Of a stretch of DNA of 64,000 nt, positions 1-64,000 are shown one piece after another. How positions within the stretch are numbered: position 1 is the first letter of the stretch; each line of letters opens with the position of its first letter. The stretch is from Lamellibrachia satsuma (Eukaryota; Annelida; Polychaeta; Sabellida; Siboglinidae). The notes under the pieces are model-generated. The model was given only the letters and a program-made list of their open reading frames with translations. It did no database searches and was not told the origin of the DNA. The DNA is taken from the NCBI GenBank assembly GCA_033239005.1, contig BSQZ01000034.1, positions 6,705,001 through 6,769,000 on the forward strand, written 5' to 3'. A program made the translations under genes and the position numbers.

Positions 1-879
1 ACAACTGGGCCGTCAAACAGTAGTGCCTGGAGGCTCACCGACCATGGAGTCACCGACCATGGAGTCAACGATCACGGAGTAACCTCGGACCGCGCGCAGG
101 ACGACCAAATATTGGTTGGTATTCTTGTTATTTATGATATACACAACGATTTCCCAAAAGCTAGAAAAAAATTTACTTTATTATGTACGCCGACCTTATT
201 TAGCACCATCAAATCCTTAATGACAATATACCAAACAAATCAATGAATCTGCAGTAAATTATGAACTCTTAAAAATAATGGAATTACTTGATATTGATAA
301 TAAATTATTATTAAACAAAAAATAAATATGTGACCTTTCAAATGTTTTAAATACATGCATCAAAAATTACCTGCCTACTTATTAAACTCGAAAATAACCC
401 CAAAAGTAAACAAGATTTCATAACACTAGGAGTACAACTGACATATAATCACTCAGAACTAAACATGAATTTGCCAAAAGGTGTTTTAGATATAACGTGC
501 CACATGTTAAAAATAATACCCGTAATAAAATGGTTACAGAGAAGATAGGAACTCACAGTTTACAGGGTCTTGCAAATTATGCAAAGACATATTTATTACA
601 AAAATATGTAGATACGTATGCAATATTTAAATGCTATACTTGCTATCAAATTCGACTTAATTAATAATACATAATTATATTAATGCACGACTACTACCTA
701 TTATAGTTAATATTACATGTTATCACACATATCTCAATATATACACTCAAATGCATACTCTTTCTCCCTCAGCAAACACCCACTGTTACAACCTTTTGTA
801 TAAATGAGTTAGTTACTTATATTTCATTGGTGGCTCCTATGAGAGCGACTGTAAAGTATTTATAGGAGTCACTGATTAT
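1..879. other. AT-rich intergenic sequence, nothing recognised
   Basis: I see no exon-like reading frame, RNA gene or transposon terminus here. The sequence is AT-rich, with short direct repeats near the left edge. Confidence 0.5.
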
Positions 880-1146
880 ATTATATTATGTTATATTATG
901 TTGTGTTGTGTTGTGTTGTGTTGTGTTGTGTTGTATTGTATTGTATTGTATTGTATTGTATTGTATTATATTATATTATATTATATTATATTATATTATA
1001 TTATATTATATTATATTATATTATATTATATTATATTATATTATATTATATTATATTATATTATATTATATTATATTATATTATATTATATTATATTATA
1101 TTATATTATATTATATTATATTATATTATATTATATTATATTATAT
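880..1146. repeat. Pentanucleotide array with ordered variants (TTGTG, TTGTA, TTATA)
   Basis: A 5-bp tandem array of about 53 units. It runs from a few TTATA/TTATG units through a TTGTG block, then a TTGTA block, into a long uniform TTATA block. The variants are sorted rather than mixed. The unit length gives open frames in all three phases, so the apparent ORFs over this stretch are artefacts. Confidence 0.95.
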
Positions 1147-2056
1147 TTGTATTTTTCCATGTGAATGTATTAATGCATATTTTCTTCTATCATTCAATTT
1201 TATTTGTATCACAAACGGGGTCAAAATAAACTTGTTCATGTTCTTGTTCTTAGCTATGCCTATCGTTGGCGTCCGTCTATCTCGGAAATGAATGGAGCTG
1301 CGCCGTATTTGACATCAGTGTGACTAAAAAGTCCGATTTTTGAGTGGCTGTCTCTGTCTATTACATTATATAAACGATAGAGGAATTTTACCAGCACTAC
1401 CATAGCCAAAAAGGCAGTAGCGTATATATTATATAACCCTACTGAAGACGTTTGCCCTTGGAGTTGCGTTTAACAGATCCATCCTAACATCGGTCAAGAT
1501 AGTTAATTGTGGTCAATATGTGGTACATGGAACATCGATCGGTACAATTTATATAATAATTCCCGTTAAGATATCATCTACCGTTATACTATTATTATCT
1601 GTAAAATGGACAAAACCCACTGTAAATAGATGGCACATATCATAGAAATATGTGTCTTGTTACTGGTGCAGCGTGGGTCACTCGTTAAATAGGTGTGTTA
1701 AATAAGAGCTGCCCGACATAGACCCACACCAGGCGGTCCACCGTAAAGGCACATCCAAAAATAGCACATACCAAAACGACACGTGCGACACAGGCATGTG
1801 CAAAATTGGCACATGCATTAAGACACAATTGATTGTAGTATAAAGCAATGGCACATAAATATCACAATCAAATTGATTCAAACGGTATTTAAAGAGACAC
1901 CCTTATTTTTGAGCCATTGAAATATGTGAAGGAATATTGCTAATATCAATGGAGGCATTATTTCAATAGCAGTCAATCTGTTTGGACAAATAATCAGTAA
2001 ACCCACTGCAATTAATTGGAGCCAAATTTAATATTTACACTATCGGGTGTGCAAAA
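1147..2056. other. Unassigned intergenic sequence
   Basis: Short spurious frames only. No splice-flanked coding segment or transposon end was identified. Confidence 0.45.
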
Positions 2057-3435
2057 TCATGGTTGTGACGCTGCATGGTGAACCTCACGGTGACTATGGT
2101 TGTGGCGCTGCATGATGAACCTCACGGTGACTATGGTTGTGGCGCTGCATGATGAACCTCACGGTGACTATGGTTGTGGCGCTGCATGGCGAACCTCACA
2201 GTGCTCATGGCCGTGGCACTGTATGGTGAACCTCACAGTGGCTATGGTCGTGGCACTGCATGGTGAACCTCACGATGGCTATGGTCGTGGCACTGCATGG
2301 TGAACCTCACGGTGGCTATGGTTGTGGCACTGCATGGTGAACCTCACAGTGGCTATGGTCGTGGCACTGCATGGTGAACTTCACGGTGGCTATGGTCGTG
2401 GCACTGCATGGTGAACCTCACAGTGGCTATGGTCGTGGCACGGCATGGTGAACCTCACAGTGGCTATGGTCGTGGCACGGCATGGTGAACCTCACGGTGG
2501 CTATGGTCGTGGCACTGCATGGTGAACCTCACGGTGGCTATGGTTGTGGCGCTGCATGGTGAACCTCACGGTGGCTATGGTCGTGGCACTGCATGGTGAA
2601 CTTCACGGTGGCTATGGTCGTGGCACTGCATGGTGAACTTCACGGTGGCTATGGTCATGGCACTGCATGGTGAACCTCACAGTGGCTATGGTCGTGGCAC
2701 TGCATGGTGAACCTCACAGTGGCTATGGTCGTGGCACTGCATGGTGAACCTCACGGTGACTATGGTTGTGGCACTGCATGGTGAACCTCACGGTGGCTAT
2801 GGTCGTGGCGCTGCATGGTGAACCTCACGGTGACTATGGTTGTGGCGCTGCATTGTGAACCTCACGGTGGCTATGTTTGTGGCGCTGCATGGTGAACCTC
2901 ACGGTGGCTATGGTTGTGGCGCTGCATTGTGAACCTCACGGTGGCTATGTTTGTGGCGCTGCATGGTGAACCTCACGGTGGCTATGGTCGTGGCGTTGCA
3001 TGGTGAACTTCACGGTGGCTATGGTTGTGGCACTGCATGGTGAACTTCACGGTGGCTATGGTTGTGGCGTTGCATGGTGAACTTCACAGTGGCTATGGTT
3101 GTGGCACTGCATGGTGAACTTCACGGTGGCTATGGTTGTGGCACTGCATGGTGAACTTCACGGTGGCTATGGTTGTGACGCTGCATGGTGAACTTCAAAG
3201 TGGCTATGGTTGTGGCGTTGCATGCTGAACTTCACGGTGGCTATGGTTGTGGTGCTGCATGCTGAACTTCACGGTGGCTATGTTTGTGGTGCTGCATGAT
3301 GAACCTCACGGTGGCTATAGTTGTGGCGTTGCATGGTGAACTTCACAGTGGCTATGGTTGTGGTGCTGCATGGTGAACTTCACGGTGGCTATGGTTGTCG
3401 CGCTGCATGGTGAACTTCACGGTGGCTACGGTTGC
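2057..3435. repeat. 37-bp minisatellite, about 37 copies
   Basis: Tandem copies of a 37-bp unit containing the core GCATGGTGAACCTCACGG. Point variants (GTCGTGG versus GTTGTGG, CACGG versus CACAG, CTGCAT versus TTGCAT) are spread in patches, which suggests local amplification of sub-blocks. No coding meaning. Confidence 0.93.
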
Positions 3436-4043
3436 AGCAGCGGTATAACATTATATGAAAACTGTCCATAGCTGTAGTGAAAACATTTTCAGAATAGGAA
3501 ATAAAACAGACATACCTGTCGTGAAAACGCGTCCTATACTCCGTGTGTCCGCTGCAACCTGATACCGTATTGTACAAATTATGAGTTATATATCTAACAC
3601 ACTTTTTGCCACTACAATGTTTGATTATAGCGTAGCGTGGTCGTTTTATCTACTAGTGCGAATGACACGTGTGTAGCTATTTATGACTACTCTAGTACGA
3701 AATTTAGTTTAGTGCCTTTTGGGGTCTAACACGTGCTCTGCCCCCCCCCCCCGCAGAGACGTTATATCATCTTCAGGTCAGAGTTCTGAGAAATTTAACG
3801 AAAGACACGTTTTCCAGTTACATAAAAAATTTCATTCATTCGGTAATTTCATCGAAAATATGCCATACTCACATTTGGGTCAAATATAAATCTAAGACGT
3901 ATTTGTATGCAATATTCTTCCTACATCAACTTCTTCACTGCGCAAGTTTTACCTTATATTTTTGTCCAGTCATGCTTTGTGGTGGTGGGCCTGTGACATA
4001 TCAACATGGCTACCGTGATAAACAATTTTTGTCACAAGCGTGT

Positions 4044-4078
<35 letters not shown>

Positions 4079-4344
4079 ATTTGGAACAACATTAACTATT
4101 TACCCCACATAATCCATGTTATATGGAGAAGTACTCCCGAGGAAAAACGAGGGAAAGGGATGTTTTATCTACGGATGTGCTGCGAGAGCCTTTTCGTTTG
4201 AACACACATACACGTACTAAAAAATATATAAACTACTTATGCCTATTTAAAACAAAGGGGTATAATTCCAGGCAAGTTATCTTTCTAGAAGGGTAATGAT
4301 TTCCCCAAAGGGGGCTTATTTTTAATTGTTGTGCTAACATAGTA
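3436..4344. other. Intergenic sequence with a C-run and an (AAT)n tract
   Basis: Holds a C homopolymer near 3,740-3,753 and an (AAT)n microsatellite at about 4,049-4,076. Nothing coding is supported. Confidence 0.5.
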
Positions 4345-5171
4345 CAGTCGAACCTCTGTATTATGGTCACCCACGGGACTGAGTCAAAGCGACCATAATA
4401 GCGAGGTGACCTTAATAGTGAATATGGACACTGAAGCATCATGGGACTTCGTTAAACACCATAAGGCATTTAGCGTATTCGATTGCGGCGAAATTATTCA
4501 TACATCAGATCGACTGATGTTTGCTAGTTGGTTTTGTTATATATCAATAAGCTGGCACGATACATTATTTGCTGACATGACAACTCATTAAATATTTGCT
4601 CTTCAGGATCGAACAAGAGTTATCCACCAGAGGCGCCACGGTTTATTTTGGGGAGCCATCGAGCTTTGCCTTTTAAACTAAGCTCGTTCCTAACACATCT
4701 TTTCGCTGTCGCTTCCATTTCGGTTTGGTTCGTTATGCCACTTATTTTGCAACATTTTGTCATCTCTCGGGCCTGCTATTCCTACAAGTGCTCATTGGTG
4801 TTTATACAAATAGGCCACCTAGTAATACACGGTGTCCTATTGTTAGCGTCGATGACTGAGCCGTCGACGGCGCCGTGTTTTTTAATAAAATTTACTCAGT
4901 CGCTTAACTTAGGCCTAAAAATTTGCCTTCAAAGTGTTATCTAAAATGACTGGTGTTTTGCTTCTTGCACTGTTTTCTGAAGTTAACTGGTCACTGTGTA
5001 AACACGCTGACACCAGTGTGTGGCTTCATATTGAGATCACTTTTGATCAGGGCGTTTTTTAATGAATTTTCACTGGGGGGACAATGTCCTAAAAGGGCAT
5101 TCCAAATGTTTAAAAAGGGCAGCTTACGCATTATTAATGATTATTTACATAACCATTAGGAATGTATGAAA

Positions 5172-5448
<277 letters not shown>

Positions 5449-5520
5449 TATGGTTGCACACTGACGACTGCATCTCGGTATAAAATTAATGTTACACATA
5501 TATCCCAGAAACATTTTTTA

Positions 5521-7496
5521 TTACAAACTCATGCAGTAGTTAGAGAACACGTCTCTAGCAACTTGCAAGTCAGTACGTTTGACCGTTGTCTCAATTTTAC
5601 TAGACGAGCCCCGTTTCGCGGGTGAATTTCCTAACGAATTCACGCTGCCCGTAGATGTCCAAATCTGAAGCCCCCATCTTCTGGTCTTCTCCAGGAATTT
5701 GACGACAGCGGGTCGAGGGTCAAAGTAGGCGGTGCCCACAACATTCAGTGCCACAATGAGGCGGGCGTTTATCGTGTCCTCACCCATGCTGGTGCGGTGA
5801 TTGTCGACCACGAGGTTGTGGTGGCTCACGATCCTTTCGGTCTGCATAGAGTGTGGACTCATGCAAGCCAGAGATGCCAACACCTTCTGAACTGAACCTG
5901 TGGTGACTGGCAGAAGTTGCCGCAATCTGACATTCATCTTACAACCGAGATCACAACCATCAGGCAGGAACGGCACAATCATCATGTTCTCACATTGCTC
6001 GGCTGCCCCGTCCGCAAAGTCAGAGGCTTCGTCTGGAAAAAGACGCCTGACGACACGCACGCCATGTTCAACGAATGATCCCAGGTTGCGTGATATCACC
6101 AACCCCTTCATATCTTTGATGACGTCCTCCTGCTCCGGGTGAATGCGTTCAGAGAGGTATTCGTGGGATGTTTGCACGACCTCCAGCCTGATTGCTCGTG
6201 CATTACGGCGGTTCGTACAAACGAATTGGTGTTTCGACTTTCGCTGTGTTAGGTCCTCATTGGTGCTATCGGTTGGGCAACTCTCTTTCTCCTCTCTTCT
6301 TCCCGGGAATAGTCCATCCCTCATCAATCTCAACTTCTTGACGGCAGCGCCAGTCACAGTGACAAGATCGGTGATGAACAAATCAATCCTTTGCAACTTC
6401 TTCTGGAGTGTTTCAAATATCTCCAGGATATCGCCCATCAGTGAGGTAATCCACTTCTGTTGGTGGTTCCAGATTTTCAGAAACCCTGACGCCTCTTGCG
6501 ATTGGCATCAATCTGCACACGTGCATCGGTTGAACATTTGAGACAGACGCACTTTCTCTAGTTCGTATATGACATCCAGCATCTGCTTGTAGTAGTTCGG
6601 GTCCATGTAGTGTAGGTTGCTAGACGCTGGCGTGAATGGAACACATTCCACATCTGCGCCATTTTGTCGCATAGTGGCCAACAGATGGTCCGACGCCAAA
6701 CAAGCCAGAGATCGCATCGGCCACGATCGGGCGGAGACCGTTTCGATTAGACAGTCGTTGTATACGTCGACGCCCATTCGCAGTCTTATTGTAAACAGTG
6801 AGTGCGCGTAGCCATGGATGCGACGTTGTGCACTCTTCCCAGGCTTCGTCCATCTTCTTCTTGCTTGTAGCTGCCATGTGCGGTTCAGAGGTCATATGGT
6901 CAATGACCCTTTCCAGCTTATCACTACAGTCCGTCCTGACGCCTCTTGCGATTGGCTTAGTGCCATTTTTAGAACTTTTCTTTGCCATCTGTTCATACTC
7001 CTGACATGTTGTCGTGCATAGAATGTGAGCCCTTGTTCGGCCACATTTTTTTGCCGAATATGAGCGAAGCTCGGGGAATTTGTTGACAACATCTGCAATA
7101 GTTAAAGGAATTCCTGTGTAGGTCGGTGTGCAGGAACTTGACGGCCTCTGGTGTGAAGTTGCGTTGTCGGTTTCCAAGTGTCTGGGTAAGGTGGTGATCT
7201 TTGTCGCCAGGAGTGTGGTCAGGTGTGTTGGCAGTGGACGGATCATGGATGCTTGATGAACTGGTTACTGGGCGAGAACACGACGAAGGCAGTACCTCTA
7301 TGACTGGTGGTACACTTTATCTTTGGGAGTGTCATCAGATGTGATGGCAGCGGACGGATCATAGTTCCCTGGCGGCATTGTGGGTATTTCTGGCATTGAG
7401 GCTGCTTCGAAAAATTGTGTCTAGGAGTTGACATTTTGCGGCAGATTTCTGTAGCTCTTCTTGTCTTCGTTTTGCATTTCTGTCTCTCTTAGGCAT
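5521..7496 (-). pseudogene. Broken hAT-type transposase-like gene
   Basis: Read on the minus strand, coding sequence is spread over several frames. A basic N-terminus starts at 7,496 (MPKRDRNAKRRQEELQKSA). Next comes a Cys/His-rich segment (CTTTC, then an IDHMTSEPHMAA-type H-x5-H) around 6,900-7,050, then a middle piece at 6,508-6,777, and last a 305-codon frame at 5,521-6,438. That last frame contains TERIVSHHNLVVDNHRTSM and FDPRPAVVKFL, which resemble the C-terminal dimerisation region of hAT-related proteins. Frame changes near 7,365 and 6,775 and a stop near 6,508 make it non-functional as read. An intron could explain one break, but not all were tested. The family call rests on remembered motif similarity. 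Confidence 0.6.
7243..7375 (-). repeat. Internal tandem duplication near the N-terminus of the hAT-like gene
   Basis: The segments starting MIRPLPSHLMTLP (about 7,360 downward) and MIRPLPTHLTTLL (about 7,246 downward) align at both DNA and protein level, so about 115 bp is duplicated in tandem. The copies have diverged, and the downstream copy continues into the Cys/His region. Confidence 0.6.
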
Positions 7497-9479
7497 GACT
7501 GGCAGGATATCGACCTGGACAAATTAAATGGTTAAATGTAATAACTAACTCAGGAAAAACATGTCTATTTGAATTACAATCCGAGAGGCGACATGCTCTA
7601 GACTCTAGACATAAATATACTGAAGATATAGGCTTAAGGCAGAAAAGAGAGTAATACAAAACATGTATTCCACGTCTATCAATGAAATGGTTGGCTAAGT
7701 ACATAAAAAATCAAAATATAGAAAATACGTACTTCCAAAACTGACATGTGCAAATGTTGATTACATTTTATGTTAATATGTGCACCACCAACTTTTGAGT
7801 AACAATTTTCCAAAGTTGAAGTCCCTGCTGACCGCCAACTTTCCATCTCACATATAGAACACTATCAACTACTCATACATTTTAAAGTTTATTTGTTAAG
7901 TATGTATACAATATACATATTTGAGTTACCATGGTTAAAATTTCGATTTTTCAAAGATGAGGTGAATGAATTGGCTAGGTTTTTGCCTTAATCAAAATCA
8001 ACCCTGACAGGTTTATGGCTGTTATGATGTTTGTATCATCTTACCTACAAGAGGGATCATTATTAAAATGTGATTATTTTGTGATATTTGTTAAACGTTT
8101 CCAATTGCTTTCGTTGGACACTACACACACTTTGCCAGGTTTATTTATTATTTGAGAACAAAACAGCCGACTGACAGGTTGTTGATACATCGTTAATCCC
8201 CGCCCGCTCGCTCTCGACCAGTGGTAATAGCGAATGGGCGTGGTTTAGTCTCGCCTGTGCTATACCGGGTACGTTTCGTAATTTCGCGGCCAGGACACCG
8301 GTTTATGTTAACAGCTATTTCAACATCACTGTAAAGAACTGGATTGCACGCGGCTCAATCGTGTAAAATGTGATGGCACGTATTGTTGAATTATACACAA
8401 TTGAAACAAACAGTAACATGCATGTACACATATTTACATATACATAATCATTAGCTATTCTAGAACCGGAACACTGACGTCATAAGTAAACTTTTCTATG
8501 GCTATGCCAAAGCACGTTTTCAGTTCTTCGCATGAACTGTATGAAGAAGCCATTCGGCAATACGTCACTGTTATTGCTATGATGCTATTACATTCCCATA
8601 TCAATAAATTGGTCTTTTGTAGACATAATGCCCTTCTTTAACTTTGGAACTTTTTTGATTTGCCACCAATGAAAATTAACTAAAACACACTAACAAAAAG
8701 AATACAAATTAAGACCTACATTAATACAAGGGGCTGGTTAAGGAGAATGGGGCACGCATTGGGGGGCAAGTTGGTTTGACTGGGGTGGCAACTGAAAGGG
8801 CTGGGGGCATTGCCCCCCCCCACTTTGTATGTTAAAAAACGCCCTGCTTTTGATGGAACGGCGGCCGGCCCGCGGCTGCTTAACGTTGCAGCCGCCAAAT
8901 GTTAGCTTTACGACTGTGACTGACCGTAAGTGAGGGGTAAATCTGCGGGCGATCTCGACGTTTTGCACAGGGTTACTGACCGTATTCCTGAATAGCAAGG
9001 TGACCGGATTAGCGGGACAAACGTCCTATTTTATACTGTCGAAATCATTTGGGACTGTCCCAGGGTGACCACAATGGCGGGGTGACTGTATTACCGGGGT
9101 TACCATAAACCGAGGTTCCACTGCAGTATACATCATGTGAGTGACCTCCAGGGGTCAACCATAACATTGTTAGTCGATCATGTTGATCGAAAGTGCAATG
9201 ATGTAATTGAAAACAGAATCTCTGGTGAGAATATATAAGGGAATGATATCTTCAAATTGATGAAGAGATGGGTTGTATGGTCAATTACGTATTATAAAAA
9301 AGTCGAATTTACACAATAAAAAAATTATTTTATAATTGTTCAGCAATTTTATTTTAGTTTTTGTCAAGCGATTGAAATTTTACCAAAAATGTATTTCACA
9401 TTATACTTGGTGTTTATTTCTGTAGAACCAAGACCAACCAGCATTCAACTGTTACAAGTCAGCCTGTCTGTCTCGCACT
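7497..9479. other. Non-coding sequence with transposon-like scraps
   Basis: No gene recognised. The stretch at about 8,735-8,990 has runs of C and G and resembles repetitive non-autonomous element debris. The right terminus of the possible pogo-like element lies at about 9,060-9,123. Confidence 0.4.
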
Positions 9480-9489
9480 GAACCTTCTA

Positions 9490-9621
9490 CCCCTTCCTCC
9501 CTTCCCCGTCTCTCTTCTCTTTATATCTCACTCACTCACTCACTCACTCACCCACTCGCTCACTCACTCTCTCTCTCTCTTTCTTCTCTCCCTCTATCTC
9601 TCCCTCACCCTCTTTTCTCTC

Positions 9622-9663
<42 letters not shown>

Positions 9664-9877
9664 TCTTTCTCTCTCTCTCTCTCTCTCTCTCTCCCCTCTC
9701 TCTCTCACTCTTCTCTGTCTCTCTCTCTGTCTCTCTCTCTCCCTCCATCTCTCTCTCTCTCTCTCTCTTCTCCCTCTCTCTATCTCTATCTCTCTCTCTG
9801 CCCCCCCTCTCTCTCTCTCACCTTCTATCTCTCTCTCTTCTCTCTCCCTCTCTCTCTCTCTCTTCTCTCTCTCTCTT

Positions 9878-9912
<35 letters not shown>

Positions 9913-10545
9913 CTCTCTCCATTTCTCTTTCGCTCTCTCTCCCTCTCTCTCACTCGCTCTCTCTCCCTCTCTCACTCACTCACTCTCTCTCTCCCTCCCC
10001 CCTATCTATCTCTCCCTCACTCTTTCTCTCCCTCTCTCTCTACCTCTCTCTCTCCTCCCTCCCTCCCTCTCTCCCCCTCTCTCTCCCCCTCTCTCTCTCT
10101 CTCTCCTTCTTTCTCTCTCACCCCCCTCTCTCTCTCCTTCTCTCTCTCTCCCCCACTCTCTCTCTTCCCATTCTCTCTATTTCCCTCTCTCCCTCTCTCA
10201 CACTCTCTCTGCCCCTCTCTCTCTCTCTTCTTCTCTTTATCTCTATCACCTACTGACTTACTCACTCGCTCACCCTCCCCTCTCTCATCCTCCCTCTCTC
10301 TCTTGTTATTCTCTTCTCTCTTCCTCTCTCTTCTTTCTCTCTCTATCTCTCCCGCTCTCTCTCTCTCTCTCTCTCTCTCTCGCTCACCCTCCCCGTCTCT
10401 CTGTCCCTGTCTCGCTCTCTCCTCTCTGTCCCTTCCCCTGTTTCCCGTTTCTCTCCTCTCTATATCTCACTCAGCCACTCACTCACTCTCTCTCTCACTC
10501 ACTCTCATTACCACTCTCTCTCTCTCTCTCTCTCTCCCCTCTAGT
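9490..10545. repeat. 1-kb polypyrimidine (CT-rich) tract
   Basis: Nearly pure C/T on the plus strand, mostly (CT)n and CTCTCCCT-type words, with occasional CACTCACT. On the minus strand it gives long Arg/Glu-rich frames with no independent sign of coding. Mirror-symmetric CT/GA tracts of this type can adopt triplex (H-DNA) structure. Confidence 0.95.
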
Positions 10546-10904
10546 TTTTTTTATAGGACATGGTAACGCTACCCGTCATGGCAAAGTGTTTGTCATCTCA
10601 TCCTTAGTGATCAACTAAGTTACTTTAAACGAGTGAGTAGTGGCGCAATCTGGTGACCATCTTCTGGAGTAACACCTGCCATCTGTCGAATAGATGCTTA
10701 AAACGCAAGCAAAGCCAACGGGCAGAAGTTCGGAAATGATGCAGTTTTGTGAAGTAATGATGCCGTTAACATTTTGTTGACATGTCATAGCGTTTCACAA
10801 GGTTAGGATATATTTGCAACGGTTGTTCTACAAACATATTTCCAAGTATTATTATAGTAATTCGTAATAAAGTCGTATGTCTTCTTCTAAAGGCATCAAT
10901 ATGG
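10546..10904. other. Unassigned sequence between the CT tract and the LINE
   Basis: No coding or structural feature recognised. Confidence 0.4.
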
Positions 10905-11276
10905 GCGATAATTTAACAAGATTTAACAAGATTTGCCATCCAAGCCAAAGGCCGAGATGGCAAGTGGACAAGGATGCCATTGGCTTATCGAGAGTCCAAC
11001 AATGTTCATCTACTTATAACCCGCCCTCCTGAGATATGTGTCAACCTTGTTTTTAAACATATTCACGCTGCTAGCAGTTACACAATCTGTAGACAATTTG
11101 TTCCATTCATTTATTGTCCTCGGCTCTGACTCTGTGAGAACGAGTGCTTCCTGATGTCCAATCTACATTGATCCTTTACTAATTTTACCTCATGTCCTCT
11201 AGTTCTGCTATCCTTCTTGAGTGAGAAAAACATATTTCTATCAATATTTTCATACCCATTCAATATCTTAAAAACT

Positions 11277-12643
11277 TCAATCTGATCTCTTCTTAAGACT
11301 TAACCTCCTTGTCTCTAGAGTTGTTAAACCACATTCTTTCAGGCGTTCTTCATAACTAAGGGCTCTAAGTTCTGGAATCATTTTAGTTGCTCTCCTTTGT
11401 ATGCATTCAAGCGTATCTATATCCTTCTTACGATATGGTCTCCATGCTTGTATACAGTATTCTAAATGATGTCTAACTATTGCTTTATAAAGAGGTATAA
11501 TTAACTTTTTTCCCTTGTATGTTATGTTTCTTCTAATCAATCCAAGAATTTGATTACCCTTTGAAGCTGCAATACCACACTGCTCTGAAACTTTCATATC
11601 AGCGCTTATTGTAACTCCTAAGTCCTTTTCTCTTACAGTAGTACCCAGAACAGTATCTCCCATTTTATAGTTTACATTCAAGTTCCCATGTCCTGTATGT
11701 AGGCATTTACATTTCTCAAAATTGAACAGCATCTGCCATTTCTCAGACCATTTCACTAATCTGTCTAGATCGTTTTGTAAATGTTGTTTATCACCATCAG
11801 TATTAACCTTTCTAAACAGTTTTGTGTCATCCGCAAATTTGAGTACGTTACTTGTTATACTGTCGTTCAAGTCATTGATATAAATTAAGAATAATATAAG
11901 TCCTAATACTGATCCTTGAGGTACCCCACTCAAAACCGATTTCCAATTTGAAACTTCTCCATCTACTACAACTCGTTGTCTTCTGTCAGTCAGCCATTGT
12001 TCTATCCAGTCAGTTATGCTATCCCCGATACCATGGGCTTTTAATTTAAGTAGTAATCTTTGATGTGGCACTTTGTCAAAAGCTTTCTGAAAATCTAAGT
12101 AGATAATATCTACTGGCGATCCCATGTCTATCCACTTAGTGATTTCTTCCAAAAAACATAACATATTTGTTAAGCATGACCTCGCTTTAAGGAATCCATG
12201 TTGAGATGAATTTAATAATTTATGCTTAACGAGGAAGTCCACCATATGGTCTTTAATTAACCTTTCTAATAATTTACAAATCACTGACGTTAAACTCACT
12301 GGTCTGTAATTCTCGAACCCTTTTTAAATAATGGTGTGATGTTTGCTTCTTTCCATTCAAACGGAACAACTCCCTGTTTTAATGACAAGTTGAATACTCT
12401 TGCAAGTGGTATACTGATTTGTTCTACTGTTTCCATTAGTAATTTTGGAGGAATCCCATCCACTCCCGGTGATTTGTTATCCTTCATTGCCTTTATTTTC
12501 TTAGCTACCAATTCTGGGGTTACAACTAACAGACCTAAATAGTCAGATTTAGCCCCCTGAAATTTAGCATCAGCAACTGGTAATGAACTAATATCTTCTT
12601 TGGTAAACACTGAACTGAAGTAACCATTTAGGTCTTCCGCCAT
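11277..12643 (-). pseudogene. LINE copy 1 reverse transcriptase, two frames
   Basis: The upstream frame (12,296-12,643) has NKSPGVDGIPPKLL and ITPLFKKGS. The downstream frame (11,277-12,299) has the RT palm motifs [17 protein letters not shown] (A), GVPQGSVLG (B) and FADDTKLF (C, catalytic Asp pair). It ends in the conserved stretch [19 protein letters not shown]. The two frames meet at a frameshift near 12,300-12,320. The active-site aspartates are intact, so this copy decayed recently relative to copies 2 and 3. Confidence 0.88.
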
Positions 12644-12831
12644 TAAAAACCCCTGTGATATTATATTTCCAGCACTGTCTTCTAGAGGTCCAACCTTGTC
12701 TTGTACGTTTTGTTTACTCCTGACATATGCATAAAAACTCTTGCTGTCATTTTTTATGTTACATGCCAGTTTTTGCTCATAGCTTCTTTTAGATTGTCTG
12801 ATTTCAGTTGTAGCTGCATTAATGCCTCTTT

Positions 12832-13233
12832 CTATTTTGCATAGTCTTCTTCCTTTCTGGTACGCCTATAAACCCTCCACATAGTTTGTTTTAACATTAT
12901 TTTTCTAATTGCCTCTTTTGACAAGTGTTTCTTTCTACACCGTTTTCCTTGTTTTTGGAAGGGAACAAATTTATCGATGATACTCTCAATTTCATATTTT
13001 AGAATATTCCAACATTCAATTGCGGTCTTATTCATCAGCATGTTATTCCAATCTAGCTTTGCTAAGTATTTTCTCATATCTTTGTAGTTACCTTTGTGGA
13101 AGTTTCTCTTGTATGTTTTCTTATTTTTACTTTCTGATTTTACATTGATGTCAAAATGTATTTGATTGTGGTCACTATTACCCAATGGTTCAAATATTTT
13201 TACATTGTCCACTAATTCTTTTTGTGATGACAA
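12832..13233 (-). pseudogene. LINE copy 1 endonuclease C-terminus and linker
   Basis: A 133-codon minus-strand frame containing GNSDHNQIHFD, the SDH catalytic motif of APE-type retrotransposon endonucleases, followed by a basic linker. The upstream endonuclease segment is in another frame. It continues toward the RT through a degenerate stretch at 12,644-12,831. Confidence 0.75.
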
Positions 13234-13542
13234 AACTATATCTAATACATTTTCTCCCCTGGTTGGTTCTAGTACGTGCTGAGTAAGAAAGCTATCCTGG
13301 ATTATACATAGAAATTGTTGATCCTCAATCCCTGTGCTCTAGAGAATTCCATTGTATGTGTCCATGGTTAAAATCTCCCATTATGATACATTCCCCTTTA
13401 CTAACTTCCTTTATAGCGTTTTTTATTTTTGTGTTGTCTTCTTCGTTTATGTTTGGACTTCGGTAAATTAATCCAATAGTTAATTTTGAATTCCTTGTCC
13501 AACGATATTATATCTGCACCCTCTACTAACATTAAAAAAAAA

Positions 13543-13634
13543 CAGAATAGATAAAAACTGGGTTAAGATATGGGCAAACTAAGGAAAGGCTTATCTCTAG
13601 CCTTACAAATGCTCGTTATTTGTAAGTATAAGTG
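13543..13634. repeat. Dispersed duplicate, copy 1
   Basis: About 92 bp, from an AGAATAGATAAAAACTGG word through CTTATCTCTAGCCTTACAAA to TTATTTGTAAGT. It is nearly identical to 14,482-14,573 in the same orientation. Confidence 0.85.
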
Positions 13635-14043
13635 TAGTATATGAATTGCAGAATCAAATTTCTGTAACGCCGGCTGCTTTTAGTTTTAAAAATGTCGGTA
13701 GATTAGAAGAAATTACACACTGTCACTGACATAGTTGTGGCATGTCATATAACCACTCACATGGTTATCAGCTTATTATCCTTTGTATTAATTTACTGGA
13801 AGAAGCAAACATATTAAATCCTTATAGTACACAAACATATTAGATATTCTCTGGACAAGAGTTGGTATTGGTAAAATTTCACATACTTGATCATTTTTCT
13901 GCATATTGAATACAGTGATGCCATAGAAGCTTATCTCCAAGAAGCAGCTTTTCTCGCAGGCCCTTAGCCAGAAATAAAATTTTGCCAGTCTTGAACATTC
14001 TAAAAAACCTGAAGCGTGCGAATGGCTTCCGTGGAAGCCGTTG

Positions 14044-14230
14044 CGTCTATGACAGCCATTATTGGCCTAATTCAGTTTTTTCAGTGGAATGCCAATGCTG
14101 GTTGATATAGTGACATCCATTATTGGTCCATTTTGTTTTTGCACTGGTAAGCCAATGCAAGTTGAACAAATGTCAAATGACAGCCATTAGTGGCATAATT
14201 TTTTTTTTCAATGGCAGGCCAATCGAGTCT
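14044..14230. repeat. Three diverged copies of a 60-75 bp unit
   Basis: The words GACAGCCATTA(T/G)TGG, a T-rich stretch and GCCAATGC/GCCAATCG recur three times at similar spacing. This looks like an old local triplication. Confidence 0.6.
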
Positions 14231-14481
14231 TACTAGCTGTGCAGCGAGGTTGGCGTAATTACCTACACAGTAATACTAATAGAAGAAGAGTCAACACATG
14301 AAGGTTCACGAAAAAGTAACTTGATACTTTATTTTAAATATATAAACATGGAAGTAATGTTTGAAGCATCTTAAGAATTTATGTTCATGCATGCAAATAC
14401 GTCTAATATCAACAAATGTGATTACAATCACACTCAAAATCAAATGCTTGACACTAAAAGTAAAACAAGACAGCAAATTAA

Positions 14482-14573
14482 AATAGAATAGATAAAAACT
14501 GGGGTAAGATATGAGCAAACTATAAAAGGCTTATCTCTAGCCTTACAAATGCTCATTATTTGTAAGTGTAAGA
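14482..14573. repeat. Dispersed duplicate, copy 2
   Basis: Same orientation and nearly the same sequence as 13,543-13,634, about 940 bp away. No target-site duplication is obvious. Confidence 0.85.
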
Positions 14574-15579
14574 TAGAACTCTCAGTAATATTACTAGTTT
14601 TGAAAGTAATACATAGAACTATTACTTCTTTGATAAAACAGCAACCATCCAGGTTCAATATTGCCTAGCATTGGACAAAAAACAATATGACTTAATCATT
14701 CGTGGTTTGCCTGCCGTTTAAGATGAGGAACCGGGAAACTGCTGCCGATAGTAGGGCCTACACACCAGTTTTGTATGTGAATCAGAGCAAGAATCAGACC
14801 AAATTTCGAAGTTTATCGCGCTTGGCCACTGCAGAGTGCCTGCGGTGGGCAACAATACAGTAGCGTCTTGGTTACTAGCGACATACACATCAACACTATG
14901 GATCTCCACCACCAACCAGCCAAAAGATGCTGACACGGACTGTTCAGGGACGATCGCAGGAACGCTGCTTTTATTCACGTTTACGAAAAACGCATCGATT
15001 GTTGTGAACTTTGGCATTGACGTATCACATCTTTCCACTCGCTTGGCCGGTGCCATTATGAACTCGCCCCATGACAACTGGGTCATAGGATTGTTTCTTC
15101 AAATGAGAGTGCCAATGGCAATGGATAGGCACTATGAAAGGCCACAGAAACGCGTTTCCCAACCAATGACATACATGATTATAATTAATAGAGATCAAAC
15201 GCAATATATTTATTTTACAACAATGTCAAGGTTTAAAATATATAGCCTTAAAGATCGGCAGTATCCGGTATTCTGCTGCTGACAACATTCGTCGAATCAC
15301 GACTACGTGCGCTAAGCCTAAGAGTCACTAAAACAGTTCAAACAATTTTATTATGAAAAAATCTCGTTGTAAAAAATATAGGTGTTTTATTTTTATATTA
15401 CATGTCGTGGTAAGACATTTGCCCGTCTTCAAGACGGGCAGACGGGTCCATGGCTAAGCCTAAGGGCCTGTTTCTCAGTCAGAAACCTCCAGTTAATATC
15501 TACACTAAACAAACAGTGGTACTATTGGAAACGGTTCCAGGTTGTTTTGGCGATGTTACCGCTTTGGCAGCAATTTCTT
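14574..15579. other. Unassigned stretch with weak antisense open frames
   Basis: Overlapping frames exist on both strands at about 14,718-15,282. The minus frame has a fairly balanced amino-acid composition, but it has no recognisable motif and no convincing splice context, so it is not called as a gene. Confidence 0.3.
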
Positions 15580-16110
15580 GGACGCTTTGACAAATTAGTT
15601 GGTCGCTTCGGCAGCATTGGTCGCTTCTGCGGCGAAATTCTTGGTCGCTTCAGCAGTGAAATAAATATATGTGTAATGTGGCATGGTCTGTGCATGTGAC
15701 CATAGTCTGGCACGCACATTTCATTTTATTATAAAATATGGCACTATATTTGTTATAAATCACATGATGAAAGTTCAAATGCAAGTCAGTGCATTTAATT
15801 GCATTTTAAAAAAAAATGCATTTGTATCACTTTGTTTGCATCGCAGTTAAATGCATGGACTATTTTTATATTATTCGTGTTTGAAATAGGCGTAAGCATT
15901 TGAAAAATCAATTATTTTTTATTAATTTTTAAAATAGTATTTGCATTTGACCATATTGGAGCTAAAATAAAACAGTATTTGCATACAAATACTTTAAAAG
16001 TATTTTTCACGTACTTTGAAATTCGCACTGGCAGTGATACTATTTTGGCTAAATTCCTTTCGTGAAACAGTGCCAAAGTTACCAAATTCACTGCCGAAGC
16101 GACCTAATTG
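15580..16110. mobile_element. Small inverted-repeat element (MITE-like)
   Basis: The left side has several GGTCGCTTC words, ending GGTCGCTTCAGCAGTGAAAT (15,642-15,661). The right side, 16,084-16,102, is its near-complement (AATTCACTGCCGAAGCGACC). The roughly 420 bp between them is AT-rich. This is typical of a non-autonomous DNA transposon or fold-back element. Termini and target duplication are not defined. Confidence 0.5.
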
Positions 16111-19100
16111 TCCTGTCGACGAGACCAAGAAAGTTTGGATGCGTCGGCTAGCTGAAGCAGTGTCGCTGATGAAGCATTCAGTTACCTAGAAAACCATACT
16201 ATTTACCAGTCCAGGTCATAATCCTTTTATTTGTTTGAACCAGGAAGCCACAATGAAAGGGTCATTCGTCAGTTAGCAATAATCTGTGTTTTTTAGTTTC
16301 TCAAGGGACAGTTTCAAGAACTGCTAGCTGAGTCTTCTTCTGAGTAAACAAGGACCCATGGTGACTCAAATCAGACAGCCCGCACCAGTCTGGTGCCAAT
16401 TTGCAGCCTAGTTGCTTAAAGTTCAAATGGGATATTGAGCCCTGGAGATTGGCTAATCCAACCTCTCTGCAAACAATAGTTGTGGTCCCTCTCTCCCATT
16501 AAACTGGGTGGAACCTCTAACTACTCTGCTCCAATCAAACTGGTGCACCCATCATGCTCAGTTATCTAGCTCCTCCCACACCCCAGTGGAACAGGTCAAT
16601 AAATAGACAGCTCTCATTAATCATTCAGTTCTGGATTTAATTGACATGATTTGACATTGTGATCTCCTGTCACTCCTATTGCGAAATCTATAGACCTTAA
16701 GTACCAATGCATCTCATTCATTTGTACACCTCAATAGTAGTTATTAAATACATTTCAGCGTATTTGACCCCAAGTCTAGTAAGATAGTTTAACCCATTAG
16801 GCCCCAGCATTTTATAAAAACATGTTCCCTTGTTCCCAGGATTTCTGGCAAATTTTCGAGCGATTTTACTTCCTTGTGTTCAAAAATCTGTAGAAAAAAC
16901 TATTCAATATTGACACTTACAAGTTGTTTATTTTGAAGAGTAGTAATTTCTCCACATGCATGTATACATAGAAATAGGATATATTAATAAAATGTTGACA
17001 TTTGATCACAATTTGCAAAGACAAAATAGTAAATTTGTTAAAACTTTGAAAGTTATTCTACCTTGCGACTGACATTTGCTATAACCCTATGCAACCCAAT
17101 GAAGAAAATGTAGCTATATGTGTTAGCTTTGCATCACCAAAAATTATAAAATTCTGATGGTTATTTTTCAGGTTACATCATATTTGGTCGTGAAAAATAT
17201 AGAAATAAAAATTTTTTAGATGGCGTGAACAAAACCGATGCAAATCAAGATGTCCAAAAGGGCAGCCCATGCACGTAATGAGCGCATGTTGTTGCAAAAT
17301 GTATCCACTAGGGTGTGGCAAAATTTGGTAGCGTTTAGTTCAATACTTAATCGCCAGGATTTTTTTTAATAATGTGTCCTGTATGCGGTTGTTACAGGCT
17401 CTAATGGGTTAATATGATTTGACCGTTATCCTTTTAAGTAGAATGGACATTTCAACTTGAATATCATGTTTACATTGCGTGATGAACCGCAAGGTTGACG
17501 TTATATAACAATCAAATTATATGAAAAAAAATTTGGTTTTTCAAAATGCATTTGGTTGACCAGTGAAGATGTTAGAATAAAATTAATATAGTTTCTACAA
17601 TATAATATGATTTTATGATATAAACGATCAGACTTTGTACTTTAGTAAGCACACTATAATTTTATTGTAATATTCTTTATTTCTCACCAACAACGGCAAC
17701 CATGACAAGTTCTCTTTACCTCATTTCCATACCACCAGGTCTCGCGCCTCCTGAAACTCGCACTCTACATGCACTTCGGGGAAGGGGGTGTCACTACCAG
17801 AGAATCCTACAGTACCTTTAGAAAGAAGTCAACAACTGTTCCATAACATTCACATAGATTGGCATGGTCTATTCAAATTGCTGGTCTATTCACACAAGCG
17901 AACACATTCATACAAGCTGTATAGTTGACACAATACCTCAGGTGTTCTGCATGGCATCAATCCAAGCAACCTATTCTAGTCAATGTGATGAATGGCTTTG
18001 AGTGTAAATCAGATAAGGATGGGTATTCCAAGAAACCATGATGACATCAGCAAGACAGAAATAGTATTTTATTGTCTCCAAATGTACTTGATATTTCATC
18101 AAGTTCATTTGGTCGAGTAACATTCTAAATATCTCCAAATCACAAGTACTGAAATATTGTGTTCAAATACTTGTTCTTGTCCAGAAACCTGATATCTAAA
18201 TGGCATTGATGAATTTGAAATCAATAGATATGGATGAGCATGGGTTCATTAAATGTGGTGATTAGCTTTTCTTTCCGAAGCAGCTGTTCCCGTTTAGCTT
18301 TTACACTTAAGTATACTTCATTTAAATTGCAATAAACTTTAAAAGACCTTCCTCAATTCATTAAGCCCTTCCAGAATCAGGTCCATTGATGTTCACATTG
18401 GTAGTGTGTGATTAGTGATATTGTACTAGAGGTAATCTCTATTAATGTGACAATGGGGGTTACCAATTAAGAATACACTAACAACCAAATTGAGTTTACT
18501 ACAATAGCATTTTATTTACACTACCCTACTAATAACCCATTCCAAACATTAAACCAACTGGCAATGAAACACTTAAATCATTTGGTCTCACAGACAGAGG
18601 GTCCCTGGCACACCCCAAACTTTAAACTGCTAACAATAAACCTCAACTACCATAACACTATCTGACAGACTCCCTGGCCAGTTATGACACTGCCTGATGA
18701 CACACCAGCTACTCCTAGGCAATCACTCCTGCCTCCAAACAACTCCCAGAGTCTCCTCTCTACCTAAACTTATATTACCTTGAATGAAAGATTAGCAAAT
18801 GGGTATCACCCATAATTCCACCCAACCTCTGGACCATCAATCTCTAGCTGTAAATGATATGAATTGATAGTTGGGTTTCCCTTAAGAGAAGGTGTCAGGT
18901 TGTGAATCAGTTGTCATTAATCCTGCATTAGGATTAATGACCACCAGGCTTATCTACTACAGACTTCTAATAAAGGGTCCAGCCATCACTGTTACAGTCC
19001 ATCAAGGGAATAGATGTTAGCCACCTGCATGTTTCATCACCATCCTACCCTTCTATATAATTTCTATCATTCCTAGATATATATATATATATATTTAAAT

Positions 19101-20403
19101 AACCCCTACCACAATATGTGCAGTCAGTTTAATGAAAGAGTGCGTCATTTTGTTAAAATCATCAAAATAATTTATTTTGATCATGTAATGTATGTGCCAG
19201 TTTGATTTAATTAGTTTTTAACAGCTAATTAATCAACGTACAAGTGTATTAAACCTAGATTAGTGCTGCCCTTCAACCCTGACATTTGCAAAATTGCTCT
19301 GTCATTGAAGGTCAACATAATTAGTCAACTGAGGGAAACATGGATTTGGCCCAGCTCCAAGAGAACTTGCAAACTGGGCAAGAAAGTGCTAGCAGAAGTC
19401 ATTGTCCAACAGTTGAGACCAATGGTAAAGCGTATTGGACATTTAAGCAATCACAGTACCTGATTTTTGGAATCTGGGAGTATAAATACCCCAGAGGATG
19501 GATTGCACGGGGGGGGGGCACAAACTACATTTTAGGCATCCAAATTATCAGTAAGGGTGGTCCTGACGGGTCATACTTGCTTCAAGTTTAGACATCAAAA
19601 TTACCGGTCAGATTTAACCATGTTTTGTTTTAATCTTGTAGACATTATGTGTCTAAGTGATGTTTACATTCAATACTTTTCTACACTTCAGTAGTACTCT
19701 ATACTCATTGGTCGAGTGAGTACAAATTCAGTTATAAATCTCGACCTGGTGCGCGCAAAGAAGACAGATAATTAAAACACATCAACATATGTGAGAAATG
19801 CCTCCCGGACCATTGCATGTGACCCCGAAGATGATAAGATGGGGGAGGCATATATCTTACAATTAGACTGGGTAATTTGTAATTTATGACTAGCCTCATG
19901 CTAAAGTATGCAGGCAATAAAAGGCTAGTTTTGCCCCTTTTGTTTGCCAAATTTTGACCAGACCCGGTCAGAAATAATTTAATAGTTTGTTTTAATAGTT
20001 TGTCCAATGATTTCACCGAAACTAAATAACACATTTGCACAAACGAGCCAGAATGTGGTTACTAAATCGGTCCAATTTTGTGTGACATGAATCTGAAATG
20101 AGACAAGCCAAAAATTAATGCTGACCTTTAAATTAATCCCACGATGAGTCCATTATGCTGCATTAGTACATTCTCTGTCTGGCAATAACACAGGTTGAAA
20201 GAGCAGTTTTATGAAAAGTCTATTGAAATCTACAGATTTTATGAAAATGTCTAGCAGAATATTATATAGAAAACAATAGAAACTACAAATTCTATAGCTA
20301 TGTCTGCAACTATTGAACACACTTAGGTGATGATTTAGTCAATTACCGATTTGTTTCATATATATTAACAGGAAACTAATTAAATATGTGTTTGACTTGA
20401 CAG
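16111..20403. other. Intergenic sequence upstream of the Tudor-domain gene
   Basis: About 4.3 kb of AT-rich sequence. A short (TA)n lies at about 19,078-19,095, plus G-runs near 19,510. Any promoter, 5'-UTR exon or further N-terminal exon of the downstream gene should lie here or left of it, but I could not support one. Confidence 0.45.
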
Positions 20404-23400
20404 GCTCCCTGGTGCCACATCAGGTGATATAGAGGGCGTTGTCATGGCAACGGCACAATTGAGAGTCATCGTCACCCGCGCGATCGACCCTTTCAACTTC
20501 TGGGCGCGTATTGGAACAGGTAAGTGTCATCAGAAACTGAGATGTCCAACCTTAAGATAATAACTATTTAGTAATTTTAATTGTGTGTGTTTTAATTTAT
20601 AAAAAAATCCTTTTAATATATCTTGGTAATAATTTTAACTGTGTTTGTTTTTATGTATTATTTTAAATAGATTTAGCAACATATTCAATGTAAACTATGT
20701 AACAGAAATTATATAATTGAAATGTAACAGAAATGTTGTAATATTAAGTATTGTGACACTGTCACGCAATGGTCGTGTAAATAAATAATACCATTGGAGA
20801 TGATTGGACTATAACAGGCAGTTAACATGTTTAATTTGCATTCCATTACTGAATGTATATCATATACAGTACATACATATCAAATTTCATAATTACCAAA
20901 ACAAAAAAATTAATAATAACCAATGCCTCGCTACACTGCGAGTATAACTCAAATTAAGATCAAATAACAATGAAAACGATTCACATTATCGCTCGAACGC
21001 GGTTCACCTATCGCTTGATAACGATTCACCTATCGCTCGAACACCGTCGACACACTACTTGTGTCACTGGTTCCCAGACAGTCAATCTTTTCTTGCCGCT
21101 CAACCGACCACACCCTCACACGATGCTCCATCTCGCCCTCTGCTGCATATATGTCTCTCGGCTATTCAGCCTAAGCTGGTTCTGTATGATACAATTTAAC
21201 CCAATCACCACGCTGACAGAAAATAATTACCATATACACGTGAATAACAACACAATGATAATCATATCAATTTACCATTTAAATTATACCAAATACGATT
21301 ACAAGGTGTGTCACCCGACAAGCTCTATGCCAACAATGGCCAACACGCTTTACGCAAATAATGGCTTAATTCTATGGTAATTCTAAAAACCATATTTACA
21401 GTAGATGACCCTTCAACTTCTAACATGTATTAACACATAGGACATATGAATATATCTAAATATATACACACATATTATCAGCTAACAACGTAATAGATAA
21501 AACTTACGCCAGTTGCTTCTGGCATTGTTCAAATTGTGCTGCGTCACACCATTTGTTACATCTGCTCCTTGCACACTTCCAACCGAGTTATTTTCTCGTA
21601 ACTTTGTTAGCTTCACGCAGCTTTCTACTGACACAATTTCAGTATAGTCACTTTCTACTGACACAATTTCAGTATATGTTTTATGAATCGCAGTATAGTT
21701 GCCTTCTCACAACTTATCACCGGCCATCTCTTAACTATTGTAGTATAGTTGCCTTCTTGCAACTTTTCACCGGCCGTCTCTGAACTATTGCAGCCGCCTC
21801 CTCGCGAACCACAATCGACCGACTGTCTCTTAACTATTGCAGCCGCCTCCTCGCGAACTACAATCGAGCGACCCCGGTTAGAACAGTCTCCAGCGTATAT
21901 ATAGTCTACCAGTCAATGATATGCTTCAGTAAACATTACCCGCCTGTTACATAACATAATACCCATTGTTAGGATTACCGCCCAGCCTGGCTCGACAATA
22001 GCTGCAGAAAACCTTGTTACATAAGATAGTGGCTATCACTAGGACTCTAGTATAACCATAAAATAAATGTATAATATACACATTGTCACAAGAGGGGTGT
22101 GTGTAGCATAGTAAATGTTGTAACATAAATGTTATGACATAAGTTATGTAGCATAAAACAGATAATAAAGTGCAAATGCTGAAACAAATTATATAACTTT
22201 AATATTGTACACAAATGCTGTAGTATAAATGCAGTAACACCTGTAACAACGGCTGGTTCTCTCCTTTACAGATGCGAGTCTTGCCCAGTTCGATGAGTTT
22301 GAGAACTTAGTCGATGATTACTGCAGTGCCTTTGAAGCAACGCATGAACAATGCGGTCCCCTTCGCACCAATCAGCTCATCCTCGTAAAATGCTCCACCA
22401 CTGGCAGGTGGCGCCGTGCAGTGGTCGTGTCCGTCGACAGGTCAGCTGGTTACTTGTAATACACTTACATTCAAACATAGTTTTTTGCTGATGATTTGGT
22501 GATTTTTTGCAGTTCTGCAAACTGGTATTCGACAGTTTCAACCTATTAAGCGTACACGTCCTAATTAGCAGACGCCCCTCTTTTATTAGTAGGCTGATCA
22601 TTTGATGGTTTCAGAAATACCTGCTCAATAAAACAATGCAGGAGTAGCAAACCAATCACTAATTGTTGGGATGTCCCATTGGGGTGGCTATGGTTTCACA
22701 CATTTCTAGCACACACAAAGGGCATTTCAGATATGTGCAGGCAGGTAACACATGTTATCTTAGAGTAGGAGCTGTAACCTGTATTGAAAGTCAGCTCATC
22801 ACACCCCATAGTTTGATTTGAGCAGAATTTTTTTTCAAATTGCCATTTGCCACACGTCATGATAACTTTTCCATGCAGACCCTTTGTTCAAATTTGGACA
22901 AATGTTCTCACCTTAGATCTTCTGTGTATCAATGTATGTTTAGCTTCTACAAAGACCGAGTTCATATACAATTCTAGAGTTGAATTGAAGACCGCATTGG
23001 AAGTAAAACCAGATCGCACTAGCACAAGAAAAATAGGTTCAAATCATATCATTTCAATTTCTATTCAACTTACTCAAAATCTTTTGATTCAAATTCAAAT
23101 TCCGCTTGGTAAAAATCTTTCAATTCAAATTCAGGAATTTAATTGAATAATTCCAATTCATTTTTGAATTCACCCCAGCCCTTGATACAGTGCTCTGTAA
23201 GATTGTACCTTTACATAGTACACCCATTTAGACCCAAATAACAAGTTTGGTTTGCTATTGATGGCTGATGTGTTACTTTACCCGTATGTTGCCAGTGAGG
23301 CGGACGAGGTGGACGTGTTCTATGTGGACTACTCAACCACAGAGTTCGTGCCACTGACCTCCATCGTGGACGTCGTGCCGAGTCACTTCGAAGCCTTCCC

Positions 23401-25041
23401 ACGACAAGCCTGGAAGTTTACACTCACTGGCATGAAACCTGTAAGTGACAAGGACATCATGTTGGGGGTTAAAGGTCATCTGATATGATTGGATATGAGA
23501 TCATGTTAAGAAAAAATTTAATTTTAACGTGATTAAAATGCAGTGTATTAGATGAAAGTGAAATGTGTTTCTTTTGATTATTTTAATAGTTCCTGTATTC
23601 ATTCAAGGTTAGATTACCATTGGTTTGAATACTAGGAATTTATTTATCTGTGATAGAATTATTCGATATTGCTTAGTATGTCATCCATTCATGAATAAAT
23701 TATATGTGATGCCAGTAAGAACCATTCGATGGCCATTCACTTATTCAAACATTTGTTATATTATCCAGCAGATTAACATAGAAACTTGCCTGCCAGTGAC
23801 CAGTTGTTTCCCACAGATTGCTCAGATCTGGATAAGTCGAGCGGTCAGCTACTTCACAACGCTGGTCCTTGGTCAACAACACGATGTCCAGCTTCTGCAC
23901 ATGGACGGGGCAACAGTGGTTGTGGACATTCTTATACGGTATGAGCCATAGCTGCAGTTTTTGAAACTCTAACAACCTGGGTTGTATTATCAGTGGTCGG
24001 TTGTTGCCAGATGTGTCATGTGGTACATCACATGGTTGTATTATCAGTGGTCGGTTGTTGCCAGATGTGTCATGTGGTACATCACATGGTTGTATTATCA
24101 GTGGTCGGTTGTTGCCAGATGTGTCATGTGGTACATCACATGGTTGTGTTATCAGTGGTCGGTTGTTGCCAGACGTGTCATGTGGTACATCACATGGTTG
24201 TATTATCAGTGGTCGGTTGTTGCCAGATGTGTCATGTGGTACATCACATGGTTGTATTATCAGTGGTCGGTTGTTGCCAGATGTGTCATGTGGTACATCA
24301 CATGGTTGTATTATCAGTGGTCGGTTGTTGCCAGATGTGTCATGTGGTACATCACATGGTTGTGTTATCAGTGGTCGGTTGTTGCCAGACGTGTCATGTG
24401 GTACATCACATGGTTGTGTTATCAGTGGTCAGTTGTTGCCAGATGTGTCGTGTGCTACATCACATGGTTGTATTATCAGTGGTCGGTTGTTGCCAGACGT
24501 GTCATGTGGTACATCACATGGTTGTGTTATCAGTGGTCGGTTGTTGCCAGATGTGTCATGTGGTACATCACATGGTTGTGTTATCAGTGGTCAGTTGTTG
24601 CCAGACGTGTCATGTGCTACACCACATGGTTGTATGATCAGTGGTCGGTTGTTGCCAGGTGTGTCATGTGATACATCACATGGTTCTATTGATTGGGTAT
24701 ACACTGGTACTTTCTTTATACTTCCTTCCTTTATTTTGTCGCATTATCTTGTTTTTATGAGCCTGTTTATGTGAGATAAAAAAACGTCATCCCATTAAGA
24801 GCTCACTCCACTTTATGTGAAATAATAAATTGTAAGATTAAAACTGTGTGTTTTTGTTACAAACATATGTAAATTATGCACATGTACGCACGCGCGCACG
24901 CACGCACATATATCTAAAATTTCATGGAGTAGATGATGGTACCACATTCTCTAAGGTATCGCTGTTATATTATTGTTTCTCAGAGAAGGTGAAAAAGTGA
25001 CCTCTCTGAGCAGTCTGCTGGTCAGTGAAGGTTTTGCATTG
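20404..25041 (+). CDS. Exons 1-5: extended Tudor domain
   Basis: The exon 1 segment LRVIVTRAIDPFNFWARIG matches the start of an extended Tudor domain (the ...SPFxFWV-type strand). Exon 2 supplies the helix (FDEFENLVDDYCSAF) and the first core strands (ILVKCSTTGRWRRAVVV). Exon 3 holds the hallmark VFYVDYSTTEFVPL. Exons 4 and 5 give the C-terminal SN-like half (HDVQLLHMDGATVVVDI, VTSLSSLLVSEGFAL). Compared with the usual family pattern, the aromatic in WYRA is Arg here and the Asn of DYGN is Thr, so dimethyl-arginine binding is doubtful. Introns 3-5 of this block hold the 54-bp and 25-bp arrays. Confidence 0.85.
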
Positions 25042-28000
25042 GTGAGTTACATCAAAAAGTTGTCATCAACATCACTATTCAAGATACATGTGTGTGAAGT
25101 TGAATAATAATTAGGACGTATTTCTATGACATGAGTGCTATGACTGTAGTGACATGAGTGCTATGACTGTAGTATGACATGAGTGCTGTGACTGTAGTAT
25201 GACATGAATGCTATGACTGTAGTATGACATGAGTGCTATGACTGTAGTATGACATGAATGCTATGACTGTAGTATGACATGAGTGCTATGACTGTAGTAT
25301 GACATGAGTGCTATGACTGTAGTATGACATGAATGCTATGACTGTAGTATGACATGAGTGCTATGACTGTAGTATGACATGAGTGCTATGACTGTAGTAT
25401 GACATGAGTGCTGTGACTGTAGTATGACATGAGTGCTATGACTGTAGTATGACATGAATGCTATGACTAGTATGACGTGAGTGCTATGACTAGTATGACA
25501 TGAGTACTATGACTGTAGTATGACATGAATGCTATGACTGTAGTATAACATGAATGCTATGACTGTAGTATGACATGAGTGCTATGACTGTAGTATGACA
25601 TGAGTGCTATGACTGTAGTATGACATGAGTGCTATGACTAGTATGACATGAGTGCTATGACTGTAGTATGACATGAGTGCTATGACTGTAGTATGACATG
25701 AGTGCTATGACTGTAGTATGACATGAGTGCTATGACTAGTATGACATGAGTGCTGTGACTGTAGTATGACATGAGTGCTATGACTGTAGCATGACATGAG
25801 TGCTGTGACTGTAGTATGACATGAGTGCTATGACTGTAGTATGACATGAATGCTATGACTAGTATGACATGAATGTTATGACTGTAGTATGACATGAATG
25901 CTATGACTAGTATGACATGAATGCTATGACTGTAGTATGACATGAATGCTATGACTAGTATGACATGAGTGTTATGACTGTAGTATGACATGAGTGCTGT
26001 GACTGTAGTATGACATGAGTGCTGTGACTGTAGTATGACATGAGTGCTATGACTGTAGCATGACATGAGTGCTGTGACTGTAGTATGACATGAGTGCTAT
26101 GACTGTAGTATGACATGAGTGTTATGACTGTAGTATGACATGAGTGTTATGACTGTAGTATGACATGAGTGTTATGACTGTAGTATGACATGAGTGTTAT
26201 GACTGTAGTATGACATGAGTGCTATGACTAGTATGAGTGCTATGACTGTAGTATGACATGAGTGCTATGACTAGTATGAGTGCTATGATTGTAGTATGAA
26301 ATGTGTTGGCTCTCATTGAGGATTTTGAATCCATAGTTATATAATTTTACAACGTTTTTACAACCATTTTATAAAGTTTCCTTCACCGCAGATCATGACT
26401 GATGATTCTGTTAAATAAGTAATGTACAAGTTTATTATTTCTTCCTCTCAGTGTTTTTGCTTTTACAGCCTGTGACTCTGAATGGCGATGACTCAACGAA
26501 AGGTAAATTGATTGGAATGTGAACAGTCTGAACTAACTGGTCACAGAGTAAACAGATAAACATGGACTTAAGATCAACATGACATAAGTGTTAAGAGATT
26601 TTGCATTGACGACGGTATCAAAGATTTTTTTACAGACTGAATAATGCTTTATGAGTCATAAATTCAAATGTTTCTGTTGCAAACTAATAACATATTTTCC
26701 TAGATTTCACTTAATATTAAGCAATTAGTTCAGTTTATATGTAGTTGTTTGCAGCTCTGACTATTTGTGAAATCGGATATGGTGACCATATCTGATGTTG
26801 CAAATAGTTTCTGTATGTCCTCAATGTCACTTTAAAGTGAATGTCAACTTTGATGGATATTACAGGATGCTCTGTACCGACCTTTGACCTGCAGTCTTTG
26901 GCCTCTCAGATGGCACTGAAGAAAGTGGATGATGAGGAAGCTGCAGGTGACAGTGGTATGTCTCATCTACTCCTCCTTATCTTGGAAATTGGACAAATAT
27001 CAGATGATTTCTCACAAATTTAGAGCGAACTTATTAAAATCTGCCAAATTAAAATTAAATCTCATGCTTTTCTGTAAAATCAGAGGAGGGAGATTTTTCA
27101 TTCTACCTAGTTCCAACACCATTGCTCTCTTGTGATTAAATCAAATTGTCGTCCAGTGGAGATTTTTTGTTTGCTCTGAACTTTTTTAATATTCTGAAAG
27201 TTGAAAAAAGAACAAATTTGATTTGTTTTTCTACTACTTTACTGCATTCTCCCTGTTTAATTGGGAACAAACTGTGGGATCTCCCTGTTTATTTTTCAAT
27301 TTGGATCCTCTGTATTTGTCTGACACTTCAAGCTAGCCACACCATGTTCTTTGTCTGACACTTCAAGCTAGCCACACCATGTTCTTTGTCTGACACTTCA
27401 AGCTAGCCACACCATGTTCTTTGTCTGACACTTCAAGCTAGCCACACCATGTTCTTTGTCTGACACTTCAAGCTAGCCACACCATGTTCTTTGTCTGACA
27501 CTTCAAGCTAGCCACACCATGTTCTTTGTCTGACACTACAAGCTAGCCACACCATGTTCTTTGTCTGACACTTCAAGCTAGCCACATCGTGTTCTTTGTC
27601 TGACACTTCAAGCTAGCCACATCGTGTTCTTTGTCTGACACTACAAGCTAGCCACACCATGTTCTTTGTCTGACACTTCAAGCTAGCCACATCGTGTTCT
27701 TTGTCTGACACTTCAAGCTAGCCACATCGTGTTCTTTGTCTGACACTACAAGCTAGCCACACCGTGTTCTTTGTCTGACACTTCAAGCTAGCCACATCGT
27801 GTTCTTTGTCTGACACTTCAAGCTAGCCACACCGTGTTCTTTGTCTGACACTTCAAGCTAGCCACACCATGTTCTTTGTCTGACACTTCAAGCTAGCCAC
27901 ATCGTGTTCTTTGTCTGACACTTCAAGCTAGCCACATCGTGTTCTTTGTCTGACACTTCAAGCTAGCCACACCATGTTCTTTGTCTGACACTTCAAGCTA

Positions 28001-31000
28001 GCCACATCGTGTTCTTTGTCTGACACTTCAAGCTAGCCACATCGTGTTCTTTGTCTGACACTTCAAGCTAGCCACACCATGTTCTTTGTCTGACACTTCA
28101 AGCTAGCCACATCATGTTCTTTGTCTGACACTTCAAGCTAGCTACACCATGTTCTTTGTCTGACACTTCAAGCTAGCTACACCATGTTCTTTGTCTGACA
28201 CTTCAAGCTAGCTACACCATGTTCTTTGTCTGACACTTCAAGCTAGCTACACCATGTTCTTTGTCTGACACTTCAAGCTAGCTACACCGTGTTCTTTGTC
28301 TGACACTTCAAGCTAGCTACACCATGTTCTTTGTCTGACACTTCAAGCTAGCTACACCATGTTCTTTGTCTGACACTTCAAGCTAGTCACACCGTGTTCT
28401 TTGTCTGACACTTCAAGCTAGCTACACCATGTTCTTTGTCTGACACTTCAAGCTAGCTACATCATGTTCGTTGCGCTGTCTGCTGCCGAATCAATGTCCA
28501 TGTCATGTTCACAGACAAACCAAACATCGAGCAGGAACTGTTCACTAAGGGCATCGACTGCAGTGAGGTTGGAACTTACAGCGGTGAGTGATGCGTTCTG
28601 TCACAACCTAACAGTAGCTGATATCCAGCTGACCAAAATATTTTGTTTGGTTATAAAAATTTGTGAAAATGAAAGGTGATTTCATGATTTCTTTTATGTG
28701 TTATTGCACCAGAACGCTAAATTAAAACGGGAAGCACTGTTAATATTCCTGCAAGTGATTTAGCCCATCGGCAGTCTGGTTTGTTGATGTTAAAATATGT
28801 AGTGTTTGAGTAGCTAGGCTTCCATTGTTAGGTCAGGTAACTTCCAAATTCCAGATCCGGTCAAATAATTTGTCTATTTCACCAAAACTAGGTAGCCAAC
28901 TCTACGTATAGATTATTCACACACTGTAGATTTGAACATGCAATAGTGGAAACTACTTTAATAGCAGCTAGATTACTGTACAATCAATGTTTTTATTTTT
29001 GCAGGTTGCAGTGACTTTGACCTAATTGCGGGTGTTCCCCGGTCTCCGTGTGACACGATCGGCGACATCCGCAGTCAGATACAATTTATGACGGAGAACA
29101 CAGAGAAACTGGCCCAGAAAGACGGTGGGTGATAATAGGGGTCATCCCCATATCTGCCTTTTGTGTATGTCTGCACGTGTTTGTTTTTGGACAGAACCTA
29201 ATGCCTGATTTGGCTGTTTTACTTTGGATAGATCTATTGCTTCTGATTTTGCGTAAACATATGTAAATTTTACCAGCTGAAAGTTGAGTCTGTTGACTCT
29301 GTTTACTAGCCAGTGTATTTGTAGGACTAGTTGAGTATGTTGACTCTGTTTACTAGCCAGTGTATTTGTAGGACTAGTTGAGTCTGTTGACTCTGTTTAC
29401 TAGCCAATGTATTTGTAGGATTAGTTCCTGTAGAATCTGGCTGTGTTGTACCTAACATTCCTGTAAAATACTTTTCCTTTAAATACATTAATTTAAAAAA
29501 AGACTTTAAATTCGTTTTTTAGGTTGGTATGCATATATGAAGACTAACATTGCACAGAGTCCACAAAGTTGACATGTTCAAACGAACCACCACAAAACTG
29601 ACAACACATTTACCTCAATCATCCATTCACATGATCAGTGATTTACAAAGCACACATTAACATAAACATTTGCTCACCTTAACTTTACAGCTGCTGTCAC
29701 AAATACTTTACAGCTGCTGTCACGAATACTTTACAGCTGCTGTCACGAATACTTTACAACTGCTGTCACAAATACTTTACAGCTGCTGTCACGAATACTG
29801 GGCCTGAAATTTTTATAACTTATATAATAAAATTCAGTGACATTAATGTTAGTAGAGATTAACTGTTTCTTTGCTATAGTCACACCAGAGATTAACAATT
29901 CCTTTGACATTGTCACACCAGAGATTAACCATTTCTTTGCCATTGTCGCACCACAGATAAGAAGGCCTAATGGTGATTAACCACTTCTTTGCCATTGTCT
30001 TCCTAGAGATAAGAAGCCCCCAACGACACCAACGATCGAAGCATTCAGAGGAACCGACAGCCCAGAAAGCAAGGACTGGACGACCTCCGCGGTTTGCTGA
30101 GTGGGTGGAGGAGGGTGGGAAGAGAAACTCTTCCCCACGCACCAGGAGACGCGGGCTCATCCAGACAGAGGAGGGGAGAGAACACGATGGTCGTCACTCA
30201 AACAAAGGGTATTTTTTCGTTATTAGCAAATTATATATATATTCGCTGTAGTTTTTTGAGAACAAATTGCGGAATATATTTGTAACAAAGTTCCTTTGTA
30301 CACCGCATAGTTTGTTATGTATTATGTGACAATTAAAACATTAGTTGCCACAAAGTTGGCCCGAATCAATAATTTTTTATTTAGTAAGGCTCCTTGTTAA
30401 AATAAAGGTTATGTAGTTTTGTTTACATAAGTTGTTTACATAAGTTGTTTACATAAGTTGTTTACATAAGTTGTTTACATAAGTTGTTTACATAAGTTGT
30501 TTACATAAGTTGTTTACATTAGTTGTTTACATAAGTTGTTTACATTAGTTGTTTACATAAGTTGTTTACATAAGTTGTTTACATTAGTTGTTTACATTAG
30601 TTGTTTACATTAGTTGTTTGCATAAGTTTCCTATAGTAAATACACATAACTTTTATATAGTAAATACACATAACTTTCATATAGCAAATACACATCACTT
30701 TCATATAGTAAATACACATCACTTTCATATAGTAAATGCACAAAACTTTCATATAGTAAATACACATCACTTTTATATAGTAAATACACATAACTTTCAT
30801 ATAGTAAATACACATCACTTTCATATAGTAAATACACATAACTTTTATATAGTAAATACACATCACTTTCATATAGTAAATACACATCACTTTCATATAG
30901 TAAATACACATCACTTTCATATAGTAAATACACATCACTTTCATATAGTAAATACACAAAACTTTCATATAGTAAATACACATCACTTTTATATAGTAAA

Positions 31001-34000
31001 TACACATCACTTTCATATAGTAAATACACATCACTTTCATATAGTAAATACACATAACTTTCATATAGTAAATACACATCACTTGCATATAGTAAATACA
31101 CATCACTTTCATATAGTAAATACACATCACTTTCATATAGTAAATACACATAACTTTCATATAGTAAATACACATCACTTTCATATAGTAAATACACATC
31201 ACTTTCATATAGTAAATACACATCACTTTTATATAGTAAATACACATCACTTTCATATAGTAAATACACATAACTTTCATATAGTAAATACACATAACTT
31301 TCATATAGTAAATACACATAACTTTCATATAGTAAATACACATAACTTTCATATAGTAAATACACATAACTTTCATATAGTAAATACACATCACTTTTAT
31401 ATAGTAAATACACATAACTTTCATAAAGTAAATACACATAACTTTCCTGTAGTAAATACACATCACTTTTATATAGTAAGTGCACATCACTTTTATATAA
31501 TAAATGCACATCACTTTCATATAGTAAATACACATCTCTTTCCTATAGTAAATACACATCACTTGTGTCTCGTTTACCCTACTTTGCCTCAGTCTACTCA
31601 GCTGCAAATGAGTACAAACACTGTTTGGAAGGTACCTGCGATGGACTAGTGTCCCGTCCAGGAGAGTCAGGATAACTGCACTCTAAGTTGCTTCGCACTA
31701 CAGAAACCAGGTTTAAGCACTTCATGGCTTCCTAAGGCGTAATGCCTGGGGGATGACTTTACCTTTTTTATATAGTAAATGCACATTACTTTTATATAGT
31801 AAATGCACATCACTTTAATATAGTAAATACACATCACTTTCATATAGTAAATACACATCACTTTCAGTTGCCCCTATGCTAATGTGTCTCATTTGCCATG
31901 TTTATTTATTCCATTTTGACATTGTAATTACTAATTTAAGTAAATCCCATTAAAACATTAAAACTGCCAGTGCAGCTCCTTTACAAGTCACAGTGGTTCT
32001 TATAAGTTAACACATTTTTGTATGTTTTTATTATTTAAATTGTGTTGCTGGCATTTAAATTATATCAGTGAACCAGGCATGAAACAGAACAGTTTTTGTT
32101 CTCTTAGACAGAGAAATCGCCACACTTCTCCCGATCCACTCAAGCAAGGAAATCATCCTTCTCCTGGCCTCCTAAGAAAAGGAAAGGACCATGACTCTCC
32201 TGACCGTCTAAGGAAGGAACATCGCCACTCTCCCGACCCACTAAGGCAGGGGAAACCCCACTCCCCTGCCCTGCTCAGGCACGGAAATCGCCACACATCT
32301 CCTGACCGCCTAAGGAAGGGAAATCGCCACACATCTCCTGACCCACTAAGGAAGGGCAATCGACACACATCTCCCGACGTTGCAAGGCAGGGAAGTCGCG
32401 ACACCTCTCCTGACCACCGAGGAGGCAACTTTGGAGACGGGGACGGCAGCTACAGCAAGGCACTCATAAAGCCCAAGTCTTCCAAGAAGAGGGATAAACT
32501 TAAAGGGAAGCCTCCCCTGCCAACCAGCCCAGAACAACGCCAGAATGAATATGACTGGCACAGCTGTCAGTTCACATTCAAAGTTGGCAAGGTTCGTGTG
32601 TGGTTTGTAAATTTTATAAAATTCATCCAAAACAACAAACTATCTTTCAGTCAACTTTATTTCAGCTTCTTCCTGGTGCTACAGCACATGTAATTCGTTA
32701 ACCAAAATATGCCATAATGTTATCACCGACATCGACTTGTATGTGTATATATATATATATATATACACAAGTATATAATTTTATCTTACTCAAAATAATA
32801 ATATCTGCCATTTTGTGAGTATTTTGTCTAATTTGAAGAAAAAAAATTTATTAATTCGTGAAAAGTCATCTTAGAATTAATAGTTTTAATCAAATTATTT
32901 GATATTTCAACTGCAAATAAACTGTGTTCACACTGTCTGGATGCTAGATTCTGGAAGACTTCACTGAAGAAACATGTCCGTCAAAGTCAAGAGAACTTCA
33001 CAAGTTGTTGTCTGCAGGTAAGTCACCTAGAAACAATTTGTCTTCCTATCATAGTGCACGTGTGCCTTTCGTCCGTGACATTATTTTATGGATTTCTTGA
33101 AAGATAAAATGTACTTCAACTAAATTATTTTGTGATCTATTGGAATGTTGACGTGCTAATGAAACATATTTTATTTTGATACTAATATGTGTAATTAACA
33201 GTGATCTTTCTAAGATCTTTAATATAAGTTATGCTTAGTGAAATATTTGTCTGTTGTTTCAGTTTCCCCTCAACTTCAAGATTTGCCAGGAGATGGCGTT
33301 GTCTACTTGTGTCTCGACACTATTGTCCGAACGGCCATCACAGACAAGATTCCCATTGATCTTGCAGTGAAGCTGGTCGAATCTCTTTCTGGTCAGCTTT
33401 CATTTGAGTATAATTAAGGATTTCAACATTCTACAAGATGTGTTGCTCTGATAATTCTCGAAAATGAATATATTTGTTCAGTCATGTTGAACAAAGTAAA
33501 ATTTTCCGTGAACATAGGTATGTACCAAACAGTTTTATGTTTTTGTAAGTTTCTGTCTTATTGTTAAAAAACTGCTAAACGGTTCTTTTTTTGTGTGGAG
33601 ACAAATATTCCTGAGAAGCAACATATCTATCAGTATTAATAGTTTTGTTTTTAATTAATAAATGACATTTCATGAGCTCAGTGGAATATATGGTGCAATA
33701 TAGCAATATCACGTCATAAATCTATTACATTATGAGAATACATCTGTATTTGGAGTTTTTTATGTCGAGCATGAACTAAAGAGGTGGGATCGATAGGGGT
33801 GTGATGTCACATCCAGTCAGAAACCACTGTTGCAATCTCGACCATTTCAGGATGAAATTAAATTGCCTAATAAGAAATGTATCAATGATATATGTAACTA
33901 TCCATAAGTGTTTACATGGACTTAAACACAACACTGCATTTGTAAAGCAGAACTGAGACTTCAAAAGGGACTACTTTATTCCAACAGGATTTGACGAGTT

Positions 34001-37000
34001 TCCAGACATCCTGCGGAATTTGCTGCTGAAGTATCATGGCACCACGATCAAGGTGCGAGAGTTTGCAGTTCACCTCACATATATGTATCGAAAACACAAT
34101 TAACAACCACAAGTAACTTATTGAAGGAAGTGTAGCTTCTGAGTCTAGAGGGTGGGCTCTGTCTCTCAGTGCCCTCTTAGTTCCTTCATCAGTGTCCATC
34201 TGAAATGGGCCATGATAGGTCTTGAAAGCTCCGTTGAGCTAATACTTGAGACTCTAAAAACTAGCTATGCCTCGTTGACTTTAACAGAGTCGCTGGTACC
34301 AGCCTACATGCTGATACAAATAATTTGTTCCCAGTAATGGGATTGAAAATCATCCAATATATAATTTATGTGAATGCCACATGGTATAAACTGACCAATC
34401 ATATGATTACGCATGTGAGTATTTAGTTCAGTATGTGGTGTAGGAATGCATATATCACCACCAGTGAACCCTAACGACTGCTATACTTATCCTCTATGCA
34501 CACTAGGTGGTGCACAACTTTGCACACTAGGTGGTGCATAACTTTGCACACTATGTGGTGCATAACTTTGCACACTAGGTGGTGCATAACTTTGCACACT
34601 AGGTGGTGCACAACTTTGCACACTAGGTGGTGAGTAACTTTGCACACTAGGTGGTGCATAACTTCTACCATTTTGTGTGATTTCTAGCTGTGTTCTCTGC
34701 CATCTTCCGAGAACTTCATCCCAGCTGGTTTCTCTCTACTTCCACAGTCCTCCTCCATGTTGATGTTTCTTCCTACACCTACTGTACAGTCATTGTTTAA
34801 CTGCAGAGTGTTAGTATATCATTATGGTAACAGCAGATGGTGTCATTCTGTCTACGCAGGTCACCACGGCAACCAAAACGAAGTTGCAGTGTCGCAATTT
34901 TGTCTTCTTCCTTGCGATGCTGTTCAATAGAGCCAGTCGGTGGGAAGACAGGTAACTATGGCAACCCAAGTAGAACTGTGTTAGCCTTACCTGCCTCCAT
35001 GTAGCATTGTTTAGGGCATGGGTTCCTAACCTGGGGAGGGCACCATGTAGTTCCAGGGGTTTCTAAACTGGGGAGGGCACCATGTAGTTCCAGGGGTTTC
35101 TAAACTGGGGATGGCACCATGTAGTTCCAGAGGTTCCTAACCTGGGGAGGGCACCATGTAGTTCCAGGGGTTTCTAAACTGGGGAGGGCACCATGTAGTT
35201 CCAGGGGTTCCTAACCTGGGGAGGGCACCATGTAGTTCCAGAGGTTCCTAACCTGGGGAGGGCACCATGTAGTTCCAGGGGTTTCTAAACTGGGGAGGGC
35301 ACCATGTAGTTCCAGAGGTTCCTAACCTGGGGTGGGCACCATGTAGTTCCAGGGGTTTCTAAACTGGGGAGGGCACCATGTAGTTCCAGGGGTTCCTAAC
35401 CTGGGGAGGGCACCATGTAGTTCCAGGGGTTCCTAACCTGGAGAGGGCACCATGTAGTTCCAGGGGTTCCTAACCTGGGGGAGGGCACCATGTAGTTCCA
35501 GAGGTTCCTAACCTGGGGAGGGCACCATGTAGTTCCAGAGGTTCCTAACCTGGGGAGGGCACCATGTAGTTCCAGAGGTTCCTAACCTGGGGAGGGCACC
35601 ATGTAGTTCCAGAGGTTCCTAACCTGGGGAGGGCACCATGTAGTTCCAGAGGTTCCTAACCTGGAGAGGGCACCATGTAGTTCCAGGGGTTCCTAACCTG
35701 GGGGTGGGCACCATGTAGTTCCAGAGGTTCCTAACCTGGGGTGGGCACCATGTAGTTCCAGAGGTTCCTAACCTGGGGGAGGGCACCATGTAGTTCCAGA
35801 GGTTCCTAACCTGGGGTGGGCACCATGTAGTTCCAGGGGTTCCTAACCTGGAGAGGGCACCATGTAGTTCCAGGGGTTCCTAACCTGGGGGAGGGCACCA
35901 TGTAGTTCCAGAGGTTCCTAACCAGGGGGCAACGTTTAGTTCCAGGGGTTCCTAACCAGGGGGCAACGTTTAGTTCCATGGGTTCCTAACCAGGGGGCAA
36001 CGTTTAGTTCCAGGGGTTCCTAACCAGGGTTCCTCTACAAACTTCCAAAATTATTTTAGAAAGGCACATTACATGTGACACACACAGCTGTGGTGCCAGG
36101 CAGAAGGCAGACCTTTTGAGGAGCATTGAACTGAGAAAGTTTGGGAACTATAGTTCTATGGTACCATGTGCCACCTTGTGAGTAAAACCAGGGTGTCTGG
36201 AAGAAACGGGAAGATGGGAGTTTCCTCAATTTTTTCAGGTACGAATACAGAAGAAACAGAAGTATTAGTTTACACTACTTGGGTGTGACATGGCAAACGC
36301 AACTTTTCACTTTTCTTAGCAGAAACTTTTCATATAAAAGTTTAGATGTGATTCCAGCAAATATGTCGTGACAGTTTATTCTGTAGACAGTGGTGGATAT
36401 CTGTGAACAATTACTTTCACACAGTAATTGCAGAATGGCTGAATTCTCCTCGGAGACGTCGAGATGGCGTTGGAATGAACAGGTCTGCCAGGGGGTGAAG
36501 TGTAAAGCGGACTGGATACCGCACTGCAAGAATACTAACGAAACTAACTGACTAACAAAAGTAACAAAAGATGCTAATTTAAAGTGTTCCAGAACAATGA
36601 GTAGTGATGAAAAAATTGACTTATTTACCGTGGGTGTGTGTTAATACTGGTGGTGTATTTCCAGCGACGCAGTGACAGACTGCATCATCAGCTCGCTCAA
36701 CAAGTGGGCCGTGTTTAACACAAAGGTACATATCTCTTCCACAAACCGTTATCGGTTAATGCCGCCCGGTGGAATTCAGTTTACAGTGTGTTCTATGAAA
36801 TATATCTGAATGACATAATTATTAAAATTATTGTTAAACTAGCCATGTTGCAAGGGAGACAAAGCAGCCACTGCAAGAGCCTAGTGCTACATGCACAGCC
36901 CTGTTAAGAGCCTAGTGCTACATGCACAGTCCTGTCAAGAGCCTAGTGCTACATGCACAGCCCTGTCAAGAGCCTAGTGCTACATGCACAACCCTGACAA

Positions 37001-40000
37001 GAGCCTAGTGCTACATGCACAGCCCTGTCAAGAGCCTAGTGCTACATGCACAGCCCTGTCAAGAGCCTAGTGCTACATGCACAGCCCTGTCAAGAGCCTA
37101 GTGCTACATGCACAGCCCTGTCAAGAGCCTAGGGCTACATGCACAGCCCTGTCAAGAGCCTAGGGCTACATGCACAGCCCTGTCAAGAGCCTAGTGCTAC
37201 ATGCACAGCCCTGACAAGAGCCTAGTGCTACATGCACAGCCCTGACAAGAGCCTAGTGCTACATGCACAGCCCTGTCAAGAGCCTAGTGCTACATGCACA
37301 GCCCTGTCAAGAACCTAGTGCTACATGCACAGCCCTGTCAAGAGCCTAGTGCTACATGCACAGCCCTGTCAAGAGCCTAGTGCTACATGCACAGCCCTGT
37401 CAAGAGCCTAGTGCTACATGCACAGCCCTGTCAAGAGCCTAGTGCTACATGCACAGCCCTGTCAAGAGCCTAGTGCTACATGCACAGCCCTGACAAGAGC
37501 CTAGTGCTACATGCACAGGCCTGACAAGAGCCTAGTGCTACATGCACAGCCCTGTCAAGAGCCTAGTGCTACATGCACAGCCCTGTCAAGAGCCTAGTGC
37601 TACATGCACAGCCCTGTCAAGAGCCTAGTGCTACATGCACAGCCCTGTCAAGAGCCTAGTGCTACATGCACAGCCCTGTCAAGAGCCTAGTGCTACATGC
37701 ACAGCCCTGACAAGAGCCTAGTGCTACATGCACAGCCCTGTCAAGAGCCTAGTGCTACATGCACAGCCCTGTCAAGAGCCTAGTGCTACATGCACAGCCC
37801 TGTCAAGAGCCTAGTGCTACATGCACAGCCCTGTCAAGAGCCTAGTGCTACATGCACAGCCCTGTCAAGAGCCTAGGGCTACATGCACAGCCCTGACAAG
37901 AGCCTAGTGCTACATGCACAGCCCTGTCAAGAGCCTAGTGCTACATGCACAGCCCTGTCAAGAGCCTAGTGCTACATGCACAGCCCTGTCAAGAGCCTAG
38001 GGCTACATGCACAGCCCTGTCAAGAGCCTAGTGCTACATGCACAGCCCTGTCAAGATGATGGATATAATTTCATGCCCCAAAATCATGCCAAACTGCCGA
38101 TTTCACGAAGCGTTTGTACCTTTGGAAGGAACTCATGTGGGCGTTTGACGTAAATCATATAACTTGGAACAATCGTAGAAAAGATGCCTAGCGTTGCTAA
38201 CAGACGTATGTAACTAAGACCTGTCATTGTTTTGAGTTATGTAATCTATGTCAAACGTCCACATAGATTCCCTCATAAAAAATGTCCACACCAGGGAATT
38301 TTATAGTTTTTTTATGGAAATGTTGGTTAGAATATGTTGCAGTGCATCGTTTAGCAGGTTGATATACATTGGTGCAACTATGAGGGAACATATGAATTGT
38401 TCTACACTGGCACGGAGAGAAAGCACTTTCAAAATTACATCAGGCACTATTCCCAAGTTTGGCTACGTGACATAAATATTGATTCATCCTCGCAGGCAAC
38501 TCAGTCGGACCGACACGGCACCAGCGAGCTGTTCTCTGAGTGCCTGTGTGACTTCATCAGCGTCGGTGGCACAGCGCTAGAGCATCATTTTCCTCATGAC
38601 AATGAAACTCTCTTCAAGTGTATCAGAGAGAAAGTACTCTCTAACGATGTACCAAGGTATGAGCCCTGCTGTTGGCAGTTATTGTTGTTTTAGATCAGTT
38701 TAAAAAAAATTACTCAGTATTTTACGCTTCATTTCAATCTGTCTCCGTAATTCATTTTTACACTTGTCTCATTTCAGACTCATAAAAAAATTTAATCTAG
38801 TATTATCCTCCAACATGGAAGCGCATTTGTGCAAATGTGGTATTTAGTTTTAATAAAATTATTCAACGAACTATTCGGCCAAACCAAATGTGGAGAAGAA
38901 AGGGTAAAAGTGGCTATGTACAGCAGCTGTACACACTATGACAAGGCTATTCACACTTTCGCTAGTTATACCCATCCTAATGATCATTTAAAAATCAATT
39001 TAAACAAAAATATATGGTCAGTTATTGAGCCAACTGAGCCCATTACCTGTAGGTCAGTTAAGGAGAGGATGTTGTGTGTTTTGTCCTATAGATCAGTTAA
39101 GAAGAGGATGCTGTGTGTTTTGTCCTGTAGGTCAATTAAGGAGAAGATGCTGTGTGTTTTGTCCTATAGATCAGTTAAGAAGAGGATGCTGTGTGTTTTG
39201 TCCTGTAGGTCAATTAAGGAGAAGATGCTGTGTGTTTTGTCCTGTAGGTCAGTTAAGGAGAGGATGTTGCGTGTTTTGTCCTGTAGGTCAGTTAAGGAGA
39301 GGATGCTGCGTGTTTTGTCCTATAGATCAGTTAAGAAGAGGATGTTGCGTGTTTTGTCCTGTAGGTCAGTTAAGAAGAGGATGTTGCATGTTTTGTCCTG
39401 TAGGTCAGTTAAGAAGAGGATGTTGCGTGTTTTGTCCTGTAGGTCAGTTAAGGAGAGAATGTGTTTTGTCCTGTAGGTCAGTTAAGGAGAGGATGTTGTG
39501 TGTTTTGTCCTGTAGGTCAGTTAAGGAGAAGATGTTGTGTGTTTTGTCCTGTAGGTCAATTAAGGAGAAGATGCTGTGTGTTTTGTCCTGTAGGTCAATT
39601 AAGGAGAAGATGCTGTGTGTTTTGTCCTGTAGTCTAGTTAAGGAGAGGATGTTGTGTGTTTTGTCTTGCAGGCTAGTTAAGGAGAGGATGTTGTGTGTTT
39701 TGTCTTGTAGTCTAGTTAAGGAGAGGGTGTTGTGTGTTTTATCTTGTAGTCTAGTTAAGGAGAGGATGTTGTGTGTTTTGTCTTGCAGGCTAGTTAAGGA
39801 GAGGATGTTGTGTGTTTTGTCTTGTAGTCTAGTTAAGGAGAGGATGTTGTGTGTTTTATCTTGTAGTCTAGTTAAGGAGAGGATGTTGTGTGTTTTGTCT
39901 TGCAGGCTAGTTAAGGAGAGGATATTGTGTGTTTTGTCTCGCAGGCTAGTTAAGGAGAGGATGCTGTGTGTTTTGTCTTGTAGTCTAGCTAAGGAGAGGA

Positions 40001-43000
40001 TGTTGTGTGTTTTGTCCTGTAGTCTAGTTAAGGACAGGATGTTGTGTGTTTTGTCTCGCAGGCTAGTTAAGGAGAGGATGTTGTGTGTTTTGTCTCGCAG
40101 GCTAGTTAAGGAGAGGATGTTGTGTGTTTCGTCTTGTAGGCCAGTTAAGGAGAAGATGCTGAAGCTTCTTGTCAACCAACATCTGACTGCCAGTGCTACG
40201 CAAGGGGTTGACACCAGTGTTGTCACCATGGAGACAGTGGCGGTTACCACGGCAACCAAAAAGATACAGACTGAGGAGACAGTGCGAGTGAAGACGGCGA
40301 ACTCAGCAATTCAAGTCGAATTGTTGCCATGTGCCAGTGAGTGACGTGATCATACAGATGTGGTTTATTGAAGATTAAGTTATGTACATGCAGTTTGACT
40401 TCTAGTTTTTAATGAAGTTGTGAACTGCAATATAAACGATAATCCAATGTGATCGTTGACATGTACGTGTGTGTGTGTGTTTGTATTGTATCCAGTGAGA
40501 TCAATGAACACGTGCATGCATGCGTGCGTGTGTGCGTGCATGCGTGTTAATTCTGCCAACTACCTCGCACACCAAAACGAATGAATGAATGAAATCTCTA
40601 CTTCCAGGTTCTTCGAGTGACCAGTCTGCACTTCGAAGAGCTAGCTGTGGCTTGGAAGTAGATAGTGTCAAGTCAAGTGACCGTGACCCCTGTGACCCAT
40701 ACGGCCGTGTCAAGGTCATGCTGTCTGACCTCCGACTGGAAGAACTTCTTGATTTGTTTCACTCCAATGCTGTTAGGGTATGTCGTGGTCACCTTAAAAA
40801 TGGCTAACTTTCAAGTTGACCCAGAGTGACATACAGTAGTTCTCCAGTTATGTGTCCACCCTCCAAATGTCACTCAAATTCTTGGCATTGATGACCTGGC
40901 CAGTGAATTCCAAGTTGTTTCGCATTGTGTAATATATAGTGAATACAATAGCCTGTTATTGCAATATTACATTTATAGGTTATAATAATTGTGGTCTAAA
41001 TAAATACTGCACTTGTTTTGTAAGGGGACACGCACTGCAGCCTCTGTCTCTGTCTTGTAAGGGACACGCGCTACAACCTCTGTCTCTGTCTTGTAAGGGA
41101 CACGCGCTGCAGCCTCTGTCTCTGTCTTGTAAGGGACACGCGCTACAACCTCTGTCTCTGTCTTGTAAGGGACACGCGCTGCAGCCTCTGTCTCTGTCTT
41201 GTAAGGGACACGCGCTGCAACCTCTGTCTCTGTTTTGTAAGGGACACGCGCTGCAACCTCTGTCTCTGTCTTGTAAGGGACACGCGCTGCAACCTCTGTC
41301 TCTGTCTTGTACGGGGACTCGCGCTGCAACCTCTGTCTCTGTCTTGTAAGGGACACGCGCTGCAGCCTCTGTCTCTGTCTTGTAAGGGACACGCGCTGCA
41401 GCCTCTGTCTCTGTCTTGTAAGGGACACGCGCTGCAACCTCTGTCTCTGTCTTGTAAGGGACACGGGCTGCAGCCTCTGTCTCTGTCTTGTAAGGGACAC
41501 GCGCTGCAACCTCTGTCTCTGTCTTGTAAGGGACACGCGCTGCAACCTCTGTCTCTGTCTTGTAAGGGACACGCGCTGCAGCCTCTGTCTCTGTCTTGTA
41601 AGGGACACGCGCTGCAGCCTCTGTCTCTGTCTTGTAAGGGACACGCGCTGCAGCCTCTGTCTCTGTCTTGTAAGGGACACGCGCTGCAGCCTCTGTCTCT
41701 GTCTTGTAAGGGACATGCGCTGCAGCCTCTGTCTCTGTCTTGTAAGGGACATGCGCTGCAGCCTCTGTCTCTGTCTTGTAAGGGACACGCGCTGCAGCCT
41801 CTGTCTCTGTCTTGTAAGGGACACACGCTGCAGCCTCTGTCTCTGTCTTGTAAGGGACACGGGCTGCAGCCTCTCTCTCTGTCTTGTAAGGGAGTCAGTG
41901 CATCGAGTGTAATCGTGTTTGAACAAACAAGATTTGCTCAGAATAGAGCATTGTGTTGCACATATTGTTTTCAGGACTCTGTGCTGGACGTTGACTTGGC
42001 TGACCTGAAGGATCTGCTGAAGGAGTGCGGCGTGCGACCCGGGGAGCTGCTCGAGATCAAGACTTATCTCGCCAAGAAAGGTTAGTAACAGAGCCATTTA
42101 TACGTGCTGCGTTTCTACACTAAGAGGTACAATTTTTGACTCGCACCAATCCCAACTTGAGCTTTGATGAACGGTCATGAATGCAGCGCACTGATTGGAT
42201 GCAGTGTCAAACCATTGGTGAACAGCTGGTCATATTGGAGCTGATGTAAACAGGTCTTAGCAGAACCACAAGGAAAGTGTTCATGTCCCGACCTTTATCG
42301 TCTCCATTCACCCCACACCCTCCATCACACCTGATGGCGCTTTATCATCTCCATTCACCCCACACCCTCTATCACACTTGATGGGGCTTTATCGTCTCCA
42401 TTCACCCCGTACCCTCCATCACACTTGATGGGGCTTTATCATCTCCATTCACCCTGCACCCTCCATCACACTTGATGGGGCTTTATCGTCTCCATTCACC
42501 CCACACCCTCTATCACACTTGATGGGGCTTTATCGTCTCCATTCACCCCGTACCCTCCATCACACTTGATGGGGCTTTATCATCTCCATTCACCCTGCAC
42601 CCTCCATCACACTTGTTGAAACTTTATCGTCTCCATTCATCTCCACCCTCTATCACACTTGATGGGGCTTTATCGTCTCCATTCACCCCGCACCCTCTAT
42701 CACACTTGTTGAAACTTTATCGTCTCCATTCACCCCACACCCTCCATCACTCTTGTTGAAACTTTATCGTCTCCATTCATCTCCACCCTCTATCACACTT
42801 GATGGGGCTTTATCGTCTCCATTCACCCCGCACCCTCTATCACATTTGATGGGGCTTTATCGTCTCCATTCACCCCGCACCCTCTATCACACTTGTTGAA
42901 ACTTTATCGTCTCCATTCACCCCGCACCCTCTATCACACTTGTTGAAACTTTATCGTCTCCATTCATCTCCACCCTCTATCACACTTGTTGAAACTTTAT

Positions 43001-46000
43001 CGTCTCCATTCACCCCGCACCCTCTATCACACTTGTTGAAACTTTATCGTCTCCATTCACCCCGCACCCTCTATCACACTTGATGGACTTTATCGTCTCC
43101 ATTCACGCAGCACCCTCTATCACACTTGTTGAAACTTTATTGTCTCCATTCATTTCCACCCTCTATCACACTTGTTGAAACTTTATCATCTCCATTCACC
43201 CCGCACCCTCTATCACACTTGATGGGGCTTTATCGTCTCCATTCATCTCCACCCTCTATCACACTTGATGGGGCTTTATCGTCTCCATTCACCCCGCACC
43301 CTCTATCACACTTGATGGGGCTTTATCATCTCCATTCACCCCGCACCCTCTATCACACTTGTTGAAACTTTATCGTCTCCATTCACCCGGCACCCTCTAT
43401 CACACTTGTTGAAACTTTATCGTCTCCATTCACCCCGCACCCTCTATCACACTTGTTGAAACTTTATCGTCTCCATTCACCCCGCACCCTCTATCACACT
43501 TGTTGAAACTTTATCGTCTCCATTCACCCCGCACCCTCTATCACACTTGTTGAAACTTTATCGTCTCCTTTCACCTTGCACCCTCTATCACACTTGTTGA
43601 AACTTTATCGTCTCCATTCACCCCGCACCCTCTATCACACTTGTTGAAACTTTATCGTCTCCATTCACCCCGCACACTCTATCACACTTGTTGAAACTTT
43701 ATCGTCTCCATTCATCTCCACCCTCTATCACACTTGTTGAAACTTTATCGTCTCCATTCACCCCGCACCCTCTATCACACTTGTTGAAACTTTATCGTCT
43801 CCATTCATCTCCACCCTCTATCATACTTGTTGAAACTTTATCGTCTCCATTCACCCCGCACCCTCTATCACACTTGTTGAAACTTTATCGTCTCCATTCA
43901 TCTCCACCCTCTATCACACTTGTTGAAACTTTATCGTCTCCATTCACCTTGCACCCTCTATCACACTTGTTGAAACTTTATCGTCTCCATTCACCCTGCA
44001 CCCTCTATCACACTTGTTGAAACTTTATCGTCTCCATTCATTTCCACCCTGTATCACACTTGTTGAAACTTTATCGTCTCCATTCACCCCGCACCCTCTA
44101 TCACACTTGATGGGGCTTTATCGTCTCCATTCACACAGCACCCTCTATCACACTTGTTGAAACTTTATCGTCTCCATTCATTTCCACCCTCTATCACACT
44201 TGTTGAAACTTTATCATCTCCATTCACCCCGCACCCTCTATCACACTTGATGGGGCTTTATCGTCTCCATTCATCTCCACCCTCTATCACACTTGATGGG
44301 GCTTTATCGTCTCCATTCACCCCGCACCCTCTATCACATTTGATGGGGCTTTATCATCTCCATTCACCCCGCACCCTCTATCACACTTGTTGAAACTTTA
44401 TCGTCTCCATTCACCCTGCACCCTCTATCACACTTGTTGAAACTTTATCGTCTCCATTCACCCCGCACCCTCTATCACACTTGTTGAAACTTTATCGTCT
44501 CCATTCACCCCGCACCCTCTATCACACTTGTTGAAACTTTATCGTCTCCATTCACCCCGCACCCTCTATCACACTTGTTGAAACTTTATCGTCTCCATTC
44601 ACCCCGCACCCTCTATCACACTTGTTGAAACTTTATCGTCTCCATTCACCCCGCACCCTCTATCACACTTGTTGAAACTTTATCGTCTCCATTCACCCCG
44701 CACCCTCTATCACACTTGTTGAAACTTTATCGTCTCCATTCACCCCGCACCCTCTATCACACTTGTTGAAACTTTATCGTCTCCATTCACCCCGCCCTCT
44801 ATCACACTTGTTGAAACTTTATCGTCTCCATTCACCCCGCACCCTCTATCACACTTGTTGAAACTTTATCGTCTCCATTCACCTTGCACACTCTATCACA
44901 CTTGTTGAAACTTTATCGTCTCCATTCACCCCGCACCCTCTATCACACTTGTTGAAACTTTATCGTCTCCATTCACCCCGCACCCTCTATCACACTTGTT
45001 GAAACTTTATCGTCTCCATTCACCCCGCACCCTCTATCACACTTGTTGAAACTTTATCGTCTCCATTCACCCCGCACACTCTATCACACTTGTTGAAACT
45101 TTATCGTCTCCATTCACCCCGCACCCTCTATCACACTTGTTGAAACTTTATCGTCTCCATTCACCCCGCACCCTCTATCACACTTGTTGAAACTTTATCG
45201 TCTCCATTCACCCCGCACACTCTATCACACTTGTTGAAACTTTATCGTCTCCATTCACCCCGCACCCTCTATCACACTTGTTGAAACTTTATCGTCTCCA
45301 TTCACCCGGCACCCTCTATCACACTTGTTGAAACTTTATCGTCTCCATTCACCCCGCACCTCTATCACACTTGTTGAAACTTTATCGTCTCCATTCACCC
45401 CGCACCCTCTATCACACTTGTTGAAACTTTATCGTCTCCATTCACCCCGCACCCTCTATCACACCTGTTGAAACTTTATCGTCTCCATTCACCCGGCACC
45501 CTCTATCACACTTGTTGAAACTTTATCGTCTCCATTCACCCCGCACCCTCTATCACACTTGTTGAAACTTTATCGTCTCCATTCACCCCGCACACTCTAT
45601 CACACTTGTTGAAACTTTATCGTCTCCATTCATCTCCACCCTCTATCACACTTGTTGAAACTTTATCGTCTCCATTCACCCCGCACCCTCTATCACACTT
45701 GTTGAAACTTTATCATCTCCATTCACCCCGCACCCTCTATCACACTTGATGGGGCTTTATCGTCTCCATTCACCCCGCACCCTCTATCACACTTGATGGG
45801 GCATTATCATCTCCATTCACCCCGCACCCTCTATCACACTTGTTGAAACTTTATCGTCTTCATTCATCTCCACCCTCTATCACACTTGATGAGAATCTCT
45901 CATCTAGTACTGTGAGCAGTGCAACCCATAATCAACCTGTAGGGTATCATTCGTAGTTATAAATACTAATAAATTCAGTATTGCAAAATCCTGTAAGACA

Positions 46001-47251
46001 GTTGTTCTGTTTACCAATGGAAATCGTACGTTCCCTTTAATAATGCTAACTTTACTACATATAATCAATGTCTTTGCAGCTAAATGTCAAGCGAGTGCCA
46101 ATGCAGCGAACAGAACGGTTGATGCGAACAGCGTCAACGTGGACGTATGGACCAGCAGTGCACCAGCATATAGTTCTGTCTGTGCTATGCCATTGCCACA
46201 AGCGATGCCAGTACTGATCTCCCCGGAAGACTTCGTCCGCCCTAGATCTGCCACTGACTTCAGTGCAGCCAGCACGCCAATGGCTATAGACACAGTGCAG
46301 TCAATTCAGCATCCCACAATTCCTGACACACTCAGTGTTAATCCAGTAGTTGTGGCACCCTCTGTTTCACCTCAGAAACAGTGTTCTGTTCCGCCAGGTT
46401 TCAATGTCGACATTACTGCAACTTCGGCTCATAAACGAACGGACGACTTGCAGTTCAGCGACAGTGACACTTTGGACAGTTTCGATGACCGAGATGGTGA
46501 CGCGTCACCTGATTGTTGGCGAGATGACGGCCTACAAAGGCAGCTGCCTGTTTCTAGTAATGTCACAAATACTGCCGCAGACACCCGTGTCACTGTGTCG
46601 GCCAGGGTTGCCACTCCTGTGGGTTCAGCAGAATGTAATGTCCCTGCTGTGCAACCTGCAACTTTTATACAAAGTGACACCGATGTCCCGTCCTGTTGGT
46701 TTGACCGGGAGGATGCATTGGCTGCACCCGAATTGCCAAAACTGCCGACTCCGAACGCCGCCAAAAACACTTACAAAACGAAATACTCTCCATCGTCTAT
46801 CAAACACATTGTTGACAGCTGGCTAGAACCTAACAACTCCAACTCAAATCGCACAAATGTTCCCAAGTCTGACTCTAGTGGCAAACCGCCAGCCGAGTTT
46901 CATTCCCACGGTGATGGGGACGCGTGGGGTCACATGACTATTCCGACAAATCGTTCACCAGGCACCATGAGCACCTCGCCAGACTCGACAGACTGGCCAA
47001 CTGTCACGGAAACTGTGACTATGCCAAAGGGGAAGACCACTGTGGCATTGGACACCAGCCGAGTAGGTTTTGGGAATCGTCGGAAGAAGCCCTCCTCATT
47101 CCCCATGGAGACACGACGGGAAGAAGCGGCTGTGGAACCAATAAAACACTCCTTCGGCATGTGCCAGAAGCGAGTCTGCACGGTCTGCGGGTCTGAGGAC
47201 CATCTTATCTATGACTGTCCACAGGGGACCCGAAGTCTGTTCTTCAACTAA
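20404..47251 (+). CDS. Tudor / MIF4G-like / SAM-like / CCHC zinc-knuckle protein, 21 exons
   Basis: Exons: 20404-20519, 22272-22440, 23296-23440, 23817-23938, 24984-25041, 26469-26502, 26866-26955, 28515-28583, 29005-29124, 30007-30208, 32108-32591, 32948-33017, 33263-33391, 33988-34052, 34860-34951, 36665-36725, 38496-38656, 40140-40336, 40608-40777, 41975-42080, 46080-47251. Every junction is GT-AG and every phase matches. From the ATG at 20,444 (G at -3 and +4) the sum is 3,792 nt, 1,263 codons plus stop. The first exon is open upstream of that ATG, so an earlier start is possible. Domains: Tudor about 5-190, SP repeats 362-470, MIF4G-like about 520-730, SAM-like about 815-873, CCHC 1240-1253. 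Tudor domains read methylated arginines and MIF4G domains scaffold translation and RNA factors, so an RNP-granule or translational role is inferred. No orthologue is recognised. Confidence 0.82.
20520..22271 (+). other. Intron 1 of the Tudor gene
   Basis: A 1.75-kb intron. It contains short local duplications at about 21,700-21,870 (CAGCCGCCTCCTCGCGAAC occurs twice) and a weak mobile-element look from about 20,755 onward (GTGACACTGTCACG palindrome, GC-poor body). No coding segment recognised. Confidence 0.45.
23979..24690. repeat. 54-bp minisatellite, about 13 copies, in an intron
   Basis: The unit contains TTGTATTATCAGTGGTCGG and GATGTGTCATGTGGTACATC. 54 is a multiple of three, so all three plus-strand frames stay open and produce false ORFs of over 200 codons. 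It begins about 40 bp after the donor of exon 4. Confidence 0.95.
25124..26300. repeat. 25-bp minisatellite with shorter variants, about 48 copies
   Basis: The unit contains GTATGACATGAGTGCTATGA. A recurrent variant lacks two bases (CTAGTATG instead of CTGTAGTATG) and is interspersed in a semi-regular pattern in the centre. It lies in the intron after exon 5, starting about 80 bp past the donor. Confidence 0.95.
26469..30208 (+). CDS. Exons 6-10: acidic linker and basic SP/RG segment
   Basis: Five small exons encode residues about 191-361. They carry an acidic linker (KKVDDEEAAGDS), a segment FDLIAGVPRSPCDTIGDIRS with helix-like TENTEKLAQKD, and then a strongly basic exon (30007-30208) containing RSPQRHQRSKH, RTGRPPRFAEWVEE and SSPRTRRRG. 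No domain is recognised, and this is probably a disordered RNA- or protein-binding linker. Exon 10 ends in phase 2 and completes its Gly codon in exon 11. The acceptor of exon 10 sits at the edge of a 33-bp repeat series. Confidence 0.72.
27314..28470. repeat. 35-bp minisatellite, about 33 copies
   Basis: The unit contains TTCTTTGTCTGACACTTCAA and GCTAGCCACACCATG. Variants (ACACCATG, ACATCGTG, GCTACACC) form blocks: CCACACCATG early, CCACATCGTG in the middle, GCTACACCATG late. The array ends about 45 bp before the acceptor of exon 8. Confidence 0.95.
29283..29425. repeat. Three tandem copies of an approximately 47-bp unit
   Basis: TTGACTCTGTTTACTAGCCA and GTGTATTTGTAGGACTAG recur three times in the intron after exon 9. 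Confidence 0.8.
29690..29805. repeat. 23-bp tandem repeat, five copies
   Basis: Copies of CTTTACAGCTGCTGTCACGA with a short extension, in the intron before exon 10. Confidence 0.85.
29862..30006. repeat. Approximately 33-bp repeat series ending at the exon 10 acceptor
   Basis: Four copies of a pyrimidine-containing unit with TTCTTTGCCATTGTC followed by CACCAGAGATTAA. The last copy is the real splice acceptor (TTCTTTGCCATTGTCTTCCTAG, then AGATAAGAAG). The series therefore appears to duplicate the 3' splice site and the first exon bases. Confidence 0.7.
30418..30625. repeat. 13-bp tandem repeat, about 16 copies
   Basis: Units of TTGTTTACATAAG, with TTGTTTACATTAG variants toward the right. It lies in the intron after exon 10, directly followed by the 24-bp array. 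Confidence 0.95.
30633..31571. repeat. 24-bp minisatellite, about 39 copies
   Basis: The unit contains CATATAGTAAATACACATCA. 24 is a multiple of three, so false ORFs of over 300 codons arise on both strands. The array is interrupted at 31,572-31,764 and resumes for four units. Confidence 0.95.
31572..31764 (+). mobile_element. SINE-like insert within the 24-bp array
   Basis: A roughly 190-bp non-repeat segment containing TTTGCCTCAGTCTACTCAGC, GATGGACTAGTGTCCCGTCC and CTTCGCACTACAGAAACCAG. Array units flank it on both sides, so it either interrupted the array or seeded it. A related piece, on the opposite strand, borders the 18-bp array near 48,830. I do not see a Pol III A/B box with confidence, so the class is unproven. 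Confidence 0.5.
31765..31866. repeat. 24-bp minisatellite, four further copies
   Basis: Same unit as 30,633-31,571, resuming after the SINE-like insert. Confidence 0.9.
32108..32591 (+). CDS. Exon 11: basic Ser-Pro tandem-repeat region
   Basis: Encodes about eight imperfect copies of a 12-residue module of the type LRKGNRHTSPDP (residues about 362-470), followed by SSKKRDKLKGKPPLPTSP and the start of the helical domain (NEYDWHSCQFTFKVGK). Each module carries a T/S-S-P site suited to proline-directed kinases, together with clustered Arg/Lys/His. The DNA is itself repetitive, with 33-39 bp units in frame, so the copy number probably varies. Here a tandem repeat is genuinely coding, since it is bounded by phase-matched splice sites on both sides. 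Confidence 0.8.
32948..40336 (+). CDS. Exons 12-18: MIF4G-like helical domain
   Basis: Seven exons encode residues about 524-781. Helical segments include LCLDTIVRTAITDKIPIDLA, FPDILRNLLLKYHGTTI, LQCRNFVFFLAMLFNRAS, DCIISSLNKWAVFN and ETLFKCIREKVLSNDVP, closing with VKEKMLKLLVNQH. The spacing and hydrophobic pattern, especially ILRNLLLKYH after a helix pair and the following FVFFLAMLF helix, recall the MIF4G repeats of eIF4G, CTIF and PAIP1-type proteins. That assignment is by eye and remains tentative. Residues after about 735 (TTATKKIQTEETVRVKTANS) look like linker. The last exon's acceptor is duplicated 28 times upstream. Confidence 0.6.
34490..34668. repeat. 23-bp tandem repeat, about eight copies
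   Basis: Units with TGCACACTAGGTGGTGCATA, in the intron after exon 14. The word GCACACTAGGTGGTGC is partly self-complementary. Confidence 0.9.
35018..36030. repeat. 37-bp minisatellite, about 27 copies
   Basis: The unit contains GGCACCATGTAGTTCCAG and GGTTCCTAACCTGGGGA. The last three or four copies are a different, shorter variant (ACCAGGGGGCAACGTTTAG). It lies in the intron after exon 15, starting about 65 bp past the donor. Confidence 0.95.
36876..38056. repeat. 31-bp minisatellite, about 38 copies
   Basis: The unit contains AGAGCCTAGTGCTACATGCA and CAGCCCTGTCA. It is very homogeneous, with scattered GTCA/GACA and AGTG/AGGG variants. Homogeneity suggests recent expansion. It lies in the intron after exon 16. 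Confidence 0.96.
38830..39052. other. Intron sequence before the acceptor array
   Basis: Ordinary AT-rich intron following exon 17 (donor at 38,657). It resembles 19,975-20,040 read on the opposite strand (CAAATGTGGTATTTAGTTT, then an ATTATTCAACGAA-type stretch), so it may be a dispersed element fragment. Confidence 0.4.
39053..40139 (+). repeat. 39-bp minisatellite built from a 3' splice site and exon start, 28 copies
   Basis: Each unit is an exon-like start (GTCAGTTAAGGAGAGGATG) followed by an intron-like end (GTGTGTTTTGTCCTGTAG). The genuine exon 18 begins with the same words (GCCAGTTAAGGAGAAGATG) after TTTCGTCTTGTAG. Units start at 39,053 with 39-bp spacing. One unit (39,443-39,476) is 34 bp, and the 17 units from 39,477 are in frame with exon 18. 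Every unit ends in TAG or CAG. Confidence 0.93.
40608..42080 (+). CDS. Exons 19-20: SAM-like domain
   Basis: The joined exons read LRLEELLDLFHSNAVR then DSVLDVDLADLKDLLKECGV and RPGELLEIKTYLAKK. This follows the sterile-alpha-motif order of a first helix, a short loop, a 'D..L..L.eeDL..L GV' core, a G in the turn, and a long last helix. SAM domains oligomerise or bind RNA hairpins. Which applies here cannot be told. The intron between the two exons contains the 36-bp array. Confidence 0.65.
41018..41895. repeat. 36-bp minisatellite, about 24 copies
   Basis: The unit contains CTTGTAAGGGACACGCGCTG and CAGCCTCTGTCTCTGT. It lies in the intron between the two SAM-like exons. Each unit carries a pyrimidine tract ending TTGTAAG and a CTGCAG, so cryptic splice sites are plentiful. 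36 is a multiple of three, so frames of 200-370 codons on both strands are artefacts. Confidence 0.95.
42285..45895. repeat. 47-bp minisatellite with higher-order structure, about 77 copies
   Basis: A 3.6-kb array. The unit contains ACTTTATCGTCTCCATTCAC and CACCCTCTATCACACTTG. There are two main unit classes, ending GTTGAA or GATGGGG, plus a CATCTCCA variant. Three-unit blocks repeat at 42,345-42,626. The segments starting at about 43,110 and about 44,138 repeat the same order of variants. It occupies most of the last intron of the Tudor gene. Confidence 0.96.
46080..47251 (+). CDS. Exon 21: Ser/Thr-rich tail and CCHC zinc knuckle
   Basis: A single 1.17-kb terminal exon encodes residues 874-1263. 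Most is low-complexity Ser/Thr/Asp/Pro sequence with no fold evident, including an acidic patch (FSDSDTLDSFDDRDGD) and a short conserved-looking block SPSSIKHIVDSWLEPN. The C-terminus has CTVCGSEDHLIYDC, a C-x2-C-x4-H-x4-C zinc knuckle of the retroviral-nucleocapsid/CNBP type used for single-stranded nucleic-acid binding. The stop is TAA at 47,249-47,251, after RSLFFN. The lack of tandem repeats in this exon contrasts with the 3.6-kb array in the preceding intron. Confidence 0.85.
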
Positions 47252-48410
47252 AATGTGTGACTTTTTGAAAGGTAAATCCCAACCATTATACAGATTAGGC
47301 TTATCATCTATCATATCTACCCAACTGCCTTGAGGTTAAAGCTTACAATTCACCCGATATATTTGCACTTCCACAATACTGAGCAACTAAATGAAGACAA
47401 ATGATGTCCCTGTGGCTTACTCAATTTCAGTGTCATAGCAGCCAGAACCTGTAACATTTTGAATTGGAATTGTTATAAGATGATTTAATCCAATACGTTT
47501 TTCAATATAAAGAACTTGCCTTTCTGACCAAATTGTCTGAGTTTCATTTGAAACTAAGACTTCAACATTTGAATGTAAATGGGGATACCACAAACAGTTT
47601 GTTACCAAGTATTGTTGATGTGCACATATCATCTGCCTACAAACCACTTTGTAATAATTATGAAACCACAAAATTAGTTTTGTGCATTGCTTATGTACAA
47701 ATTCTTTTTGTGAAGTACTTCCACCATTCAGTAACATATGCAAATTGTGTTATGTGTGCCTTGTGTGATTACTACACCATATGTATGTGTGTGTATATAT
47801 ATATATACACTGTGTGTGTATGTATATATATATATATACATATATTTCTATATATATACCAACAGAGAAACTGTTATTGGCTGGGCAAACAAGCAATATC
47901 TGCAGGCTTATTTCACACTATGGTTGGGCGACTAGCCTCTGCGTTTATTAAATCGTGTCAGTGATGTGACGGGGGACAACAGGACACTCTATTGGACATG
48001 TTCTTCTGTATTTGTTTCATTGTACGAAAAGTAATTAGTAATTTATAATTAGTGTCATAGCGCCATAAAAGAGCCACCGTTGAGAACCAGATTAATTGTC
48101 AAGAACAGGTGGTAATATACATTCCTCAAAATTTTTAATTGTAACCGATTATCCTAGAATACTTGACCCATCCATCAACACCCCTACCAAAAACACATAA
48201 ATGGAGGCACTACCCATATTACAAATGTAGTGAATGGAGTGCCGATTATTGCACAATTTCACCATGGACCCCACCCACCCACTTGCAAACACAATGTTAT
48301 TGGAATTTTTTTTAACAAATCCCCTAACACAAAAAACATGGTAAGTGGACAAGGAAACCATTGGATAATCAAGGGTAATCTACATTAACTTGCTACTACT
48401 GCCTGCAACA
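47252..48410 (+). other. Probable 3'-UTR and intergenic sequence after the Tudor gene
   Basis: Follows the TAA at 47,251. It has a TA/TG-rich stretch at about 47,790-47,860. No strong AATAAA is seen close to the stop. The first clear ones are at 48,948 and 49,102, so the transcript end is undetermined. Confidence 0.4.
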
Positions 48411-48818
48411 CTAGGTGCCAGGTACCACCTGGGTGCCAGGTACCACCCGGGTGCCAGGTACCACCCGGGTGCCAGGTACCACCTGGGTGCCAGGTACCAT
48501 CTAGGTGCCAGGTACCATCTAGGTGCCAGGTACCACCTGGGTGCCAGGTACCATCTAGGTGCCATGTACCACCTAGGTGCCAGGTACCACCTGGGTGCCA
48601 GGTACCATCTAGGTGCCATGTACCACCTAGGTGCCAGGTACCACCTAGGTGCCAGGTACCATCTAGGTGCCATGTACCACCTAGGTGCCAGGTACCACCT
48701 GGGTGCCAGGTACCATCTAGGTGCCATGTACCACCTAGGTGCCAGGTACCACCTGGGTGCCAGGTACCACCTGGGTGCCATGTACCACCTAGGTGCCATG
48801 TACCACCTAGGTGCCAGA
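48411..48818. repeat. 18-bp minisatellite, about 23 copies
   Basis: The unit is GTGCCAGGTACCACCTGG with CTAGG and CATGTACC variants. It contains the palindromes GGTACC and CCTAGG. 18 is a multiple of three, so Trp/Tyr/Pro-rich frames on both strands are artefacts. Confidence 0.96.
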
Positions 48819-48880
48819 TACCCATCTATACAGCTGAGTGAACTAAGGCAAAGGGAAGGGCACAAGCCAGTTGTGTTTGT
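48819..48880 (-). mobile_element. Fragment related to the SINE-like insert at 31,572
   Basis: On the minus strand it reads CTTTGCCTTAGTTCACTCAG, then CTGTATAGATGGGTATCTGG, then GCACC. This parallels TTTGCCTCAGTCTACTCAGC and the following GGTACC at 31,580-31,630. The 18-bp array starts exactly where this segment's GGCACC/GGTACC motif occurs. Confidence 0.5.
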
Positions 48881-49101
48881 AATGGTGATAGTGACATCAG
48901 TGCCATGTTAAGGAATCAGGACGAAGGAGATTCTTGTGCTGGAGATAAATAAAGGAAGGCTTGAAGTGCATGATGGTGACATCAAAGAAATGTCTTGAAG
49001 TGCCACTATATGTTGTCTCTATATGTAGGAAGGCTTGAAGGGCCACTATATGCTGTCTCTATGTGTAGCTACTTTGCAACTGTGTGAGCTGGAATTGGTT
49101 C

Positions 49102-49126
49102 AATAAAAAAGTTTTTAAAAAAAAAA
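49102..49126 (+). promoter_or_regulatory. Candidate polyadenylation signal with A-rich tract
   Basis: AATAAA at 49,102 is followed within 20 bp by a run of ten A. This could be the 3' end of the Tudor transcript or the tail of a retroposed sequence. Another AATAAA lies at 48,948. Confidence 0.3.
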
Positions 49127-49962
49127 CGCCTCATTGGTGCCATTTTATGCATTATGTGACCACCGTTTTATAGAAGCTCACCCTGGGAGCCATGTTCTAG
49201 GGAAATGGTTAAAGGAAATTATCTGAAAAAGAAGCAGGAGATATGTTAGCATTGTGAGAAAAAGATCGCCTTCCACAAACGAGGAGACGTGGCACCTTTG
49301 TAATGAGTGCCATATCTTAATGTCTGGAGTGGGGGGCTCCAATTATTTGGAATCACTATACATATAATACAGTTGCTAATTCAAATGATTGACAATGTAT
49401 GTTGAATAACGTGTGGTCTTGATCAAATTACATCAATTTATTATTCAGTCGCGCCATCTGCCACATAGTATTTAGTGAAACTGATAACAGCGCCATCTGT
49501 TGCACGATTCCCAAAGTAACAGAAACAACACATTTGTACAGGAAAGGAGTACTTTTTCAAACCAATCAAACCGTGTCTTGTTATAGAAGATATGTGAGTC
49601 AAAGAAGTAAAAAAGTTTGATTACAAGTTTTAAAGCTCCACTGCTGCTGTCATTTTGCCTGTTCTCTACTCAACAAGTGTGTACATTGCATTGTGTTGTT
49701 AGTACTTGATGCAGAGATACATCCTTTATGAACAGGTGTCCCTTATTCAACTGTTGGTGTTTGACCTGTGGGAAATGCAGGAACATCCCTGGGATTTTCT
49801 CCAATAATGGTACTTAATTCGTGTAATATCCTTGATGGAAAATGACGAGAATCCAATTAAGGGAATAACCAATTCATTGAAAATTCATGGGAATAACCAG
49901 TATCCTTGTGTACGATCTAATGTGATAACAACGATTTTTATGATAACAACATAATTGTTGCA
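49127..49962. other. Unassigned intergenic sequence
   Basis: No coding, RNA or repeat feature recognised. Confidence 0.45.
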
Positions 49963-50068
49963 TCGTTGTCTAAGAGACATCGTTGTCTAAGAGACATCGT
50001 TGTCTAAGAGACATCGTTGTCTAAGAGACATCGTTGTCTAAGAGACATTGTTGTCTAAGAGACATTGC
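49963..50068. repeat. 17-bp tandem repeat, about six copies
   Basis: Units of CATCGTTGTCTAAGAGA, the last copies with CATTG. It sits just beyond the 3' end of LINE copy 2. Confidence 0.9.
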
Positions 50069-50084
50069 TTTCCTTCCAGTTCCG

Positions 50085-51700
50085 CGAAAAAAGATTGAAC
50101 AAAATTGCCATCCCAGGCAAAAACCCAGACGACAAATGGACAAGGGAGCCGTTGGCTTATCGAGAGTCCAACAATTTTAATCTATGTGTAATCTACCGTC
50201 CTGAGATGTGACAACCTTGTTTTTAAACATATTCACGCTGTTAGCAGTTACACAATCCATAGACAATTTGTTCCATTTATTTATTGTTTTCCTGGTATCC
50301 AATCTACACTGATCCTTTACTAATTACCTCAGTTACCTCAGTTACCTCATGGCCTCTAGTTCTATTATCTATTATTTTGAGTGGGAAAACAATATTTCTT
50401 AAAAACTTCAATTTAATCTCCTCTTAACTTCTTGTCTCTAGGGTTTTTAAACCGCGTTCTTTCAGTTTTTCTTCATAACTAAGGTATCAGTTTTGGAATC
50501 ATTTTATTTGCTCTCCTCTGCTTTCTTTCAGGCATATCTCTCTCCAAGATAGTATACAGTACTCTAAATGATAACTATTGATTTATACAGAGGTATAATA
50601 TATATTTCTCCAAATTCTCTGTCAGTCAGCCGTTCTAGCCAGTCGATTATGCCATAACTGATACCATGGGTTTTAATTTAAGTAGTAATCTTAATAAATA
50701 ATGATGTGGCACTTTGTCAAAAGCTTTCTGAAAATCTAAGTATATAATATCTACTGGTGATGCCTCGTTTATCCACTTAGTGATTTCTTCCAAAAAAATA
50801 ACATATTTGTTAAGCATGACTCTCTTTTTGAAATCCGTGTTCAGATGGATTGAATAATTTTTGCCTCACAAGGAAGTCCACCATATGGTCTTTGATTAAC
50901 GTTTCTAATAATTTACAAATCACTGGTGTTAAACTCACTGGTTGAAGTTGAACACATTTGTAAGTGGTGTACTAATTTGTTCTACTGTTTCCATTAGCAA
51001 TTTTAGAGGAATTCAATCCACTCCAGGTCATTGCCTTTATTTTCTTAACTACCATTTCTGTAGTTACAATTAACTGCTTTAAATAGTAAGATTTAGCCTC
51101 CTGAAATTTGCTATTTTCTAATAGCTTCTTTTGACAAGTGTTTCTTTTTAGATCGTTTTCTTTGTTTTTTCAAGTGAACAAATTGATCAGTGACACCATC
51201 AATAACATTATAGAATGTTCCAACATTCAATTGCTGTTTTGTTCCTCAGCATGCTATTCCAATCTAGCTAAGTATTTTCTCATATCTTTATATTTACCTT
51301 TGTGGAAGTTTCTCCTGTATTTTGTTATTTGTACTTTCTGATTTTACTTTGAGGTCTAAATGTATTTGATTACGATCACTGTTGCCCAATGGCTCATGTA
51401 TTTTGACATTGTCCACTAATTTATTTTGTGAAGACAAAACTAAATCTAATACATTATCTCCCTTGGTTGGTTCTAGAACGTGTCGAGTAAGGAAGCTGTC
51501 CGATTTAAAAATAGAAACTGTTGGTCCTCACCCCCTGTACTCTCTAGATATTTCTATTGTATGTGTCCGTGGTTGAAATCTACAATTGTGATACATTCCC
51601 CTTTACTAACTTCCTTTATAGTGTTTTGTAATGTTATGTTATCATCTTCGTTTATGTTTGGACTTCAGTAAACTAATCCAATAGTTAATGTCGAATTTCC
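50085..51700 (-). mobile_element. Degraded LINE copy 2
   Basis: On the minus strand it follows the same 3'-to-5' order as copy 1. It has a terminal GGGATGGCAATTTTG tail region, the C-terminal tail, an RT region (ACTTTGTCAAAAGCTTTCTG on the plus strand at 50,707 corresponds to QKAFDKV), and an endonuclease region up to about 51,690. Many indels and internal deletions leave no long frame, so it is older than copies 1 and 4. Confidence 0.85.
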
Positions 51701-52187
51701 TGTAACTGTATTGCACCAAACAACTTTGCTTAGCTTCCCTTTCTAGTTTTATTTCTTAAGCCTGAATAAATTCTTTATTATATAAAATGACTCCTCCCTC
51801 GCCTTATTCCTATTTGATCTCTCCTAAACATTACGTATCCCGTCAGTCTTAATTCAGCATCTGATATGTCTATTTTGGCTCATGATTCGGTAATACCAAT
51901 TATGTGAGGGTTAATATCTTCTACCATAATGTTTAATTAGTTTTTCTTATTTACTATGCTCGTTGCATTTAAACACACACATTTATAACCATATAAAAAG
52001 CTGCTAAACAGAGAAGAAATGAGACCAGATGTTGCCAAATGTAGCACTGACTGCACTGAAATGTATGTTAACTTGATTGCGTAACTAAAGATGTTACCTT
52101 TCCTTGTTGATATTAAAACATTTCTTTCTAAAATGGTGTGTGATGTCTGCGTTTTGTGACTTGTAATTTGGCGTTTCGAGTTAATTT
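51701..52187. other. Unassigned sequence downstream of the prominin-like gene
   Basis: AT-rich. The part next to 51,700 may still be LINE copy 2 5' sequence. Nothing else recognised. Confidence 0.4.
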
Positions 52188-52399
52188 TTAATCTGATTTT
52201 GCATCATCTTCCTCTGCCGTCTCATTTTCGCTCCATTCCGGGTAGAATGTCATCATCTACTGACGCCACAGAGACGGCGACTGCTAGCGCCAGTGGGCAG
52301 CAGTGTGTCATCGTAGATCTACTGAATCACATAGTCGCTCTAGGGTATGATGGTTGTCTGGCCCACGTCAGTCAAACTCCTCAATTCTGCAACGAATAA
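52188..52399. other. Ambiguous coding-like segment
   Basis: The minus strand contains FYPEWSENETAEEDDAKSD followed by a stop at 52,188, which could be an acidic cytoplasmic-tail end for the prominin gene. However, the only nearby acceptors do not match the phase left by the exon at 52,933-52,998. The plus strand has an overlapping frame from 52,243 (MSSSTDATETATASASGQQ, then CVIVDLLNHIVALG) that could be a first exon of another gene. Neither is proven. Confidence 0.25.
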
Positions 52400-52932
52400 T
52401 GAACATGTGCATTTAACATAAAACGAGTGAATACGTGTCACAACAAGTGGGTCCCTTGCTGCAAAACAAGAATTATTTTTAGTCAACGGTGAAACGACGC
52501 AAGTTCTCCTCGTTTGGCCACGTCACTCAACACACCATTTAAAAAATGATCCTGTACGGCACCCTGGAGGGCAAGAGAAGACACCATGGAGGGCAAGAGA
52601 AAACACCTGGAGGGCGAGAGAAGACAGCCTGGAAGGCAAGAGAAGACGGGGTCTACACAGGAAACACTGGCTGGATAACATACAGGTATGGACCAAGCAA
52701 AGTTACCGACCCAATGCACAGCAGAAGACAGCACAAAGCTGGTGAAGAATAGATGTAGAAATCCCACCGCTACGACCGTCCTGGTGAAGGAGGTAAAAGT
52801 ATTGGAGGCACTTGAAGCTGCTTCCTCTAATTAGTCCATCGCGAACCAGGCTCGTTGATATCCAGATATGTAGAGTGTGAATCGTAGCGTTTAACAAACA
52901 GAGAGATTGACAGAATAACGGTTGTGACTTAC

Positions 52933-52998
52933 CGTGGGTCGTAGTACGGGTTTATGTAGGCCGGTGGGAGATTGTTGTACTGGTTCTCGCTGCAGTCC
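52933..52998 (-). CDS. Prominin exon: cytoplasmic tail with PPAY
   Basis: Encodes (E)[21 protein letters not shown] and ends in phase 2. The acceptor (CTGCCTGTCAG) joins in frame to VTE of the previous exon. PPAY matches the PPxY ligand of WW domains, and several tyrosines are clustered around it. The donor GTAAGTCAC is strong, so at least one more exon follows. Confidence 0.8.
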
Positions 52999-55900
52999 CT
53001 GACAGGCAGAAGACATTTTTTTATTATATAATTCACTACATAGTCTAAACACACTACATTAAACACATATAGTATGAACGTTTTTATCATAAAATCATAC
53101 TATATGGCAGCGTTTCTCAGCTGGTGTCCTCGGCCCACTGGGGGGCCGAAGAGAGCTGCCAGGGGGTCCACGAGATGGCAGTGGAAAATTATAGTTTTAA
53201 ATTACTTGGTAAAATAAAACAAATTAAAGTTTCTGACTAACTATGAAAGCGACCACCTATAGCCGCCAATCTTCTCCTCGTGTATCTACTATACATATAT
53301 ATATACATCACGTTAACAAAACCATACATTTACTGCCGTATAACGATCGAAAAATGAAAACTAAACTCAAAGCTCCACGATTACCATACGCAATAGTTTC
53401 ACAGTGAATCCGCAAGGTGCTACTATAAGCAGCGCCTCTTGCGGATTCATTGTGGAGCTTTGTGGGTAACTTTTTGGTGCTGTGCGTCGTCAAACATAAA
53501 AATGGACAAATGTATTACTTACCCATCCTCTTCAAAACAAGTGCCAGTAAGTAAGCTGACATATTGATATACTGTGACATTTATTTCATTTAAATATGTT
53601 TGTTTAATTAGTAATAGTTAACAAGCAGTGTAATGGCACTAGCAACAGCAAATACGTTTTCTTTTAATGTTTAATAAACACACATTTTAAAAGCAATAAC
53701 TTTTAACATCATTTTAGCAAGAAGGCGGTTGCTAGTGCCATTACACTACAAGAAGGCGGGGGGATGCCATATTTTATGTAGGGGGGGGGTCCCTGGAATT
53801 TTGTATTGGACACAGGGGGGCCTTGGAGGCAAAAAGGTTGAGAACCGCTCCTACATAGCATACTATATCTGTTCTAACATCTTGACTTCACTAATGATAC
53901 ATGTCCACGTACTCGCCATTCATGCACATGGAAGTGACTTCACTAATTATATATGTCCACGTATTCACCATTCGTGCACATGGAAATTACTTCACTAATT
54001 ATATATATATCCACGTACTAACCATTCGCCACGTACTCACCATTCGTGCGCATGGAAGTGACTTCACTAATTATATATGTCCACGTACTCCCCATACGTG
54101 CACATATAAGTGACTTCACTAATTATATATGTATCCACGTACTAACCATTCGTCACGTACTCACCATTCGTGCACACGGAAGTGACTTCCCTAATGATAT
54201 ATGTCCACCTACCCACCATTCGTGCGCATGGAAGTGACTTCACTAATTATATATGTCCACGTACTCACCATTCTTGCATATGGAAGTGACTTCACCAATG
54301 ATATATGTCCACGTTCTCACCGTTTGTGCATATGGAAGTGACTTGTTTTAACATTAAAAGGTTTCTGTTTTAATTAATTATGGTTATCTATACTGGTTTA
54401 AAGATGTATGTACACTAGTATTATTATATATGTGTATATATTTTATTTGTGTAAATGCATATCTCTATTGTTTCATTATTTGTTATTTTTTCTTGTTCTT
54501 GATTTCACTAATGATATATGTTCGTGCACATGGAAGTGACTTCACTAATGATATAATGTTATGTCCACGTACTCACCATTCCTGCACTGGTTCAGCCGGC
54601 TTGGCTATCACAAACCTTGGCACTCTGGTAAATGATAAAGACGACGATGTGATTAGTTTTAAATGAGCAGCCATCTTTGTGTAGTGGTGAGCTTCTAACA
54701 CTGTAAACTATATTAGAGACGAAAGTGATATTTATTATAAATATAATATTATATTTAAGATAACCTCGGTAGTAATTAACATGTTGCTTCGACTCCTGCA
54801 TTAACACATAGCTATTATGAAGTTGGTTCTTTGATGATACACTGATAGCGATCTTTATAATAACAGGTGTCTTCATGTGCTGCACCACGTAAGGCCACAA
54901 CATCTTCCTATTGCAATACTTAATTTGTACTTGCAATGTCACTTTCCTCAAATTCTAAACGAAAGTGAAGCAATTTATACATGTAATGTTCATTCCTATT
55001 TTAATGCGACTGAAGTACACTATTTGTATAGAATTGTGTCCTTTGCATTTACTGTCTTATATATTTATCCTGCTCTGTGTGCGTTACACTTCTCTGTGTG
55101 CGTTACACTTCTCTGTGTGCGTTACACTTCTCTGTGTGCGTTACACTTCTCTGTGTGCGTTACACTTCTCTGTGTGCGTTACACTTCTCTGTGTGCGTTA
55201 CACTTCTCTGTGTGCGTTACACTTCTCTGTGTGCGTTACACTTACTCCGTCACTTTTTCCTCCCACTGCATGCGACAGAAGTACTTGGAGAGGTTTAAGT
55301 TGAACGCGATCGCAGGTATCACGAAGAAGAGAAATGCGCCCAGCGAAAACCAGAAACCGTTCTGAAAGAAAACATAAAGACAATGCGCACGCATACACGA
55401 TGGATGGCAACCTGGTTAATTCGTCTAAAGATACGTTTGCTTTATTAAAAAAATCGCGCTTTTGCAACTAGCAAAACTTTAAAACCGGAACATTTCTGTG
55501 TGCACAATAAAATGTGATAACCATTGTATTCAGAGGTGCCAATTATGACAAGTCTCCTGCATTTTTAACAAGATTGCCATCCCAAACAACAAGTTCCAGA
55601 TAGCAAGTGGACAAGGAAGTCATTGGCTTATCAAGAGTCCAACAATTTTATTATCTATGTATAGCCCGCCCTTATCAGATATCTGTCAATTATATTTTTA
55701 AACATATACACACTACCAGCATTAACACAATCATTTGGCAGTTTGTTCCATTAATTTATCATCCTCTGTGAGAAAGAGTACTTTCTCATGTCCAACCTAC
55801 ACTGTTCTTTAACTAATGCTGATTGGTCTCCTCTTAGTCTCCTGGTCTCTAAGTATTGTCAAACCGTATTCTAATAAGCGGCTTTCATAACTAAGGCCTC

Positions 55901-56405
55901 TCAATTCTGGAATCATTTTAGTTGCTTTTCGTTGTATTCTTTCTAGCTTGTCTATGTCCTTCTTACGATACGGCCTCCATGCTTGAATACAATATTCCAA
56001 ATGTGGTCTAACTATTGCTTTGTCCAGGGGTATAATTAGCTGTTTCTCCTTATACGTGATAGTTCTACTAATTAGCCCTATAATTTTATTTCCTTTTGAA
56101 GCAGCAATCCCACGTTGTTCAGAAACGTTCATGTCAACAATAAATGTTACTCCTAAGTCCTTTTCTTGTGTAGTTCTACCCAGTACAGTATCCCCCATTT
56201 TACATTCGTCGTCCATGTTTCCATGTCCTATGTGTATGCATCTGCACTTCCCAAAATTTAAAAACATTAGACATTGTTCTGGTCATTTAACCAATTTATC
56301 TAGATTATTCTGTAAACTTTGTTTATCTGTATCATTAGTACCTTTTCGGAATACTTTTGTGTCATCTGCAAATATCAGTACTTTGCTAGATATGTCATCT
56401 TCCAA

Positions 56406-56470
<65 letters not shown>

Positions 56471-56493
56471 CAGATCCGTATTAGGCCCTATAC

Positions 56494-56588
<95 letters not shown>

Positions 56589-59500
56589 CAGCATAGGGCC
56601 TAATCTAATACTGATCCCTGTGGTATCCCACTCAAAACAGATTTCCAGTTTGAAATCTCAACATCTACTATTACTCTCTGTCTTCAGTGTGTAAGTCACT
56701 TTTCTGCCCAGTTGATTACATCATTACCTATACCGTGCTCTTTTAATTTAAATAACAATCTTTGATGTGGCACTTTATCGAAAGCTTTCTAGAAATCTAA
56801 GTAGGCAACATCCACTGATGACCCGTCATCTACCAACTTTGTAATTTCTTCAAAAAAACGTAAGAGATTGGTTAGACATGACCTTGCTTTTAGGAGATGT
56901 ATTTATTAATTTATGTTTTACAAGGAATTCCACCATGTGATCTCTAATTAATGTTTCGAGTAATTTACATATAACAGATGTTAAACTCACTGGTCTGTAA
57001 TTTTCTGGCTTGTTCCTCGATCCCTTCTTAAATAGCGGCGTAATGTTTGCTTCTTTCCAACTGTCGACCAGGATATTTACTTATTTGCCAACTGTGTCAT
57101 ATCTCCTGTGTGTCCTTCTTTTTCAAATAATCTGCTTTCAAAACCAATTCCGCGTTGTATAAACAACTGGCAAGAGAATACATAAAATGGCACTGTTTAG
57201 ACGTTCATGTTTCAATCGTGCAAATCTTTGAATAATTCCTTTATTTTATCTCCACCAGGTGAATATCCTTCAATCCAAAACTTTGGATATGTGAGTACGA
57301 ATATCAACAATCGTTGTCGAGTCCTACCAGTGGGCGTACGAAGGCATGGCACAAGGCGCGTCGAGCCGACTCCCAGCTGTCCCATACTTCTCGACACCGC
57401 ATATCGTTCTTCACCTAAAACAAGACGAGGAACGGTGTCGGAGGCAAATAATCATCAAGTATGCGTGTAAACCGCATTACTTATGCCGTTCTTTCTACGA
57501 AGGTTTCTAAGCGACATGTCTTGGCTATGTATTGTGTGAATGTTCCTACCCTCTGCCTATGTTATTATCACAATTTGTCGCCGTCCTTTATGTATCGTAT
57601 TTACGTTTTTATTCTTCGATAAGCGTGATGACAATTTGTCACGAAAGCCCTACCAATATGTCTTTCTTATCCACACGGACAAGGTGAATGCCGTTAAGTT
57701 CATGTCAACTGATGGAATTTAATTAATAAATACGATGTTAACAAATGATAACTACAAGTTGTAGTATTAAATGCATATCAGCAACAATAATAATAACGAG
57801 ACAGTGGGAAACAAGACAACCATACAAGGTAAGTACAGTGGGAAACAAGACAACCATACAAGGCAAGTACAGTGGGAAACAAGACAATCATACAAGGCAA
57901 GTACAGTGGGAAACAAGACAACCATACAAGGTAAGTACAGTGGGAAACAAGACAACCATACAAGGCAAGTACAGTGGGAAACAAGACAACCATACAAGGC
58001 AAGTACAGTGGGAAACAAGACAACCATACAAGGCAAGTACAGTGGGAAACAAGACAACCATACAAGGCAAGTACAGTGGGAAACAAGACAACCATACAAG
58101 GCAAGTACAGTGGGAAACAAGACAACCATACAAGGCAAGAACAGTGGGAAAAAAGACAACCATACAAGGCAAGTACAGTGGGAAACAAGACAACCATACA
58201 AGGCAAGAACAGTGGGAAAAAAGACAACCATACAAGGCAAGTACGCACCGACTTTTCAAGTTGATCAGAAAACTGGTCGACAGTTGCCAAGATCCGCTTT
58301 ACGAATTTCTCCGTCACCTGTGAGCAGGATATAATGAACAGACGTCTTTAATAGAACATGTACTTGTGAACAGAACCGTTTATAAATTGTATAAGCTGCC
58401 TGTCTGAAAATACATACAATTGTGAGAACCGTTGAAAGATTGTCCAAAAGTATTCGATGTCCTTCTACTCGTTGGCGTCTGGTGACGTTTAATACCCTTG
58501 GCTATGGTGTAAACCTTCCATTGTATTCGGGTATGAACTAGTGTCTAACATGCGCACTCAGACACATCGGTTGACGTAGCAATTTGTGACTTAATGATAA
58601 CGTGAGGCCAATATACGTCATAGAGAAAAGGAAATATAAATTAACAAGATGTGACAGCTTACCTCTTTTATCATGGCCTTGCCTTTTTCTCGAACAATGG
58701 TTTCGGCCGTTTTAACTGATTTTATGATGTCATCTATTTCCGCCTACAAAATATTTTGAAATGCAATATATGTTTAATCGTTAAATACTAAGGAACAGTT
58801 TAGTAGTTTGCACAAGAGACGCACATTGTATTAGTTAAACCACTTCAAAAACTATCATTAACAAGAACACACGTTGTTGTATAGAATAGAAATGCAAGTT
58901 TTAATTGTTTACAAACCGTAGCTTAGTTATGCTCTGTTTCTTGTCTCTGTGCTTTTTTCACTTTAATTCGATATAAGGGTATGTAACCTTCAGCCATATT
59001 ATTAGTTTCCGAAGTCATACCAAATTCTAGCACTGTGCATTTGAAATACATGTACCCGTTGATACTCACTGGTATCAGTTGTGTCTTGACTTGCAACGCA
59101 ATGATATCCTCCAGTACCGAAGTCTGCAAAGGAAACATTAGGCGTGCGAATGTCATTGAATGGATACGTTATAATTAATAAAAAACGAAACAACACAGGT
59201 TAAAAAAAACTGTGTAGATTTAGTACTGCACAAAATGCATATGACGATTGCTACCAGTTAACAAAACGTTTGGTTGCGATGGATTGGGATCCTTGTCTAA
59301 GTTCTTGTTGCTCATCTCTTTATCTCTGAAGTTCGGGGTGAGGCTGGTAGTGATTTAGGTTCTTGATATCCTTCTTCTTCTCTTGTTGATCCCGTTTCAC
59401 TGCCGTCTCCACCACGCATCTCTACTCCCTCTATACATCTCTATACATCTCTACTCCCTCAGTACATCTCTACTCCCTCTATACATCTCTACTCCCTCTA

Positions 59501-62500
59501 TACATCTCTATACATCTCTACTCCCTCTATACATCTCTACACATCTCTTCTCCCTCTATACGTATCTATACATCTCTACTTCCTCTATACATCTGTATAC
59601 ATCTCTACTCCCTCTATACATCTCAACATCTCTACTCCCTCTAAACATCTCTACACATCTCTTCTCCCTCTATACATATCTACTCCCTCTATACATCTCT
59701 ATACATCTCTACTCCCGCTATACATCTCTACACATCTCTTCTCCCTCTATACATACTCCCTCTATACATCTCTACTCCCTCTATACATCTCTACACATCT
59801 CTTCTCCCTCTATACGTATCTATACATCTCTACTCCCTCTATACATCTCTATACATCTCTACTCCCTCTATACATCTCTACACATCTCTACTCCCTCTAT
59901 ACATCTCTACACATCTCTTCTCCCTCTATACATCTCTATACATCTCTACTCCCTCTATACATCTCTATACATCTCTACTCCCGCTATACATCTCTATACA
60001 TCTCTACTCCCGCTATGCATCTCTATACATATGTATACATCTCTATACATCTCTATACATTTCTACTCCCTCTATACATCTCTATACATCTCTTCTCCCG
60101 CTATACATCTCTACACATCTCTTCTCCCTCTATACGTATCTATACATCTCTACTCCCTCTATACATCTCTATACATCTCTACTCCCTCTATACATCTCTA
60201 CACATCTCTTCTCCCTCTATACTCTATACATCTCTACTCCCTCTATACATCTCTATACATCTCTACTCCCTCTATACATCTCTATACATCTCTACTCCCT
60301 CTATACATCTCTATACATCTCTACTCCCTCTATACAGCTCTATACATCTCTCCAGTTCTCCCTTCTAAGTATTCCCCCTATAACTCGCACTGGTAACTAG
60401 ACGAGGAATACATTACCTGCTGTTGAGCGGTCTCTCTGACGACGATGTCGTGTAGGTCTCTCAGCCTGTCTGATTCTGACAGAAGGTCCGTCTATTGATG
60501 CACAACACACATTTAATTGTGACATATCAATATTCGCAGTATGGCCAGATTAAAATACAGATCGCTGCCCTTGCCTGTAGTCATGAATGCGGTACATAGG
60601 GATAGGTAGCTCTAAGTAGTAGGAAGAACAAGGCTATTCGGGCAGTGTCAAGTGGAAATTGTTGCAAACAACGATAGTTCCATATGGTAAATATGTTGTT
60701 GTCGTTATTATTATTTTTACAATCACGACGTCGAAGAGGACATCAACTTACAATACAACTTACGACTTGACTTGGAATTAAGAGAGATTACTCGAGACTT
60801 GACTTGGACTTGTAGGTCATTTACTTGAGATTTGACTTGGCAGTTTGAGACTTCACAACACGTCTGATGAACAGTGAATGTTTGTATGACGGATGTTTAG
60901 ATGCGTGTGCTTAAACATATTACGATGTCGCACAGGAAGTCAATGCAAAGATTTCAAAAATGACACCTAATTAGAAAAACGAGGAGATCAACTAACTACA
61001 TTTGCCAAACACTGTTGCATATGTTGATGTGGTGCGATATAATTAACAAGACTATTTTGAAAGAGGGAACTGCAACAGTCGAGTCTACTTTTAACAAGAG
61101 TCTACTTATAACAAGAGTCTACTTTTAACAAGAGTCTACTTATAACAAGAGTCTACTTATAACAAGAGTCTACTTATAACAAGAGCACAGACAACTACTG
61201 AAGAATACGGCGAAGATCGTCTGCAATGTTCGTCATCATGTCAAAGTTGTGCCGATCACAATATTTTTGTCATGTAGTGGATGTCAATACGTCGCCGTCA
61301 CCACGATCGTGTCGTCGACGTTATCTTTGATAATTTCGACGATGTTATATCCGTTGCCGTCTCCTTTGTGATAATGAAGATATCACTTTCGTTAGAGAGT
61401 AATAATTTACACTTACTTTTTTGGATAGACATACTGGACATATTGAAACTAAAACTAGGACTTACTTTGACCTTATTGTTGGTGCCGTCTGTTGCGACAT
61501 CTCTGATGTGCCTCGACATTTCCAACATGTCCGACTTCTCGATTTTTCTGTTCAACTGTGAAAATGAACTTAGTTGCTACAATTATTATACTTATGTTTA
61601 TATACATTTAACAATAGGGTAGTCTTCTCAGGTGCATGAATTTGGAACAATTCGTTAACAGGGTAATCCTCAGGCTTATTCGTTCACAGTCGAAGCTTAA
61701 GGTTACGGCTATAGCTATATGTATTGTATAAGTTTTCCAAATAGAAACCGGTTTACCAAAGGCATGCTGATGATCATTTAGTCAATGTGCCCAACGAGGA
61801 TGTCAATCGCCACATAAATTACGTGGGTTCAGGTCTGGCCTAATGTAAGCGTTTTATTTTTAGGACGCGGCCTCGACTTCTGGGGGCGCTCACAACATCA
61901 CTCGGTTAAAATTCCGCACGCTTAATTTCTCACAGTCGAAATCTCTTCGTTCAAAGTAATCGGCACAAGTACTTGCCACAGTCTTGGCGCCGATGTAGTT
62001 CAGCTGGACAGCGGACTTGAACTTTCGCAAGCGTGTCTCCGTCTCGTTGGACAACAGAGTCAATGACGTCAGGTCGACGTCGATCTTCTCCATCAAAGAG
62101 TCAACGTTGATCGACTGTAGCACGTGAAATAACATTATCTGCGGCATGACGAACAAATAAAAAACACGAGCGTCCTTCACCTTTACCTTGACGATATGTT
62201 GCTGACATCTTGTTTTTGTCAAAATGTTTAGCTCGTTTTCTCTATACACATACAGTGTACCTTTTTGGAAAAACATCATTTTACTTGTATCGATTTCACA
62301 GACGACTGTCTAAACGCTGTACACGAGAAACAGTAAAGCACCTGTTGCACTCGGTGACGTGTGAGATGATGTATTTGCTAAAGACGTCACATAGCGCATT
62401 AGGTAAATGTATAATTAAAATTCGTTGTTTTTAATTCACGGAGTAGGCAAATAACTACCGTTCCAATAACGTGATGTGAGCAAAATATGTCTACTGGTTA

Positions 62501-63929
62501 ACAACAACAACAAAATATGTCTACTGGTTAACAACAATGTCTACTGGTTAACAAATATGTTATGTTTTTTGGAAGAAATCACTAAGTGGATAGACGTGGG
62601 ATCGCCAGTAGATATTATCTACTTAGATTTTCAGAAATCTTTTGACAAAGTGCCACATCAAAGATTACTACTTAAATTAAAAGCCCATGGTATCGGGGAT
62701 AGCATAACTGACTGGATAGAACAATGGCTGACTGACAGAAGACAACGAGTTGTAGCAGATGGAGAAGTTCAAATTGGAAATCGGTTTTGAGTGGGGTACC
62801 TCAAGGATCAGTATTAGGACCTATATTATTCTTAATATGTATCAATGACTTGGACGACAATATAACAAGTAACGTACTGAAATTTGCAGATGACATAAAA
62901 CTGTTTAGAAAGGTTAATACTGATGGTAATAAACAACATTTACAAAATTATCTAGACAGAGTAGTGAAATGGTCTGAGAAATGGCAGATGTTGTTCAATT
63001 TTGGGAAATGTAAATGCCTACATACAGGACATGGGAACTTGAATGTAAACTATAAAATGGGAGATACTGTTCTGGGTACTACTGTAAAAGAAAAGGTCTT
63101 AGGAGTTACAATAAGCGCTGATATGAAAGTTTCAGAGCAGTGTGGTATTGCAGCTTCAAATTCTTGGATTGATTAGAAGAAACATAACATACAAGGGAAA
63201 AAAGTTAATTATACCTCTTTATAAAACAATAGTTAGACCTCATTTAGAATACTGTATACAAGCATGGAGACCATATCGTAAGAAGGATATAGATACGCTT
63301 GAACAAAGGAGAGCAACTAAAATGATTCCAGAACTGAGAGACCTTAGTTATGAAGAACGCCTGAAAGAATGTGGTTTAACAACTCTATAGACAAGGAGGT
63401 TAAGAGGAGATCAGATTGAAGTTTTTAAGATATTGAATGGGTATGAAAATATTGATAGAAATATGTTTTTCTCACTCAAGAAGGATAGCAGAACTAGAGG
63501 ACCTGAGGTAAAATTAGTAAAGGATTAATGTAGATTGGACATCAGGAAGCACTCGTTCTCACAGAGGACAATAAATGAATGGAACAAATTGTCTACAGAT
63601 TGTATAACTGCTATCAGCGTGAATATGTTTAAAAACAAGGTTGACACATATCTCAGGAGGGCGGGTTATAAGTATATGAACTTTGTTGGACTCTCGATAA
63701 GCCAATGGCGTCCTTGTCCACTTGCCATCTGGGGCTTTGGCTTGGATGGCAAATCTTGTTAAATCTTGTTAAACACGAATATGCCAGTCAGGACTCTGAA
63801 AATTACAGCGCAAATGTGATAATTTATAATTCAATAGCACTTACTTTCGTGTAGTTGCCGATATTTTCCAGGCGAAACGTTGTGTTTATCATCAGAGCTG
63901 TGTAAACGGGCATGTTCCTTCGGCAAGCG
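52933..63929 (-). CDS. Prominin-like (CD133 family) gene, 3' part, ten exons
   Basis: Exons in transcript order: 63929-63845, 62114-61980, 61555-61466, 60491-60417, 59123-59070, 58743-58663, 58317-58249, 57414-57328, 55361-55246, 52998-52933. All have AG acceptors and GT donors. Exons 2-8 of this set are exact multiples of three in phase 0, and the last joins are phase 2. The product starts within [20 protein letters not shown], matching the prominin extracellular Cys region. It runs through about 170 residues of helical loop, then [16 protein letters not shown], then [18 protein letters not shown] (last membrane helix) and a cytoplasmic tail. Prominins are cholesterol-binding pentaspan proteins of membrane protrusions. 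The 5' exons are outside the window, and the stop exon is unresolved. Confidence 0.85.
53096..53868. mobile_element. MITE-like element with inverted ends and two internal hairpins
   Basis: The left end reads CAGCGTTTCTCAGCTGG (53,108 on). The right end, on the minus strand, reads GAGCGGTTCTCAACC (ending 53,850), giving hAT-like inverted termini. A 10-bp direct repeat CATACTATAT lies on each side (53,096-53,105 and 53,859-53,868). Inside are two perfect-to-near-perfect inverted repeats, at 53,400-53,454 and 53,625-53,749. No transposase frame is present. It lies in a prominin intron. Confidence 0.55.
53895..54345. repeat. 52-bp minisatellite, about eight copies
   Basis: The unit contains GGAAGTGACTTCACTAAT, ATATATGTCCACGTACTCAC and CATTCGTG. 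One or two outlying copies occur at 54,505-54,585. It lies in the prominin intron between the membrane and tail exons. Confidence 0.9.
55072..55243. repeat. 19-bp minisatellite abutting a prominin 5' splice site, about nine copies
   Basis: Unit CTCTGTGTGCGTTACACTT on the plus strand. On the minus strand the intron begins GTAAGTGTAACGCAC and the array unit is AAGTGTAACGCACACAGAG. The first repeat thus starts at intron position +3. Confidence 0.95.
55246..57414 (-). CDS. Prominin exons: pre-membrane cysteines and last transmembrane helix
   Basis: Exon 57328-57414 encodes [20 protein letters not shown] and FVRPL. Exon 55246-55361 encodes [20 protein letters not shown], then [11 protein letters not shown] and QWEEKVTE. 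Joined, they give C-x13-C-x5-PL-N-x-FWF, the same spacing as vertebrate prominin-1, where two cysteines and a DPLN-type turn precede the fifth helix. The helix is followed by a basic/aromatic LSKYFCRM, equivalent to LAKYYRRM. This pair is the strongest evidence for the family call. Confidence 0.9.
55560..57065 (-). mobile_element. Degraded LINE copy 3
   Basis: Same family as copy 1. The 3' end has GGGATGGCAATCTTG, and an RT C-terminal frame lies at 55,809-56,267 ([38 protein letters not shown]). Palm motifs remain as fragments around 56,600-56,860. It is interrupted by two (TA)n tracts and an inverted duplication at 56,410-56,610. It lies in a prominin intron, in the gene's own orientation. 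Confidence 0.88.
56410..56610. repeat. (TA)n tracts within an inverted duplication of LINE sequence
   Basis: Two TA runs (about 56,410-56,468 and 56,502-56,582). Around the second run, TTAGGCCCTATACTGTTTTA on the left is mirrored by the complement of AAACAGCATAGGGCCTAA on the right, giving a stem of about 20 bp with a TA loop. Confidence 0.88.
57798..58245. repeat. 34-bp minisatellite abutting a prominin 5' splice site, about 13 copies
   Basis: The unit contains ACAGTGGGAAACAAGACAAC and CATACAAGGCAAGT. On the minus strand the donor of exon 58249-58317 reads GTGCGTACTTGCCTTG, and every unit contains GTACTTGCCTTG. The array therefore begins inside the first intron bases. Confidence 0.95.
58249..61555 (-). 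CDS. Prominin exons: helical second extracellular loop
   Basis: Five small exons of 90, 75, 54, 81 and 69 bp encode [78 protein letters not shown] and [20 protein letters not shown]. All are phase 0, and each is roughly one helix, as in the modular prominin loop. Sequence identity to vertebrate prominin is low here, so assignment depends on order, size and the well-conserved flanking exons. Confidence 0.75.
59398..60352. repeat. Pyrimidine-rich compound array (CATCTCTA words)
   Basis: About 950 bp of CATCTCTATACATCTCTACT and CCCTCTATA words in irregular order, with local doubling. It starts in the intron 65 bp beyond the donor of exon 60417-60491, read on the minus strand. Long Leu/Tyr/Ser frames are artefacts. 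Confidence 0.93.
61080..61190. repeat. 17-bp tandem repeat, about six copies
   Basis: Units of TTATAACAAGAGTCTAC with a TTTTAACA variant, in a prominin intron. Confidence 0.9.
61980..63929 (-). CDS. Prominin exons: start of second extracellular loop
   Basis: Exon 63845-63929 encodes [20 protein letters not shown] and ENIGNYTK, aligning with the CKKNRGTYGTL-type segment of vertebrate prominin-1. It has N-glycosylation sequons NTT and NYT. Exon 61980-62114 encodes [20 protein letters not shown] and [20 protein letters not shown], with another sequon (NET). Its donor is placed at GTGGCA because that keeps phase 0. It is a weak donor, and the alternative GTACTT seven bases on would break phase. 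LINE copy 4 occupies the intron between these two exons. Confidence 0.75.
62484..62556. repeat. Three copies of a TGTCTACTGGTTAACAA unit at the LINE 5' junction
   Basis: The unit occurs three times with AACAACAA spacers, directly before LINE copy 4. The last copy runs into the LINE sequence at AAATATGTTATG. Confidence 0.8.
62557..63775 (+). mobile_element. 5'-truncated LINE copy 4, antisense in a prominin intron
   Basis: Plus-strand copy of the copy 1 family, beginning within the RT at [18 protein letters not shown] motifs present: [30 protein letters not shown] and FADDIKLF. Frames break near 62,785 and 63,165 and at a TAG at 63,388-63,390. The C-terminal segment [19 protein letters not shown] follows (63,535 on). 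The 3' end carries AAATCTTGTT in tandem. It has the best-preserved 3' end of the family in this window. Confidence 0.9.
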
Positions 63930-64000
63930 CTGTGTGGACATATCAGCATTTCCAATACAGCAAATATTGGATTGTATGTACTCAGAAATTCAGTAGTAAT

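What the first reader, a model, noticed from the sequence alone, without database searches (positions are those of the whole stretch)
39053..40336. A minisatellite made of 28 tandem copies of a splice acceptor plus exon start
The 39-bp unit duplicates the junction at exon 18 of the Tudor/MIF4G-like gene: pyrimidine-rich end plus TAG/CAG, then the bases encoding R-(S/P)-V-K-E-(R/K)-M-L. All 28 upstream units keep AG at the junction. Because 39 is a multiple of three, the 17 units from 39,477 are open and in frame with exon 18. Use of any of them would add 13-residue modules (about SVKERMLCVLSCR) to the protein. The ten units and the 34-bp unit upstream of 39,477 would instead lead to a stop near 39,476. 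The array may therefore act as a length-variable reservoir of alternative 3' splice sites, or as a splicing decoy. This is seen directly. Usage is inferred.
Basis: partly seen in the sequence, partly recalled or inferred. Interest (0 to 1): 0.86.

Follow-up and report, generated by a model that had tools for sequence, protein, structure and literature searches.

The report
Tandemly copied splice acceptor in tubeworm gene
In a deep-sea tubeworm gene, the spot where an intron ends and an exon begins has been copied 28 times in a row; similar "mirage" repeats are known from lancelets, so the array is real and a good natural test of how cells choose splice sites, but nothing here shows that the copies are used.

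Summary
Twenty-eight tandem copies of an intron-exon junction (27 spacings of 39 bp, one of 34) precede the acceptor at 40,140. All keep AG. The 17 from 39,477 are in frame; the 11 before lead to a stop at 39,474-39,476. The genome is that of a tubeworm close to Lamellibrachia satsuma. Predicted proteins of L. satsuma and Ridgeia join the flanking exons directly, without 13-residue modules, so the exon start is old and the array derived.

Nothing shows that the copies are used or selected. AG invariance fits homogeneity (chance 0.26), variation shows no coding constraint (15 nonsynonymous : 5 synonymous), and minisatellites fill 47% of the mapped introns, so random seeding predicts about 1.4 junction-spanning arrays. 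The kind is already named: "mirages", described in lancelet genes, reportedly without disturbing regular splicing. Here it is in an annelid, with 28 copies.

Open point: how splicing avoids upstream acceptors that score as high or higher (six of 28 at 8.8-9.2 against 4.9). One testable reading: seven proximal copies are AG|GT sites that would regenerate a good donor, so wrong choices could be spliced out again.

The parts
38496..38656 (+). upstream exon (18th of the P0001-based model), donor AAG|GTATGA
   Evidence: tblastn of L. satsuma P0001, 93% identity; GT-AG refined
39046..40158 (+). 39-bp minisatellite, 28 upstream junction copies plus the overlap into the exon
39053..39476 (+). units 1-11; use of their acceptors leads to a stop at 39,474-39,476
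   Evidence: three of the 11 acceptors spliced in silico, plus the translation of the whole stretch
39053..39632 (+). units 1-15; 12 of 15 have AG|GT at the junction, 8 of these GTCAGT
39443..39476 (+). 34-bp unit that shifts the frame
39477..40139 (+). 17 units in frame with the downstream exon, 13 residues each
40106..40110 (+). TTAAG, the nearest match to a branch-point motif in the last unit (A 30 nt before the G of the AG)
   Evidence: one mismatch to yUnAy; motif recalled; columns 6-10 are TTAAG in 26 of 27 full units
40140..40336 (+). downstream exon (19th), donor CCA|GTGAGT

Best explanation
This is a mirage-type minisatellite: a 39-bp stretch holding the end of an intron and the first 22 nt of the exon was tandemly duplicated and then expanded by slippage or unequal exchange, as happened with other local sequences in 10 of the 12 mapped introns longer than 800 nt. 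Because the unit contains a whole 3' splice site (T-rich tract, AG, a possible branch point 30 nt upstream, a purine-rich exon start), the real acceptor at 40,140 has 28 near-identical competitors and probably takes its own branch point from the last unit. The main mRNA most likely uses 40,140, the copy nearest the exon's own donor (exon of 197 nt), with occasional +39n in-frame products from neighbouring copies and nonsense products from the proximal eleven. Shown: array, frames, relatives' protein junction. Inferred: origin by duplication, branch point, site choice. Not shown: any splicing.
For: Array and junction identity. Exon start conserved in relatives (L. satsuma SNDVPR-PVKEKML, Ridgeia SNDVAR-SVKENML), so the exon is the source and the relatives' models use the 40,140-type junction. 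Fourteen arrays fill 47% of the 19 introns counted; random seeding predicts 1.44 junction-spanning arrays, P(at least one) 0.79: (a first estimate on six arrays gave 0.72 and 0.55). No coding constraint, 15 N: 5 S against 25 N: 14 S for all possible transitions; 10:5 in the 17 in-frame units alone. AG invariance chance 0.26. Lancelet mirages of the same anatomy are said not to disturb regular splicing in PMC3087553 (section 16 read) and PMC3902484 (one passage).
Against: No RNA data here. Six upstream copies score 8.8-9.2 against 4.9 for 40,140 in a gene-own acceptor model, and six score 5.9-6.6 against 4.9 with human-like weights, so sequence strength alone does not explain exclusive use of 40,140. 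The relatives' proteins are predicted models, and it is not known whether those species carry the array. The left edge of the array shares only the last 7 nt of the intron part (39,046-39,052), so the T-rich 10 nt of the unit is not seen in either flank and its source is unexplained.
Confidence: 0.74

Rival explanations
1. Reservoir of alternative acceptors: several distal copies are used regularly and add 13-residue modules, so protein length varies with array length.
For: 17 copies open and in frame; six distal copies outscore the real site; the nearest lies 39 nt upstream.
Against: No coding constraint on the modules; no protein with them among 7,996 scored candidates of 477-1,517 residues, in a capped search that did not return P0001 either; relatives' models lack them.
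Confidence: 0.13
2. Self-correcting recursive splicing: proximal copies are AG|GT ratchet sites; if one is chosen, the joined AAG|GTCAGT is a good donor that is spliced again to a downstream acceptor, so the error disappears.
For: 12 of the first 15 copies are AG|GT; 8 would regenerate AAG|GTCAGT, scoring 6.8 against -0.9 to 8.1 for the gene's 20 donors left out one by one; 7 of these have acceptor scores of 2.8-4.9; one site of 39 AGGT in 16,343 intron bases outside the array reaches acceptor 2.8 and donor 6.0; two real donors of the gene are GTCAGC.
Against: Without the two GTC donors in the model the score falls to 4.7, mid-range; with human-like weights it is 4.4, like the upstream exon's own donor at 4.2. 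The acceptor score of copy 1 is poor (-7.7). The one comparable outside site lies in another minisatellite. The subtype pattern may be mere array history. No lariat or RNA data.
Confidence: 0.08
3. Decoy or poison acceptors: the proximal eleven copies draw off part of the transcripts into nonsense-mediated decay, lowering output in proportion to array length.
For: Units 1-11 run to the stop at 39,474-39,476 and units 2-11 have acceptor scores of 2.8-4.5.
Against: Copy 1, next to unique intron sequence, is very weak (-7.7); several distal copies score higher and lie closer to the exon's donor.
Confidence: 0.05

Closest known systems
Mirages of lancelets (BflGb6, BflGb9, Adh3, TnC, PGBD5)
   Same: Minisatellite-like tandem duplication of an intron-exon boundary; BflGb6 is the acceptor kind (3' end of intron plus 5' part of exon); many units keep splice signals.
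   Different: Annelid, not cephalochordate; 28 upstream copies rather than 3 and 6 in the two BflGb6 haplotypes; unit 39 bp (Adh3 10-72, BflGb6 150-160). Whether splicing is undisturbed is untested here.
Human CBS VNTR c.1444_1467+7(16_21)
   Same: 31-bp unit that spans an exon-intron boundary (24 exonic plus 7 intronic nt by its name), 16-21 copies, length polymorphic (passages).
   Different: Donor side, not acceptor.
IFI6 (G1P3) minisatellite
   Same: Repeat units serve as alternative splice sites, giving different mRNAs (passages).
   Different: Donor sites; use reported there, not shown here.
Tandem duplication across an intron-exon boundary in potato RdRp
   Same: Duplicate carries 3' intron end plus 5' exon part, with branch site, tract and AG (passages).
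   Different: Single duplication that produced a new intron; here no new intron is shown.

Membership tests
Mirage minisatellite | tandem unit spans an intron-exon boundary of a real gene | tested here: met
Mirage minisatellite | many units keep the splice signal | tested here: met
   28 of 28 keep AG
Mirage minisatellite | interior homogenised, boundary units divergent | tested here: inconclusive
   interior subtypes repeat in blocks by eye; no tree was made
Mirage minisatellite | length differs between haplotypes | not testable with these tools
   one assembly, in which this array was found once
Mirage minisatellite | regular mRNA unaffected | not testable with these tools
   no RNA; relatives' predicted proteins join directly
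Junction VNTR giving alternative splice donors (CBS, IFI6) | donor side of the exon | tested here: not met
   the repeated junction is the acceptor
Recursive splice (ratchet) sites | acceptor AG directly followed by GT | tested here: met
   12 of 28 upstream copies
Recursive splice (ratchet) sites | the GT is a usable donor after joining | tested here: inconclusive
   8 of 12 score 6.8, or 4.7 in a model without GTC donors; scores only
Recursive splice (ratchet) sites | stepwise removal in vivo | not testable with these tools
   no nascent RNA

The most novel reading that the evidence does not exclude
Junction-spanning minisatellites can be tolerated because their AG|GT units are recursive splice sites: choosing a wrong copy rebuilds a donor that is spliced onward until the last, GT-less acceptor is reached. 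Twenty-eight competing acceptors would thus still give one mature junction, and loss of the GT in distal units (16-28) would be what lets 13-residue modules leak into protein.
Probability: 0.08. Interest if true: 0.78.

Novelty: new member of a known kind. Interest (0 to 1): 0.42.

Why it matters
The spliceosome must pick one of 29 near-identical acceptors spaced 39 nt apart, in a gene whose two relatives' models show only the last junction. That is a natural titration of distance to the donor, branch-point position and AG competition. It also takes junction mirages, which the papers seen here describe from lancelets, into annelids, and suggests that they may be a by-product wherever minisatellites fill introns.

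Tried and rejected
Selection on the AG: rejected, chance 0.26. Translation of the modules: no constraint; no protein with them, which scored only the 7,996 candidates sharing most words, within 477-1,517 residues, and did not return P0001 either, so it is weak evidence. Related array elsewhere in the genome: one search gave two weak matches; L002 (C2) is a 39-bp array at 70% identity and L003 a CA-rich repeat; neither was shown to lie at a splice junction and both are taken as chance without a test. Cephalochordate origin, suggested by the mirage papers: dropped, since the homologues are tubeworm proteins; the GFP-family search also found nothing, but it warns that nothing rang in its controls. 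MIF4G domain: no Pfam hit, no PDB hit. First protein search found nothing; only proteins of 0.55-1.75 times its 339 residues were candidates. Paralogues: no match outside this locus at E 0.01 among 9 candidates. L065 looked like a second acceptor-type array but reads as an in-frame coding repeat inside an exon, by eye. Telomere next to the window: no TTAGGG or CCCTAA in the last 3 kb of the contig. A second haplotype and relatives' DNA could not be examined. One search gave only array lists; one search failed.

The splice models use human-like weights that I recalled; those are trained on 18-20 sites of this one gene. Four donors listed (22,456, 34,057, 34,952, 42,079) were misplaced; three were replaced from then on, and 42,079 was set to 42,080. 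The exon 1-2 junction fits poorly (40 of 63 residues) and was left out of the intron count. Arrays for one search were taken by hand, of about 100 bp or more; shorter or 2-copy repeats, some in the intron 20,520-22,271, were left out. The interval after 42,080 with its 77-copy array and the zinc-knuckle ORF (45,932-47,251) is not covered by P0001 and was not counted (its array was in the first estimate).

Full report
What is there. TRF finds a 39-bp array at 39,046-40,158, 28.7 copies, 89% matches. Split at the junction it gives 28 upstream AG junctions plus the real one at 40,140; 27 of 28 spacings are 39 bp, one unit at 39,443-39,476 is 34. Each full unit is 22 nt like the exon start plus 17 nt like the intron end; 17-20 of the 22 match the exon at 40,140.

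The gene and organism. A protein search with a longer, region-restricted query found two relatives: P0001 from Lamellibrachia satsuma (91% over 80% of the region) and P0002 from Ridgeia piscesae (67% over 62%). L. satsuma is a siboglinid annelid; that both are vestimentiferan tubeworms is recalled. P0001 matches the window in 20 stretches, read as exons. The window lies in a 735-Mb genome, at C34:6,705,001-6,769,000. A Tudor domain is found, and no match elsewhere in this genome at E 0.01 for the exons around the array. At the junction both relatives read straight through: SNDVPR-PVKEKML and SNDVAR-SVKENML. So the exon start is old, the array is derived from it, and the relatives' models use the 40,140-type junction.

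Why no special function is needed. Nineteen introns were counted; 14 arrays make up 9,008 of 19,018 intron bases (47%) and sit in 10 of the 12 introns longer than 800 nt and in none of the 7 shorter ones. If array seeds fall at random in the non-array part of each intron, 1.44 arrays should cross a junction by 8 nt or more, and at least one with probability 0.79; one is seen (an earlier count on six arrays gave 0.72 and 0.55). In the whole window 16,744 bases (26%) are minisatellite, against 2,676 of 106,056 (2.5%) in 30 kinase-exon loci of the same genome; those loci are centred on exons, so the contrast is rough. Within the array 20 of 39 columns are invariant, so two invariant AG columns have a chance of 0.26. 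In the exon's phase 15 of 20 variants are nonsynonymous, against 25 of 39 possible transitions; the other two phases give 11 and 12 nonsynonymous, 8 and 7 synonymous, 1 stop each. No protein among the 7,996 candidates scored carries the modules, a capped search.

What is still odd. In an acceptor model trained on the gene's other 18 acceptors, 40,140 scores 4.9 (the 18, each left out in turn, -5.5 to 9.2); units 17, 20, 23, 24, 27 and 28 score 8.8-9.2, the other 21 from unit 2 on 2.0-4.9, unit 1 -7.7; 0.3% of 943 other intronic AGs reach 4.9. Strength alone does not single out 40,140. The last unit's best branch-point-like motif is TTAAG, 30 nt before the AG, one mismatch from yUnAy, and it is in 26 of 27 full units, so each unit looks like a complete 3' splice site. 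Position (nearest to the exon's donor) is the simplest discriminator; that is inference. At its left edge the array shares only 7 nt of intron end (39,046-39,052); the source of the T-rich 10 nt of the unit is not seen in either flank.

A ratchet possibility. Twelve of the first 15 units are AG|GT. In eight the joined product would read AAG|GTCAGT, scoring 6.8 against -0.9 to 8.1 for the 20 real donors left out in turn; seven of the eight also have acceptor scores of 2.8 or more. One of 39 AGGT sites in 16,343 intron bases outside the array reaches acceptor 2.8 and donor 6.0, and it lies in another minisatellite. Leaving out the gene's two GTCAGC donors lowers the score to 4.7. Units 16-28 lack the GT. 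Wrong choices in the proximal half could therefore be spliced again; distal ones could not.

What is known. [quoted passage not shown] PMC3902484 (one passage) adds TnC and PGBD5. On the donor side are the CBS VNTR c.1444_1467+7(16_21) (passages of PMC2630376) and IFI6 (passages of PMC4526556); the original papers are not held. PMC4974935 (passages) shows a single duplication across an acceptor making a new intron in potato. My ten searches of one open-access library listed no annelid mirage and no recursive-splicing mirage in their titles and abstracts; some searches listed only 15 of 20, 15 of 1,156 and 12 of 2,501 papers.

Verdict. A real, well-described array; a mirage in another animal group with many copies; functional use unproven and not suggested by its evolution; a good natural experiment on 3' splice-site choice.

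Noticed in passing
L028:1895-2045 (C49): A kinase exon ends GAGAAC|GTATGT and the intron starts with about 9 tandem copies of GTATGTATGATTATGT, i.e. repeated donor-like sequence without exon copies.
   Followed up: partly
L065:1830-2018 (C45): 39-bp in-frame repeat (GKCQVYVLRVISP) at the start of a Tudor domain; reads as a coding repeat within an exon.
   Followed up: partly
window 2,059-61,185: 23 minisatellite arrays cover 26% of the window, ten times the share in 30 kinase loci; the window ends about 218 kb from the contig end.
   Followed up: partly
window 42,293-45,892: 47-bp array of 77 copies fills nearly all of the interval between the exon ending at 42,080 and the ORF at 45,932.
   Followed up: no
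window 32,113-32,415: Imperfect coding repeat (RKGNRHTSPDP type) within an exon, shared with L. satsuma.
   Followed up: no
P0002 residues about 461-636: The Ridgeia model holds a repeat (SPCQCQPSVPLSVPAVSPPVSA) where this gene has exons and arrays between 34,053 and 38,495; possibly a minisatellite translated by the gene predictor.
   Followed up: no
P0001 C-terminus; window 40,778-40,804: The L. satsuma model ends by reading into the intron (VCRGHLKNG) and lacks the exon at 41,976-42,080 that Ridgeia has.
   Followed up: no
window 62,470-63,760: ORFs in several frames resembling a broken reverse transcriptase (recognised by eye, no search).
   Followed up: no
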